Source of the DNA: Isoetes taiwanensis
Taxonomy: Eukaryota; Streptophyta; Lycopodiopsida; Isoetales; Isoetaceae
Direction: 5' to 3'
DNA length: 64,000 nt
NCBI GenBank assembly: GCA_021234155.1
Contig: JAJEKV010000058.1
Coordinates: 693,814-757,813 of the forward strand
Below the pieces are notes generated by a model. The model was not told where the DNA came from, made no database searches, and saw only the letters and a program-made list of their open reading frames with translations. Position numbers and translations under genes: made by a program. This document shows, piece by piece, positions 1 through 64,000 of this stretch (position 1 is the stretch's first letter; each line of letters starts with the position of its first letter).

Positions 1-1711
1 AATATGTTGAATGCATGAACCAGGATTGCTTGTTGAGCCTAAACTGTGGATTTAATTTGCAAAGGAAGATTTAATTCTTCACCTAAATTCACCTGTGCAT
101 AAGTCTAGTTGTAAGTCAGACAAGATCCCGAGTTGCCCGGAGGGTCAACTCGGCAGGCTCGTCACAGAACCAAGGGCACTAAGAGCTTCTCAAGCTGCGA
201 TGTTGTCCAGCTCTTCTGTTTGCTTGGGGACTACATCGGAGATACAGAAGAAGGGCCAGAGAAGACTGAACTCCTCCTAGATCAACTAGTGTTACGATTC
301 ATGGAGGGGATCGGATACCATACCCGTTTTCCATTTGACGTAAGCGGTTCTTGCTAAAGCTCAACGCTGAAGGGATGACTTATACCTTGGTGGAGCAGGG
401 AGGACCAAACCCTAACCTTAGTTAAATACTACCCTCGCTGGATATGGCCCCAGATGCTTTGGAGCCGAGGCTCGAGAGAGTAGCCACCGACACAATGGCC
501 ATGGCCCACGAGGAAGATCTTAGGGAGGCGGCTTCGTGCGCACCCGGCTACAAGGGGTCATGAGTATCGTGTATTTGGGACGGGTAGAGCCATGCTGGGG
601 CCACGCTTTTAATACCCCCATACTACTACGATGAGGATGCCCAGTTCTTTATCCGAAGATGTTAACCCCCGCTTCCCCGAGGAAGAACCGATGGATGTGG
701 AACTTGACATGGCGGCCCGACCGGACCGATATCTTGCGAGAGATCCGACGACGGACGGCCGCACGCTTGTTAAGGGAGCAAAGACGCCGAAGCGACAGCA
801 GCTTCGGATACTAGTAGCCGAGACGGATACCGGGTTAGGGGGAGCCCCTAACCGCTTTTACTGGGCGGAAGAAAGACCACCAGCCCAACTCTCCGGGTCA
901 CAATACAAGACCCATTTCGGGTGATGGGTGGGGTTGCGAAGAAGAGGGGATACCCGGCGGACACCTTAGTTGAGCGAGCCGACATCCGACCCCGGAGGGG
1001 AGGGAAGAGACTTCCTCTTGTTCCCCCTCTTCGTAGGAAGCCCCACCGGTTTAGACACGGGGCGGTGGCCACTGAAATCCGCAGTATCGGTTCCGCGGAG
1101 CTTCTCCTTAGGAAGTTGCCGTTCAAGCGTCTTGTTCGGGAAATCGCGCAGGAGTTTAAGACTGACCTCCGGTTCCGGGCGCATGCCATCTTGGCCCTCG
1201 GGTGAGGCGGTGAGGATTATCCGGTTTAGCTTCTTGGCGACGCGAACCTCTCCCCATTGCTATACATGCTAAGCGTGTGACCATCATGCCCAAGGATTTG
1301 GCCTTGGCGTAGGATTCATGGGGAGAGGCCTTAATTGTCCTCAATTTTGTAATATGTGTTGTATCTTTTGTACATCTGTTTTGATTAATATAAAGTGTTA
1401 TCTTAACATCATATTCTATTACGCATTTGCATCTTTGTCTATACATGCAAACTTTCAAATCGAAAAAAAAAAACACACAACAAAACACCATTTTTTTTCC
1501 AATAACCAAATAATAATAAATTATTTCACTTGAGAATATTCTTTTTAAAAAAAAAAAAAACAAAAAAAAAGCTTTTTCTTTTTTTAAACGTGCCCCTTTC
1601 CTTTTAGGGTTTCCAATCTTGTGATAAGCTCTTCCCTTTTCCTATCATCCTCCTCCTCCTAGTAATCTGCTATGGACCATACCCAGCGTCGGCAATGGTA
1701 CCCGCGATGGA
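1..1711. other. No recognisable gene; degraded, GC-rich then AT-rich DNA
   Basis: Only short open frames are present on both strands and none resembles a family I know. Bases 1-1300 are GC-rich and 1300-1600 turn AT-rich, with A-runs at 1547-1560 and 1562-1570. The stretch could be the untranslated or LTR part of a decayed retroelement, but I found no matching copy elsewhere in the window. Confidence 0.5.
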
Positions 1712-2440
1712 GAGCGATGGGATCCCGATGTCCCCTTTGAGCAGCTCCATCCTTATTTGTTACAAGAGGTGGATCTTATCGCCAATATGGAGACCCATCC
1801 CGACTATGCCGATTTCTTGCGGTTTTACATTCAAGAGATGGTGCCCCAAAGCACTTTCCGTGATGGCGATCCTCCTCGGCTTTACCTCCACGAGATCCGT
1901 ACTTATGCGATGCTTGGGGATGACAAACATCTTTGAGGATACACTTAGGGTATTCATTGGCCAGCCGTGCTCTCATCATGCTCCTATCCTCCTCCGATTT
2001 GGACGCAATGAGACCCAGACCTATTTTGAGGTCCGCTTTGCATTGGCCATTCTTATGGACCAATATGTGGAGTTCGATTACACTCCATTGGAAAAGGGAA
2101 GTTACCTATTGCTTGATGATCCGGAGGAGGATGGCGCATCAGCCATACAGATTTTGTTCGATGGAAGCAGCTACCACCGAACCGCCCGTTATGCAGGCCC
2201 GCGGTCGCAAAGCTTATGCGGGGTTGGATGCCCTTCCCCAATCATGCACAATGGTCGAGTATCTCCTCCTCGATGATATCATGTGGGCATATCACGCCAT
2301 CGCTAACCTTCCACATGACCAAGGACCTGCGTCCCCTGCATGCGAAATGCTCGGCCGGTATTGTCGGGATGACTTCCTTGACTTCTCCCTTCCCCGATTA
2401 TCCTGCGGAAGTCCAACGGCTACTTAGGTTTCACCCGTAA
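1712..2440 (+). pseudogene. Unrecognised coding remnant with frameshifts
   Basis: One frame from about 1712 to 1935 reads as ordinary soluble protein, with stretches such as FEQLHPYLLQEVDLIANMET and FRDGDPPRLYLHEIRTYAML, and then hits a stop. A second frame continues in the same style from about 2000 to 2180 (TYFEVRFALAILMDQYVEFD). I do not recognise the family. The balanced amino-acid composition and the change of frame suggest a once-coding sequence broken by indels, possibly a retroelement accessory ORF. A chance open frame cannot be excluded. Confidence 0.35.
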
Positions 2441-4051
2441 GACCTTGCACCCGTTGAGACCTTGTTACAGCTAAAGGCAATTGATGCTCCAAGATCCCCT
2501 TCTCCGCCACACGAGGATGCTTTTGTTTGCTATGGGACCTCGTGTCCCTAATATTAACGAGGTGGCCATACCAATGGAGGAGGATGAACAGGGAGAAGAG
2601 TTGTGCGATAATCAAGACCATCCGAAAAGAAGATAAGGAAGAGGCCTATGGAGGCGTGTACATCTCAATCTTGAAAGGGAGATAGCGACTAGCGAGATCC
2701 CGACGTAGTAGCTTTTAAGAACCATCTTCTGCCGGTTCTTCCTCTCAGCTTTTCGTCAAGGCCGTGTTATTCTTTTGTTCGAGCTCTCGCCCCTCACGGT
2801 CGAGGCATCTTTTTGGGCGAAGGCTTTTGTCGATTCTGGCGGGACCGCGAAGCTCCCCGCAAATCTCCATTCTTGCCAGTACTTGTGAGTCGCGACTTGG
2901 CACTTTCGCTGCGTTAAGCCAAGACATTGCGGCTTGGATGAGCATGAAAATGCTCGTAGCAGCACCATTAGCTCTTGCTTTTCCTCCCATTGCTTGCTTC
3001 ACCGCCGCGACTCACCATTAACCCCGTGTCGCTACTTCGCCCGGTAGAGCCACCATCCCCTACTTAAAATGGATCAAGGCGGGGGGGCCTAGCTCTTAGT
3101 CCTTTCCTAAGATCCATTAAATGAGTATAGCCTTTGGGCAACTCCACCATATGTATTTTCTTGGAATTAGTATATTTTTGTTTTGAGCCATTATACAATA
3201 TATACGCTATTCTCTTATGATTTGTGTCTATTGTATTAATGAATACAATTCGAATCGTTCTCTTCCATGATGTCTTACTACTGGAATCTAGGGTATAGCA
3301 AAATTGTTCAATCTATATATAATTACTCCTGTCGTCTTGCAGAAGAAACACTGGCGGAGTACGAAGATAGGATAACATTCCAGATAACGAGATGAACAGG
3401 GACCTCCTGAACAGGACTATGGGGAACGATACAACGAGTATCCCAGCGGGAAGTTGGCGATGAGATAGCGGGAGCTTAGGGTGCCGGAACAACCTTATGA
3501 TCGACAAGGGGATGGAAATAGTTACTCTCCTTCGAGAACGTGCTTACGATGATTTGAAATGGACCCTTTCCGCACTTGGGATTATTGGAATATGACCCCC
3601 ACATCAAGCTTTTGAGGATGCTAATGATCATCTCCGGCAAATCTTCTACGCCTTTGCGAAGAGCTCTTCAACCTTCCGATTATTAGCCCCACTTGGGATT
3701 ATCAACCCGTTATTATCCGGGCTTGGGCACGCGTTACAAGCTCGTCGAGGCGTCGCGAGAGTGTCGCTATCTTGAGTCATGTATCCCTAAAACCCTTAAG
3801 CCGCATTTTCCGGTTTTGTGTGTTCCTATGCTTCACTATGACTAGGAAATGGCACATATCGAGGCCCTTTATGTATTATATAACTATAAGTTTATAAGCG
3901 TGTTCCGTATGAACTTCTTTAATGTAACCGTTAGTTAAACTTGTAATTTGAATCTTCCGTCCTTTTAGTGTTCACTTTGTGTTTCTCGATACTACCCAAA
4001 ATGACTTTGTTATAACACTTACTGTTATCGTACTCTTTCTTATATCATTGT
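2441..4051. other. No recognisable gene upstream of the first gypsy element
   Basis: Short open frames on both strands (for example 2745-3002 minus and 2764-3021 plus) overlap each other and match nothing I know. The sequence becomes AT-rich from about 3120. It may be the leader of the gypsy element that starts coding at 4052, but I could find neither a 5' LTR nor a primer-binding site. Confidence 0.45.
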
Positions 4052-5330
4052 ATGTTTAATATAGACGGTGCACGCAATGCCGCCTGGCAGACACCCTCAA
4101 ATGCAAGTCGATTAACACCCGAACAAGAATTGATGCTGATGAAAAGACAGTTAGGCGAATTACAGGCCTACGTCTTGCATGCTAACCCACCACAGCATGT
4201 ACAACAGGATGCGGAAGTTACCTCCGTTGCCGCCTAGATCCACCGCCGACGGCCGCCCGTCCCCACCACGAACCAGTCCCTGTACCCGCGAAGAGGTCCC
4301 ACTCTAAACGCCCGACGGAGCTCCTCTAGAGATAGTGCCACCTCCTCAAAAGTCCGCCCACTTCAGTGTCATCTGAATCATCCGCATCATCTGGTGGCCA
4401 TGCAAAGCGCCGAGATAAGGAGTACCGCAAGACAGTTGATACAGCCATAACTAGTATATGGAAGAATAGGAAATTGGCCCAGTTTGATGGGAAATCTAGA
4501 AGCGGCTTGAATGCGAATCCTGGCTGGACGAAAATGAAGGAGTTCGGCAGTCCTATGGCATGACAGAAGGATACAGGAAAGGTTGCCACCACAAACTTTA
4601 CGAGCTGCCCGTATTTGGTGGAAGGGCTATGCGAGCCAAACATCCGGGCGAGGAGTAGATGCAACTTTAAAGTTCGCTAAGGCCTTCAAATCGCATTATG
4701 TGCCCGTGCACATAAATGCCAACAGATCCGACTTTCTACGTTGGAAGCGAGAAAGATATGTCCGTCTGAAGCTTACACGGATGAGTTTATGCGCTGGCCG
4801 TATGTACACGTATGAATGAGAAAAGGGCGCTGGAGGGCTATATTGAGGGTTTGGCACCATCGATCAAACGGATGGTTAAGGCCATCGACCAAATCGATTC
4901 GCGGCCAGGAGGCTAAAGCATTGAGCCTCGAGGAGGACATACCAAGGAATCAGATCCGCGTCTGCTCCTTACTCGCGACCACGCTATCCACACCTTACAA
5001 ACCCCCGCTCTCAAGTCCGGGGCCCTCTCGCCAAGAACTCTTCTTGGCCGCCAGAGAAGAAAAGTCGCTTAGCACGCCCGGAAGGAAACAATGCTTTGGT
5101 AAGGAAGTTGAAACCTCTTACAGTCCATTTCTAAAGAGGCGAGAGAACAAAAGGCCGGATAAGGCATGTTACAGGTGTATGAGGCCTGGACACTTCATGC
5201 AGAATTGCCCATATGTTACCCAGACTGCCCAGCTGGCCATGGCCGACCTGGACTGGGACGATATTGAGTCAACATTACCTGCTGACGAGGACGCTCCCGA
5301 GTACATTCACGGTGCGTCTCATATCCTTGC
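4052..5330 (+). pseudogene. gag: gypsy gag (capsid/nucleocapsid) remnant
   Basis: The coding remnant lies in several frames. An N-terminal piece (4052-4237) has PEQELMLMKRQLGELQAYVL. A capsid-like piece around 4583-4819 has ARIWWKGYA and FKSHYVPVHINANRSDFLRW, typical of retrotransposon gag cores. The nucleocapsid knuckle CYRCMRPGHFMQNC (CX2CX4HX4C) is at 5167-5208. At least three frame changes separate these parts. The zinc knuckle leads directly into the protease. Confidence 0.75.
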
Positions 5331-5715
5331 AGCTATAGAACCGGGTGCTGAAAAGTCACTGTTTGTCATTTCCACCATAGGCCAAGTAGACAGTAAGCCC
5401 TTTGTAATTCTTATGGATACGGGGAGTACACATAATTTTGCTTCTCCTAGAATGGCCCAGGTCCTACAACTGGAAACCCTAAGGTCACGACCGAGGCCTG
5501 TCACTTTAGCCAGTGGTAAGGTTAGACATACTCATGGTCGTCGCATCAACCTTAAGATCACGGTTGCCAGCGCACCGGTTGCTATGGGTGCCGAAGTTAA
5601 TGGATATTGGCAAATCACGACCTCATTGTCGAGAATGGAATTCTTGGCATCCGCAAAAAGCCAACATAGGCTGAAGAGAGAAGTTACCTTCAACGCAGCT
5701 AATGGAGCCACGTAA
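5331..5715 (+). pseudogene. gypsy aspartic protease remnant
   Basis: The active-site motif LMDTGSTHNF (catalytic Asp codon at 5416-5418) lies in a hydrophobic context (KPFVILMDTGST) as in retropepsins of Ty3/gypsy elements. It is in the same open frame as the gag zinc knuckle, so gag and protease were probably one polyprotein. The frame stops at 5715, and the expected second conserved region (normally an ILGMDWL-like segment) is seen only as NGILGI-like sequence in another frame near 5635-5655. Confidence 0.75.
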
Positions 5716-6059
5716 CTATAAAAGGTGAACCATTCAACCCTATCATGCGAGTCTATGTCCATTCGACGGTTAGATAAAGCTATATGCAAGCAAAAGCTCC
5801 TCTGCTTAGACTTGCTTCCATTGAGTCGGATGCTAAGCAAAACCAAGTAATCAACATCTTGCCACGGGGGATTGCGGTATTCTCCATGAATTTAGCGATC
5901 TTTTCCCACCACGAGATCCGAAGCTTCCTCCTTTTAGAGGGGTAGAATGTGAGATAGCTTTAGAGCCGGGCACTAAGCCTACCAGCAAGGCCCCTGCACT
6001 GTATGAGTCCCCCGAGTTGGCGAGCTTAAGAAGCAACTTCAAGAGCTACTAAACCTAGG

Positions 6060-6700
6060 TTTTATTCGACCTAGCGTTTAGCCCTTTGGCCCCTATTCTT
6101 TGTAAAGAAAAGGGCGGCTCCTTGAGAATGTGTATTGATTATCGGCAACTCAACAAGCATACCATCAAAAATCGCTATGCTTTGCCGAGAGCGGATGATC
6201 TAATGGATCGGTTGCAAGGGGCCAAATATTTTTCAAAGATTGACCTTAAAACTCGGGATATCATCGGATAAGGATTAAAGAGGAGGACATCCATAAATCT
6301 GCGTTTCGCACTAGATATGGGCATTATGAGTTTCTTGTTATGCCTTCGGATTAACTAATGCCCCCGCTTAACGTTTATGCGGTTAATGAACGATGTTTTC
6401 CGACAATACTTGGATGATTTTGTTGTCATTTTTCTTTGGCGACATTCTCATCTGAAAAAGACTCTAGAAGAGCATGAGAAACATCTTAAATTGGCCCTAC
6501 AAAAGTTAAGGCGTCATCGACTTTTTGCCAAGTTCTCTAAGTGCAAGTTTGCCACTCCAAAGGTTGACTATTTGGGCCATATCATTTTACTGCAGAGGGA
6601 ATTGCTCTGAGATCCGGCAAAAATAGAGGCCGTAAGGGAATGGCCTATTCCGAGAAAATGTCTCCGGGTCCTAAGTTTCTTGGGGCTAGCGGGGATATTA
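6060..6700 (+). pseudogene. gypsy reverse transcriptase remnant
   Basis: The N-terminal part at about 6090-6270 has [20 protein letters not shown] and the catalytic-region start YFSKIDLK. After frame changes, the polymerase active site YLDDFVVIF appears at about 6407-6435, followed by HLKLALQKLRRHRLFAKFSK and a YLGHII motif. These are the classic Ty3/gypsy RT blocks. Frameshifts near 6270, 6355 and 6400 and a short deletion before the YLDD box break the domain. Confidence 0.85.
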
Positions 6701-6879
6701 CCCAAAAATTTGTAAAGGATTTTGCAAAGATTGCGGTTCCTCTTACAAATCGACCAAGCATGAGAAGGTAAAGGATTGGATGGAGCCTTTGGAAGACTAA
6801 GGTTCGGGGAAGTTTCCAGCAGCTTAAAGATGCCTTAACCTCAAAGACCCGTTCTCCGTTGCCCGATCCTCATAAGGAT

Positions 6880-7240
6880 AAACTAGTGGCCCACAGATGC
6901 CGCGATAAAAATCGCCACCGGTGGGGTTCTAATGCGGGAAGGGAGGGTTATTGCCTATGATTCAAAGAAGATGAGCGAGGTAACAGCGATATCCTACCCA
7001 TGATCGAGTTGTTAGTCGTTGTTCACGCATTGCGAATATGGAGACACTACCTCCTTGGTAGAAGATTCCAGTTGGACACGGATCACCAAAGTCTCCGTTA
7101 TTTATCCACCCAACCGAACCTCAACCTCCGTCAGAGGAGATGGATGGAATTTCTTGAAGAATATGATTTTGAGATCATGTATAAGCCTGGAAAGCACAAT
7201 GTGGTTGCGGATGCATTGTCACGCCACCCCTCGGTAACCC
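6880..7240 (+). pseudogene. gypsy RNase H remnant
   Basis: Blocks recognisable as Ty3/gypsy RNase H include a GVLMREGRVIAYDSKKMSE-like stretch near 6925-6980 and then LLVVVHALRIWRHYLLGRRF with DTDHQSLRYL at about 7010-7110. The domain is followed by a tether (WMEFLEEYDFEIMYKPGKHN, then VVADALSRHP) that leads into integrase. The N-terminal half is broken by frameshifts and the C-terminal half is one clean frame. Confidence 0.85.
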
Positions 7241-8480
7241 GAACCCATTGTAATGCAATTTCTACACTCACAAGTGAGTTTGGGAAACAGATAAAACAGA
7301 CCTTGGCTACGGATCCCGAGTTCTGTGAAATATGGGCTAGTTTGAGTAAGGAGGCACGCACAGATAAAGAACGCGAAGCTTTCCGTTCATATAAGAAAGA
7401 GGGCAATCTGTTATATCACAAGGATAAGTTGTGTGTACCTCAGACTTCCGGAGTGCGTAAGTTAATCCTCCATGACACACATAACAGCCCTATAGCTGGA
7501 CATGCAGGATTTATGAAGACCTACTTTAAAATCCGCTCCAGTTATTTTTGGCCTTCGATGAAGAAGGACATTGCCAGGTACATTAAGCGATTAACGGGGG
7601 TGTCGTATGGACCAAGGCAGAACAATTAAGGACTCCAGGAGAATTGCAACCTTTGGATGTGCCCAACGCTAAGTGGGAAGTGATAACCATGGATTTTATA
7701 GTGGGCCTTCCACGTACTCTCCGTGGATATGATGCGTTAATGGTCGTAATTAGACAAATTGTCAAAAATGGCTCATTTCTTGCCATGTCGTACCACGGAC
7801 ACCGCCTTTGATACTGCTCTGCTTTTTGCAAAAGAGATCTTCAGGTTGCACGGAATGCCACGGGTCATTGTATCTGACAGAGATCCCAAATTTGTAAGTG
7901 CATTTTGGAAAGATTTCTTCACCACCATACAAACCAAGCTTGCTATGAGTACGACTTATCATCCTCGGGACGGATGGTCAAGCGAGGCGTACCAACAACC
8001 GTATCATAGAGGATATGCTCTGAAGTTATGTGTGGAGTAAGCAATCCCAATGGGCTGACTATATTTATCTAGTAGAGTTTGCCTATAGCGATTATGAAGC
8101 GAGGAGTCTTCGAGAATGTCTCCTTTCATGATAAATTATGGTTATCAATGCCTTACTCGACACATGGCACAACCCCGTCTTGAAAGTGGAGGTTTCTCAA
8201 CAACTCCTCACGGAGATGCAAGCTTTGGTCGAGGAAGTGCGTGGTTACTTGCTAGGCACGCCGATCGTCAAAAGAGTGTAGCGGATAAGCCACGGGACCC
8301 CACGAGTCTTCAGTGGGTGAATCGATTTGGCTTAAGATTAAGGTAAAACAAGCCAAGCTTAAAATTGGTAACTGCAAGAAGTTGGCACCCGGATGGGCTG
8401 GACCGTTCAAAATCACTGAGCGTGTTGGGGAGCAAGCATATCGCTGGACTTGCCACCCGGCAAAGATCCACAAGGTTTTT
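7241..8480 (+). pseudogene. gypsy integrase remnant
   Basis: The zinc-binding region starts at about 7470 with HDTHNSPIAGHAGFMKTYFK and SSYFWPSMKKDIARYIK, so the two His are visible while the paired Cys region is lost at a frameshift near 7610. The core follows with SKMAHFLPCRTT and HGMPRVIVSDRDPKFVSAFW (second catalytic Asp) at 7850-7910. The region around the catalytic Glu is frame-broken near 7980. The C-terminal domain at 8350-8480 has LKIGNCKKLAPGWAGPFKIT. Confidence 0.85.
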
Positions 8481-8730
8481 CATGTGAGTCTTCTAAAGCA
8501 AAGACACCCACGATCGGAGGAGGTTTTGGAAACCCCAACCCTCCACGGAAATGACCGGAGGAGCAGCTAGAGATAGTACACAAGCTCTTCTTGATCGAGC
8601 TTATAAAACGGACCGGGGAGGACTCAAATGCTACAATACTTGGTCAAGTGGAAACACTTGCCGCTGGAGGATGCTACGTGGGTGATGCAAACGGATCTTG
8701 AGAAGCACTACCCGGTTTCATCGCGAATCT
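8481..8730 (+). pseudogene. C-terminal chromodomain of the gypsy integrase
   Basis: After HKVFHVSLLKQ at about 8470-8500, a frame starting near 8628 reads MLQYLVKWKHLPLEDATWV, the signature of the chromodomain that ends chromovirus integrases and is thought to target insertion to heterochromatin. The aromatic and acidic positions of the family are present. A frameshift separates it from the integrase frame. This domain is what assigns the element to the chromovirus branch. Confidence 0.8.
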
Positions 8731-9140
8731 CAAGGCCGCACCATCAGCGATGCTATCAACCCCCGCTCCCTAAATAAGCTTGAAGACTTGATTCGCGAGA
8801 ATCATAGCCGCTTCAACCACAACCTAATTATTTTATCTATATAAACGATATATTACCATGTGCGGGCCGATGGCGATGCGTGACTTTGTCCATGTTAGGG
8901 GGTTCTTGATGACCCGATTTCTTAAGCTTTATGTTATCTACATGTTCTGTTGTTGTTAATCTTGGACTTTGGTCCTTGCACTTTTTAATTATGATAAGGA
9001 TGTGAATTGTACTTTTGCTGCTTAAACTGTTGTAAACTTGAAAGCTTTAATATATTACCTTCTAAAATAAGGAATTACCTTCCTTCAGAATGTCATTTAT
9101 TATATCTGTATCTAACCCCAATGCTGAGGACAGCATTATT

Positions 9141-9156
9141 TCTAAGGAGGGGAGAA
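9141..9156 (+). other. Polypurine tract (plus-strand primer)
   Basis: A purine run (AAGGAGGGGAGAA) lies directly before the TGTGACG start of the LTR. This is the standard position and composition of the plus-strand priming site of an LTR retrotransposon and fixes the LTR start at 9157. Confidence 0.8.
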
Positions 9157-10640
9157 TGTGACGTTCCAAGTATTTATACGGTATAAGTATAAATATGTTG
9201 ACACGTCACCAGGGATACATACGCCACATGGGGTATGGGAACCTAGGTGGTTCACTTAAAAAGGATTAAATTAGCTATGCTAATTTAATTATTAACAATA
9301 ATAACCTATAACTAAGGAACTAACATTTAAAAACCATAATTAAGTTAATTATGGTTTGGGAGGGCGCCACGTGGCCACCCTCGATTGGTTAGCATGATAA
9401 TGCTAATTGGGGTCAATAGGGTGGATCACCACCCCCATATCAGCCACAACTCACCTTGAGCAGTGGAGCGCCACCTTTGTGACCAGAGCTGAGCGCCACC
9501 TTGAGCAATTGGACGCCACCCTTCTTGCACAAGCTGAACACCCAGACCAAGAAGATGGAGATCCCCAACGACAATGGGTCGAGCCGAAACACAGGTGGGT
9601 GGCTAGTGTAGTTGTGAATTCTAGGATAAAAAAGCCCCACATGGGCACACACTGCTTGGGTTGCTGGTCTATTCTCTCTGTGTTTACTCGTAGGAACTAA
9701 CCCTTGATTGTAAAGGTAGGTTCTCTATATATTTCGATTCTGGTTTTGCTTGTAATGGATGGACTGGTGGTTGTTAGCCTAGTGTTACTCTGGAAATGGG
9801 GAATTAAGGGGTAGAGACCTCGGAGGCTATTTATTGTAGTATGCTCCTAGATAGAGCCCCTGTATTATCCAGATTAATTGCGGCACATGCACAAGAGCCC
9901 AGGTCATAGATGCTATGGTGCTGGCTTAGCACCGCACAAGGAACACAAAGGGTGAAGTCCTGAGGTGGGGTCTTGCCACGAACATAAAAGGCTCACAGGA
10001 CTCCTATAGCGAGCTAGACGATAGCCAGGTCACGTAGGGCGGGTATGGGTCCGACACTCCCCCAGGTGGGAAGGTGTGACCATTATGGGGCACCTTGCAC
10101 TTTGAGTAGATTTAGGGCTTGAGTAAGTCGGGTATTTGGGATGCGGGGTCGCTGATGCGCGCGCGTATTCTCTAGCTTCCAAAGCCCATGGAGCCACCGC
10201 GGATTACGGAAGGGGCGCTTCCCCTGCCTCATCGGACCGGGATTTCATGAACCACGGAGTAGGCTCGGCGGGGTGATGCCTCGAGCCTCGTCTCCTGAAG
10301 GCTATAAGCGGCGCCATAGCGTGAATTGACCCATCCGCAAAGTGTGCACAGGAGGGGCGGATGGAGTGGACAACCCCAGCCAATGTTCTATGCCACCCAA
10401 CGCCATGTCAAGATTACGCCGCTGATCTCTTGAGGCCCTAGCCGGGCCACGATCCTCACCGGAGTGCGAACCGGGGTAGAACCATGGGTTTGGGGTGTTT
10501 TCTTAGGTTTAGATGCATATTCTTTGCCGTTGGTATTTGGATGGATATGCCACCCTTCGAGGTGGTTATTTATATGTGATTTATGCTGTGTGCTAACCCT
10601 TGTATTCACGCTTCCGCGACGTAGGAGCCCCATTGAAGGC
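9157..10640 (+). mobile_element. 3' LTR of the chromovirus (right end uncertain)
   Basis: The sequence starts with TGTGACGTTCCAAG right after the polypurine tract and contains no coding domain. TATA-like sequences lie at 9178-9195 and 9722-9732 (CTCTATATATTT). The GC-rich right part, about 10140-10460, has the look of plant gypsy LTRs. The right end is a guess, because no partner LTR or target duplication was found. The LTR may end earlier, with unrelated DNA following. Confidence 0.55.
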
Positions 10641-10717
10641 GTGGGCCGAATGACCCCTTCGTGTCCTTCTTTCGGGCATCATATTATAGATGGCCCGGAA
10701 TAGACGGAGGGCCCTGC

Positions 10718-10963
10718 TCATGGCGAGTTGGTCGCCATGGGAGGGGAAAGTCCCCGTATGTATACGTCCGAGGGTCGTATATGTGCAGGGAGCGTCATGA
10801 TCACACTAGCCTTGCTCAAATTGATATGCAGGCTAGTTAGGCTGCCCAAATGCTCTAAGAGTTTCCTCATACCTTTTACTTTGGTGGATAGGAATCCTAG
10901 GTCGTCAATATAGAGCATAAGTGGGAGCTCGGTATGTCCTAGTGTTAAGGCATGTGTATCCAT
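10718..10963 (-). pseudogene. LINE reverse transcriptase fragment
   Basis: Read on the minus strand, the fragment has LPLMLYIDDLGFLSTKV with a YIDD polymerase box, followed by LLEHLGSLTSLHINLSKASV. This is the usual spacing of the palm and the following NLxKT segment in non-LTR retrotransposon RTs. Only about 80 residues survive, with no endonuclease or tail. It sits between two gypsy remnants and is probably a rearranged scrap. Confidence 0.7.
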
Positions 10964-11351
10964 GTTTGTTCTTCTAGCGCTACCTTATTATGAGAATTTA
11001 GGAGAAGTTCCAACTCCTAATCAAGTGCATAATAGAATGGATGATGTGCTGCAATTGCAAGAGATGAGACAAGAAGCAGCAGACTTCAATATGAGGCATA
11101 AGCAGAAAGTAAAGCTTATCAAAGACAAGTTACAGGTTGTCAATCCATTTGAGGAAGGGCAATTGGTGTTGTGCAGGACCACTAAGAAGCATCTATCCAA
11201 ATTTCAAAGCCCATGGGAAGGCCCATTTCTGATTGATAAAGAGGTACCAGGTGGGGCTTTCTACTTGATGACTCCAGAAGGGGAATTGTTGCCTAATCCC
11301 AGAAATGGCAAGGATCTCAGGCCTTATTTTGAAAGAGAAGTGCTATTCTAA
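10964..11351 (+). pseudogene. gypsy integrase C-terminal region of a second element
   Basis: One open frame covers a region with NMRHKQKVKLIKDKLQVVNP, FEEGQLVLCRTTKKHLSKFQ and SPWEGPFLIDKEV, ending in ELLPNPRNGKDLRPYFERE. This is the integrase C-terminal fold of Athila/Tat-type gypsy elements, which ends in a PWNxxxLRKYY-like motif. No chromodomain follows. All upstream pol domains are missing, so only the 3' end of the element remains here. Confidence 0.75.
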
Positions 11352-12180
11352 GGGATTCAGATTTGGCATAGCTCCAATTACAGAGAATTGTGGAGAACTT
11401 TTGGGTTACAGCAGGTCGTTTTTCTGTAAAAACATATGGTGACAGTTCCATAATACACAATCTATCCTACATCAAAAGATGTGTTTTGGCGATACGAATC
11501 CAACGAGCTATGGTGCAGGTCAAACGGACGTCTGGAACTCAAGATATCAGCTTTCAAAGTTTGCCACAGTTACAGAGGCTCTGTTTCGTCACTGTCATTT
11601 TCGACCAGGTTGTTTGTATCAGTCATTTGGATTTGAGAAGGGTGTAAATGGGTCATTTGGGGACATGTCCCAAGGACCATAGTAGTATGTTTTGTTGTGG
11701 GTTCTCTGCCACGGAGTGGCATATTTTCCCACTGTGGTCGCCACTGTTGGGGTGATCACCACTCACCACACTCATCACCACACTTGTCACTACTCACCAC
11801 ACTCATCACCACACTCATCATCACACTCGTCACCACTCACCCCACTCATCACCACACTTGTCACCACTCACCACACTTGTCACCACTAACCACACTCACC
11901 ACTATTGAGGTGGTATAGAAGATAGTATACCGTATATGGAGTGATGTACGCACATGCACGCGTGCAGGATATTTGCACGTATCCATGATGATCATAGTAT
12001 TGTCTGAGGAGAGAGAGAGAAGAACAGAGGGAGACGGTGTATTGAGGGAGAGAGTGTTTTCATTGATCTAGCTATGGAGTTGATCATTCTTTGTCTTGTG
12101 CATTGCCTTGATCTGATAGATTGAGCTTGGATTGTTGGGTTTTTCATTATTCTTGCAAGGTTAGAGTTCAGGCTCTAACA
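11352..12180 (+). mobile_element. Probable 3' LTR of the second gypsy remnant
   Basis: This non-coding segment follows the integrase end and finishes with GAGTTCAGGCTCTAACA, a CA-ending terminus common in plant LTRs. A GA-rich leader-like stretch (12006-12055) lies near the right end. It contains the minisatellite at 11755-11905. The left boundary was not determined and no partner LTR is present. Confidence 0.45.
11755..11905 (+). repeat. CAC/CATCAC-type minisatellite
   Basis: The motif CACCACTCACCACACT, alternating with CATCACCACACT and CACTTGTCAC variants, is repeated without long interruption. The short open frames through it (Thr/His/Ser-rich) are by-products of the repeat. It lies inside the putative LTR of the second gypsy remnant. 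Confidence 0.85.
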
Positions 12181-12805
12181 GGAGAAAAAAAATTTAAGGA
12201 AAAAATTTAAGGCCGCGCATTGTTACTTTTACATTAACAATGCAAATGAAAGTCTAATTTATATTATGCCATGCAATTTGAAAGTCCACTTTTTAGGGTG
12301 ACCTTCAAAAAAAAGTAAGGGCAACCCTTCAATTTCCAACCCTGATCCAATAACAGATATTGCACAATGCGCAGTAGTAGAATCTAGAAAGTTCTTGACA
12401 ATGTAAGAGTCACCTAGACGCAGTGAATCACCAAAATCCTGCCAAAGAACAAAGAAAAGTTAAGAAACTTAAAAAAATACATGTAAATAAGAAAAAAACT
12501 GGAAAAATCAACCTCTAGCAGAGCAGCGCCTCAATGCAGAGTAGTCTCGACACAAAAAATCGACAAAAACCTGCACAACAACAGACAAAAGTTAGGAATA
12601 AGCAAAAACACAAGCAAACAATTAGAAACTACGAAAAAAGACCTCCAGAAGACTAGTACCTCGACGAAAAGAAACCTGGACACAGAGCGCCTCAAGACCG
12701 AGCAGGGCCAGATGCCGGAGACGGAGAAGAACGGCGTAAGACAAGGAGGAAAGGAAAAAAAACCCTTAAGCAAAAATTCCCTACCCTTCGAACATTACGT
12801 GGTGG
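12181..12805. other. No gene; AT-rich spacer
   Basis: An AT-rich stretch with the short direct repeat AAAAAATTTAAGG near 12187-12213 and several A-rich runs. No coding signal is supported on either strand. Confidence 0.5.
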
Positions 12806-12905
12806 AATGTCCCTGGTAGGCCAGATGGCAAGCCCGGGTGCGGGCCCTGGGTCGGCCAGGTGGCAAGCCGGGCCCGCACCCCGTGTAATGGCCTCCAGGG
12901 ACATT
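12806..12905. repeat. GC-rich 100-bp hairpin element
   Basis: Outer arms AATGTCCCTGG (12806-12816) and CCAGGGACATT (12895-12905) are perfect inverted repeats. Inner arms GGGTGCGGGCCC (12836-12847) and GGGCCCGCACCC (12870-12881) are also perfect. A direct repeat GGCCAGRTGGCAAGCC lies within. The structure could be a small MITE or a structured RNA; there is no coding potential. Confidence 0.75.
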
Positions 12906-12957
12906 ACCCCTGCCGAAAGGGGATCGACAGCTTGGGCAGTATGTGACAAACTTTAAA

Positions 12958-13413
12958 GGGAAAAACTCTAAAATACCCTTATGTTTTGCTAAAATTAACA
13001 AAACGCCCCTAGTTTTGGGGGTATTTTTATAAAAATGATCATAACTTTTTTGTGAGGATCCAAATGAGAATGAGGCTTTCAAAGCTTTTGTAAAGGAGAA
13101 TGAGATCTTTCCATCAAAGGTAAGATCATATAAATCGGAGTCTTAAATCACAAGTTATGCTATTTTTAATACACAAGAAAATTGTAGAAATTTCAGAGGG
13201 ATTTACGAGACCATAACTTGAGATTTCAGAATCCGATTCAGGAGATGTTAACTTTCATGGAAAGATCTCAACCTCTTTTACAATATATTTGAAAAGCTCA
13301 TTCTCATTTGGATCATCACAAAAAAGTTATGATCATGTCCATAAAAATACCCCCAAAACTAGGGCCGTTTTGTTAATTTTAGCAAAACATAAGGGTATTT
13401 CAGAGTTTTTCCC
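12958..13413. mobile_element. Foldback MITE with about 200-bp inverted arms, probably Mutator-like
   Basis: The left end GGGAAAAACTCTAAAATACC and the right end are reverse complements over roughly 200 bp with few mismatches, so the whole 456-bp element folds back on itself. Flanks 12949-12957 and 13414-13422 (AACTTTAAA and AACTTTTTA) match at 7 of 9 positions, consistent with an old 9-bp target duplication of the Mutator type. It encodes nothing and ends 183 bp before the CNX3 start codon, so it may contribute promoter sequence. Confidence 0.8.
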
Positions 13414-13574
13414 AACTTTTTAAATAACTAACGAGCATATTTCCTGAATAATTTAACCTAGGAAAAAATATGGAAAACCCCACAGATTTTGATCGGGAAA
13501 CTTGCTGGATTTTCGATTACAGGTAGGATGCTCGAGTTGGGCTCATAAATGGGGCCCTCTAAAGAGAGATAGGT

Positions 13575-13622
13575 ATGGAGAACAGAGATACGGACAATGG
13601 GGCTCTCCAAGCTGTTAATTAG
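13575..13622 (+). CDS. Upstream ORF overlapping the CNX3 start
   Basis: An ATG at 13575 opens a 15-codon frame that ends with TAG at 13620-13622, overlapping the CNX3 start codon (13597) in another frame. If the transcript begins upstream of 13575, ribosomes meet this ATG first, so it could lower CNX3 translation or be bypassed by leaky scanning. The transcription start is not known. Confidence 0.35.
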   Translation: MENRDTDNGALQAVN

Positions 13623-15257
13623 CCGATTTCCGTCTTTGATGATTAGTACGAGAGCTTTGTCTAAATTCTCTAATGAGAACATCGATGCTTTAAATAAGGT
13701 AAAATACTTACTCTCTACCTTCATTATATCAATCTGGTTCAGGTAAAATTGTTTTTGTTCGAGCAGTTTGCATTGTACATCCAGTTGCATTATTCTTTGT
13801 ATCTACCTTGAAGTTTCTGGAACCCAATATCTGGAATGTTTCTCCTGGTATTGTATTGGTGGTAGTAAATATTCATAAACATTTCTAAAGTTTGGTTAAA
13901 CTGGTAATTGTCTGAAATGTTGAAGAACAACCTGTTCAAATGTACCAAAATGGCACGTGAAAGTTTGAAATTTATGTATGTTGGCCATCCAAGACGTGGG
14001 GTCTTCCATGGCAAAATCAAAGTTGCTGATGCCTTGGGGTACTTTGTCCACAGAAAGGCTAAAGGAAGACCCATGTGTAACGACGCTGGTGACAATTTGT
14101 TTTCCTTTTCAAATATAGCAGATTGAAGTGGGTCAATTGGTATGCTTTACACATTGGTAGCCACTTCATGAACAGAATTTGCTTTTTTGTTCTCTTTGTG
14201 GTGATTGTTGTAAAACAGTCCATGCAAAATGGAATTAGCCTTAAGGAATCCAAATGACACACCATGGCCCCCCCCCCCTTTTTTTTTGGCCTTTCGACAT
14301 GCAATATTAGTGTGTAGTGTTCATGCTACTTCTGGGAAGAAGACAAACAAATTTAATTCTTACGACAGCTACTAGTTAAGGTCCTTGAATTTTAATACTT
14401 CAGATACAGATACAGGAAATTTTTCATAAAGGTGTCCATTAGGAAAGTTCAAGCATTGAAAGAAAAATGCCAGCATTATTCTCAGTTTCATATCTAGCTA
14501 AATCTTAAATAAAATCAGAAGCTTAATCAAAATGGAACAACAACTTCAGTTTCATACACGGTTTTATGTGATCGCAAATGCATGCTATTGCTATTAGTAC
14601 ACAGAGTTGTGAGTTGTTTAGTCATACAAGGTGATTATTGTAATGATCCTCTTCTGGTTATGACAGGAATTTTTGTCCGTGTTTGGCGAATCAGATCAAG
14701 AGGGAACTTCTGGTTTCCCTCAAGCAAAGGTTCATGATTCCGAAGATACTCAAATTCCAGCAAATTATGGACGGCATCTTAGTCTCACACATATTGATGA
14801 ATCAGGAAGGGCTTCAATGGTAAATGTTTCAGGCAAATCTGACACAAGGAGGATTGCAGTGGCCTCTGGGAAAGTCCTCTTGGGTCCATTGACGTTTAGC
14901 TTGGTGGCTGCTAATAAGATAATGAAAGGGGATGTCCTTACGGTTGCGCAAGTAGCTGGAATACAGGCTGCAAAACAAACTAGCAACCTAATTCCCCTTT
15001 GCCACAATATTCTGTTGTCCAGTGTTAATGTTGATCTCAGGCTAAATGAAGCTGATAATGCTGTGGATATAAATGCAGAGGTGATGTCAGTTGGTCCAAC
15101 AGGTGTAGAAATGGAAGCAATGGTTGCTGTTTCTGTTGCTTGTCTCACTGTTTATGATATGTGTAAAGCTGCATCGAAGGAAATACAAATATGCAATATT
15201 CAATTGGAGTCGAAGTCTGGTGGAAAAAGTGGAGTTTGGACAAGAGCTCCTGAATAA
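13597..15257 (+). CDS. CNX3: Cyclic pyranopterin monophosphate synthase, organellar (MoaC/CNX3), two coding exons
   Basis: CNX3 catalyses the second half of the conversion of GTP to cPMP in molybdenum cofactor synthesis, in plant mitochondria. Coding exons are 13597-13698 and 14667-15257, joined in phase 0 across a GT-AG intron, giving 230 residues. Exon 1 encodes an Arg/Ser-rich leader (MGLSKLLISRF, then STRALSKFS) typical of a mitochondrial transit peptide. Exon 2 encodes the whole MoaC fold: SGKSDTRRIAVASGKV, GIQAAKQTSNLIPLCHN with the active-site His, GVEMEAM with the conserved acidic pair, VYDMCKA with the Asp-x3-Lys active site, and the terminal SGGKSG. The start is chosen because residues 30-36 (DALNKEF) run into the family's ...VFGE region. 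No frameshift or stop was seen, so it is probably functional. It lies alone between mobile elements. Confidence 0.93.
13699..14666 (+). other. CNX3 intron (968 nt) with a C-run/T-run tract
   Basis: The intron starts GTAAAA and ends GACAG, and its removal keeps the CNX3 frame. It contains a C-run followed by a T-run (14268-14287) flanked by GGCC on both sides, and an open stretch at 13908-14126 that reads as protein but matches no family I know. The open stretch could be captured sequence or chance. Confidence 0.85.
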
Positions 15258-16929
15258 TCATGTAGGCTTGCTTTTAACTGCTTCCTTGAAATTAGTTTGA
15301 TTGATGATGTGCATTGCGTCTCATAGTAATTTATGAAAATTATACCACTTGTTTGGCTAGATTTTTCTTTCTCCATTTTCCTTGAAGGATGTGCTTTGTC
15401 TCCCTTGTTTCATGATTCTTGGGATTTCTAATATGCTGTCAGTCTATGTTGTGCAGGGTTTTTGTATTTCGGAGCGATCACGATACTACGAAAATACAAT
15501 TTGGCTGGATCCATGAGGTATTAGATTAGGTGGAGTCAGTCAGCACTGTATTGTTTGGCCAAGAAGACACAGAAATAATAATTGAATGTCCTATACATGC
15601 ATGTCTAGACCAACACCCAACTTGCACATCTGAAAGCCATATGATGTTTTCAACACAACAAGATGAAAGCAATGTACTCAAGTTGAGTAAAAGTGAATGC
15701 TCCATCGTCAAGGTAGAGATGATATAACTTCCATGGGCCCTCTTTGATGATTGTAAGTTTTAAAGTTTTCATTGTGGTTTTGTTAGCTAGCTGGACGTAC
15801 CTAAGCAAAATCAAAGTAGTTTCATGTATTCAACAAGGGTTATAGTACTTGATTTTACTAGATTACTAGGCTTATCTTGAGCTTCAAGTTGATTTACAAA
15901 GTGCTATGCCCTGCATTTTATGTGAATATAAAATGCATATGCTATTAAGGGATGTCTTTTCACTACATTTGCAGCAGATTTTCAGTTTATGTAAGATTTC
16001 GTTATCAGTATTGTAGAAGCTCAAAACAGTGGAAATAATAACTTGGAAGATTTGGTATATATGTTGTCCTAGCAAAAAGCTTGACCTATGAAATAATGTC
16101 TAGAAAAGGGAGTTGCAAAGACTTGGGCTTTTGAAAAGTCACAGAACGCTAAGACTTTAAAAGGCCATTATCAACAAGTCCAAATTAGAACGCAAAAAAA
16201 TGCAAGAAGAATAGAATAGGATTTTTATCATCCACGGAAACCACAGAAAATGCAAGAAGAATGAAAATTAACATAAAAAAAAAAAGGAAAAAAAGAAATC
16301 TTCTATGAAGCATCAAATGCCAAACTAGTGATCCATTCTCAATTTGCCAAATTCTGATGTGACAATCATCTGTAGGCTCAACTCATTAAGTTATTCTATA
16401 TTTATATCCACTTCGCCATAGCTAGAACGATTCTAGTACCAATGAAAAGCGCACATGCTAGCTCCAACATAGGAAGACGGATTGTGATGAGGCAGTGCAA
16501 CATTGGTAGAACCAAAAGAAAGTGGGTTGCTTCCTATGGCTCCAAAGAAGCAAATCATTTGAGGTGAAGAGCCCTACCATGATTGTTCTTCAATTGACCG
16601 TGCTGCAACATTTAAATATTAAGTTTGAATATTCTCGACATATTTGCCTTGATACAGTAAAGTTGATTGCTTTTAACACAAACACTAATCAACCAGTGTT
16701 GCTTTTATTGGCAAAAGTGGGCTAAAGCTTGTCCTATGTATCGTCTAAGTTTTATTTGTTGAGGACATAGAGGAAAATCAACAAGCACAAACATGGTTGA
16801 AGATGAATTTACGAATATTATAATAAGCATTTGGGATAATAATTGGGAAGGATTTGTCCCATAAATACTTAAGAATCCAGTTATAAATCTTCAAAGTGGA
16901 TGATAGTGTACCTAAATAAATAATGATAG
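15258..16929. other. CNX3 3' UTR and gene-free spacer
   Basis: The first few hundred bases after the CNX3 stop must include its 3' UTR; AT-rich stretches are present but no poly(A) site can be fixed. Further on I see only short open frames and a near-duplicate AAAATGCAAGAAGAAT at about 16197-16212 and 16246-16263. No gene is supported. Confidence 0.5.
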
Positions 16930-17126
16930 AATGGGCTCTATTAACCCTCCAAAGAAAGGCCGCCAGCCAGTCTTAGCTGCATAGACCCCGCCACCGCCGC
17001 AAGTTGCCTCACCTTCTTGCTTTGCTCGACGTCTCGGGCTACTTCCATACGCCATCCCCCTTCTCGCCCGCCACCACCAATCCCCACCGCCGCCCCCTCG
17101 CCAACAAATAGGAACTGTGCCTCCGC

Positions 17127-17900
17127 ATGGTCTCCTGGAATTGTCGGGGCTTCCCATGGCAGAAGGGAGATAGTCTCAACTCAGTTGCCGCAGACATGGA
17201 TCTCATCTTCCTCATAGAAACATGGGAGCATGCAGGACACATGATACCCGACTTGTCAGGATACCAGCGCTACTCAATCTTCAATGATTGCACAGGAAAG
17301 CGGGGGCATGGGGGGGTTGCCTGCTACTACCGAACGACCTTGGCACAGTCAATCTCCTTGTTCAAGACAGACAAGCACAACCGGTACCTGTGGGTGCGTG
17401 TGGAAAACTACAATAGCAGACCCCTCTTTGTGGCAGCCCGCTACTTTCCACATGCAGAAAGCAACTTCTATCACACCCATTCGGATGTGGATAGGCTGGA
17501 CCCCTATATCGATCTATATGATGACATCTGGCGGCATAAGCGGTTAGGCGGTGTCATACTCCTTGGAGACTTCAATGCGCCGCGACCGGGTAGAACAATG
17601 CATGAGATTTGATCCCTTGATCGATGATATATTGCAGTGCGTCCCGCGAAGGAGCTTGGCCACGGACATCGATGACAATCGTGTCACGCTATGGTTGATA
17701 GATTGCTTTTGCTCTGCGGTATCTTTGACACGGTAATCTACAATGGGTAGCACGGTGGCCGTCCACCAAGAAACACTTGTAGGCAGGGAAAACCAGGGGA
17801 GGGAGGATCTAGTGTGGTGGACTATGTCTTTGGTGCTGGCGAAAGGATATGCATGTCGTCAAGCACTTCCGTGTGGGAACAACTAATAGTGATGAAGAGA
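17127..17900 (+). pseudogene. LINE A endonuclease (EEP family) remnant
   Basis: The frame starts MVSWNCRGFPWQKGD, the N-terminal WNxRG motif of LINE endonucleases. DLIFLIETW follows (usual catalytic-Glu region), then GGVACYYRTTL, VAARYFPHAES and LLGDFNAPRP, the catalytic GDFN block, near 17565-17590. After a frameshift the next piece (about 17812) reads GSSVVDYVFGAGE, the usual motif before the final SDH. The SDH itself is not clear. The endonuclease nicks target DNA to prime reverse transcription; this copy is broken. Confidence 0.85.
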
Positions 17901-18299
17901 TCGACTGCACCACTTACCACTCTACTTGAAGTTGGCTTGGCGTTGTGCGAACCCCTGCAACAACTCCTCACATGCCTCACCACGTTGGATTATGAACATG
18001 CGGGGGCTTATGCCCGGATGCTTATAGATGACCTGGCGCAGAAATTTTGCAATATCCTACACTAGAGCAAATGCATGACGGGCCGGTGATGTGCTTAGGA
18101 TCTTGGGCGAGAGGTGCTTTGGGATAAGCCCATTCGCGACGGACCTCCGAGAACACAACCTTCCCACGTAATCAATGGTTTGATGCGAGTGCAAGGAACA
18201 CAAACGCTGGCTCTGCCAAGTCACGCACCGCTTTACGCCCACAGAGCCGACAAAGCGATGCAGCGTCTTCCTTAAAGCTAAGAAAGCCGTACACATGCG

Positions 18300-19559
18300 G
18301 TGCATCAAAGGGAAATGTTTTACCTCCTGGAACGTCATCCCAGGACCTCTGGCGAAGGGTTCTTAGAAAGCCAGTACAAACCACAGGGAATATCACTCCC
18401 GAGCAGTGGAGGCAATACTTGCAACAGCTATACGACCCTCAGGGTGCACATGCATCATTACCCCTGCAAGAAGGCCCAGTGCTGGAAATCACAGAATCAG
18501 ACGTGGAACAAGGCTTGCAGCGTCTTGCCAATGGGAAAGCCCCAGACCTGGATGGTATGCAGGGCCGTCCATCATACCAGTGCTGACCGCCTTGTTCAAC
18601 AAGGCATTACAGGAAGGCTTCCCGCTGCAGTGGACCAATAGCAGAGTTGTTCCCATCTATAAGGCAGGTGACCACACCGCCCAACCAATTACCGAACAAT
18701 CATGGTCAGTTCGGTGTTTGCAAAATTGTTTGCTGGGATTCTCGAGCAGTAGTTGACGGGCTGGGCAAAGGCAGCGGAGGTGCGGGCCCTCATCCAGGCA
18801 AGATTCAGACCCCGGCACTCAACTATTGACCACATCTTCACGTTGCGAACTCTGGTTGAAGACAACAGGAACCGCCGTCAGGATCTATATTGTTGCTTTG
18901 TGGATTTTGCGAAGGCGTTTGACATTGTACCTCGGGAAAAACTATGGGCAAGATTGCGACAGCTGGGGGTTCTTGTAGATTTGCAGAATGCAGTGTACAG
19001 GCTATATGAAAGATGCTCAGGTCGGTTGCAGCCGACGAGCCAAGCATTTGATAGTAGTATCGGGGTTCGTCAGGGATGCCCTCTCTTCCCAACATTGTTT
19101 GGGCTTTACATTGATCAATTGAAGAGCTGGCTTGCAAATAACGAGGGCGATGGAGCTCATCTTCTCTACCAGATCATCAGACAATTAATATATGCTGATG
19201 ATGTGGACCTCCTAGCTTACACACCAGCAGACATACGACATCTCGAGGCCCTGGACACATTCTGCCAAGCGACTGATATGCGCGTCAACCTGGCCAAGAC
19301 TAAGGTGGTTTTCATATCATCTTCACGTCAGCCGAGGATTCCCTCCTTCAGTTACCGAGGGCAGAATGTGGAAGTAGCATCCACATACAAATATTTAGGA
19401 GTGGAGTTTCCTTCTACTATGTACTGGGACACATCCATACGGATACGAGTGACGGTGGGCTCGAAGGCACTATATGCAATGCAAAACAATAGTCATAGAG
19501 CGGAGTTGTATGATTGGGCCCATCAGTCACACTCGTTCAAGGTCTTAGACTTGGAATGA
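18300..19559 (+). pseudogene. LINE A reverse transcriptase remnant
   Basis: The N-terminal block ITESDVEQGLQRLANGKAPD lies near 18490-18550 in one frame, then NKALQEGFPLQWTNSRVVPI at about 18596-18655. The long frame 18753-19559 has IQARFRPRHSTIDHIFTLRT, CFVDFAKAFDIVPREKLW, GVRQGCPLFPTLF and the catalytic YADD at 19191-19202, followed by VNLAKTKVVF and STYKYLGVEF. All main non-LTR RT blocks are present. Frameshifts and a stop before 18753 disable it. Confidence 0.9.
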
Positions 19560-19633
19560 CTTGGAGCAGGTGCAGAAAGCCTTCTTAGTACGAGCACTAG
19601 GGTGAAGTCCACAGTCCCATATCAAATTCTACT

Positions 19634-20303
19634 GCAGGAGACAGGATTCTTGTCTCTTTAGAGGGCGGCTTTTGATCGCCACATTGTCTATTTTCAAAAG
19701 GTGATCAATATGGACGATGCTTGTCTCCCTAAACTAGCTTATATCATGGCAATGGGGCGGCAGCGCCTCAAGGCCTGCTGGAGGGAAAAGAGAGCTCAAT
19801 GGTTGGCTAGATGGAATGTGCAGAAGCACAGGTGTATACATGTGCAAACGGAGGCAGATCGCCATACCTTTCTCAGCAAGCTTTGGGATGCCAATGCCCT
19901 TGAACATATCAAGACAGCACACTACCAGCACCATATAAATCCCACATTGGAACGAGGCCCGCAATGCTACCTGCATACACACTTGCCTATGAAAAGGTGC
20001 AGACTCATTGCCTCCATTCGCACAGGGGCACATCATCTTCGAATTGAGACGGGCAGATGGATTGGTGAGCCACGCCAGGACAGGCTCTGTCAATGCTGCC
20101 AAATGGGAGTCATTGAGGATGAATCTCATACTCTTCAAAGTTGCCCAGCATATGATCAAATTCGGACGCGCTATGCTGAGTTGGTCAACCCTGGCCAGCC
20201 GTTACATGTGACATTGAGCACAGCATCCGTACGGGTGCTGGGATCATACCTTCAGGAGGTTATGGACATGCGAGATCAGCTATGTCCTTGGGCACACATT
20301 TGA
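19634..20303 (+). pseudogene. LINE A C-terminal region with Cys/His motif
   Basis: The frame 19701-20303 reads as the RT C-terminal tail and contains DRLCQCCQMGVIEDESHTLQ followed by SCPAYDQIRTRYAEL, a CX2C...HX4C motif typical of the C-terminus of several LINE clades and thought to bind nucleic acid. It is out of frame with the preceding RT at a break near 19560-19700. Nearly the same sequence is repeated at 63353-64000. Confidence 0.85.
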
Positions 20304-20515
20304 CATGTATATATACATTTATTTCATGATGATGTATACTTGTGCGGTTTGATAAAGATTCTTATTATCGCCACGATTTTTTTTCCTCGAAAACCCTTGG
20401 TGGGGGTTTTAAACCTGCATAAATAATAAGTTTGTTATGGCTCATACGGGTCCCATAGGCCAATTGGTCCCATTGGACGATAAAAAATCATTCTTATTCT
20501 TATTCTTATACCCTC

Positions 20516-20879
20516 ACTAATTTCTCTCATTCTTCTTCAATCTCATACCTCTCTTACTTAGAACATCTAGCCAAGCCCCCAACTCCATTACAATAACTGT
20601 CAAATCTAGAAGTTCACCACCTACCATTCGATATTTCTGCAGTAGTAAAACTGGGGACATTAGGCTGCAACTCTATATTGTGAACACAAGCGATAATTTC
20701 TTTGAAATTTTGTCAATAATGCATCTAAGTAGATTGGACAGAAAATTTGCAAAGGCCACGATCTTGTTATTTGCAAGTTCAATTAAAAAGATCTATTCTC
20801 CCATCACCTTGCTAAGTCCTACAATCATAGTGAAATCAAATCAAATTTTAGTATGTGAAGGGCACTTGGAAACTTTAAC
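20516..20879. other. Spacer between LINE A tail and LINE B 3' end
   Basis: No coding signal is supported. It probably includes the 3' UTR of the minus-strand LINE B, but I could not fix the tail. Confidence 0.4.
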
Positions 20880-21607
20880 TTAAGTTAGAAAATCAACATC
20901 CAGACCATCAGGTCTATGAGACGCATTTTTTACACAAACAAAAAAATTGTAAACAGCATAAAGTTTAACAGCCTCTCCCACAGTTTGGAGAGTACCGGTC
21001 TCCTCTCCCAAACACGATTCGTAGTCCTCTAAAAGTGTTTTGTATCCTCGTACATATTGTTCTCTCAATTCTAGGATATCTGTTAAGAATTTGCCAATTA
21101 CCTTGCAGGAAGCCTAAAAAATTCCCCAAGGGTATTGGCCCGAACCGCACGGTGTCCTCCTCACATAATCTACACAACAGAAGTTCTTGCGGTATGTCCC
21201 CCCACTGACCCACCTAAATACCTCGATGGTGTGAGCTAAGATGCATCCTACATATTGTATGCCTCTTATGTAGTGAGATTTTTTCTCTTAGGTAAGGCAT
21301 TTCAACCAACTCTGGATTCATCCATTTTCTATAACTCCATTTTTTGTTTAGTCATGCTCCACATTTTTTGTTTTACTTTGTCCAACACAAATAATCTTGC
21401 GTGCAACGCATTTGATGACATCTCCTCAACATCGATGCCCCATTTTTGAAGCCATCTACGAAAGTCGGCATACCACCCCTTGCTCTCGCTATGTTTCATA
21501 GTAGCATGTGGCAGAGTATGGTCATCCAAAGCCCGCAATTTCCGTACATATATGACTGTCTGGCATAGGGCTTCACCCTCTAAAGGCATTAGGCAGCAAC
21601 ATAGCAT
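20880..21607 (-). pseudogene. LINE B C-terminal tail with Cys motif
   Basis: Frame-broken continuation of the LINE B protein. The minus strand reads GDIPQELLLCRLCEEDTV near 21160-21205, equivalent to the RLCxxC motif in LINE A, followed by a decayed stretch and then REQYVRGYKTLLEDYES. The downstream His/Cys pair is not clear. Confidence 0.6.
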
Positions 21608-22763
21608 AAGGTGTCTGCACCTTTACTCCCAATTCAGCAAGTAGAAATTTCTTTTGGACTCTTTCTATCTTCTTACATCTGTCCAATGATAAACCAGACC
21701 CCCATATTGCCCATTTATATAAAACTGCCTGTTGAACCAAGGAACAGAACAATTTTTTCTTTAGCCCAAAATAAACAATATCTGCATTCTTGCATTTTCT
21801 CTGCATCGCAAACAAGGCTTTCAGCCCCCCATCCACTCTTTCATCCACTGCCTTATTCCACCTGTATGATTGATCTACTAGCAGGCCTAGATATTTATAG
21901 GTAGATATTGTATCCACCTTTTCCCCTTTATAGTAAAAAAACATATCTGTCCATCTTCTGAATGCCAAGATTTTAGATAGATTGACGCTCATGTCCATCG
22001 AGTCACACAGAGCTGCTAGAGCAGCTAAGTGTTTTTGTAACCCCCCATACTTTTAGCAAAGATAACCACATCATCAGCATATAATAGCAGAAATATCACA
22101 TAACCCATTAGTGTTGCTCCATCTCCTCCATTGTTGGAAATCCAATCTTTCAATTCATCAATGAAAATGCCAAATAAAATAGGCGACAATGGACATCCCT
22201 GTTTAACCCCAATATTGCTTTCAATTCCCACGTCCTGTGGCAAAGGGAAGGATAAGTGTACCCAAACTTTTTCATATAGTGTAGCGACCGCATTCTGAAA
22301 ATGTGCTGGGACCCCTAGTTTCTCCATTCTTTTCTATATGTTTGTTCTTCTTACTGTATCAAAAGCTTTGGAGAAATCAATAAAAAGCGTAAAAAGTGGC
22401 TTCTTCGTCTTCTTCACTGAGTCTATTATGGTCCTGAGCACCAAGATATGGTCAACTGTAGCTTTTTTAGGTCTAAATCCTGCTTGCATCCTAGATCGTT
22501 TTCCATTCTCCTCTGCCCCGGAGCTTATTTTATGCTTTACAAAAGTTGCAAAAAGCTTTATAAAGAGACTGCTCACCATGATCATTCTGTAGTTGTTGGG
22601 ATCCCCCCGTATCCCCTGATTTATGCACAGATACTACCCTGTTCATTTGCCAGCTGTGTGGAAAACCATCCTGTATAGCAGCATTTAGCAATTTACCAAT
22701 CACTTCTGCCGTCACTGGTCCTACCCACTTAAGCATCTCAACCCTTAGCCCAACATGTCTCAT
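21573..22763 (-). pseudogene. LINE B reverse transcriptase remnant
   Basis: Minus-strand blocks in order: LLNAAIQDGFPHSWQMNRVV, MQAGFRPKKATVDHILVLRT, LFIDFSKAFDTVRR, GVKQGCPLSPILFGIFIDEL, the catalytic YADD (22070-22081), VNLSKILAF, STYKYLGLLVDQSYRWNKAV and LFCSLVQQAVLYKWAIWGSG. These are complete non-LTR RT landmarks. Frameshifts at about 22560, 22330 and 22020 and a stop break it. Confidence 0.9.
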
Positions 22764-22949
22764 GCTTTCCCATTCGCAAGTTTATGAATTCCCATCTCAA
22801 CATCTACGGCGTGAATCAATAAATTATCATTGCTTTTTTCCAATTTCTCATCGATCCCATTTACATAGTACAACTTCTTAATCTGGTGTATGTCTGTCAA
22901 GATCTAATTCTGACATTGTAGCCGCCTTACTTTTCAGCTTACTCCAGAA

Positions 22950-23790
22950 TTATTTCAGATCCTTTGCTATCATGTCTACCATTTCCCGTTGCTTTACTAT
23001 GGTATATTCTCTCTTCTTTCTTCTTACCATTTTCATATAGATGTTTCTCTTTTCCAACTTAACTTTCCCTTTAGCTTCTTTGTAAGACTTACGCAGCTGT
23101 TTGCATTCATTATCAAACCAATGGTTACATGGCACCCCCTGGGCTCTTCGAAAAGAGCCAAAACATTCATTTGCGGCATCTAGCAAGATAGCACTAAGCT
23201 TAGCATCTATATCACTAGCCTTTTCTGGCCATTGTACATTTTTGGCTTTATGCTCACATAGCTCCATGTACATTTTTGCTTTGTGGAAATCAAAAGACAA
23301 CGAGGTATAGTTCTTACCTGATACAATATGACTCGACTTGCTTGGGAGTTTTAGCTCAAAGATTAGCGGCATGTGATCTGACTCTGGGCAGTCTCTGATG
23401 TAAAAGTCAAGAATAGATTCCATTAAGTGCAGCAATCAGGTCGTCCACCACACTCGAACCTGTTCCTATAGAGCCAACTGATGTGCATTTCCCTGAAAAT
23501 GGATATTTGGCAATCCCATTGTATATAAACCCAATCCCCCACACATGTTCAATAGGTGCCCCCCTTTCCGATCCTGTTTTGCATACCTCTTCCTCATCTA
23601 ACATTTCTAACCAAATTGCCTCCTCCGATGAGCCAACCATATTTGCCTGTTTATTTGCTATGCGGCCATTGAAATCCCCTACTAGGATTATTTCTCCGAG
23701 ATTCGACCCCCCTTTTCGATCTGATCCATCTCTGGGTCGAATTTTCAGGGAGATTTACCAGCTGGCCCTGTAGAGGGTCAGCAAATTCGA
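22950..23790 (-). pseudogene. LINE B endonuclease, C-terminal part
   Basis: On the minus strand the catalytic block GEIILVGDFNGRIANKQ lies at about 23650-23705, then GTGSSVVDDLIAALN, and the terminal motif PESDHMPLIFELKLP (SDH, catalytic His) at about 23350-23390. The later part (KNVQWPEKASDIDAKL..., WFDNECKQLRKSYKEA) is the usual linker before RT. A frameshift lies near 23430. The first half of the endonuclease is found at 46558-46660. Confidence 0.85.
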
Positions 23791-23794
23791 ATTC

Positions 23795-25276
23795 TCCTAT
23801 TTCTTAGCTTTCTATGGACTCTAAAATCTTTACAATTGTCAAACAGGGTGACGGATTTACTTGTGGTTTTCTGTGTGGTTCTCCTTCAGAATTGTGGGAT
23901 TCGTTAATTGTAAATCAGTGGTTTCCAGATTGCCTTTTCCAGAAAGAATACTCCTTCATCCCGAGTTGCACAGAATTTGTTATTCAGATGCTCCATTCTT
24001 GGTTGGAAGAGTTCATTGGAAGCAAGCTTATTGTGAAGGTTTATTCTGAATAGTAAACTGCTTGTTTCTTTGCCTTGTTTGCAAATTATGGCTTTTTTTG
24101 GTATTCCGACCTTTCTTATTGATAGTTAGCTTCTCTGCTCCTCCATTTCCATTTTCCTTCTCTATTTCCTAGCCGTTTCCTAGCCCTCTCTTCTCAATTA
24201 TCACCCCCCTTTCTTCTTTGTTGTTTTCCCCTGCACTTTTCAAATCTTTAATGACTTCGGCTGAAAATTCAAAAAAAGAAAAATATACTTCTGCAAAAAC
24301 CCTAAACTTCAGTTCTATCTCTTTCTTGCACCATTTTATGCGCCTGTCTGCCTGTGATCGAGCCAATCTGCTATCCCAGTTAAGTAATTTCCATGAACAT
24401 CCTTCTTCTTTCATAAAATTTGGAGATTTCTCTAACTCTGATTTGATACAAAAAGGAATGTATCATCTTGATCGATCCACTCCTATCCGGGATGACCTCT
24501 CCAAAGATCCTGGCTACAATGGTGTCCCGATCCTAGATGCCAGAGGTATTCCTATTCGAAATGGACCCCAAAGGCCAGCTGAAGAGATCCTTACAGATCA
24601 AGAACTTGCCAACAACCTGGATCGAATGAAAGCTCTGACCCCGCCCTCAGTTGATCTGTTCAAAGGTATTAAGCTCCATTCCAATGTCATTGCTTCAAGA
24701 ATTCAGTCCTTGCAAGATACTGTTGTCTTGGTTAAGGTTGATAAAGTCGGGTTGAAAATTGAAAGGATGTGGGACCAGCTCTTAAAATTACACAAAGGAA
24801 TTATGATCAACTCTATCTTCTGGTTAAATTTTCCTTATATCATGATTGAATGTGGTTCCTCTAGAACTGCCAATTATTTTCTCAAAACTGGTCGAGCTAC
24901 TTGTGATTCTTTTCAACTTAACTTCCTTAAGTGGAGTCATACTCTCCCTGATTTTGAAAAGTTATGCATTGCTCATGTTCAAATGAATGATCTCAGTCCA
25001 ATTTACTGGCATGAAGAGTGTTTCTCTCAAATCTTCAACTCCATTGGAACCTATATTGCAAATGTAATTTTTTCCTTCAAGCCTCCTAGATGCTATGTTC
25101 AAATTGACTTCTCCAAGCCAATTCCAACTTCTTTACCATTCATTGACTACTTTGGATCCAAAGCTTCTATGCAATTGAGATGGGTAGGTCTACCAAACCT
25201 CTCGCCATATTTGCAATTCCGTGCACTTTTCCAACTCTCAATGTGCAAGCCCTATAGAAAAGGAAGATTTCTCCGA
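23795..25276 (+). pseudogene. L1-type LINE (LINE C), 5' end and ORF1 N-terminal half with DUF4283
   Basis: The frame 24218-25276 holds a DUF4283 domain, the RNA-binding region of plant L1 ORF1 and related proteins: FWLNFPYIMIECGSSRTANY, FLKWSHTLPDFEKLCIAHVQ and IDFSKPIPTSLPFIDY. A short upstream frame at 23814-24053 may be leader or an earlier ORF1 part. The ORF is cut at 25276 by the LTR of the gypsy element and resumes at 40700. The left boundary (about 23795) is inferred from the end of LINE B similarity. Confidence 0.75.
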
Positions 25277-25865
25277 TGTTAGTCCCAGGCCTCCCTGCAT
25301 GACTATTCATGCATACAACGGACCAAGTCAAGTCCAAGGATCCACAAACCAGAACGGGTCACGCCGTCAAAGGCCACGCCAGAAAGACTAAGCGACCACG
25401 CTATCAAAGGCTGCGCTGCTGCCAAGAGGCGGCGCAGACAAGTGACGCCCGTCACCGCCCAAGTCGGCGTCCAGGCGTGATTCCGTGCACTTCAAGAGGC
25501 ACCGCCAAAGATTCTTACAAATCAGGCCTCCTTCCGAGTCGCACCGAGATCGGTCGAGTGTCTATATTGGGCCAAAGGCCATTGTACTATATATATGAGT
25601 AGAGCTAGCACATGAGTTTTAGATGAGTTTTGAGTCTTGTCTCACATTGGTTTTCTCTCGATTGCGAGAGCTCATGTATCTTCATTGACATCAAGGAAGT
25701 TATTCTCATTATTGTGATCTCATTGTTCTCTTTTTGTCCTGTTCTCTTTTCCTTGTTCTTTTCTTGCAAATCCCGCGTGACATAGTCCCCGGATTCTCCT
25801 GTTAGATCCAAGGGTCCTCACAGAGGGCTGTCTTGCAGGAGTTCCCGAACCCAGACCCCAAACAC
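25277..25865 (+). mobile_element. 5' LTR of the Tat/Athila-like element
   Basis: It matches 40105-40699 along its length, most closely in the right two thirds. A TATA-like sequence (CTATATATATGAG) lies at about 25587-25599 and is kept in the other LTR. The 3' end is fixed within 1-2 bases by the primer-binding site at 25866. Confidence 0.9.
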
Positions 25866-25881
25866 TGGCGCCGATGCCGGG
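25866..25881 (+). other. Primer-binding site
   Basis: TGGCGCCGATGCCGGG follows the 5' LTR directly. It differs by one base from the TGGCGCCGTTGCCGGG site common in plant Tat/Athila-type gypsy elements, where a tRNA 3' end primes minus-strand synthesis. Confidence 0.8.
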
Positions 25882-25911
25882 TCTGATTCGAATTTCCTTT
25901 ATTCTGTTGCC

Positions 25912-26723
25912 ATGTCTGCACGAAACTTCACTCCCGAAGAACTTCTTTCCCAGACGGCGTCTCGCTTGGAGCGCAACCAACGACGGGAAGTTGTTCGCGA
26001 CATGTATGGATCTGCTTATGACATTGAGGGAGGCCACATTCGGTCTAGGGCTCAGTCGGCGCCACCCACCCCTCGTGTCCTGTCTCGTCCCAGTTCCCCG
26101 CCTCAAGCGTGCAAACATTGCTCACAGCCTCAGTCACCTCATCACTATCAGGAGCCCTATCAGGTTCAGCCTTCTCAACCTTACTTTCATACACCAGAGC
26201 ATGCCTACATCCATCATTCTTCTGGCCATACACCTCTGCCTTCACAACCATCATCTCCTCCGGGCGGACATGGATATCCACATGTCTCTTATGCTCCTCC
26301 CCAGGAATTTCCATTCCCTACATTTCCAACCGCTCTTCCTATTTACAACCTTACCGACCTCAAAACCAATGATCAGGCACCTCCAGTACCTCCCCCTCAG
26401 GCACCCCTTCATCAAGGTCTTTCAGGCACCATGCCACCTCCCACTCCGCCTCAATATAATCCTTATCCAGTTCCTGTACAACCAAGTACTTTCACCTCTA
26501 CCTTTCAGACCCTAAAGCTGACTTATCCCACCTTTGGCAACACGAAAGGCAAACCTTTAGACCAAAGTGCTCAGGCCCACATGGAAGAATTTGAGGCTCT
26601 GGCTGCCCTGAATGGTCATGCACAACCTCAACTGAAATTCCACATCTTTTCCACCACACTGCGTGGCTCTCCTCATCAATGGCTCATGTCCAACAAAAGC
26701 CACTGGAAACAAGATTGGTCAGA
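25912..26723 (+). pseudogene. gag: gypsy gag, N-terminal part, interrupted
   Basis: From ATG at 25912 the frame has a helical start (SARNFTPEELLSQTASRLER), a long Pro/Gln/Ser/His-rich stretch (about residues 45-190), then the capsid start YPTFGNTKGKPLDQSAQAHM and HIFSTTLRGSPHQWLMSNKS. The frame is clean up to 26723, where the CACTA-like element is inserted. Removing that element and one 3-bp duplication puts the frame directly into the next gag segment at 31448. Confidence 0.85.
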
Positions 26724-27062
26724 CACAAGGCCTCCAAAAAATAATCGTTATTAGTTTTTCACAACAATTTTTATATGAACCCACTATAAGAAACTAATGT
26801 TACTTTGTGGGTTAATACGTTGAATTACTACTAACAGTTATATAGCGTGGTTCCTATGCATGATTTATTTTGCTAATTCATTACTACAGTTCATCATCGT
26901 GGTTCTTCATAGTAGTTATTTAGTTTGCTTCATAATAATGCTTTATTGTTGTGTTTTATGTATGTGGCTTAATTAATAATGTAAGCCATAAACCATTAAT
27001 AAATACTGCAAATGAAATTGGTTTTCTAATAAAATTATCTTACACCTTTCACTAAAAACTAT

Positions 27063-27154
27063 GCATCTTTTTGTAAAAACTAGTGTTGTTTCATATGAAC
27101 CATTCGATGCATCTTTTTGTAAAAACTAGTGTTGTTTCATAGGAACCATTCGCG
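27063..27154 (+). repeat. 46-bp tandem duplication in the CACTA-like element
   Basis: Two copies of a 46-bp unit starting GCATCTTTTTGTAAAAACTA lie head to tail at 27063-27108 and 27109-27154 with very few differences. Each copy carries the AAAACTAGT subterminal motif. Confidence 0.9.
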
Positions 27155-29208
27155 TTATGAAGGTGTAATGAACAACCAATTGTTATGAGTTTCTCTATCA
27201 AACTCTTAATATTTTGTTTGGTGTAATCTGCATGGTTTAAATGACAAATTTAGAAATGTTCATTAAGCATTCCATTGTTATTTTATATTGAAAAGACTTA
27301 ATGGCTTTTTGGAAATCTTATGTGTGGTCATGAAGTAATAATGACTTACTTGTCCTTGCAATTTATAAGAATGGGTGCAGGGATTTGAACCCTAATATTT
27401 CCATTTTTCCAATGATGAACTAGCAATGAGGGCATCACTTCGCAGCAAAGTAACAGAGCATTCTTCAGCGAGTAATTCCAAATATATCTTCGTTGCCCAT
27501 GCATTGAATTTTACAAATAGTATAGAATAGAATATAGAATAGAATAGTATAGAATAGACTTTTATGGGACCTAAACAATAAGGAACAGAGAGAAAAAGAG
27601 AACCCAATAAATAAAAGCAATCATCATATAAGAGAACCTTAAAAGACATGAACAAAAGAAATGCATGTTATGCACCATCAAAAGTGGTCTACAAACTTGT
27701 AAAATCCCTTAAGGAGCATTTGCCATAATGGGCATCAAAATAGTGAACTAAGCTACACCCTTAAATCTATACCCTTGGACCTATGGCAGTTTTTCTACAT
27801 CACACCATCTTCACAAGCATAGTACAAGATTTAGGCTACAATCTATTGTTTATTTCTGAACAACAGATGTATGATTTGATGGCAGCATCTCCTAATTTGC
27901 AATAGAATCAGATAAGAGAGCATGCTTATACCTTTGGAATGAGCACCATCTCTAATGAAGAACTATTTTAGCACACCAATGGCAATCTACAAAAATTCAT
28001 AGAACCATTTGTAAACCTTCAAAAGATCAAAGAGTGTGCATCTCTGAAACACTCTTTGAGAGTATTAGAACCAACATAATACCTTTATCTATAGAAAAAA
28101 CATTAATAAAAAATTTCACAATACAAATGAGATGATTATGGCTGCATAAAGTTCACAATCAAGATTCGCGTAGTCCATAAACATTAAGTTTCCTGAGCAC
28201 TTCAGCCATAACAATTACCCTTTTATTAATGACGGGTGTTAAAATAAAAAGAAACGACACTAATAATCTTCTAACTTCAAGAGTGACGATTTTAATCTTC
28301 TAAATAGAAGAAAATAATAAGGTCAAATAGAACAGGTTTATCACAATATTACGTAAGCCAAGTAGAAAATAAAACTTGAACACATGCATGAACTCATTAA
28401 GGCAACGTAAAACCAATTCAATCCATTACATACCATGTGGAAAAGGTCAAGAAGACATTGAAGGACTTCCACAATTCGGCATGCAATGCGTATTCTCTGT
28501 CATACTAATTGGAATCATTGCAGCAATTTTCTTTGGCAGTTGCTGCTGTATAGCCTATAAAACATATCATCCAATTCAAGAGAAAATATAAGAAGAAAAG
28601 AACTAGAAACTGCAAGCCATTAGGACTTGCATCAATGTAATCTACATAAAACAATGCCAAACTATTCTCTGATCAGTAGAATGACAGCTAAAAATTCTCA
28701 TTAACACGCAATGATTTCTAGAAGCTCCCAAGGACAAGCAAAAAAATACATCCATGACGTTAGGTTCCTAAAAACATATCATTGACATTACTTTGAAAGT
28801 TAGTATCCTCAAATAAGGGTTTCTGGAACATAAAGTAATGTTTGTTAGCAAGTACTATTTAAAATAGAGGCTAAAGATGTAAGAGGTCAAATCGAAGCTC
28901 TTTAGACAAAAACAATCTAACATAGCTGAAACGTGTCCAAGAATAGACGAAATGTCAACGATAAAAAAATGTTTTATTAGAACAAACAACTTCCTAACCT
29001 CTGCAACTGTGCGCATCAATAGAGTGAGTATGTCCGCATCCATAGAGTGAGTAAAAGGGGTTCCAGGCTCCTAAAAAATAATCCCAAGCATGAACCTGAA
29101 TAGAACATAACGAGGAAACATATGTTCCAGATGAGACAGGTTGAGGCTATAAATTGATCATGCATTAAGAAAGACTACCTTTTGTTGGAAGCCGTGTATT
29201 TGTGTAAC

Positions 29209-29262
29209 ATTCACAGCAGATCGTTGATTCACAGCAGATCGTTGATTCACAGCAGATCGTTG
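29209..29262 (+). repeat. Three perfect 18-bp tandem repeats
   Basis: ATTCACAGCAGATCGTTG is repeated three times without change at 29209-29226, 29227-29244 and 29245-29262 in the middle of the CACTA-like element. Confidence 0.95.
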
Positions 29263-30336
29263 GAGACAAAAAATGCCAGATTGATGGTTCTGGCTCGAAA
29301 AGGGGAATGATCGCTCCGCCGCTGCCGAAGGCGATTTCACCTGCTGCCGCAAAAAAGAAAAGCCCTAACTTTTTATTTTTTAGTCTATTTGCTTTTTTAC
29401 CTTATTCAACTTTCCCGCCTAGCTTAACATTGCCTCCCACTTGCTTTTTCACCTTCTTCTTCCTAGCACGTGCTACTCCTAGAACCTTAAATTAAAGCGT
29501 TTAGAATCTTAAATTAAAGGCATCTTAAAATATGGTCCCCAATGGTGAATGGGGATAATAGACTAGCCTAATATGTTAATAAGATAGAATATTAAGTTAA
29601 GGATGATGCAAGCCTACGTCAAAATTGTGAATAATATGACACTAAAATAGAATATTATGTTTGGGATAATGTGTTCCCATGGGCCCTTACCCAATGCATT
29701 CTTAACCTGAAAGAGATTCAATCCACCTTGTTACGACTATGGTATCCGGGGCTTGGTGAGCTCATGAGGGCGAACCAGCCCGCACCACACATAAGGGCCT
29801 TGGGGGCACATTACCCCATGTAATGGTCATCTGGGAGCAAATTGTCATCGTTCAATGTTGTTGGATGCCACATGGCATGATCTCAAACAGGCAGGGGAAA
29901 GCATGTCCGGGGAGCCATTTTGGATATAATCTGGGCTTGAAAAAGGCAATACGTGCTTCCACCGAACATTAAGTACTTAGTTTGTGATGTTGTAGTTTTT
30001 GTTTATAACATGTACTTCAAATAAATGATTGATGATACTACCAGACATAATTTTGCTAATCAAATGACTATGTAAAACAATTCTAATGAATAAGTTTGCT
30101 TGCTAACTCAACGTCTTCGCTGGCGCGGGACAAAGAACACATAAGCTAAGGACATTACTGCCACTTATGCGGGCATATTGTGGACACACCATTAAAGAAA
30201 AATACCACATTGGCACCACTTGGCTCGCAAAAAGACTACTACAGAATTACCTCTCACTAGGATGACATTTTATATAGATTACGGCTAGAATGTCAACGGC
30301 TTTGGCCACATTAAATGACAAATAGATGAACTTATA

Positions 30337-30455
30337 TTGGGGAATGCCACAGGGGACCCCTTTCCGATTTTTTTTTTTTTTTTTTTTTTGTCACCGGCAT
30401 TAGCCGGAAGGGGTCCTTTCCAAACCGGAAAAGGGGACCCTATGGCATTTCCCAA
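30337..30455. mobile_element. 119-bp hairpin (MITE-like) with T-run, nested in the CACTA-like element
   Basis: Arms TTGGGGAATGCCACAGGGGA and the reverse complement of the right arm, TTGGGAAATGCCATAGGGTC, pair over about 30 bp. The loop contains a run of about 22 T and a GGCATTAGCC stem. No clear target duplication was found. Directly beyond it the 14-15-bp sequence AAAATGGAAGTTGGG (30457-30471) recurs inverted at 30539-30552 and 30612-30626. Confidence 0.75.
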
Positions 30456-31447
30456 CAAAATGGAAGTTGGGTTGTCTAACGTTTTGTCCTTTTTGTCTTT
30501 TGTTGGGTCACTCATTTTCGATTCCATTCATTTTTGAACCCCAACTTCCATTCCGGACTAGAAAGATTGCCACCTGGCATCACCAAATTAAACTTCAAAC
30601 AAAAATGGAGACCCAACTTCCATTTTGTGTAGACGTCATATGTGCCCCCTTATTCAAGAAGGTTTCTATGGGAATACAAGAGATTGGACGGGACGATAAA
30701 ATTCAATTTGATCAATTCTTAAATGACATTATTACTTGTGCACTTTAATGCTTTACAAATGGAAAAATAATTGTATTGCCATATTAGAAAAAAAAAAACA
30801 ATAGATTTTCAATTTGCCACTTAAACTACTCAAAAATGTGTCATTTGTGCCACTTCCGGTTGCCCCTAAAAGCAAACCCTCATTTATTGCTATTACAATT
30901 ACCTAATTGAAAGCATTGTGGGGATGTCAATATGCTCAATCATTCAACTACATGCGTGTATTCTAAAAAGGTAATATGGATAAATTTGAAAATGTCTAGG
31001 TTGAAAATCATTTTGGTTGAACACTAAAAGGTGCGATTGTCTTGATGTCGTCTAGGACTAATGCTTTTTATTGTTCATTCTACAAAATCATACTTTAAAT
31101 AAATTGTTTTAATAAATCACTATGCCATCCAAAAACCATTGTTGATTAATGTCAGGCGCATAGTAGATGAGACTCGCCACTTGAGGTGATTTTTACAAGC
31201 CACTACTAGTTTTAGTTAACCATTAGGACCTACCTAGAAACCACAACTAGTTTTTAAAAACCATTATGGCATTGATAACTAGCATCAAAAACAATATTAC
31301 AAACCACTACTAGTTTTGAAAAATCGCTATTGCATGTGGTTTTCTGTCTATCAAATAATTCATGTATAAAAAACCATATACATCATGGTTTCTAGACGTT
31401 TTAATACTAGTTAAATATAGCAATTCATTTTTGGACTCCTTGTGAGA

Positions 31448-32380
31448 AATGAAAACTGCTTTTCTTTCTCACTATGGAACCACGGATGATGATCAACTTC
31501 ATCTCAAGCAACTCAATGACCTTTAACAAGAGCCCACGGAGTCCGCTAGGGATTTTGCAGATAGACTTCACATACCGCTTTCAAAGAAACTCAAGGAGTA
31601 CCCAAGACAGAGCCGGATCTTGGTCCAGTTTCTCCAAGGACTTCCTCCCAAATATCCGACTCATGATCAATACCGCGCTCAAGACTTTGGAGCAGGCTAT
31701 CGACCTTGTCAATCACTCAGTCAATGTTTCCTCCCGTGGTGTGGCTCTTCAGGAGCTCCCTTTCATTCCACCGGTCATGGTTCCAAAGACTACTGTACAA
31801 CCTCAACACGCCAATCAGCAGCGCAGTCAGATCTGGTGCCATATCTGTCAATACCAAGGCCACTTGGCAAATAAGTGCAACTCCACCAATGGCCCACCTC
31901 ATTGTAAACAATGCAACATGTGCAATCATGCCACGGAAGAGTGCACTCGCACTCATCCTACACCTTTCCGCAACAAGATGGTTTATCAAGTGCAAACCAC
32001 ACCTCAGCAACAATCGACATATCAGCCGCAACAACTGCAGGCTCAACACACTCAACCCTATCAGCAACCTCAGCAACAACGGGGACCAAGCACTCGCCCC
32101 CCTTTTGATCCTTCTAAAGCTCAGTGTTATCACTGTCAAGAATGGGGTCATACCACCACGGCATGTCCTCAACTTCCACAAGTTCAGGTGCAGCTTCTTG
32201 GCACCAATCAGACCACATCGGTCCGCCTCACGGCTTACCAACTCTGGATTGCCAATGGCAAACAAGGCCGTTCTTCGGAAACCACCCCGCGTGCCTCAGC
32301 AATCACGCTATCAACCAGCTCCTACCAATCACCCTCAGATGGATCAACAAGCCCAGAAAGAAATTTTTCAGGCTCTTAAT
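31448..32380 (+). pseudogene. gag: gypsy gag, C-terminal part with two zinc knuckles
   Basis: It resumes the gag frame after the CACTA-like insertion (LSHYGTTDDDQLHLKQLNDL, one stop, then QEPTESARDFADRLH). After a frame change it continues to two nucleocapsid motifs: CHICQYQGHLANKC (31836-31878) and CYHCQEWGHTTTAC (32124-32165). A third Cys/His cluster (CKQCNMCNHATEEC) lies between them. The regions between are Gln-rich. Confidence 0.85.
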
Positions 32381-33544
32381 CCTCCAGTACAGCCGTCAAA
32401 TTGGGTTGGTTTGGTTTCACGCCAGACCAGGGCGTCACGCCCCTTGACCATTATTCCTCATGGCACGCAACCTGCTTTTGCAGTCGACACGATCCCTCAT
32501 GAAAAGGAAAAAAAGGTTCACTTTGCACCTGACTTGGAGAAACTCATGCCTCATGTCATGCCTAAAGTACGCCAAAGCATTCTGAACCTCATGCAAGCTG
32601 CTGAAGGCCGCACGTTGGCTAATGTCCATGCCACCACCAGAGCTCAACAGCGTCAAGACGCACCTTCCACATCTCAACCTCCACGCCTCTATTATCCGAA
32701 TATTGCTGCAGAGGTGGAGCTACTCAAAGAAGTTGCTGCTTCATTACCACGCACTCCAGCTCCCGTGGATCCAGCAGATCCCTTTTCTCATGTGCCTCTG
32801 GAACTCCAAGAGGAGCTGGCAAAAATCAAAATTCCTTTAAGTTTGGCAACAATTTTGAAACTGTGTCCTGCTCTCAAGGACCAGTTACCACTCCCAACAG
32901 TTTTGGTTGGGGCCGTCGCTACCTCTACACCCACGGTACATGCCACGGTGGGCAATCAACAAGTCAATCATGTTCAAATTGACAGAGGTAGCGCTGTCAA
33001 TCTCATCACGGATAAACTCCGCAAGCAAATGGGCATCAAACAACTCTATCGTGCCCCATATGACATCAAATTGGCTAATGGCCATATCACGCGACCTCAA
33101 GGCGTCACGCCTCTTCTTCACATCAACATTGGTGATCTCAGATTTCCCTTAGAATTTGGTGTTTGGAAGGCTGGAGAAGATCCAGGTGATTATGAAATGT
33201 TGGTCGGCAGACCTTTTCTCCGACAGGCCAAGAGTATCCATTACTGGGCCACGGATCAGTTAGTCATCACCGATGGTCACCTCAATGCCACTATGGACTT
33301 GGAAACCGGCAAGATCATTTCGGTCGACCATGCTGAACCCTCTCTCTCCGACACCGATTCTGAGGACGCCCAGAATATCTATCACGTTCAGGCTCCACCT
33401 GCGAGTCTGCCTCTGTCATCCTACCCCGAATATGCTGATCCTTGGGGAGAAATGACTCTTGATCAAGACCAGGCTGTGGCTGCTTTGCTTGACCCCTACC
33501 TGGCTCCTTGCAATCGCATCCAACGTGTTGATCACTTTTCGTGA
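32381..33544 (+). pseudogene. gypsy aspartic protease region with altered active site
   Basis: A long open frame running to 33544 contains NHVQIDRGSAVNLITDKLRK (catalytic Asp codon 32981-32983) and, later, GVWKAGEDPGDYEMLVGRPF, matching the two halves of a gypsy protease. The usual D-(S/T)-G triad reads D-R-G, which should abolish activity. The stretch before it (about 32480-32930) is the gag-protease linker with a predicted helical region. Confidence 0.8.
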
Positions 33545-33929
33545 TGCGCACCTTCCTCCCCGATCCTCGTTGATGTACACGCCCATGAAGCAACCTCCGC
33601 TGATGACAATCAAGAACCTATCTTCTTCACCACGCCAGGCGCCACTCATCCCGTCATGCTTCAACCTCCTGCTCATATTGTTCAAGACACGTGGTTATCC
33701 CACATATTCGGACTCACGGCGCAGAGATTGTGGATGTTGGCAACAATCAGCCCGGCCCAAGATTGCCAATCTTCCGACAATCTCTATCGTAAAAGGGCAG
33801 ATCACGCTGCTCAAAAAGTTCAAAACACATTTTGCCCGGAGCTACGAGACCTTCGGGGATCAACAAAACTTGGGGAACTCACCATTCCTACCAAATCAGA
33901 TGCACGTCCTGTTTAGCAACGATAGTACC

Positions 33930-34640
33930 GGCTCAACCCCAATTACCGTGATCGTGTCAAGGCAGAAATTGACAAACTCCTTGCTGCAGGTTTGATCTAT
34001 GAGGTCAAACATTCTGAATGGGTGAGCCCCATCGCCATTGCTCTCAAACACAATGGTAAGATCCGGCTTTGCGTGGACTACCGAAACTCAATCGTGCCAC
34101 GAGGCGTGATCATTTTCCACTTCTCTTCACGCACTGTGTTCGAAGAGGTCATTGACATGAGATGTACTCCTTCATGGATGGTTTTTTCCGCTACAATCAG
34201 ATCTCAATCAAAGAATCTGATCGACTCAAGACTACTTTCACCACCCCGTGGGGCACTTTTGCCTACAAGATGGTTCCTTTTGGATTATCAAACTCTCCAT
34301 CAACGTTTCAACGCATCATGCTCTCAGTTTTTCATGATTTTATGAAGGAAAATCCCTTCCTGCAAATTTTTCAAGATGACTTCTCTGCCTACAGTTCCAT
34401 GGCTGACCATTTGGATAAATTGGAACTCGTCTTTCAGAAATGTGATGAGTCCGGCATTAGTCTCAATCCCGAGAAATGCACCTTCTGCGTCACCTCCGGT
34501 GTTCTGTTAGGACATGTTGTCAGCAAAGCAGGTATCACCACGGATCCCCGCCAAAATCGGGCCAGGTGCTCAAAGCTCACGCACCCGCCAATATCAAGGA
34601 GACACGCTCTTTCCTGGGTAAGGTAAATTATTACTCCACC
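33930..34640 (+). pseudogene. gypsy reverse transcriptase with FQDD in place of YxDD
   Basis: Blocks in order: EIDKLLAAGLIYEVKHSEWV, IALKHNGKIRLCVDYR, RLKTTFTTPWGTFAYKMVPF, GLSNSPSTFQRIMLSVFHDF, then FQDDFSAYSS (34369-34398) where YxDDF is expected, and GISLNPEKCTFCVTSGVLLG. The DDF-S ending of the box is typical of Athila/Tat elements. The Tyr to Phe and Gln changes may reduce activity. Frame changes occur at about 34095-34160 and 34555. Confidence 0.85.
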
Positions 34641-35190
34641 TTCATTCTTGGACTCGCAGCCATTGCAGATCCCATCCATAAACTCACGGGTAATGAATCC
34701 ACCTGGGCTTGGAATTCCCAGGCGGATGCTGCTTTCCAACAGTTGAAGCTTTTGCTTACTCAGGCCCCGGTTCTTGTTCCTCCTCAATGGGACAAGCCCT
34801 TTCATGTACATGTTGATGTCTCGGCGTTTGCTATTGGAGCTGTTCTTTCTCAAGCATATGATGCGCACACTGACAAACCCAACAGATATGCCAGCAGAAA
34901 ACTCAATCCCGCCAGAAAGAACTACTCTGCCCGCGGGTAGCGAGGCCTTGGGTTTAATTTTCTGTGTCCAACGTTTCCGTCACTATCTCTTAGGCAGTCA
35001 GATCAAGTTCTTTGTTGACCACCAAGCACTCCTTTACTTGATCAACAAATCCACGCCCACGGGCCGAATTGCTCGTTGGGTCCTTCTTCTGCAAGAATTC
35101 GCGCCTTTTGAAATTGTTCATAAGGCAGGAAAATCTCATGTCGTACCGGATTATCTTTCACGCATTCACACAGATGATCCCTCCACGGGA
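34590..35190 (+). pseudogene. gypsy RNase H remnant
   Basis: The connection segment (KETRSFLGKVNYYSTFILGL, DPIHKLTGNESTWAWNSQAD) is followed by FHVHVDVSAFAIGAVLSQAY (RNase H start), then FRHYLLGSQIKFFVDHQALL and a tether FAPFEIVHKAGKSHVVPDYL SR-like stretch (given here in two parts). One stop near 34935 and a frame change interrupt the domain. Confidence 0.85.
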
Positions 35191-36520
35191 GTTTCAGATG
35201 CATTTCCTGACGCTCAACTCTTTCTGGTCACGGCCACGGCCCATTGGTTTCATAACTTTCAGCAATATCTTCTCACTGGTGCTCTTCCTCCCGCCCGACC
35301 GGACGCTCTCCGCACAAGCTTCGTTCCCCGCCACCGGTTTCTGGCCAGAGGTCCGTGACTATACCATGGTTGCAGGCCATTTGTACAAACGCAGCAAAGA
35401 CATGGTCCTCCGTCGTTGTGTCCTCCCTCACGAGGTGTCCGATATTGTTCGACAAGCCCACGATGGGCTTGGTGGTGGTCATTTTAGTGGTGACGCCACG
35501 GCACGCAAAATTCTTCTGGCAGGATACTTCTGGCCCACGCTCTTCAAAGATGCCCACGCTTATGCTCGCGCACGCGGTGATGTCCGGCGTGTGGGAAAGC
35601 CCACGGCCCGCGGACGCCGCCCTTTGACGCCGGCCGCCACGCCACATCCCTTCAAATGGGGTATGGATTTTGTAGGCCCATGGATTCCACCCGTAGCGGC
35701 ACACCCGCGTGCGCTATATTCTCGTCATCACGGATTATGCTACCAAATGGGCGGAAGCTTGTGCACTTCCGGACAACACTTCGCCACCAAAGACGGCCAA
35801 GGTTCTTTACACGCACATCATCACGCGTTTTGGTTGTCCCACGGAACTTGTTAGTGATCGTGGCGTGCACTTTGTCAATCATACTATCAAGAGCTGACGG
35901 ATTATCTTCACATCCAAAGACCTAAGAGTACTTTACTATCCTCAAGGCAATGGCTTGGCTGAAAGTACCAACAAAACACTCATCACCGTTCTCAAGAAAA
36001 TTTAGACGCTTTTCACAAGCAGATTAAGGACAAGTTGCCCTCTTGTTCTTTGGGCTTACAACACCAGTTTCAAAATAGCTACTGGCCACACTCGTTTCAA
36101 ACTGGTTTATGGTCAAGAAGCTCTCATGCCCTTTGAATACATTCTTCCCACTCTCCGTTTTCAACTAGCTACATCCCATAATCCTCCTGCTGCACTCAAG
36201 GAACGGGTTTATCAATTGGAACAGTTGGATGAACTTAGGCGCGATGCTTACATTCGTGTTCTTCATGGACAACAGTTGTAGAAATCCTTGCATGACAAAC
36301 GACTTAAGACAAAAACATTCAAAGAAAGAGATTTGGTTCTTCTTTATGATTCACGCTACAAAAATTTTCCGGGCAAATTAAAGTTTAGATGGCTTGGTCC
36401 TTATCAAATTGTTCAAGTGGTACAACCCAAATTTCAAGTTGGTCAATTAGATGGCACTCCATTACCTACATTGGTTAATGGCTTTCGCCAAAAACAATTT
36501 CATACAACCGAAAAGTGAAA
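35191..36520 (+). pseudogene. gypsy integrase remnant
   Basis: The zinc region is seen as AHDGLGGGHFSGDATARKIL and GYFWPTLFKDAHAYARA; the following CxxC pair is missing because of a small frame error near 35570. The core has WGMDFVGPWIPP (first Asp), TELVSDRGVHFVNHTIKS (second Asp) and YYPQGNGLAESTNKTL (Glu). The C-terminal part at 36290-36515 reads FKERDLVLLYDSRYKNFPGK and LKFRWLGPYQIVQVVQP. No chromodomain follows, as in Tat/Athila elements. Confidence 0.9.
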
Positions 36521-36709
36521 ATCATCCACCGTCACGCCTCCGCATACGCACACAAATGTGATAGTGACTAAAAGGCGACATATTTATATTATAAAGGTGA
36601 AATTTTTACAAAATGAGGGCCGCGCCCATCTATTTCCGCTATGGGCAGAGCCCTATTTACAAAAATGGGCTGAGAGCCCTATCTACTAAATCCTAAGGAG
36701 AAAAACCCT
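36521..36709. other. Post-integrase spacer with a short direct repeat
   Basis: Non-coding spacer after integrase. A GGGCAGAGCCCTATTTACAA-type unit recurs slightly changed within 36615-36690 (ATGGGC...GAGCCCTAT pattern). Confidence 0.5.
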
Positions 36710-36976
36710 CTACTCCGGGTTTGGAGCAGAGGTGATGCGCAGGATGTGGTAGTAGTTCTGCTCTGGATCCCAGCGCAGGTGAATCACCACCTCCATCCCG
36801 TTGGTAAGGGGATCGGGATGCTCAGCCATCCCTGCACACCACCCATCCATGGCAATGCCACGGTTGTGGCACCGCCAGAGGTCCAAGTAGTCCATCTTGC
36901 ATGTTATCCACTCCATGCAGTTAGACGGCATGGTGCACTTGTCGTGAAGTCCAGCAGCAGACATACTGAGCGCCAT
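36710..36976 (-). CDS. Small antisense ORF (88 aa, Cys-containing) inside the gypsy element
   Basis: On the strand opposite to pol, an ORF starts at ATG 36974-36976 and ends at TAG 36710-36712. It has five Cys (residues 14, 20, 27, 36, 47) and several Trp, with stretches such as MEWITCKMDYLDLWRCHNRG and GMEVVIHLRWDPEQNYYHIL. It is free of stops although its surroundings are decayed. A TATA-like CTATAAAAG lies about 30 bases upstream on the same strand. I do not recognise the family. Additional antisense ORFs between pol and the 3' LTR are known in Tat-lineage elements, which fits the position. The frame also stays open upstream to 37048. Confidence 0.5.
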   Translation of the reverse strand: MALSMSAAGLHDKCTMPSNCMEWITCKMDYLDLWRCHNRGIAMDGWCAGMAEHPDPLTNGMEVVIHLRWDPEQNYYHILRITSAPNPE

Positions 36977-37005
36977 CGGGTGTCTCAGCTTCACCCATTG
37001 TTCAT

Positions 37006-37014
37006 CTTTTATAG
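37006..37014 (-). promoter_or_regulatory. TATA-like box for the antisense ORF
   Basis: CTATAAAAG on the minus strand, 30 bases upstream of the ATG of the 88-residue antisense ORF. That spacing would put transcription start close to the ATG, so the leader would be very short or the next Met would be used. Confidence 0.4.
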
Positions 37015-37514
37015 TCCCACCGACGGGACTCCTGTTGACGTGGTCCAATCAGACAATTTGCCAACGTGCTCGCAATGCAAGGCTCTTTCCAAATGGGAAA
37101 TCTTTTCTCCCGCCGCATATCTAGCCATGGTACCTTCTGACACCTTCGTTTTAATGATAGCCCGCTTCGAGTTACCAGCATTAAATGACATCCCTTCTTT
37201 TCACGCCCGTCGACCATTAATGAGCGTCCTTTCGCCAGCTATCACATCCGATCATTCTCTTACGTCGCATCTCCACCGTTCATTGCTTCTCCCTTTACCG
37301 TTTGGGGACTTAGCCAAATTTTGCCTCTCAATCGCCTCCTTTGCATCTGTCGCCACCTGGCCTCATCAACGGTTGCCGGTTCATTCTCATCATGCCCCTT
37401 CGCCAACACTTGTGCGCCCTAGAACCTTTTCGCCTATCTGCGCTTTCGTCCTCCGCTCTCCGCACTCCGCCTTCTCCAGCAAATTCTTCCTGCTCCTTTC
37501 CGACGCTCTTTGTC

Positions 37515-40133
37515 ATGGCTCCTGCACCCAAATTTTCTACACTTCAAGCTTCTGCTCCACGGGATCCGGCTGCTTTTGAGCCTGTGAGTTTCTCGACTCC
37601 CACCTTTCGCGAGGCCCTTGTTGGTCCGAGTCGAGAAGTGGCGGAACGCCAGGCGCTTTACGAATTTTCACAGTGGGAACTCCCTGCCCCAAATCCGGCA
37701 CAATTGAAGCAGTTTGTTGCTCATATCGTCAACAGCCCAGAAGGATATGCTACTGTGGTCGATGGCACCACCATTTTGCTTACACAGCCCCTAATTTCTG
37801 AGGTATTCCATATTCCTTTGCAACACCTTCTTTATCTTGGGCTGCCTTACAGGACATCGATGTCACTGAGTTCGGCGCTCCTGCTTATCAAGCAAACATG
37901 CATCGTCTCACCAACATTGCAAAGAGCCACGACACTTTTGTTAAGTTTCTGTGGCGCAAATTGCTTGGGTATTCTATCAAGAACACCCATATCAATAAGC
38001 CGTTCTATAATGTTGTGATCACAGCCATCCGCTCCAATCACCATATTGATTGGCCACAGATGTTGTTCTACTGCCTCCTTCAGGAAGTGGATCGCATTAG
38101 GGCTGCCCCCTCTTCTGTCTTTGAAGCCTCCGTGGGTGCCATCTTCAAGCCATCATCTGCAAATACCTTCCTACTCCTGGGTCCCCGACCACATCTCGTA
38201 CCACAACTCATCAATCCTTTCATTCCCTACCTCACAATCAACAGGCAGGAACTTCACGCCACTCTTCACCTGGTCATCTTCAACACAACAACACGCATGT
38301 CACCGTCTCCTCTTCCTCCACTGAAACCAGGCCTTCCACTTCCCGTCATGTCTCTCAAACATCTCAGACAAGGCCGCAACAGGGACCTGCACCTCCACAT
38401 CCTCGCCAACTTCTATATCAATATCAGCAGGATGTTCAAGCTGTTGCTCTCAAGTTGCAAGAAACCCAGGAACTTCTTATGAATGGGGTTCAAGCGTCTC
38501 TGGAGGCCTCGGACGCGGTCCACAGAGACCTTCAAGCTGCTACCACGCAAGTTCACACTCTGGAGGAGACACTTCAAGAAAAGCATGAGGCTCTCTTAAC
38601 GGCCCGTGAAGATCTCAAACTTGCCCAAGATCAGAACAGCCTGCTTACTGATCAACAGGCTCAGTTGCAAACCTCCATTCAGGAATTGCTGGAAAACGTC
38701 AAAGCCAAGGATACCCTCTTGTGCGATAAGGAGAAAGACCTCGGGAAACTCAATACCTTGTATACTGAGTTACCGCCAACAAGTTCAAGACCTCACAGAG
38801 CGTGATACTCGAATCACCTCTTTAGAAGCTCAGCTGTCCACGCTGACCTCTCAGCTCACACCTCTCCAAGATCAGCTTACGGAGGCTCAAAAACAGAAAA
38901 TTGTTGATGACGCCGAGATTGCCACGCTGCGCCTCAACACTCCTGGGCAATCCTCTTCACATGGCACGCTATCTCATAAACGGGTTCAGGATCAGTCCCG
39001 CCTTCTTTTAGAAAAGGAAAACCGGATCCGTGACCTCGAACACCAGCTACAGCAAGCTGTTCAGTCTGCTGATGAGGCTCAAACCAAACGAGAAGGCTAC
39101 ATTACCATTGCCAGCAACATGTCCGTCGACTTCCCTATTCCTTCCATATATTTTGATTATGTGGTTGCCCGCCGCCACCTCTTTCTTCTGAAGTGGTATG
39201 CGGCAGACAGTCCAGTTGATATCCACCTGCGCACTGAGGATTTTCTTCGGATCTGGCCAGACCTCTCCATTGAAGACAAAGGTTTACTCTGCGCCCTTTT
39301 AGTCTTCGACCTCATTCACTGTGAAGATCCGGATTTGATCACATTCAGAGTTGTTCAGCCGACGGCGTACATTTTCCATGACTTCTATCTCGCTGATACA
39401 CAGGACAAATTTCATGATGGGCCACATCAGAACTTTCAGGGTGACTCACAGGTTCAATGGTTGCTCTTAGACAACAACCCCTATCTGTCAGATCATGATC
39501 GAACTCACGCTCTTCATCAGGAGTACATGCCCGAGCTTGCTCATCATTTACCTCTATGGCAAGCTGAAATGCTGGAACAATTGGGAGGATGGTGCAACCC
39601 TGGACAACATTTCAAATTGGATTTATATTGCCAATGAGCGTGGTTGGCAAAAGCCCGCTGATGCTATTCATGGCCTTGATACCTTCTTGCAGAATGCGGC
39701 CACCTCACCGGACCCTTCAGTTCACCGTCAAGCTGGTTTCTGTGCTGCTCTGAAGTGCATCCTGGTCAGCTCCTTAAATCGGCAGCGTCCTATTTTTTAC
39801 TGCAACCCAAATGCCAGCGTCAGTGCCTTCGGTCTTCAGACCTGTCTTCTCATGGAGTGCCAGTTTGTTCCTTCGGAAGCACATGCTGCCCTGGAAGACA
39901 TGGTGCGCTCTCACTTCCTCATTGATGCAGATCCTGCCCTTGGGCTCAACACTCCTGATGCTCTTCAAATACGCCAGGATCTCATTGGCCATTACCATAA
40001 TGGAGCCCGTCCTCATTCCCGTGAGGATCATTTTCAAACTGCTGGATTCCCGCCATCGGAATCACTTCCTCCATTTCTTCACTCTGAGTGTCGTTTGGTG
40101 GGGAGGTTAGTCCCAGTGCCTCCCGACATGTGA
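37515..40133 (+). pseudogene. Extra ORF region (ORF3) between integrase and 3' LTR
   Basis: Frames joined by three or more frameshifts give roughly 870 residues. The N-terminal part starts at ATG 37515 (MAPAPKFSTLQASAPRD) and has FTQ-free globular sequence such as YEFSQWELPAPNPAQLKQFV, VVDGTTILLTQPLISEVFHI and, in another frame, NKPFYNVVITAIRSNHHIDW. This pattern resembles the putative plant transposon protein family found in retroelement ORFs (inference). The middle (about 38455-39110) is a heptad-rich coiled coil (VHTLEETLQEKHEALLTARE). The C-terminal part (about 39120-40130) is globular (FDYVVARRHLFLLKWYAADS). Same strand as pol, and not part of gag or pol. Confidence 0.65.
40094..40106 (+). 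other. Polypurine tract of the Tat/Athila-like element
   Basis: TTTGGTGGGGAGG directly precedes the TTAGTCCCAG of the 3' LTR, the standard position of the plus-strand primer. Confidence 0.7.
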
Positions 40134-40699
40134 CTATTTATGCATACAACGGACCAAGTCAAGTCCAAGGATCCACAAATGTGCACGGGTCACGCCAAAA
40201 GCCACGCGCTAAGACTAAGCGCAATTCACGCGATCAAAGGGCGCTACTGCCGCCAAGAGGCGGCGCCGTACAAGTGACCCGTCCACCGCCTCGCGGCGTC
40301 AAGTGATTCCGTGCACTTCAAGAGGCACCGCCAAAGATTCCTGCAAATCGGCCTCCTTCCGTGAGTCGGCACCGAGATCAGTCAGAGTGTCTATATTGGG
40401 CCAAAGGCCATTGTACTATATATATGAGTAGAGCTAGCACATGAGTTTTAGATGAGTTTTGAGTCTTGTCTCACATTGGTTTTCTCTCAATTGCGAGAGC
40501 TCATGTATCTTCATTGACATCAAGGAAGTTATTCTCATTATTGTGATCTCATTGTTCTCTTTTTTGTCCCGTTCTCTTTTCCTTGTTCTTTTTCTTTGCA
40601 AATCCCGCGGACATAGTCCCCCTGATTCTCCCCGTTAGATCCAAGGATCCTCATCGAGGGTCTGTCTTGCGTGAGTTCCCAAACCCAGACCCCAAACAC
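40105..40699 (+). mobile_element. 3' LTR of the Tat/Athila-like element
   Basis: It matches the 5' LTR (25277-25865), including the TATA-like sequence at about 40416-40428 and the ending CCCCAAACAC. Small indels and substitutions separate the two, mostly in the GC-rich first third, so the insertion is not recent. LINE C sequence resumes immediately at 40700. Confidence 0.9.
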
Positions 40700-42412
40700 T
40701 CAGATCTCAGAAGGAAGGAACAAGTTGATCAATTTCAAGTTGATCAAGTTCAGCACCAAATTCAGGATTCAGGAAACAAAGGCATCAACTTGAGCAGAAT
40801 GTTAGGCAGATGATGGTTAAATATAATTCTGGAAACATCAATGGCAGTTATAAAAGGATCCAAAAGAAAAAGAAATTGGCTCAAGAAAAAATGGCAACAC
40901 ACTTAGAACAATCTCAAGCTCATAGCCATCTCTCTGCATTATCTGGGTACTCATCATTGGTTCATCCTACTGTTAAAATAAATGTATTGAACAAAGGTAG
41001 TATGGATTCCATCAACAAAAATTGTGCTCCAATTGAGAAATTCAAGCTCAAAGGTCCAATTCAGGTTGCCACAGTAATTCAAGACAGAGCTTCATCAAAG
41101 GGAAAGGCCAAAGTGACTTACAACACTTCTGACCTGCATAGCACCTTGAATTCCATTCTGGAATCAAGCAAAAACAACCTTATGGAAAACTTGTCACATA
41201 AACAGCATAACAAAGGGATTGTTATTCACTCAAATGCTGGTACATATCCAAATGACAGTAGCAAGCAATATGGAAAACCAGTCTCCAATGACAAAAATTG
41301 CAAATAAAAAGTAATATGCATGCAAACCAAATGGAAATGAGGTTCCATTAATTATAGATGTGGAAAGTACTGAGCAGAACAAAGTAAATGAGCATCCAGG
41401 CTCATATCTAAACGATGGAAAAAATATTATGCACAACAGGGATTCTGAGCAACCTAGCTCCAAACTAGGTTTGCCCCTATAATTCCAAGCATTCCCAGGT
41501 CAAGATTTATATCCACCAGTTCTCCAGGATATTTCTGGCAACTCTTCCAAAGATATTTCTCCAAAGGTTTTCTGTTCAAATAGTTTTAACATTCTAACTG
41601 ATTTATCTGAGGATTTTTGTGCAGACACTTTGGAGCCAATTACCTTTGTTCCTTCATCTCTTGATCCTCCCTCCTCAAGCCTTCATGAGCCTGATCTCAT
41701 TGACCTTTCCCCAAACATTATTCCTCTGACATTTCATACAGATAATCTTGGTGGAATCTCCCCAATCATTGCAGACCAGATAACAGAACTGCAGCAGGAT
41801 TTGAACTTAAACAATTTGGTCATTAAAGACTCTCAAGAAAGCACTCAGGAAAGTGGTGAAGGATCACAGAACAGTATGGAGACTGATATTTTAGATAGTG
41901 CTAAAGGAGACTGCACAGAGATGGGAACAGAGATCAACAATGGACAAGCCAACAAATATGGCACCAATGCAGAACTGGCCAGCAAGACAATTGATAATCC
42001 AAACATGCTCCTGAATGTTCAAAATCCGCTAGTTCAACCAATGAATGCATGTTCTAAGGATTTGGAGCAACTCACTCCCAAGCAAGTCCAAGAAACTCAT
42101 AACCCAGATAATTTGATTTCTAATTCCTTATTAATTCATGATTGCTGTAACTCTAAATTCTGGGAATGTCCACACACCCCAGCTGAACTTGAAAATGATA
42201 AAGAAAATTCTGACCCTATTGATCTTGTTGTAGCCAACTGGGATGATGATTCCTTTCTGAAAAAGCCTTCTGATCTAAAGTCTGACAATTCAAATTCATC
42301 TCTGCCTGTGAAGCAAATAAAAGGGAAAAAGACAAGATTTAAGAAAAGACATACCTTAGCTGAAACTCCTCAGCCCAATACTAGACAGAAGAAAAAATTG
42401 AGAAATCATTGA
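40700..42412 (+). pseudogene. LINE C ORF1, C-terminal half
   Basis: This is the continuation of the DUF4283 ORF cut at 25276. It is hydrophilic, rich in Gln, Asn, Ser and Lys, without a clear zinc knuckle. The frame 40810-41307 and, after breaks around 41300-41620, the frame 41630-42412 end in a basic tail (GKKTRFKKRHTLAE). This is consistent with the variable C-terminal region of plant L1 ORF1. Confidence 0.6.
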
Positions 42413-42446
42413 GCCTGGCTGATCCTTTATTCTGTGTTTTAAACTT

Positions 42447-43436
42447 ATGAAGATTTTATCTTGGAACCTAAGGGGTATAAAAGGCCCTCTTAAAAGAAGA
42501 CGAGCTATTGCTCAAATTAGGCAATTCAATGCTGATATTATCATGCTCCAGGAATTGAGGTTACCTCAATTTGAATGTTCTAACTTGGCAGACTGGATCT
42601 CTCCTGGTAGTAATTCCATTTGGATTGAAGCCACATGTATTTCAGGAGGCCTTTGTATTATCTGGAAAAAGCTAAATCACACTTCCATATTCAATAGCCC
42701 TTGCAAAACTTGGCAGGCTGTTACTTTTTCCTCAGCTGAGAACAACTTTGGTATAATAAATATTTATGCTTCCACAGACTCAAGAGATAGAGAATCTCTC
42801 TGGTTGAATATAGACACTTGGTTGTCAAATCATAATAATTCAACAATATTGGGGGGAGACTTTAATAATACTCCATCCTGGGATCTCAAGGTGGGTAAAC
42901 AACTCAACTTACCTTGTAATGAGAAGATCTCCTGGAATAATCTCATTGATAATCATCTCTTACATCATATTCCATCTTCAACTGCTAAATACACTTGGAG
43001 CAACAAGCAAGAGGGCAGTAAAAGAGTGTTCTGTGCCTTGGACAGATTTTACATCACAAATTTGACCAATGGCTTTTGGGACAATTGTCTGGTTACCAGT
43101 GATGAGTGCACCTCGATTTCAGACCATCAACCCCAATTCTTAACCATCAAACATGAAATCTCGATCACCAGACAAGGCAATATACCATTCAAATTCAATT
43201 GCTCTCTTTTGAAATCCGAGGCCTTATGTGCTGAATTCAAGTCTTTCTATTCTAATCTACCAAGAGTTAGCCTGAACAACTCTACATCCTTGAGGGAATT
43301 TTATGTTAATATCAAAGCAGCAAAAGGATGGATTAAAAATTGGGGAAAATTTATCATCTTCAGAAAAGTGTTGAGAAGAATAAATATCTTCATGAAATTA
43401 AGAGGGTTAGGTTGCAGCTTCAAGATGATCCTCTAA
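42447..43436 (+). pseudogene. LINE C endonuclease (L1 type)
   Basis: The frame starts MKILSWNLRGIKGPLKRRRA, the plant L1 ORF2 start with the WNxRG motif. It has DIIMLQELRLP (catalytic Glu), GGLCIIWKKL, STILGGDFNNTPSWD, and SDHQPQFLTIK at the end (SDH). It is open for 329 residues and looks complete. ORF1 ends only 34 bases upstream. A frame change at about 43340-43400 leads into the RT linker. Confidence 0.9.
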
Positions 43437-44760
43437 ATATTAATTTGCATTTATTAGAAGGTAATCTGGAAAATTCTATCAAATTAATAGAGGAACATGA
43501 GGCCAAAGGTGCTGCTATCTCTTGTAAGTTGAAATATCATGCCAATTTAGATAAGGAAAATTCCAAATTGACTGGAGACCTATTTCATTGACTAAATAAC
43601 ACTTCTTATAAGGTATGAGCAAAAATCATTGCCAATAGAGTCAAGGGCCATTTACAGAATGTTATAAGTCCTTCTCAATCTGCTTTTCTCCCAAATAGAT
43701 TTATTTTGGACAATTACATTGCTGCTGTTGAGGGGCTTCACTGGAATAGGCATACCAAACAAAATTGTATTCTTTTGAAATTAGATTTTTCAAAAGCCTT
43801 TGATACAGTTCATTGGAATTTTATTAACTTTGCTCTGAATTATCTTGGCTTCTCAGAAAAATTCATTCATTTGATTCATGGTTTGAACTCTAGATCTCAA
43901 TCTGCTGTATTGATCAATGGCTCTCCAGGCTCTTTCTTTCCTCTGGCAAGAGGGGTTAGACAAGGTTGTCCCCTTGCCCCCTATATCTTTATTGCTGTCA
44001 CTGAGATTCTCACTCGAGTGATCAACCACCAGCAGAGTCTTGGTAACATTAAGGGTTTGCTTTTGCCAGACAATACTTCAAATATGAATATTCTGCAATA
44101 TGCAGATGATTCCTTCAGCTTTCTCTAAAATGATGTCTCCAATATTAGTTCCTATCTTGAGATTATCAAGGCTTTTAGTGCAGCATCTGGCATTGCACTC
44201 AATCTCAATAAATGCAGCATTATTGGAGAGATAGACCAACCTTCTATTTGTGGAATTTCTTGCATAAACTCCTCTCAAGCTTCTAAACTATTGGGGTTAC
44301 CTTTGTCCTTGGACAGCAATATCAAGGGATTGTGGAATCCAATCATTTCCAATATCAAAAAGAAATTGAATTATTATGGAAACTGTCTTTCCATGGCAGG
44401 TAGAAGCATAATTGCCAATAATGTTATTGCAAGTTCTCACATTTATTTTTCGTCTGCCTTGCTTGTTCCAAAATCCATCTATTTACAGCTTGAGAAAATT
44501 GTTAGAAACTTTATTTGGGGCAAAAATCATCTCATCAACTGGAATTATCTTACAAAGCCAAAATCCAAAGGTGGCATTGGTTGTAAAAATCTCTTCCTTC
44601 GTGGTTCAAATTTTAGTTGGCAAGTATATCCGAAAACTCTTTTTCGTAAAAAACAACCCAGCTGCTATTTTTATTAGATATTGGTTGGAAAAGTGCAAAT
44701 TTAGAGGCCATCCAACTATTGATCATAGCCTGCTCCTGACATCTCTCCTATAATGAGAAA
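43437..44760 (+). pseudogene. LINE C reverse transcriptase with internal deletion
   Basis: After the linker (ANLDKENSKLT), the sequence jumps at about 43573 straight into WRPISL and NNTSYKV, the block that normally follows about 110-120 more RT residues, so the fingers N-terminus is deleted. The rest is present: ILLKLDFSKAFDTVHWNFIN, ARGVRQGCPLAPYIFIAVTE, the catalytic YADD (44099-44110), then SKLLGLPLSLDSNIKG and an FIWG motif. Stops and frameshifts follow. Confidence 0.85.
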
Positions 44761-46200
44761 TATGATCATTGCTTGGAATAAAATTTCGGGTTGTTATGAA
44801 CACCAAAGAGCCAATAACTTTAGCTCTCATACTTCAATCTTCTGGAATCCTATTTTGTCAAACTCCAGAAGTACTCCCCTCGCCTTCAAGCATCCTAGGA
44901 AAAATGTTGGTATTACTTCCATTGGGGATCTTCAAATGGATAATAGATGGATCACTTGGACAGCTTTGAAGAGGAAGTTAAATGGCACACTTTCAGATAA
45001 AAAGCTTTATAATCACATAAAAGCTGCTTTGTCTAATTTTGTTCTTGGAACAAACTCACTGCCTATGGATTGGATTTATAAGGGTAAGCCTAAGTACAAG
45101 GTCTCCACAGTGTACAGTCTCTTAGCTAATAATGATAAACCATCCAAAGCTAAATACTACTGGAATATCAATGATTAGCAAGATTCTGAACTTTGTAAGA
45201 ATATTTGGCTCTCCTTATGCACCCCTAAAATTTCCTTCTTTATCTGGTTACTGGCTAATAGGAGCTTGCCTAATCTGGAATCTGCTGCTAAGCTTTATAA
45301 TCCTAGCAGGCTTAAAAATGGACTGTCCCTTATTTCCTCAACCTGTGCTCTATGTCATGAATCTGCTGAGTCTATGATACATATTTTCCACTGCAGGAAG
45401 TTAAATGGTCTATGGAATTGGTGTGAAGATAACTTCAATGTCAAAAAAGCAAATTCTTTTATTGATTATTTTCTGACCAATGATGTATTCTATAACACTA
45501 TTCTTCACATTATTTTATGGAATATTTGGAAACACGGGAACAGATGCTTATATGGGAACCATCAGACTTCTATTTTCTGGATTAAATAAACATTATTCAT
45601 GAATTCCAGAGCACTGCCACTGTTCAGAAAGGGCAAAATGATTCTTTAAATGGAAAATGGAATAGTATTGGAAGATATTATGGAAAATTTAATTTATTTC
45701 AATTGCATTGTTCCAATACTAATAGTAGTCTTTTCTATGATTGTGCTAGAATATCTGGACTTCTGTAAGAGGGACCTGGACACCAGCTTTGATCTCAATG
45801 AAGCCATCAGATACAAGGGTCAGATTAATACTCAGGTCAATGCTTATCAGGATTTTTACTGGAAATCAAAAATTCATGAGAGAATCTTCCCTAGACTCGA
45901 AGAATTCCCGGTGTCAGAGATTCAATGGGGTTATGAGTTCTGCAAGAGCACCTACCAGATGTACACTGTTCTGGTTTCTGGAAATCAACAGTAGGCATAT
46001 GACAGAAAGGCAGTTTACATATTACAGAGAGTGCTACTACCATCACAGGGGAAAAGCAGATGTCTATGGGAATGTGTTGATTCTAATGGCCACATCCTGT
46101 GTCTCTGATCTTCTGGAATGCTTGGATTGGGGGAGACACACCAACTTTATCCTGAGCCCGACCTTCTCTGACCACTTTCCTTTCCTTGACCCATAAATCT
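44753..46200 (+). pseudogene. LINE C C-terminal region with zf-RVT motif
   Basis: DNRWITWTALKRKLNGTLSD, NSLPMDWIYKGKPKYKVSTV and KAKYYWN match the region before the plant zf-RVT domain. CALCHESAESMIHIFHCRKL (about 45340-45400) is its CX2C...HX4C motif. The later part (45650-46200) may be a decayed RNase H-like tail, but I cannot confirm motifs there. Confidence 0.75.
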
Positions 46201-46540
46201 TATTTCCTTAGCCAATAGTGTTGTCAAATTTTCATCCTTCATTTTCAGGTAATTGGCGACTTCGTGCTGCTTCAAGCTTTCTCAGACATTTCAGATCTTC
46301 AAGGAACAGATTTCTAGTACAATTCCTATTTTGACAAACTTCAGGAGATATCGGTTATGTTATGCAGTTCTTTGCATATCAATCCTTTTTTGGTTATGCA
46401 TTGAAATACTTTAATATTCTACCTTATGTTTCTGCTATATATTTTGCTTAATCATATTGTAGTATCTTGATCCTCCATGATCAAGTACTTCAACTACATG
46501 TACTTTTTAATCTATAATTAATGGAAAAAATCTCATTCCC

Positions 46541-46557
46541 TCAAAAAAAAAAAAAAA
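46541..46557 (+). other. Poly(A) tail of LINE C
   Basis: A run of about 15 A follows CATTCCCTC and marks the 3' end of LINE C. LINE B sequence (minus strand) starts right after it. No clear target duplication of LINE C was found at its left end. Confidence 0.8.
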
Positions 46558-47530
46558 GAAGAAGATAATATCTCAATTTTCAGTTTCCAAAGATTTCATC
46601 TTGGTTATGTCTAGCCCGTTTATATTCCATGCACATAACCTGATGGTCGCGACTTTCTATTCGCGATCCTCTACCACTACTTTGCCTCCTCTCCAATAAG
46701 CGTGTTGCCCATTTTGCCTGGCCTCCTTCATTTTCTGGATCTCCCCTTGCCTTATTGCCTTGTGCTTTTGTTAAATTCTCGTTTATCCATTAGCTCAGCC
46801 CTTTTCTGTAAGACCTGGGATCTATGTTCCATGCTGGCGAATTTGACCACAATGTTTCTCCCTTCTTCGGATGGCCGGCCTACTCGAAAAGCATTGATTA
46901 TACCAGGTTCCCTTTTCAGTCAAAATTTTCCGGACCTCTTCCTTTGTATTTTTATGATCCCTTTCTAACAGCCCCACAAATCTCAAATTTAACTTTCTGA
47001 CGTCGCTCTTGCTATTCCAAGACATTATATATTCGCTCATTTAATTTATTAATGGCCATAGTACCGCCTTCTTCAGCTCCCATACAAGCCTGTTGTAGGT
47101 CAGATTCTTGCCTTGGATTTTCCTTCATCTTTATTATATCCTGCCTAATAGAAATGTTTTCTGCCCTTGATTGAAGTGATTAAGTCATACTTTGCATGAG
47201 TTCAAGCATTTTCGCTTCCCAGATTGCAGCTTCTTTTTTGGAGTATTCCATCATTTCCAATATCTTCATCATTAAATTGCGTGACACAGAGATTTCGGTA
47301 AGCATCTGATATAGGAACCCTTGTGTGCTGTCAAAGCCCATCCCTGGTACAGGTTGCATCCCAACAGTAGTAGGTGGGCAAAACACAGGGGGCATTCCTG
47401 TCTGTCCCATCGTCTGTGCCATGCCAAGGGACGATTGTGCCATGCCAAGAGACGACATTGGCTGAACAGAATCGTGGTTGTACTATCCCTGTTTTATCTG
47501 ATTCGTCCCAAACTATATCAAACAAAGTTG
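46558..47530 (-). pseudogene. LINE B, 5' half: ORF1 and endonuclease start
   Basis: On the minus strand an ORF1-like region (about 47500-46822) has VSRNLMMKILEMMEYSKKEA and VRKLNLRFVGLLERDHKNTK, the LRFxGxxE pattern of L1-type ORF1 RNA-binding domains. At about 46660-46558 the endonuclease starts with LCAWNINGLDITKMKSLETE and DIIFF. The rest of the endonuclease and the RT lie in the same orientation at 20880-23790. Roughly 55-60 endonuclease residues between the two halves are missing, so bases were lost at the insertion. Confidence 0.75.
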
Positions 47531-47894
47531 CGTATTAAACGGGAGCAAATCATCGAAACGAGAGCGAAAGGAATATTCCTCAAAGATTCCTTTTTTTTTT
47601 TACAAAAGGGGATAAAACGAGGTTAAAAAAAAAAGATGCATGAAATTCTATTTTGACCCCCCCAAAAGTGACTAATTTTTTTGTGCAACGAAAGAATTGA
47701 CTTTTTTAAAGTGTCATTTTTCTTAGCAAATAGAATGTTCTTGAAGTATATTTTATGAGAGAAACCCTAATTTCAGAGGATAAAATATTTAACAAAAAGT
47801 TGAAGTTAGTCCGTAACTGAAACTGTAGTATTCTCAAAATTTGAAGATAGAATCTTCATATTCACATGCAAAATTTACAGTTTTTTTCTAAGAC
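47531..47894. other. Spacer between LINE B and the DUF7869 gene
   Basis: AT-rich, with T/A runs near 47590 and 47625. No gene is seen. It may hold the LINE B leader and the 3' flank of the DUF7869 unit. I found no terminal inverted repeat shared with the sequence after 55327. Confidence 0.45.
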
Positions 47895-50800
47895 TCAGTT
47901 ATGTGCAAAAGTATGAGGAGTGATGAAGGAGGGATCCAGGACGTCATCATGTTCATTTATGCCATCCTCATCACCTTCACTTCTTTCACTGTCACTAGAG
48001 GAAGTGCTTGAGTTATCTTCCTCATCACTATCAACAGATGGTGTAGCATTGCCACCACCTTCTTCATCCTCTTCTTCGTAATTACAAGCTTTTTTAAGCA
48101 AATTGATAGTCCTCCTCGTAGACGATTGTCAGATTTCAATTTAAAATCATAGCACAATATAGTCACGTCATTAAGGATCAGCTCATCCCTACAACCCACC
48201 TTCTTGGACTTTCTCCCTTTTCCTTGGCTTCTCATTTCTAACTCATATCTACCTTCAAAAGCATTTTCTGAGCGTGTTGCAAGCCAATGAATCTTGAGTT
48301 TAGTGACTAAGCCTTCCTCCTTGACTGTGTCAAGCACTTTTGCTATCCGAAAGGTCGATTTGTCATCCTCCTCGGTTGGAAGAGCAATTAGCATACCCTT
48401 GGTAATTTCGTGTGATATTACCTTGAGGCTCATTCCTGCGTCTTGGTTCGAGGTACATGACTCGATCCTCGCTCTTCTTCTAACTCGCAGGTGCTAATGT
48501 AGCATTGCTTGGACCTGCTTGGTGTTTGGGGTTGATGGAAGGTGTTAGGCCATCCAAATGGTTCTTGCAACCGTCTTAGAGCTATATTTTTTCACAACAA
48601 TTTTTTTGTTCGAGAAAGAAATTACTCCACCACATCCGATCTTCTTCTAAGAAGTACTTAAAGCCCGAGGAAATTCCATTTTCATGGCTTTTAAGGATGA
48701 CTCGGGGTACTTTTCTTCCTTTGGACTCCTTAGGATTTTTGAGAGGAAGTTGTTCTCGCACGCTCTATGAAGGAAGTGTCCGGAATATATTTAAGGAAGC
48801 GTAATCCTCTCGGTGGACTCCAGTCCGGTGGTATACTTCTTCCCCAGAAGAAACTTCGCCATCCTTCAAGTAGAACTTGATGTGATGTTGAAAGGTGAGA
48901 TCATTCAACTTGTTCACGCCTTGTTCTCTCATGCAACGTTGAGAGAAAATAAACTCTCTGAAATCAGCAGTCTCCTTAAGAAGATCGATCACTGAAGTGG
49001 GAGTGTAAGAATCTTCAATAATTCGAACTAGTGTAGGAAGAGAGAAAGCCTTCTTCCTTCTAAGGCGCACAGAAAATCTGCTGAACATTTGGTCAATTTG
49101 ATCATGAGTGTGGCCTACAAGTAAGAAACCGAGCTTCACTTTTCTAAAGATCCCTAGCTCCACTAACATAGCACAGTATGCAAAGAGTGTTTGATTCTTG
49201 TTCTCCCTTGTAGTGTTGTCAAGTTGCAGGTAAAGCACTGGTGGTAATTGCTCTTGCTCGCACAGGACCTTGTTAAGAATTGTAATTGTGAGGTTCGGGT
49301 CACCATGCAAGTTTGGATATGTCAAAAATACTTTGCACTTTAGACTTCCTTTGAAGACCATAGCTCCTACAAGGTGGACCTTAACAAAACATTCCTCCGC
49401 ACATCTTTAGGAATGTTCAAGAATTGTGGTAGAGTAGTTTTTTTTGGTCCATTCCATCAATCACAACAGACATATATATTGCGGTGGACGTTCAAGAGCT
49501 TTTTTTCGTGGCTTGGCAAGCTTTCTTCTCTCTCTGCGCTTGTTGTTCACGATGTCCGGCAAGGTTCTCATTGCACAATATCTCAGAAGAAATCAGGTCA
49601 AAGCACTTTCTTTAAAACAAGTGAGAGATTGGAGAACGTGAGCTTACTTCTTTCGACCTCTGTCTTTGCAGTTTCTCGTTGACTCTTTAATTCTGCACAC
49701 CTTGAGCAAACAGACATTCTATGTTTTCTGGGAATTTTCACAAGACCGAATTCACTTTTCCACAAAATCGGTGAAGTGTGAGTAAGAGATGTCTTTGAAG
49801 CCGAAAGCAAGTCTCGTTGTACTCATTGAAAACATCTTTTTGGTGATGTTATCGCTTAAATGATACATGTTGTCATTAGGTAGTTTCTCACATGTTTCTC
49901 TGAAATATTTCTCCATCCATGACACAAAGAAAAAGGGCATGCATGGTTACAACTCTTCTTGGTCCACAATGATCATCGATTGCTGGATTTTTGTCCAGTC
50001 TTTTATGTATTCTAGACATTCTGGTGGACCCTAAACGGTGGACAACCATAAAACATTTCTGGCAAACTTCTTCACGGTTAATGTAGTGCAAGAAGGTGTT
50101 GCGGTCTGGTTTTACATGATAAGCTAAGTAGGCATTCTGGTCTGCCAATGTCATGGAACTGTAGTTGTCTCTAACTGCCCGTAATTTAGCCATGTTAAAT
50201 CTGTTAATGCAACCCAATGAGCAGCATTTAGTTCTCAAGAGTTTCCTCATTTTGTGTTCATCCATAAGATTTCTTCTTCTTACAGAGGAGCACGCCCTCA
50301 AACCAAAATCCACCTTGAATTTCTTCGAAGATTGGCTGGAGAACATGTAATCTCTTTGTTCCTCGTTGGGGTTTTCATCTTCTGATGAAACTTCTACTCT
50401 GGGGGTGACTTCCTCTGTCCTGAGTGGTGTGTTTGTAGAGGAAAACAGACCACGTGAAGTTGTTCCCGGAAAAGGCGGTGGTACAGTGTTAAAGGATGGT
50501 GATGGCCCATAAGAGGTTGTGGCATCAGCTGTTCTTGTACCATCTTGAAAAGGAGTTCTTGCAAACATCTCCTTTAGAGCGGACTGGAATTCTGCAAAGC
50601 CATGTGTCACAACCGTTGTGTGAAGAGGAGTGCATGCTGGAGCATCGTCCTCATTTGTAGTGAAGTCCTGGTGAGAGAAATTGTAGTGAATCTCACAGTC
50701 TTCTTTACTTTCTGTGTTCCTTGTATGTTTGAATGAAGGGGGCGAAGCTACAAATGGGGGGGAGGGGAGTAGCTTGTTCTTGAACACCCGTTGTTGTGGA

Positions 50801-51062
50801 GCTTCTGTAGGTCCCGGGGATGGAACAAAGGGTGGTGGCAACATGCTCCGAACAGGACTTGGTGACGGTTGGAAGGGTGATGGAAGTCTGTTACGTGCTG
50901 GACTCGGTGTGTCTTCGAGAAGCAACAACGACGAAGATGATGTAGGAGTCGGAGAATGCCGGTCTTCAGTAGAAATAACGTTGTTCCCAAGCGTGTCCTC
51001 AGAACTAGACGAGTTTGAGACAACAAAAGGTGGTGGAAGCTTGTTCACGAAGCGGTTCGTCA
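47895..51062 (-). pseudogene. DUF7869-domain protein gene, frameshifted
   Basis: Start chosen at ATG 51060-51062 (MTNRFVNKLPPPFVV). The first 270 residues are Pro/Ser-rich and repetitive (LPSPFQPSPSPVRSMLPPPF). A Cys/His region follows (LLRTKCCSLGCINRFNMAKL, then EEVCQKCFMVVHRLG). After frameshifts come VKIPRKHRMSVCSRCAELKS, VVIDGMDQ (about 49447-49467), LYLQLDNTTRENKNQTLFAY (about 49180-49230) and FLLVGHTHDQIDQMFSRFSV (about 49070-49125). These three blocks are what I recall as the DUF7869 core; their Asp spacing suggests an RNase H/DDE-like fold (inference). A C-terminal domain (48433-47957) and an acidic tail (EEEDEEGGGNATPSVDSDEE) end the gene. Function unknown. At least five frame changes make this copy inactive. 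It faces away from the methyltransferase gene. Confidence 0.75.
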
Positions 51063-51817
51063 TTTTAACAACTGCAAAATAGTGAAGAGATTTGAGAAAC
51101 CTTCTGTAGTGCAGAGCTTTTCTTATTCCCGAATACACGCCCACGTAGTACAAGTAGAAGTTCCAGTACTAATCAAGTGAAAGTCAAAATAAAAGCTATT
51201 CTGGAATACACAGGATTAGGATAATAGAGCCAAACGTATTCCGCTTCACATAGGAAAAGTGCAAGACGAAAATGATACCTTTAAAAGGAAATTTCGGCGC
51301 CTTCAGTTGCGTATTCCAGTCTCTGAGCTCAAGTCGCCAGCGCCAGCGCCTTCGATTAAAATATTCAGAGACTGTATTCCGATCGACATAGAGAAAAATG
51401 GAGAGGTGAGTTAGAAAGTACAACGTACAATCATTTGTGTGCTTGTTTGTTATTCCCGAATACACTATCGCCTTCACTCGAAGGCGAAGGTGTATTCCGG
51501 AATACACTTTCGACTTCGCGTGAAGGCGAAAGTGTATTCCGGAATACACTGTCCACTTCTGGGTTTGAAAGGTCTTTTCTTGCGCTATTTTTAGGCGTTT
51601 TTTAGGCTTTTTAGACTTGTTTAAGCCTGTTTTTGTGTCAAGGTTGCACTCTTGTTTTTGCCTTTTTGACCTGTTTTTGTACTATTTTGTCTTTTGTTTA
51701 AGACATTTTGTATTCTGGAATAGCTTTCTACCACTGTTTTCACTAACAAAGTCGTGTTTACACTTAAATGTGTACAGGCAAGAAAGCGGCAAGAAACATC
51801 AGAAGAAGCCCATCAAG
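51063..51817. promoter_or_regulatory. Shared divergent spacer with palindromes at 42-bp spacing
   Basis: The 755-bp region between the two divergent starts holds six copies of the ATTCYRGAAT-type palindrome: 51124-51133, 51199-51208, 51452-51461, 51494-51503, 51536-51545 and 51712-51721 (the first and third read ATTCCCGAAT). Three of them, centred at 51456, 51498 and 51540, are exactly 42 bp apart. Half copies (GTATTCC) occur near 51235, 51313 and 51374. A possible 3' splice site (TGTACAG, ending 51779) suggests an untranslated first exon of the methyltransferase gene here. This region is the likely bidirectional promoter. Confidence 0.6.
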
Positions 51818-52552
51818 ATGTCCCAGAAGCCGCACCCACAGAGAAGGGTTGAAGACGATGCTGCGCCTGCGATTTACGAAAACCCTCAAACGCAGTGGTT
51901 CTTTACTAGAGGAACATCTGGAAAGTACAGTACCCTTACCTTCTTGCATGTTTGTCGGAGTGCTGGGAATAAAAGGTACGATGACAGAGAGTTTGTTTGC
52001 ATGGGCACCATACAAGCTGTTAGTGAAATAGCCGGGGAGTCAGGACAACGAGGCAGACTACCCTTTGCGACGACCCAAGGATTTATTCATGTTGATGAAG
52101 CCTACTTTAGAATGATCAAAGTAAACCCGCCGGCGCTTTACAAGTATGTGTCTCACTACATCAACAAGAAACCGCTCAGTGTGATAATCAATGAGATTCG
52201 AAGCACAACAAGCGAAAACTTCGCTTACAGCGAGTCAGAGAAGGGGGAAGAGGAAGATAATGGGAGTGCTTCAGTGAGCCCATCAGGGAGCCCATCAGGG
52301 GGGTCATCAGATGGAGGGTCCCAAGAATAAGAAGCAGATGTTCCGCCAGTGCCGCCAAAAAAACAAAGCAGGCCAAGAGCCAACATAGCCGCTAAGGAAC
52401 CAAAGAAGCGGAAGGTAAAGCAGCTTGAAGTTGCTGAAATCGACGAGGAACAACCAAAAATGAAGAAGGGAAAGGGCAAGGCTCCTGGGGTGGCCATTAA
52501 AGAAAAGAAGGTGGATAAGACCTCAGAGAGGATGGAACAAATAAATCTTAAC

Positions 52553-52966
52553 AAGTACGTTCAAGGGGTAATATACTTGCCAGTAACTTCCATGAGGTTG
52601 CCACTGAAGAATGAAGCTGGTGAGCGCCCCCTTCAGGTTCGAAAAATCTATGCTGATCATTTAAGAAATTTGAAGGACAGAATAAAGAGCAACCCCAATG
52701 CCCATGTTGCTCCAATTGTTGTTCTTGTTGATGTAACCCGATTGCATGGACCCCAAGGACTACTGACGAGAAAAATACTGATTACTTACATGCACTATGT
52801 CCTTGGGGGAAACCACCGCTTCAAAGCAAGGAGACAGTTTGTACAAAGAAAAACAACCCAAGATATCTCTCGTGCTCTGCTTGTTCTTTCTCGTGGGCCC
52901 GACATTGCATTTAAGAAGCCAAAATCGTTGCCAACACGCACAATGCTGACAACGAATATAAGCTGA
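52553..52966 (+). other. ParB-like nuclease-fold domain within the methyltransferase gene
   Basis: Residues from NKYVQGVIYLPVTSMRLPLK to KARRQFVQRK match the N-terminal ParB/Srx-like fold, whose GxxR/GGNHR loop binds a nucleotide or phosphate in the family. After a frameshift near 52925, VANTHNADNEYKLKMSFVDK and IRFMHREYM continue the helical part. ParB-like domains fused to beta-class methyltransferases are known from phages and mobile bacterial DNA; a eukaryotic intron-bearing version is unusual. Confidence 0.7.
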
Positions 52967-53538
52967 AAATGAGCTTTGTGGACAAAATCAGGTTCATGCA
53001 CAGGGAATATATGATATTTAAAGACAAATATGGAGATGATTTGAAGAAACCACAATACTCATTGGAACTAAAGGAAGCGTGTCTTTGTGGAGTGTCAGCC
53101 AAATACGGCGAGGCTAACAAACGGCGCCTCTAATACCACACGACAACCGGTTCCAAATAGCCTTCGAGATGGCAGAGTAAGTTGTTTTTGTATTCTGGAA
53201 TACCCTGCAGCCCTCCCACTGATATCGCTTTCTTCTCTCCAGATTTGGGACCTATAAAACGAAATATTCACCATGTTCGAGCGTGGTGATTTGAAAAGCA
53301 AAGGAAAGGTCTCCGAAAAGAAAAAAGGATCCGACGTCCCCAAAAAGGAAATGACAATCACCGTGGTGGCGAAAATGCGTGGGCTTCCGCGGATATGGAT
53401 ATACTAGAAAGGCTACGCAAAAAGGTTGTCGATAAAGAATTTACACTCAAGAAATGTCCAAGGAGCTCCACAAGTAAGAATGCCACTTTGTTTTTTGTTT
53501 GGTAGGGAGAAGTGTAGTTCGAAAAACATTGGCTCACA

Positions 53539-53790
53539 CACGAAGGCCAAAGTGTATTCCGGAATACACTTTGGCTTTCATGTGTGAGTCAAAGTGTATT
53601 CTGGAATACACTTTGCCTTTCGTGCGAAAGACAAAGTGTATTCCAGAATACACTTTGGCTCACACGGCAAAGTGTATTCCAGAATACACTTTGACTCACA
53701 CACGAAAGCCAAAGTGTATTCTGGAATACACTTTGGCTTTCGTGTAAGAGCCAATGCGTATTCCAGAATACACTTTGGCTTACAGTTTTT
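53539..53790. repeat. Intronic array of six 42-bp-spaced palindromes
   Basis: Six palindromes with the core GTGTATTCYRGAATACAC are centred at about 53560, 53602, 53644, 53680, 53722 and 53764. The spacings are 42, 42, 36, 42 and 42 bp. Outer arms (CCAAAG...CTTTGG, and CTCACACACGAA with its inverse) extend the symmetry to more than 50 bp for the first unit. The array fills most of the intron at 53474-53857 of the methyltransferase gene. The transcript would form a row of hairpins. Single copies also lie in the introns at 53192-53201 and 54598-54607. Confidence 0.95.
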
Positions 53791-55327
53791 TGAATAGTTC
53801 TTTCTTGTTGCTTTCCTTTTTAGTTTTCTTCCTTCTAACGTTTGTGTGGTGTTACAGCCAGAAAAATGTCATCACATGTCAAACCTGCTTAATGGAACAA
53901 TTAAATGTTGACAGCTGGGAAAGGTGCAAAGAGCTTTATCCTATCGCAACCTCAGACGAAAGGATTGTCCAGTATGCCTCAAATGTTGAAGGCTGGGTAT
54001 GTTGATTTGTTTTTTATATTGTTGTTTTTCTTGTTACTAGGACGTTCTTTTTTGCAGAGCAAAAAGAAAAACAAAGACCTGCCGGAGGGCTTCATGCACT
54101 TGGTCGTGACAAATAGAGAAGAGAGGGAGGGGCGGACAAAAGTGTTCTAGATTCTGAGCCCTCCGATTACGAAAGGTTTACAATGTTCGATCAAAATAAC
54201 CTATTCTCTATTGTACACGGTGATTGCACCAAATTACCCAAATCAATAAAGCCCCAAGATTTTACCTTGGTAATAGCTGACCTTCCATATGGATTCAAGC
54301 TCAAAGACACCGCCACGTACTCTGACGACCCGACCATTTAAAAACTCGAGTTTAATGCTTTTCGTCGACGCATATAAAGATTACCACGCGGCAAAACATT
54401 GGAGGTTGGTCGTATTTCACTCAAGCATGCAATCCGGCCTTGTGGAAGCTGGTTTTAAAAATCATTTTGGTTCCCCTACGCAAGCTGGTTATGAAAACAT
54501 GGTTTGGTAAGCACTTATTCTGTAATACATATGTCCTTATATTTGTTTTAAGTTCTTTTCCTTTTAGTAACACCTGCGAGCAATGATAGGGGTTTCTATT
54601 CCGGAATACGTTTCCTTCGGCTGTACTTAAATCCTCTTTTCTTTTTTTGTTCTTAAGGTACAAAACAAATATAAATTACCATGGCGGAGGCCCTAGACTG
54701 TTGAGTAAAGTCGAATATCTCCACGTCGCTTATTGGAGTTTTGATGGGAAACGTACAATGGAACACTTCAACACAGCAGCGTGTCAGAACTTTTCGAACG
54801 TGTTGGAGTTTCCAGCGGTTTTGCAGAAGCTTCAGGACCCTAGTGCACAAGGAAGAATAGTGAATCACTATCAGAAGCCACAGAAGTTGATTAACCATCT
54901 TCTGGACATGTTCTCACGTCCAGGAGATTGGGTGCTCGACGCATTTTCTGGCTCTGGTACAACTATTGCTTGTGCACTAAAAAAGGGCCGTAACTGTGTA
55001 GCAATTGATATTGATAAGGAGGCTGTTAGTTTTATTAAAATGAGACTTGCTGCTTTACCAACTCTACCAGACGAGAATCAAGGGTTGGGGGCAAAGTCTA
55101 ATTCTGATTTTGCTAAGATGACATCATCAGAAATACAGCCTCCCTTTACAAGCTCCTTAGATGACGAAGCTACTTTTGCAGAGTTGAAAGAAGTAGCTCT
55201 TGCTGCCATACCGGAATCAACTACTGACACTGAGAAGCCTAAGTCACCAGAAAACGGTGAGAAGATACAAACCGACCAAGCAGAGAGCAGTAAGAAAAAT
55301 GAAGAAGACTACAATTTAGATCTCTGA

Positions 55328-56086
55328 CGGACCTTTTGCTGTGGTTAATTACTGATATTTATTATTGATTGCCATTACTGATGTAACAAAAAAACAGTAA
55401 AGAAATTATTATTATTATTTTTACTAAATTTGTGTTTTTTTATACATCCACCTACAAATAATTTTGTACTCATGTCTCAATTTTGCTATTTTCACGTGCT
55501 TCACTCCAAAAACGAAAGTCGTGTCCAAAAAATACCCCAAAACTAGGCCAAAAAAAAACTGATACTCCTAAAACTTTAAACCTCTCTTAAAAAAGCCCAT
55601 TTTTTAGAATGACGTGTTTTTTCTAAAGGAATCTTTCAAACGGGAGTGCTGCAACACTCCCGTTTAATTTGCAACCTTGTTATCAGCCCAACCTATAAAG
55701 CAGGTGGGTTTGCTACTGCAAAGCCTATTAACCCAACCTGTATCGGCCCATGTGAAACAGGTGGGTTTGCTGCTGTGATGAAAGTAGATGTTTAGCACTA
55801 CTGTGGAGAATTGGCAGATATGGAGGCTCTATTTTTCTCTAATCTTCTTGTACATAGTATAATTCCACTATGAATTTGAGCACACTACAAAAAATTTAAC
55901 ATCAACTTTTAAGTAGTTTTCACAACACATTACTTCATCTGACCACACCTAGCCTACATGTGGATATATGTGAATTACAATATGTGTTGCAACTAGTTCC
56001 ATTGAATATCAAACCTCGAATTGCTCTTATTTTTGTGCTTTGACTTGCCAGCAACTATAGCCTTATTTTTGTGCTTTAACTTGCCC
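55328..56086. other. Gene-free flank with hairpin at 55638-55665
   Basis: Non-coding. A perfect 11-bp inverted repeat, AAACGGGAGTG (55638-55648) and CACTCCCGTTT (55655-55665), has a 6-base loop. The phrase CAGGTGGGTTTGCT occurs at about 55700 and again at about 55759 in a duplicated context. CACTACAAAAAATT at 55883-55896 looks like a CACTA terminus, but no partner was found. Confidence 0.6.
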
Positions 56087-56475
56087 AAAGGGGCATCAAA
56101 CATGTTAAGAAATTGAACTATTAAATTAAACTCCTCGTCCCCCCCCACCCCTCCCCTTCTCCCCCAGTTGTTTTTGCTGATATTCGTCCATCAGTATGCT
56201 CAGGCCATTGGATGTCAGTTTCGGACGATCCCAACCATCATTAGACGCAACTCGTTTTTTAGTAAGTTTTAGTTAACTGTCAGTTTAAAATACACAATTA
56301 ACCCAAATATTGTGAGATGCATTGTACACATGTACGATACACATATATTGACGTATGTATTTGGGGCTCCTCACCAACCGTTGGACGTCCTGCACGAATA
56401 TCAGCAAAAATAACTGGGGCGGTCCGGGGGTGTTTAATTTAATGGTTCAATTTCTTAATATGTTTGATGCCCCTT
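56087..56475. mobile_element. MITE with about 110-bp inverted arms
   Basis: The left end AAAGGGGCATCAAACATGTT and the reverse complement of the right end, AAAGGGGCATCAAACATATT, start inverted arms that continue through AAGAAATTGAACYATTAAAT and on to GCTGATATTCGT. Total length is about 389 bp. C-runs lie in both arms. It encodes nothing, and no certain target duplication was found. Just outside the left end, TTATTTTTGTGCTTT..CTTGCC is duplicated. Confidence 0.8.
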
Positions 56476-58353
56476 TCAATGATTCGTTGTGCTATATCTT
56501 ACTGCATATAAAATTACTTGCTCACCTTTCCGGTTCCAAAAATAAACAAAAAAATTCCAAAATGTCCAGATTTGGAACCGGATATTGATTTCCGGGACGA
56601 AGCCATACCTTGAATAGCAAGCTCTGTGAGCCGCCTCAAACGCATAGCTTGGGCCGAGCTCACTCTGCGGATGCACCGCCGCCAGACCTGGGAAAATCAG
56701 CCTGGGCCGAGGAAGGATGGAGAAAACAGCGCAGCCACCAACGAAGTGCACCCAGAGCTAAAAAAACCGGGTAAGTTGCTGTCTCTAGCCTCAAAGTTTG
56801 CTCTGCATATAGTAACAGATATGAAATTTGCTTTGGGGCAAATGAGAATTGATTGAAAATTGTCCATTTTAGAGACTAAATAGTTAAGCTTCCCTTTTAA
56901 TTCCAGTGAAAAAATGCATCGGCTCAAAAACTACTATGTGCCTTTGAGCAATTTAAAACCAGCTAATTGCAGGATAAAACCAACCTTAGAGTAAGGGAAA
57001 ATCAGGTGGCATGGCTTTAGTTTCAAATCCGGTGAGATCAAATGGTTTCGCTCAAAAAAGACAGAATAAGGCGAAGAATTTCTATCCAGCATCATGCGAG
57101 GCAGATAACCATTGATTGAGTCGGATTACCGTCCTCTCACTGTCTGGTTTAATCGAGGTATTTTTCTTCCTTCCGATCTCTTTCTTTTGTGTTTGGCTTT
57201 GTTTTGCTGGGTTGCGTACATGGCATTGCAAAATCTATGTGCTGCAGCGGCGAATTTAAATAAATTGCTTTGACCCAGCTCTATCTGCTCTGTATTTGGG
57301 GCTTAAAAGATTGCACCCGACCCAAACTTGGTTCTGTTGATAATTTCGCTAGACAGGCATTAAAAATTGCCGTATTAAAAACATAAAACGGAATTACTGA
57401 TTCAGACATGCACGAAGAACAACCAATTCCGTCTATTCCATTATTTCGGAGCATCTAGCCATGGAATATAATCTATAAATCTGGGGCAAATATATCATTT
57501 TCTCTGTTTATTTTGAGTCGAAGATTCATGTAACTCGCTAAATTGGGCCATTTTTTTGCTTTCTCCGGCTCAAGGCAAATATTCCTCTTTCAATCAGATG
57601 TTCTGTGATTGAGATTTCGGCCAACTCCATAGTCTAATTTGGGTATCAACTTATAACGGTAAAGTCGAATTTTCAGCAAATTTTTATGGTCTGCTGCCTG
57701 AATCACAGAATTTTTCAGCAAATTTTTATGGTCTGCTGCCTGAATCACAAAATTTTTTATGTCCTGAGTTACTGGCTTTCCAAAATACAGCTTTCCTCTC
57801 TCAGATACTCTGCCCAATGAAAACTCCATAATTTCTTGCATCCGGAATGCCAATTATCATGGAATTTGCCCTCAAAACTGCAGAGACGGAATTCAAATTT
57901 TGCCGTTAGAAGCACAGGAAGAACCAAATTATAACTATGCAAGAATTGAGGGCAGCCACAGAGCTGAGAGTTTTGCGGTCCAACAGGCATGAACCGACCA
58001 TAGGAGGTCGATTTTGATCTGTAGAATTCACAGACTGCATAGAGCTCCGAGCAATCCCACTGTAGAATTTCGCCCAGATGGAGATTTAATAGTTAGAAAT
58101 TCAAACGGCGAATTGCTCTGGAGCTTCGGGACCCTTTTGTGGCATATGCATCCAAGAATGCTGCATGCCAAGCCACAATGAAAACCATTTGTTGGTTCTA
58201 TGGCTGATTTGAATCTGATATCTCTAATTGATATCTTTAATTTTGTTGCTTCTAATTGAAGCTTCTATCTCTGATATTGAATAGCTTCTGCCGCCTCCAT
58301 GTTCTTATGGAAACTTCCAGCGTGGCCTTCAAAATCCAGCCGCAAGTCCCATC
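56476..58353. other. No gene recognised
   Basis: Short open frames on both strands overlap and match nothing I know. A 43-bp near-exact direct repeat (AATTTTTCAGCAAATTTTTA...CTGAATCACA) occurs at about 57668-57712 and 57710-57752. I see no splice-supported coding signal. Confidence 0.5.
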
Positions 58354-58512
58354 GCAGTAAATGTCGGACGCTGACTTAAATGGCAAAAAATCCGCTAAGT
58401 CCACAAAAATGCCGTGTAATTTTTTTTTTGGCGTGGCTATAACATGTCAAACACACGGATATACCGCGGATATACCCGTGGGTATAACATGTCAGCGTCC
58501 GATATTTACTGC
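58354..58512. mobile_element. Short inverted-repeat element (MITE-like)
   Basis: Arms at 58354-58375 and 58491-58512 (GCAGTAAATGTCGGACGCTG and its inverse with one change) face each other; weaker pairing continues outward (GCAAGT / ACTTGC). Between them lie two copies of ATAACATGTCA and a near-palindrome around GGATATACCGCGGATATACC. There is no coding potential. Confidence 0.7.
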
Positions 58513-59170
58513 GCTCCCCGCAAGTCGGGCTGCCCCACAATAGATCCGGGCAGCTCACGCTGATACTAACAACGATGGTACTTTTAAGGGGTGCTTACAT
58601 TTTCCAATGGTACCTAAGAGATATATTTAAGATATTTAAACTCCTTCCTTTAAGATACTAGGCTTTACACATATTTATCGACATAATGCTAATATCCCAT
58701 AACCCATTTACCAAGGTGCACCATAACATTAGAACTAAGGAACATGCGGCATCTCTTATTTCAATGACCACACCAAGTCAAAGAATATTATGTTACCTCG
58801 AACAACAACATACACGTCAATCTTTACAAAATGGTTGCAAATTTGCGGCCAATAACCCACTAAATATTGCCCATAGACATCTAAAGTATAGAATCTATTG
58901 CAAATTAGGATGTGGCTATATCCAGTTAAATTATCAAAGGTATAAGGCTTCATCGATACATATTTGTAAAACTAGTGTTCTCCAAAGCCCAAAACTAGTG
59001 TTCTCCCCAAGCCGCCCTTTTTTAATGGTTCCTGCCAACGTGGCAATACCATATGACGACGCCCATGGAGTAACCTGGGTTCAATTCCCAGGGGCGCGCA
59101 AAATCATTACCATAACATACTATACGTCCCTACTATTCTATCCGCTGCACACAACGTACTTACACACATA
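58513..59170. other. No gene recognised
   Basis: Contains one open frame of 170 residues on the + strand (58686-59198) with no recognisable domain and a composition that does not stand out. I treat it as chance. Confidence 0.4.
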
Positions 59171-60280
59171 CCTTAACGTCCTGTCCCTCAGCATTTAGCC
59201 GTAGGATTAAATCCCAGCCGTCTATTCTAAGAAGTTATATCCAGTAACAATTTGGGCTAAAACTGTTATGACCATAACAAGAATGTTATGTCCATAACAT
59301 CCTCTGCTGCACTGTTTTTTTGGGCACTCTACTGTGGACCGTGGTCGATCCCTCACAAAAGGCCGCCATAGCCAGGCCTCCGGCCTCCATAGCCAAGCCT
59401 CCGTACTACCGTACGGCCTCGGAATTTCCTGGCCACATGGCCAATGGTGCCATTCCACGCCCATAACTCCGGGGAGGGCGTTATCGCCTTTAACGCCCTT
59501 GGGTAGGGCATCTAGCGTAGTGACCGCCATAGCCCGCCTTTGGGGAGCCCGCGACAAGATTCCAAATACGGCTTCCACGAGAATCCCGGCAGTCGAGATA
59601 GTTTCTTTAAAAACTCACACACAGCAACAGGATTTAAGGATCAAACACCTGTTTGTGGCTGGAAAAATAAAGCTAACAAGGGCCGATACTCACACATAGC
59701 AACAAGATTTAAGGATCAAACACCTATTCGTGGCTGGAAAAAGAAAGCTTACACAGGCCGATACTCACACACAGCAACAGGGTTTAAGGATCAAACACCT
59801 GTTTTGGCTTGAAAAAGAAAGCTCACACAGGCCGATACTACATCAATGGATTTTAAATGGAACAAAGGGAAAGCATCTGGCCGCATCCTTGTTTTCGAAA
59901 TAGAGCCAGCTCTGTTTTTGAAACAGAGCATCTGTTGCAGCAAATAGAGGGAATTTTGAAAAAAAATCAGAAACCCGGCATGATCCATTTACGAGTAAGA
60001 GAGGATTTCGAAGCTTACATGCCCGGCTAGAACTGGCGACCGTAGAACTGGCCGGCTATGGCGACTGTAGAACTGCCCGGCTATGGCGACGGATTTTGGC
60101 TATGGCGGAGGGCCCAAAAGAAAGAAACAGAACGCGTGGCAGCAAAGAAAATGTTATGGCCATAACATTTTGTTATGGTCATAACTAATTGGGCCACATA
60201 ATGTTACTGGACATAACATCTAGAGATCAACGGCTAAGATTAAATCCTACAGCTAGATGCTGAGGCCAAGGACGTTAAGG
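59171..60280. mobile_element. Inverted-repeat DNA element with about 120-bp arms
   Basis: The left arm from CCTTAACGTCCT (59171) and the right arm ending AGGACGTTAAGG (60280) are reverse complements with mismatches over about 120 bp, including GTAGGATTAAATC / GATTAAATCCTAC and TCCAGTAAC / GTTACTGGA. Both arms hold GTTATGRCCATAAC palindromes (for example 60153-60166). It encodes no transposase. It contains the 75-bp tandem repeat. No matching target duplication was seen, so the ends may be off by some bases. Confidence 0.65.
59614..59837 (+). repeat. Three tandem 75-bp repeats
   Basis: Units start CTCACACACAGCAACAGGAT and end GGGCCGATA or AGGCCGATA, at 59614-59688, 59689-59763 and 59764-59837. 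Each has a few substitutions. One frame stays open through them (TATGFKDQTPV-like repeats), but the unit length of 75, a multiple of 3, is enough to explain that. Confidence 0.9.
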
Positions 60281-61100
60281 ACGGAATAAAGACATCTCCA
60301 ATCTGTTTGACGCATTTAAAACAGGGGCTGCACTGGAGCCAGATCATGTCGCTGCCGGTGTCAAGAATCGTGAAGGGATTTTTGGGGCTTAATCATCCGG
60401 ATTTTGGGGCCCTAAGTCCGGATTTGTAGCTTGGCGAATCATCTAGCTTGGGCGCCATAGCCGTGGGAAAAGCTTTGCCCGCATGGCTTCTTTGCACGGC
60501 TTTGATCAAGCGATCCGAGAAAGAGGGCGGAGACTCTAGGATTGAATCCCCTCGCGGTATGAGCTCCACCTTTAATCAGCCGGAATCTTGCCCCTTTGCA
60601 CAACGGAATGCCAAGAGAAAACAAGAACTTGCGTAACCATTTCGGGCCGTAACTTGAAAACAAGAACTTGCTACACGGCTTAGTAGCGACCCATTTCGAT
60701 GGCATCGCGAGGACACGGAGGTGGCTTGAGCCCATTTCGGCCAAGCTGGCCATCTTTGCCGCAGCCGAGTCTCGAAATGGGTGCGATCCTTCAAACTCGT
60801 TGTTACGTGAGTTTTTTTTTTTTTTGTTACCGGGCAAAGCCCCCGATCGTCTTGGAATCAAAGGCCAAGCTTGACTATGGCGGCCCACTCGCTAAATGCC
60901 TCGGCCAGGGCGTTAAAGGCGATGCGTCCTCCCTCGGCGTTATGGGCGAGAAAAATGGCCATGTGGCCACGTGGCCCTCGAAATTCCGCCGCCCGGTCTT
61001 TCGTCTTCCACATGGCCACATCAAACCATTTTATGGCCCATAACTCCTCGAGAGGACGTTATCTACCCCATAACTTTCAAAAGCGGGCTCCGCCAATCTT
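60281..61100. other. No supported gene; inverted copy of the 59330-59560 sequence
   Basis: About 60850-60960 on the minus strand resembles 59430-59550 on the plus strand (CGCCTTTAACGCCC, then GGCATYTAGCG and CCGCCATAG in order). A T-run lies near 60811-60825. The open frame 60439-60888 (minus) has no recognisable domain and overlaps this repeat, so I do not call it a gene. Confidence 0.5.
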
Positions 61101-62243
61101 CAATTCTTGTATTTATATATTATTATAAATAAGCTACATAATGCATGCGTAATAAATATAAATGTTGTAAAATGCAAATATGTGTGAATGTTGTACCTAA
61201 ATAGGTGCGAAAATATAAAAAACAAAGATGGCCTAGGGGTGTGCATGGGTCCAAAATTTTGTTTGGCCCTTCCGAGCCTAAGGGTAGTTCTATATAACAC
61301 GAACTCTATACTTGAAAAGTGTTGCAATGGAACTACATGGAAAATGGATCATGTGGTATGAAATAATATTAATATAGTAAAGAACATGAGATACAGGTAT
61401 ATTGTAGGATATAACGGTGTAAATATCCCTAGTCGAGCATACCTTCTTCTTTGATAGGTTGCCTTGCGACCTCAAATACCTTAGAAATATATCATGGCCT
61501 CCCAGACCATTGAAATATGCTTCGAGTCAAAGACAACCTTGTAGCAAGTAATAAAATGGACAAATAAAAGAAAACAATAACAATCATGAATCTTACACTT
61601 ACATTACAAATTGACAAACAAATGTGTAAATAATAAATAAAATGTATGCCAATATGCATAATAATATTATTATGTGTTCAGGATACAAATTTGGAATTAC
61701 ATTTCAAAAGATCCTATAAGTAAGTTTGTCCATTGACAGCAAGTTAGCTTATTACAACTTGCAACTTTGATCTCCTGTGGAATAACCCTTGCCCAACACG
61801 CAAATCACAACTATGCAATTATACAACTTGGCAAAACTTACTTCAAAGCTTTCTTCAGGTGGATGCACATGACAAGAGGCTTGCAAATTATGCTTTGAGA
61901 CGTATATCCTTTCGTTCTTCTTTGAAGGACTAAAATACAAGTAAAAGCAACGAGATTCTCATGAACATAGTACTGGACCTTGCTGCCTGCATGAACACAG
62001 CTTGCTACTCGAGCATAATAAGCTATATCTGTGTGAACTGAGGATTTGTGAATTCTAGCTCTCATACAAACAAAGCTAAACTGCAAATTTACCGTGACGA
62101 TGAATGTTGTATATCTCTTATGTAAAAATATCTATATGGCCGCAAAAGAAAGTAAGCGGTGTTAAGTACTAAAGGGACTCAACATGCATGCATTGCATGG
62201 TATGCATGCACAGTGTGCATACATTGCAAAGTGCATGCATGGT
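61101..62243. other. AT-rich spacer, no gene
   Basis: AT-rich with many TAATAAAT-type stretches. No open frame worth calling. Confidence 0.5.
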
Positions 62244-62465
62244 ATGCATGCACTATCATGCATGCACTATGTGCATGCATTGTGTGCGTGCGTGCATGCC
62301 AAAACCATAGGTTGGGAGTGCAAAGTAACAAGAAATACAACACGCGCTCTATCCATGCATGCACTATCATGCATGCATTATGTGCATGCATTGTGTGCAT
62401 GCGTGCATGCCAAAACCATAGGTTGGGAGTGCAAAGTAACAAGAAATACAACACGCGCTCTATAA
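62244..62465 (+). repeat. 111-bp tandem duplication rich in GCATGC
   Basis: Two copies (62244-62354 and 62355-62465) each contain a block of overlapping CATGCATGC motifs, then CCAAAACCATAGGTTGGGAG and AACACGCGCTCTAT. Alternating purine-pyrimidine GCATGC runs continue to the left, to about 62180. CATGCA is the RY element bound by plant B3 (ABI3/FUS3-type) factors. The Met/His/Ala/Cys-rich open frames through it come from the repeat. Confidence 0.9.
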
Positions 62466-62469
62466 ATAC
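62459..62469 (+). promoter_or_regulatory. TATA-like sequence after the GCATGC block
   Basis: TCTATAAATAC occurs at the end of the second 111-bp unit; the first unit has CTATCC instead at the same place. Together with the dense RY motifs upstream it could be a promoter, but only a 30-codon frame (ATG at about 62499) follows. Confidence 0.3.
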
Positions 62470-62499
62470 TGTTGGCACAAATACAATAGCAGAATTATA

Positions 62500-63352
62500 T
62501 GCATAGCAATGCGCGACGAATCATGTTTTGTGATATTCCTGGCTATGTTGTTTTAAAACCCCTCATCCTGATGTCCCTGCTAACCCTTTGAACCGAAATC
62601 ACAAATTTCTATGTACATTAGCCCTGAGCCGGATGTTTGAATTTTGAAATTTGAGGAACTCCTAAATGTGACTAAATTATATGGTAGGCTATCTGCATTT
62701 GTCGGTCAGCTATTAAATACCATGAGCAATTAATGGCTGACCTGCATGGATGTTGGGGGTCAAAGGCCATCCGCGAGCTAAGCTACTATAACCAGAGCCA
62801 TTCTTAGTAGGACCAGGGCTTTTATGTATAGGAATATATATCTTTACGATATGCGTTGGCGATCACAAATGAATGGGCACCGGAATCATTGATCCAAATA
62901 TTTGAACTCTCTATAGTTTTGTGTTTTTGTTTTTATGTTTAAGTTTAGTTTTGTGTTTTTTGTTCGTGTTTATATTATGTGATGGCGAGACGATGATGCT
63001 ATCACAATTAGGTGATGTGTTGAAGATGAGGTGATGATGCCATCACCAATCTACTATATCTCATGTGATCTGAAAGAACCTGTGATGCTTTTAGTCATGA
63101 TGACTTGGAGTTTCTTGGAGGATTGAGATCGAAATTATAAAATTAATAAAATGTGGAGAATTCTCTATTGTATTGGCCTCACAGGTTGCATTTAATTCTG
63201 TCTTGGCGGATTCAGGGAGCATCACGCAAAGACATTAGGTATGATTTCAATTTTCTAGCTCTATAGCGATGCTTAGGTTAGATTCCCAAGGACTGTCACA
63301 TTTATAATTGTTTATAGGCCCATAATGTGTTTCTCTTTGAAGTGTATGCTCA
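62500..63352. other. No gene recognised
   Basis: Only short frames. A GTGATG-rich stretch (about 62980-63100) and T-rich runs near 62925-62960 are seen. Nothing supports a gene. Confidence 0.5.
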
Positions 63353-64000
63353 GCAGGAGACAGGATTCTTGCCTCTTTAGAGGGCGGCCCTTGATCGCCA
63401 CATTGTCTATTTTCAGAAGGTGGTCAATATGGACGATGCTCGTCTCCCTAAACTAGCTTATATCATGGCAATGGGGCCACAGCGCCTCAAGGCCTGCTGG
63501 AGGGAAAAGAGAGCTCAATGGATGGCTAGATGGAATGTGCAGAGCACAGGTGCATACATGTGCAAACAGAGGCAGATCGCCATAGCTTGAAGCAATATCT
63601 TGACGCTTGCTTCATCATCAAGCTTTGGGATGCCAGCGCCCTTGAACAGGTCAAGACAACACACTACCAGCGCCACATAAATCCCACATTGGAACGAGGC
63701 CCTCAATGCTACCTGCGCACCCACTTGCCCATGAAAAGACGCAGACTCATTGCCTCCATTCGCACAGGGGCACATCATCTTCGAATTGAGACAGGCAGAT
63801 GGATTGGTGAGCCACGTCAGGACAGGCTCTGTCAATGCTGCCAAATGGGAGTCATTGAGGATGAATCTCATACCCTTCAAAGTTGCCCAGCATATGATCA
63901 AATCCGGACGCACTATGCTGAGTTGGTCAGGCCTAGCCAGCCGCTTCATGTGACGTTGAGCACGGCATCCGTACGGGTGCTAGGATCATACCTTCAGGAG
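63353..64000 (+). pseudogene. Second copy of the LINE A 3' region, running off the window
   Basis: It matches 19634-20280 almost base for base, starting at GCAGGAGACAGG, and includes the C-terminal DRLCQCCQMGVIEDESHTLQ motif. The 5' end is truncated, as is usual for LINE copies. Differences include a one-base deletion near 63541 and an extra segment of about 30 bp near 63583-63620 containing inverted GCTTGA/TCAAGC and AGCAA/TTGCT pairs. The end lies outside the window. Confidence 0.9.

Follow-up and report, generated by a model that had tools for sequence, protein, structure and literature searches.

The question raised by this locus of Isoetes taiwanensis is why a gene for a DUF7869-type protein (gene A) and a gene for a predicted DNA methyltransferase (gene B) should be located next to each other on opposite strands, and whether both belong to one mobile element. 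The window, i.e., the whole stretch of DNA which was analyzed, comprises 64,000 nucleotides of contig JAJEKV010000058.1; LINE-like genes are present in it near the locus. An initial annotation, made from the sequence, had interpreted positions 47895..55327 as the dead copy of a mobile element which is repeated in the genome and possesses a gene of its own for DNA modification. Such a copy was found, but these limits were too short: positions 47,521–55,681 are one dead copy of a repeated DNA transposon with terminal inverted repeats (TIRs).

The left TIR, AACAAAGTTGCGTATTAAACGGGAG (47521..47545, plus strand), and the right TIR (55657..55681, minus strand) were recognized by self-comparison and from the ends of other copies; they are 25 bp long and imperfect. 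Both are flanked by ATCA (47517..47520 and 55682..55685), which was identified as a target site duplication from the end sequences of copies; the duplication has a length of 4 bp and is perfect in 10 of the 11 copies which were readable at both ends. A subterminal inverted repeat, AAACGGGAGTG...CACTCCCGTTT, was read from the window sequence at the right end (55638..55665). Alignments with 20 genomic regions start at 47,520/47,521 in 11 cases and end at 55,681–55,686 in 15. Inverted repeats at the common ends of dispersed copies and a target duplication of fixed length, which characterize TIR transposons, are both present. The TIR pair of the window scored 35, compared to a maximum of 40 across 2000 Markov-shuffled pairs and to 33 for the best other pair of window segments 8 kb apart; since this score is unconvincing by itself, the case for an element rests on the copies. 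These are numerous: at least 150 matches in the genome were obtained each with exon 6 of gene B (best 150 of 3617 candidates) and with the exon of gene A (best 150 of 9007 candidates), and at least 40 with the left 120 bp of the element (best 40 of 1314 candidates).

The neighboring LINE-like genes, and the occurrence of bacterial-type methyltransferases in viruses, could perhaps be taken to mean that two unrelated insertions happen to adjoin here, or that the pair is the remnant of an integrated large virus. This appears extremely improbable, since copies at other loci possess the same ends, the same gene order and 4-bp duplications as the copy in the window, and scans of IMG/VR confirmed no viral relative of A or B. 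A junction of two insertions is ruled out by the occurrence of these two ends and this gene order elsewhere; likewise, unlinked single-copy genes, the other outcome that would speak against an element, were not encountered in the genome of Isoetes taiwanensis.

Gene A (47895..51063, minus strand) was delimited by a Pfam match, a frame check and alignment. Its sole match above the cut-off was DUF7869 (PF25273, E 2.6e-51), as had been suggested at first; no MULE transposase family was matched in Pfam. The gene is intronless, and in the window its frame is disrupted by stops and frameshifts, whereas another copy contains a single open frame of 987 codons, which rules out introns. Of a conserved Asp triad, D476 and D518 are invariant and D395 is present in at least 90% of 30 diverse proteins (numbering of P0005); the gene product is described here as a putative DDD transposase. 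Sequence searches of the PDB for solved relatives of DUF7869 yielded nothing significant (best E 0.42). Gene A likely encodes the transposase of the element.

Gene B is located on the plus strand and contains five introns; at 104 of 110 exon boundaries in 11 copies GT or AG was present. Exon 1, ATGGAGAG, has only 8 nt (51398..51405) and became apparent from the alignment of multiple copies. Given this exon, the spacer between the divergent start codons (51064..51397) measures 334 bp from ATG to ATG and not 755 bp, as had been thought. Intron 1 (51406..51777, GT-AG) is followed by exon 2 (51778..53176), which comprises an N-terminal domain, a linker and a ParB-like region, the latter recognized from other copies; in the window it contains a TAA stop at 52328–52330 plus at least one frameshift. 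The remaining parts are intron 2 (53177..53242), exon 3 (53243..53473), intron 3 (53474..53857), exon 4 (53858..53996), intron 4 (53997..54057), exon 5 (54058..54506), intron 5 (54507..54657) and exon 6 (54658..55327), with exons 3 and 4 again deduced from multi-copy alignment. Stops and shifts thus disrupt the frame of gene B as well as that of gene A, and the proposal that both genes are decayed proved correct.

The initial annotation had considered gene B a fusion of ParB and a methyltransferase, and the second half of this proposal held. Pfam searches gave the N6/N4 DNA methylase family PF01555 on the plus strand (E 4.5e-18; 66.4 bits, compared to a cut-off of 26.7), with the match in exon 6. 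Motif IV (DLPYGF, 18 of 22 rows) is encoded in exon 5 and motif I (LDAFSGSGT, 20 of 23 rows) in exon 6, and in beta-class amino-methyltransferases motif IV precedes motif I. By score and motif order, the predicted product is a beta-class N6/N4 amino-methyltransferase of bacterial type. The ParB half is weakly supported: no ParB family was matched in Pfam, and the best score with the ParB model TIGR03764 was 19.3 bits (E 7.1e-4, one copy) versus a cut-off of 143.75; another copy, with E 0.041, was also far short of the curated cut-off. The ParB-like part yielded nothing significant against PDB sequences, no match by tblastn against phage and plasmid sequences, and a single match (E 0.17) against PHROGs; a 109-aa piece of it had no match in NCBIfam. 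The motif GGNHS is present in 11 of 18 rows, with GGNHR in the window copy. Remote kinship of this region to ParB is still likely.

The two genes are linked in most of the regions selected. Gene A adjoins gene B in 15 of 20 regions selected with B (no partner in five), and gene B adjoins gene A in 10 of 12 regions selected with A (no partner in two); for two of the 12, a nearby B had already been recognized before. Among the matches listed for the Isoetes taiwanensis genome (150 for each gene), divergent orientation was found for all 26 pairs within 8 kb, as the initial annotation had anticipated; when distances of up to 30 kb were allowed, both genes were on one strand in 3 of 42 pairs. Ratios of dN/dS, which refer to alignable stretches only, are low in both genes. 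For gene B, medians of 0.24 and 0.19 were obtained with two pieces of exon 2, and of 0.10 with exon 6, the last value being biased low, since copies had been picked by their similarity to exon 6. Distances between copies of gene A correlate with those of exon 2 of gene B (r 0.88) and not with those of exon 6 (r 0.09); the copies are mosaic, and gene A and the catalytic half of gene B have therefore not always traveled together.

These values bear on the notion that gene B is a captured passenger, useless to the element. It is true that gene B was intact in none of the 11 aligned copies, and a search with the read-through protein yielded one distant methyltransferase as sole relative; but the low dN/dS ratios already disfavor a passenger, and the splice sites have been kept across diverged copies, so that this notion is highly improbable.

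A further common property is a palindrome, TATTCNNGAATA, of which each of 11 copies contains 8–19, compared to 0.007 expected, situated within the spacer and in the intervals which separate coding exons. When at most 3 mismatches were allowed, 15 matches to its 16-bp form, TGTATTCCGGAATACA, were obtained (0.23 expected), 14 of them in the element locus. Palindromes are present in the spacer (51122 and 51195), in intron 1 (51449, 51491, 51533 and 51709), in intron 2 (53189), in intron 3 as an array of six, mostly 42 bp apart (53553–53772), and in intron 5 (54595, with a looser copy at 54516); intron 4 is without one. The claim that the same palindrome occurs in spacer and introns was thus correct, except that four of the six assigned to the spacer belong to intron 1. 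In the whole genome, 6387 places with up to 2 mismatches were found, within or outside elements, and none with the reversed control.

Six palindromes are next to both promoters (two between the start codons, four within intron 1), which would be compatible with sites of a host transcription factor that switches on both genes, with gene B acting elsewhere; the palindrome core TTCNNGAA resembles part of a heat-shock element. However, introns 2, 3 and 5 contain palindromes too, at distances from the spacer which reach about 3 kb, and a host factor would appear to be a rather unlikely explanation.

A bacterial-type methyltransferase beside a likely transposase suggests a transposon which chemically marks its own DNA. 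We consider it reasonably probable that the unit is an autonomous element which moves by cut-and-paste transposition, and that its methyltransferase marks element DNA, probably against silencing. The product of gene A, to which we attribute catalysis, would bind the inverted repeats of about 25 bp and insert the element with 4-bp target duplications. The predicted amino-methyltransferase of gene B, which is fused to other domains and would act on N6 of adenine or N4 of cytosine, would be recruited to the palindromes TATTCCGGAATA or modify them; binding could be due to B (or A). Methylated palindromes in spacer and introns would constitute a mark on element DNA, which most likely would keep the promoter and the introns of the element free of host silencing, comparable to VANC for VANDAL.

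Methylation could instead serve transposition, by timing or limiting the action of the transposase, as Dam methylation does for the transposase of the bacterial elements IS10/Tn10. The low dN/dS of gene B as part of the element would fit, and so would virus-borne Mariner elements, which, according to PMC3627910, possess methyltransferases beside transposase and endonuclease genes. But the conserved palindromes are absent from the element ends, where a transposase acts, and are sited in spacer and introns; we regard a role in transposition as possible, although unlikely. The Mariner elements resemble the Isoetes element as DNA transposons with transposase and methyltransferase, and differ by transposase family, the extra endonuclease and enzymes of Methyltransf_26 or cytosine C5 type (PMC3627910).

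A close counterpart in plants of the preferred marking role would be VANDAL/MuDR. VANC is not known to be a methyltransferase, and target duplications of MULEs are about 9 bp long. In Arabidopsis, VANDAL elements contain tandem repeats of a short motif, within accessory-gene introns as well as upstream of the gene for the transposase, and coding probes without the motif were bound poorly (PMC5735166). VANDAL/MuDR with VANC and the Isoetes element are thus plant DNA transposons with an accessory gene and non-coding motif arrays (PMC5735166), but transposase family, duplication length, accessory protein family and motif are different, the Isoetes motif being palindromic. Membership in MuDR/VANDAL was rejected, since no MULE transposase family was among the Pfam matches of gene A and the duplication is 4 bp. 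Sola2 shares 4-bp duplications, TIRs and, if gene A is taken as the putative counterpart, a large transposase (888 aa, DFa-2); its duplications are AT-rich (AWWT, one host), a pattern present in none of the 10 perfect Isoetes duplications, with Sola compared by its description (PMC3627910).

A DNA methyltransferase is also encoded by DIRS (Dam-like), SymbioLINE-Dnmt and KnitGypsy-Dnmt3, the enzyme of the last being reported to be under purifying selection (Ka/Ks below 0.2); in contrast to the Isoetes element, these are retrotransposons, with cytosine C5 enzymes save the Dam-like ones of DIRS (PMC5890265). Fungal DNA transposons of several superfamilies also carry a DNA-modification gene, but there the enzyme oxidizes methylcytosine and the transposases are from known superfamilies. 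Bdelloid rotifers are reported to use bacterial N4-methylcytosine as an epigenetic mark; amino-methylation of bacterial type in a eukaryote would be common to both cases, except that the rotifer mark is described as the host's (PMC8885841).

Among the open-licence PMC papers listed, none describing the Isoetes element with A and B was found. More tentatively, the element could represent a new plant superfamily of cut-and-paste transposons, with a DUF7869 putative transposase and 4-bp duplications, in which an amino-methyltransferase derived from bacteria or from viruses of bacteria would write 6mA or 4mC at the element's own palindrome arrays and so evade silencing; a fast-evolving central block (the shared promoter, intron 1, the N-terminal domain of B and, in some subfamilies, the start of A) might diverge as one unit.

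The methylation of adenine and of N4-cytosine in the DNA of land plants is a matter of dispute, and to our knowledge few enzymes for it are known. A plant transposon with a bacterial-type amino-methyltransferase of low dN/dS, in a genome with thousands of copies of one palindrome, should provide a defined enzyme, defined sites as candidates for its action and an assay that is ready for use. A function, likely that of a transposase, would also be obtained for DUF7869, a protein family which is unnamed and of which no mention was found in open-licence PMC papers. Its members are numerous in Riccia sorocarpa, a liverwort, and some are present in a green alga and in two ferns.

Gene A and gene B lie within a transposon copy at window positions 47,521–55,681. 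A repeat scan detected an inverted pair flanking both genes (47,521–47,545 and 55,657–55,681; 22 of 25 bases identical); with a score of 35, against 40 for the top of 2000 shuffled pairs, it is by itself not beyond chance. The genome searched comprised 1,658,258,908 bases in 1110 contigs; at least 150 matches each were found for the last exon of gene B (best 150 of 3617 candidates) and the DUF7869 exon (best 150 of 9007), and at least 40 for the left 120 bp of the element (best 40 of 1314). The ends were mapped in 20 regions of 10 kb each, selected by gene B matches only. Alignments to the window began at 47,520 or 47,521 in 11 of these regions and stopped at 55,681–55,686 in 15; one or both ends were read in 17 (excluded: L024, L025 and L027). 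A perfect 4-bp direct repeat (ATCA, CATT, TAAG, TAAG, AACT, GGTT, TAGA, ATAC, TTTA, CTAA) flanks ten of the eleven copies legible at both ends, the window included, L021 being the sole exception. Since such duplications are a hallmark of TIR DNA transposons, the element is to be regarded as one. The initial annotation had taken the locus for a copy of a repeated mobile element and proposed an alignment of full copies for finding ends, terminal repeats and target duplications; the common ends and duplications of dispersed copies bear this out.

One fetched region, L012, has proper ends and a TAAG duplication, with only both ends and part of gene A aligning to the window; it is likely a non-autonomous or interrupted derivative. 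Adjoining the transposon is a MITE-like stretch of about 390 bp (56087–56476), an inverted repeat with 48-nt arms that are 94% alike and a second, nested pair.

The two genes form a linked unit. Pieces of gene A were present on the opposite strand in 15 of the 20 regions selected by gene B. The reverse sample consisted of L029 and L030, picked for long open frames, and ten gene A matches taken at about every seventh row, skipping rows already fetched (gene B was known in advance to be nearby for two of the ten); divergent gene B pieces occurred in both of the former and in eight of the latter. When the best 150 matches per gene were considered, all 26 pairs closer than 8 kb were divergent, with a spacing of 5.1–6.2 kb, as were 39 of 42 pairs closer than 30 kb. 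The adjacent divergent arrangement, which had been suggested for a search of fern and lycophyte genomes, is thus recurrent within this genome.

The product of gene A, which is read from the minus strand, belongs to the DUF7869 family (PF25273, E 2.6e-51). The gene is intronless, its frame being uninterrupted over 987 codons in copy L029. All of 30 diverse DUF7869 proteins share D476 and D518 (residue numbers as in the database protein P0005), and at least 90% also have D395, where P0025 from Ceratopteris has N. This spacing suits a DDD triad, and the protein is a putative transposase. The 118 relatives in the protein database include many from Riccia sorocarpa and a few from Ceratopteris, Adiantum and Cymbomonas. 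Two are annotated with further domains, P0116 (Cymbomonas alga) with PF04937 and P0041 (Adiantum) with PF00665, perhaps due to merged gene models.

Gene B, on the plus strand, has an 8-nt first exon at 51,398, five introns and a C-terminal N6/N4 DNA methylase domain (PF01555, E 4.5e-18). Counted over 11 aligned copies, GT or AG was kept at 104 of the 110 splice boundaries; donor 5 (L016), acceptor 3 (L011 and L030) and acceptor 5 (L013) were changed, and donor 1 (L028) and donor 5 (L020) were absent. Gene B was intact in none of the 11, and in the window stops and frameshifts break both genes, in agreement with the decay noted initially. Motif IV (DLPYGF, 18 of 22 rows) precedes motif I (LDAFSGSGT, 20 of 23 rows), which is the order of the beta class, and the top phage family match was phrog_67 DNA methyltransferase (E 4.8e-26). 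Of the ParB-methyltransferase fusion proposed originally, the methylase part stands; the ParB part reached no curated cut-off. In L011 and L030, whose exon 2 is open over a long stretch, TIGR03764 ParB was the sole NCBIfam match (E 7.1e-4 and 0.041), and DUF6551 matched that position too (E 0.039 in L011, 0.0086 in L030). Because of these scores the region is called ParB-like rather than ParB.

From the database which gave the gene A relatives, a single distant gene B relative was retrieved. When the methyltransferase part served as query, 146 proteins were found; among the best 120, P0120 and P0121 matched the last exon at 84% and 72% identity, with different tails, and after them the enzymes were bacterial wherever an organism was named. 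On this evidence gene B was possibly acquired in this lineage alone, although the search demands shared words and a length range, so that relatives elsewhere may escape it.

Selection was estimated from alignable codons only, using non-independent pairs and excluding those too close, saturated or too short. Median pairwise dN/dS for gene B was 0.24 in the N-terminal piece (50 of 136 pairs usable), 0.19 in the ParB-like piece (126/136) and 0.10 in the last exon (243/253), the last value being biased low since copies were chosen by that exon. Three pieces of gene A gave 0.33 (136/136), 0.39 (101/120) and 0.39 (103/105). Values of 0.8 or more were obtained for 0, 1 and 0 pairs in gene B, and for 3, 6 and 11 in gene A.

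When up to 3 mismatches are allowed, the window contains 15 matches to the palindrome TGTATTCCGGAATACA, where 0.23 would be expected, and 14 lie within the element locus. These 14 occupy the spacer and four introns of gene B (1, 2, 3 and 5), as the initial annotation had described for spacer and introns. At the same threshold, 11 element copies contain 137 copies of the 16-mer and none in gene A or in exons 2 and 6 of gene B; for placement in the other copies, gene B introns and exons 3 to 5 were pooled. The 12-bp core TATTCNNGAATA occurs 8–19 times per copy in all 11 (0.007 expected). The centre dinucleotide of the 16-mer (CG 67, TG 45, CA 17, CC 8) varies mostly as would be expected from CpG decay. 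Genome-wide, AGTGTATTCCGGAATACACT was found at 6387 places with up to 2 mismatches, inside and outside elements pooled; the reversed control gave 0.

The introns of VANC21 and VANB21 in VANDAL21 of Arabidopsis are reported to contain motif arrays, as is the DNA upstream of VANA21 (PMC5735166). The present element is similar in having motif arrays in introns of an accessory gene and in noncoding DNA, but a methyltransferase stands where VANC is. This layout suggests that the gene B protein could recognise or modify the palindromes of its own element, and, by analogy with VANDAL21, protection from silencing might be the outcome. The main alternative is that gene B serves the regulation of transposition. 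The element adds to the mobile elements with DNA-modification genes already described (PMC5890265, PMC3627910, PMC12730594); a search of open-licence PMC papers found no report of this combination of genes. Possibly it represents a new transposon superfamily, Sola having been considered by description only.

Distances between copies in gene A and in gene B exon 2 were correlated (r 0.88; none of 2000 shuffles equally high), as were those in exon 6 and the right end (r 0.85); between gene A and exon 6, r was 0.09 (407 of 2000 shuffles as high). Window 51,421–52,320 is 57–66% identical to seven of ten copies and 84–97% to the other three, whereas gene A (47,821–50,220) is 83–97% alike in all comparable copies. 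This discordance and the regional contrasts indicate that copies recombine. The central block, which takes in the promoter region and intron 1 together with the beginning of gene B, exists in deeply diverged forms, and in four copies the start of gene A lies within it as well. The whole diverged region spans 50500–52320, and the coding parts on either side are not deeply diverged between subfamilies. At about 54300 the window copy switches from one set of closest relatives to another, as though two subfamilies had recombined to form it.

Elsewhere in the window, a molybdenum cofactor gene of the host, from the MoaC family, has an exon at 14664–15257 (PF01967, E 3.2e-53). Endonuclease and reverse transcriptase domains mark two LINE-like units, at 17112–19559 and 42423–44128, and another reverse transcriptase is at 34156–34626. 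An open frame at 62156–62506 contains the repeated peptide QNHRLGVQSNKKYNTRSI, which points to a tandem DNA repeat.
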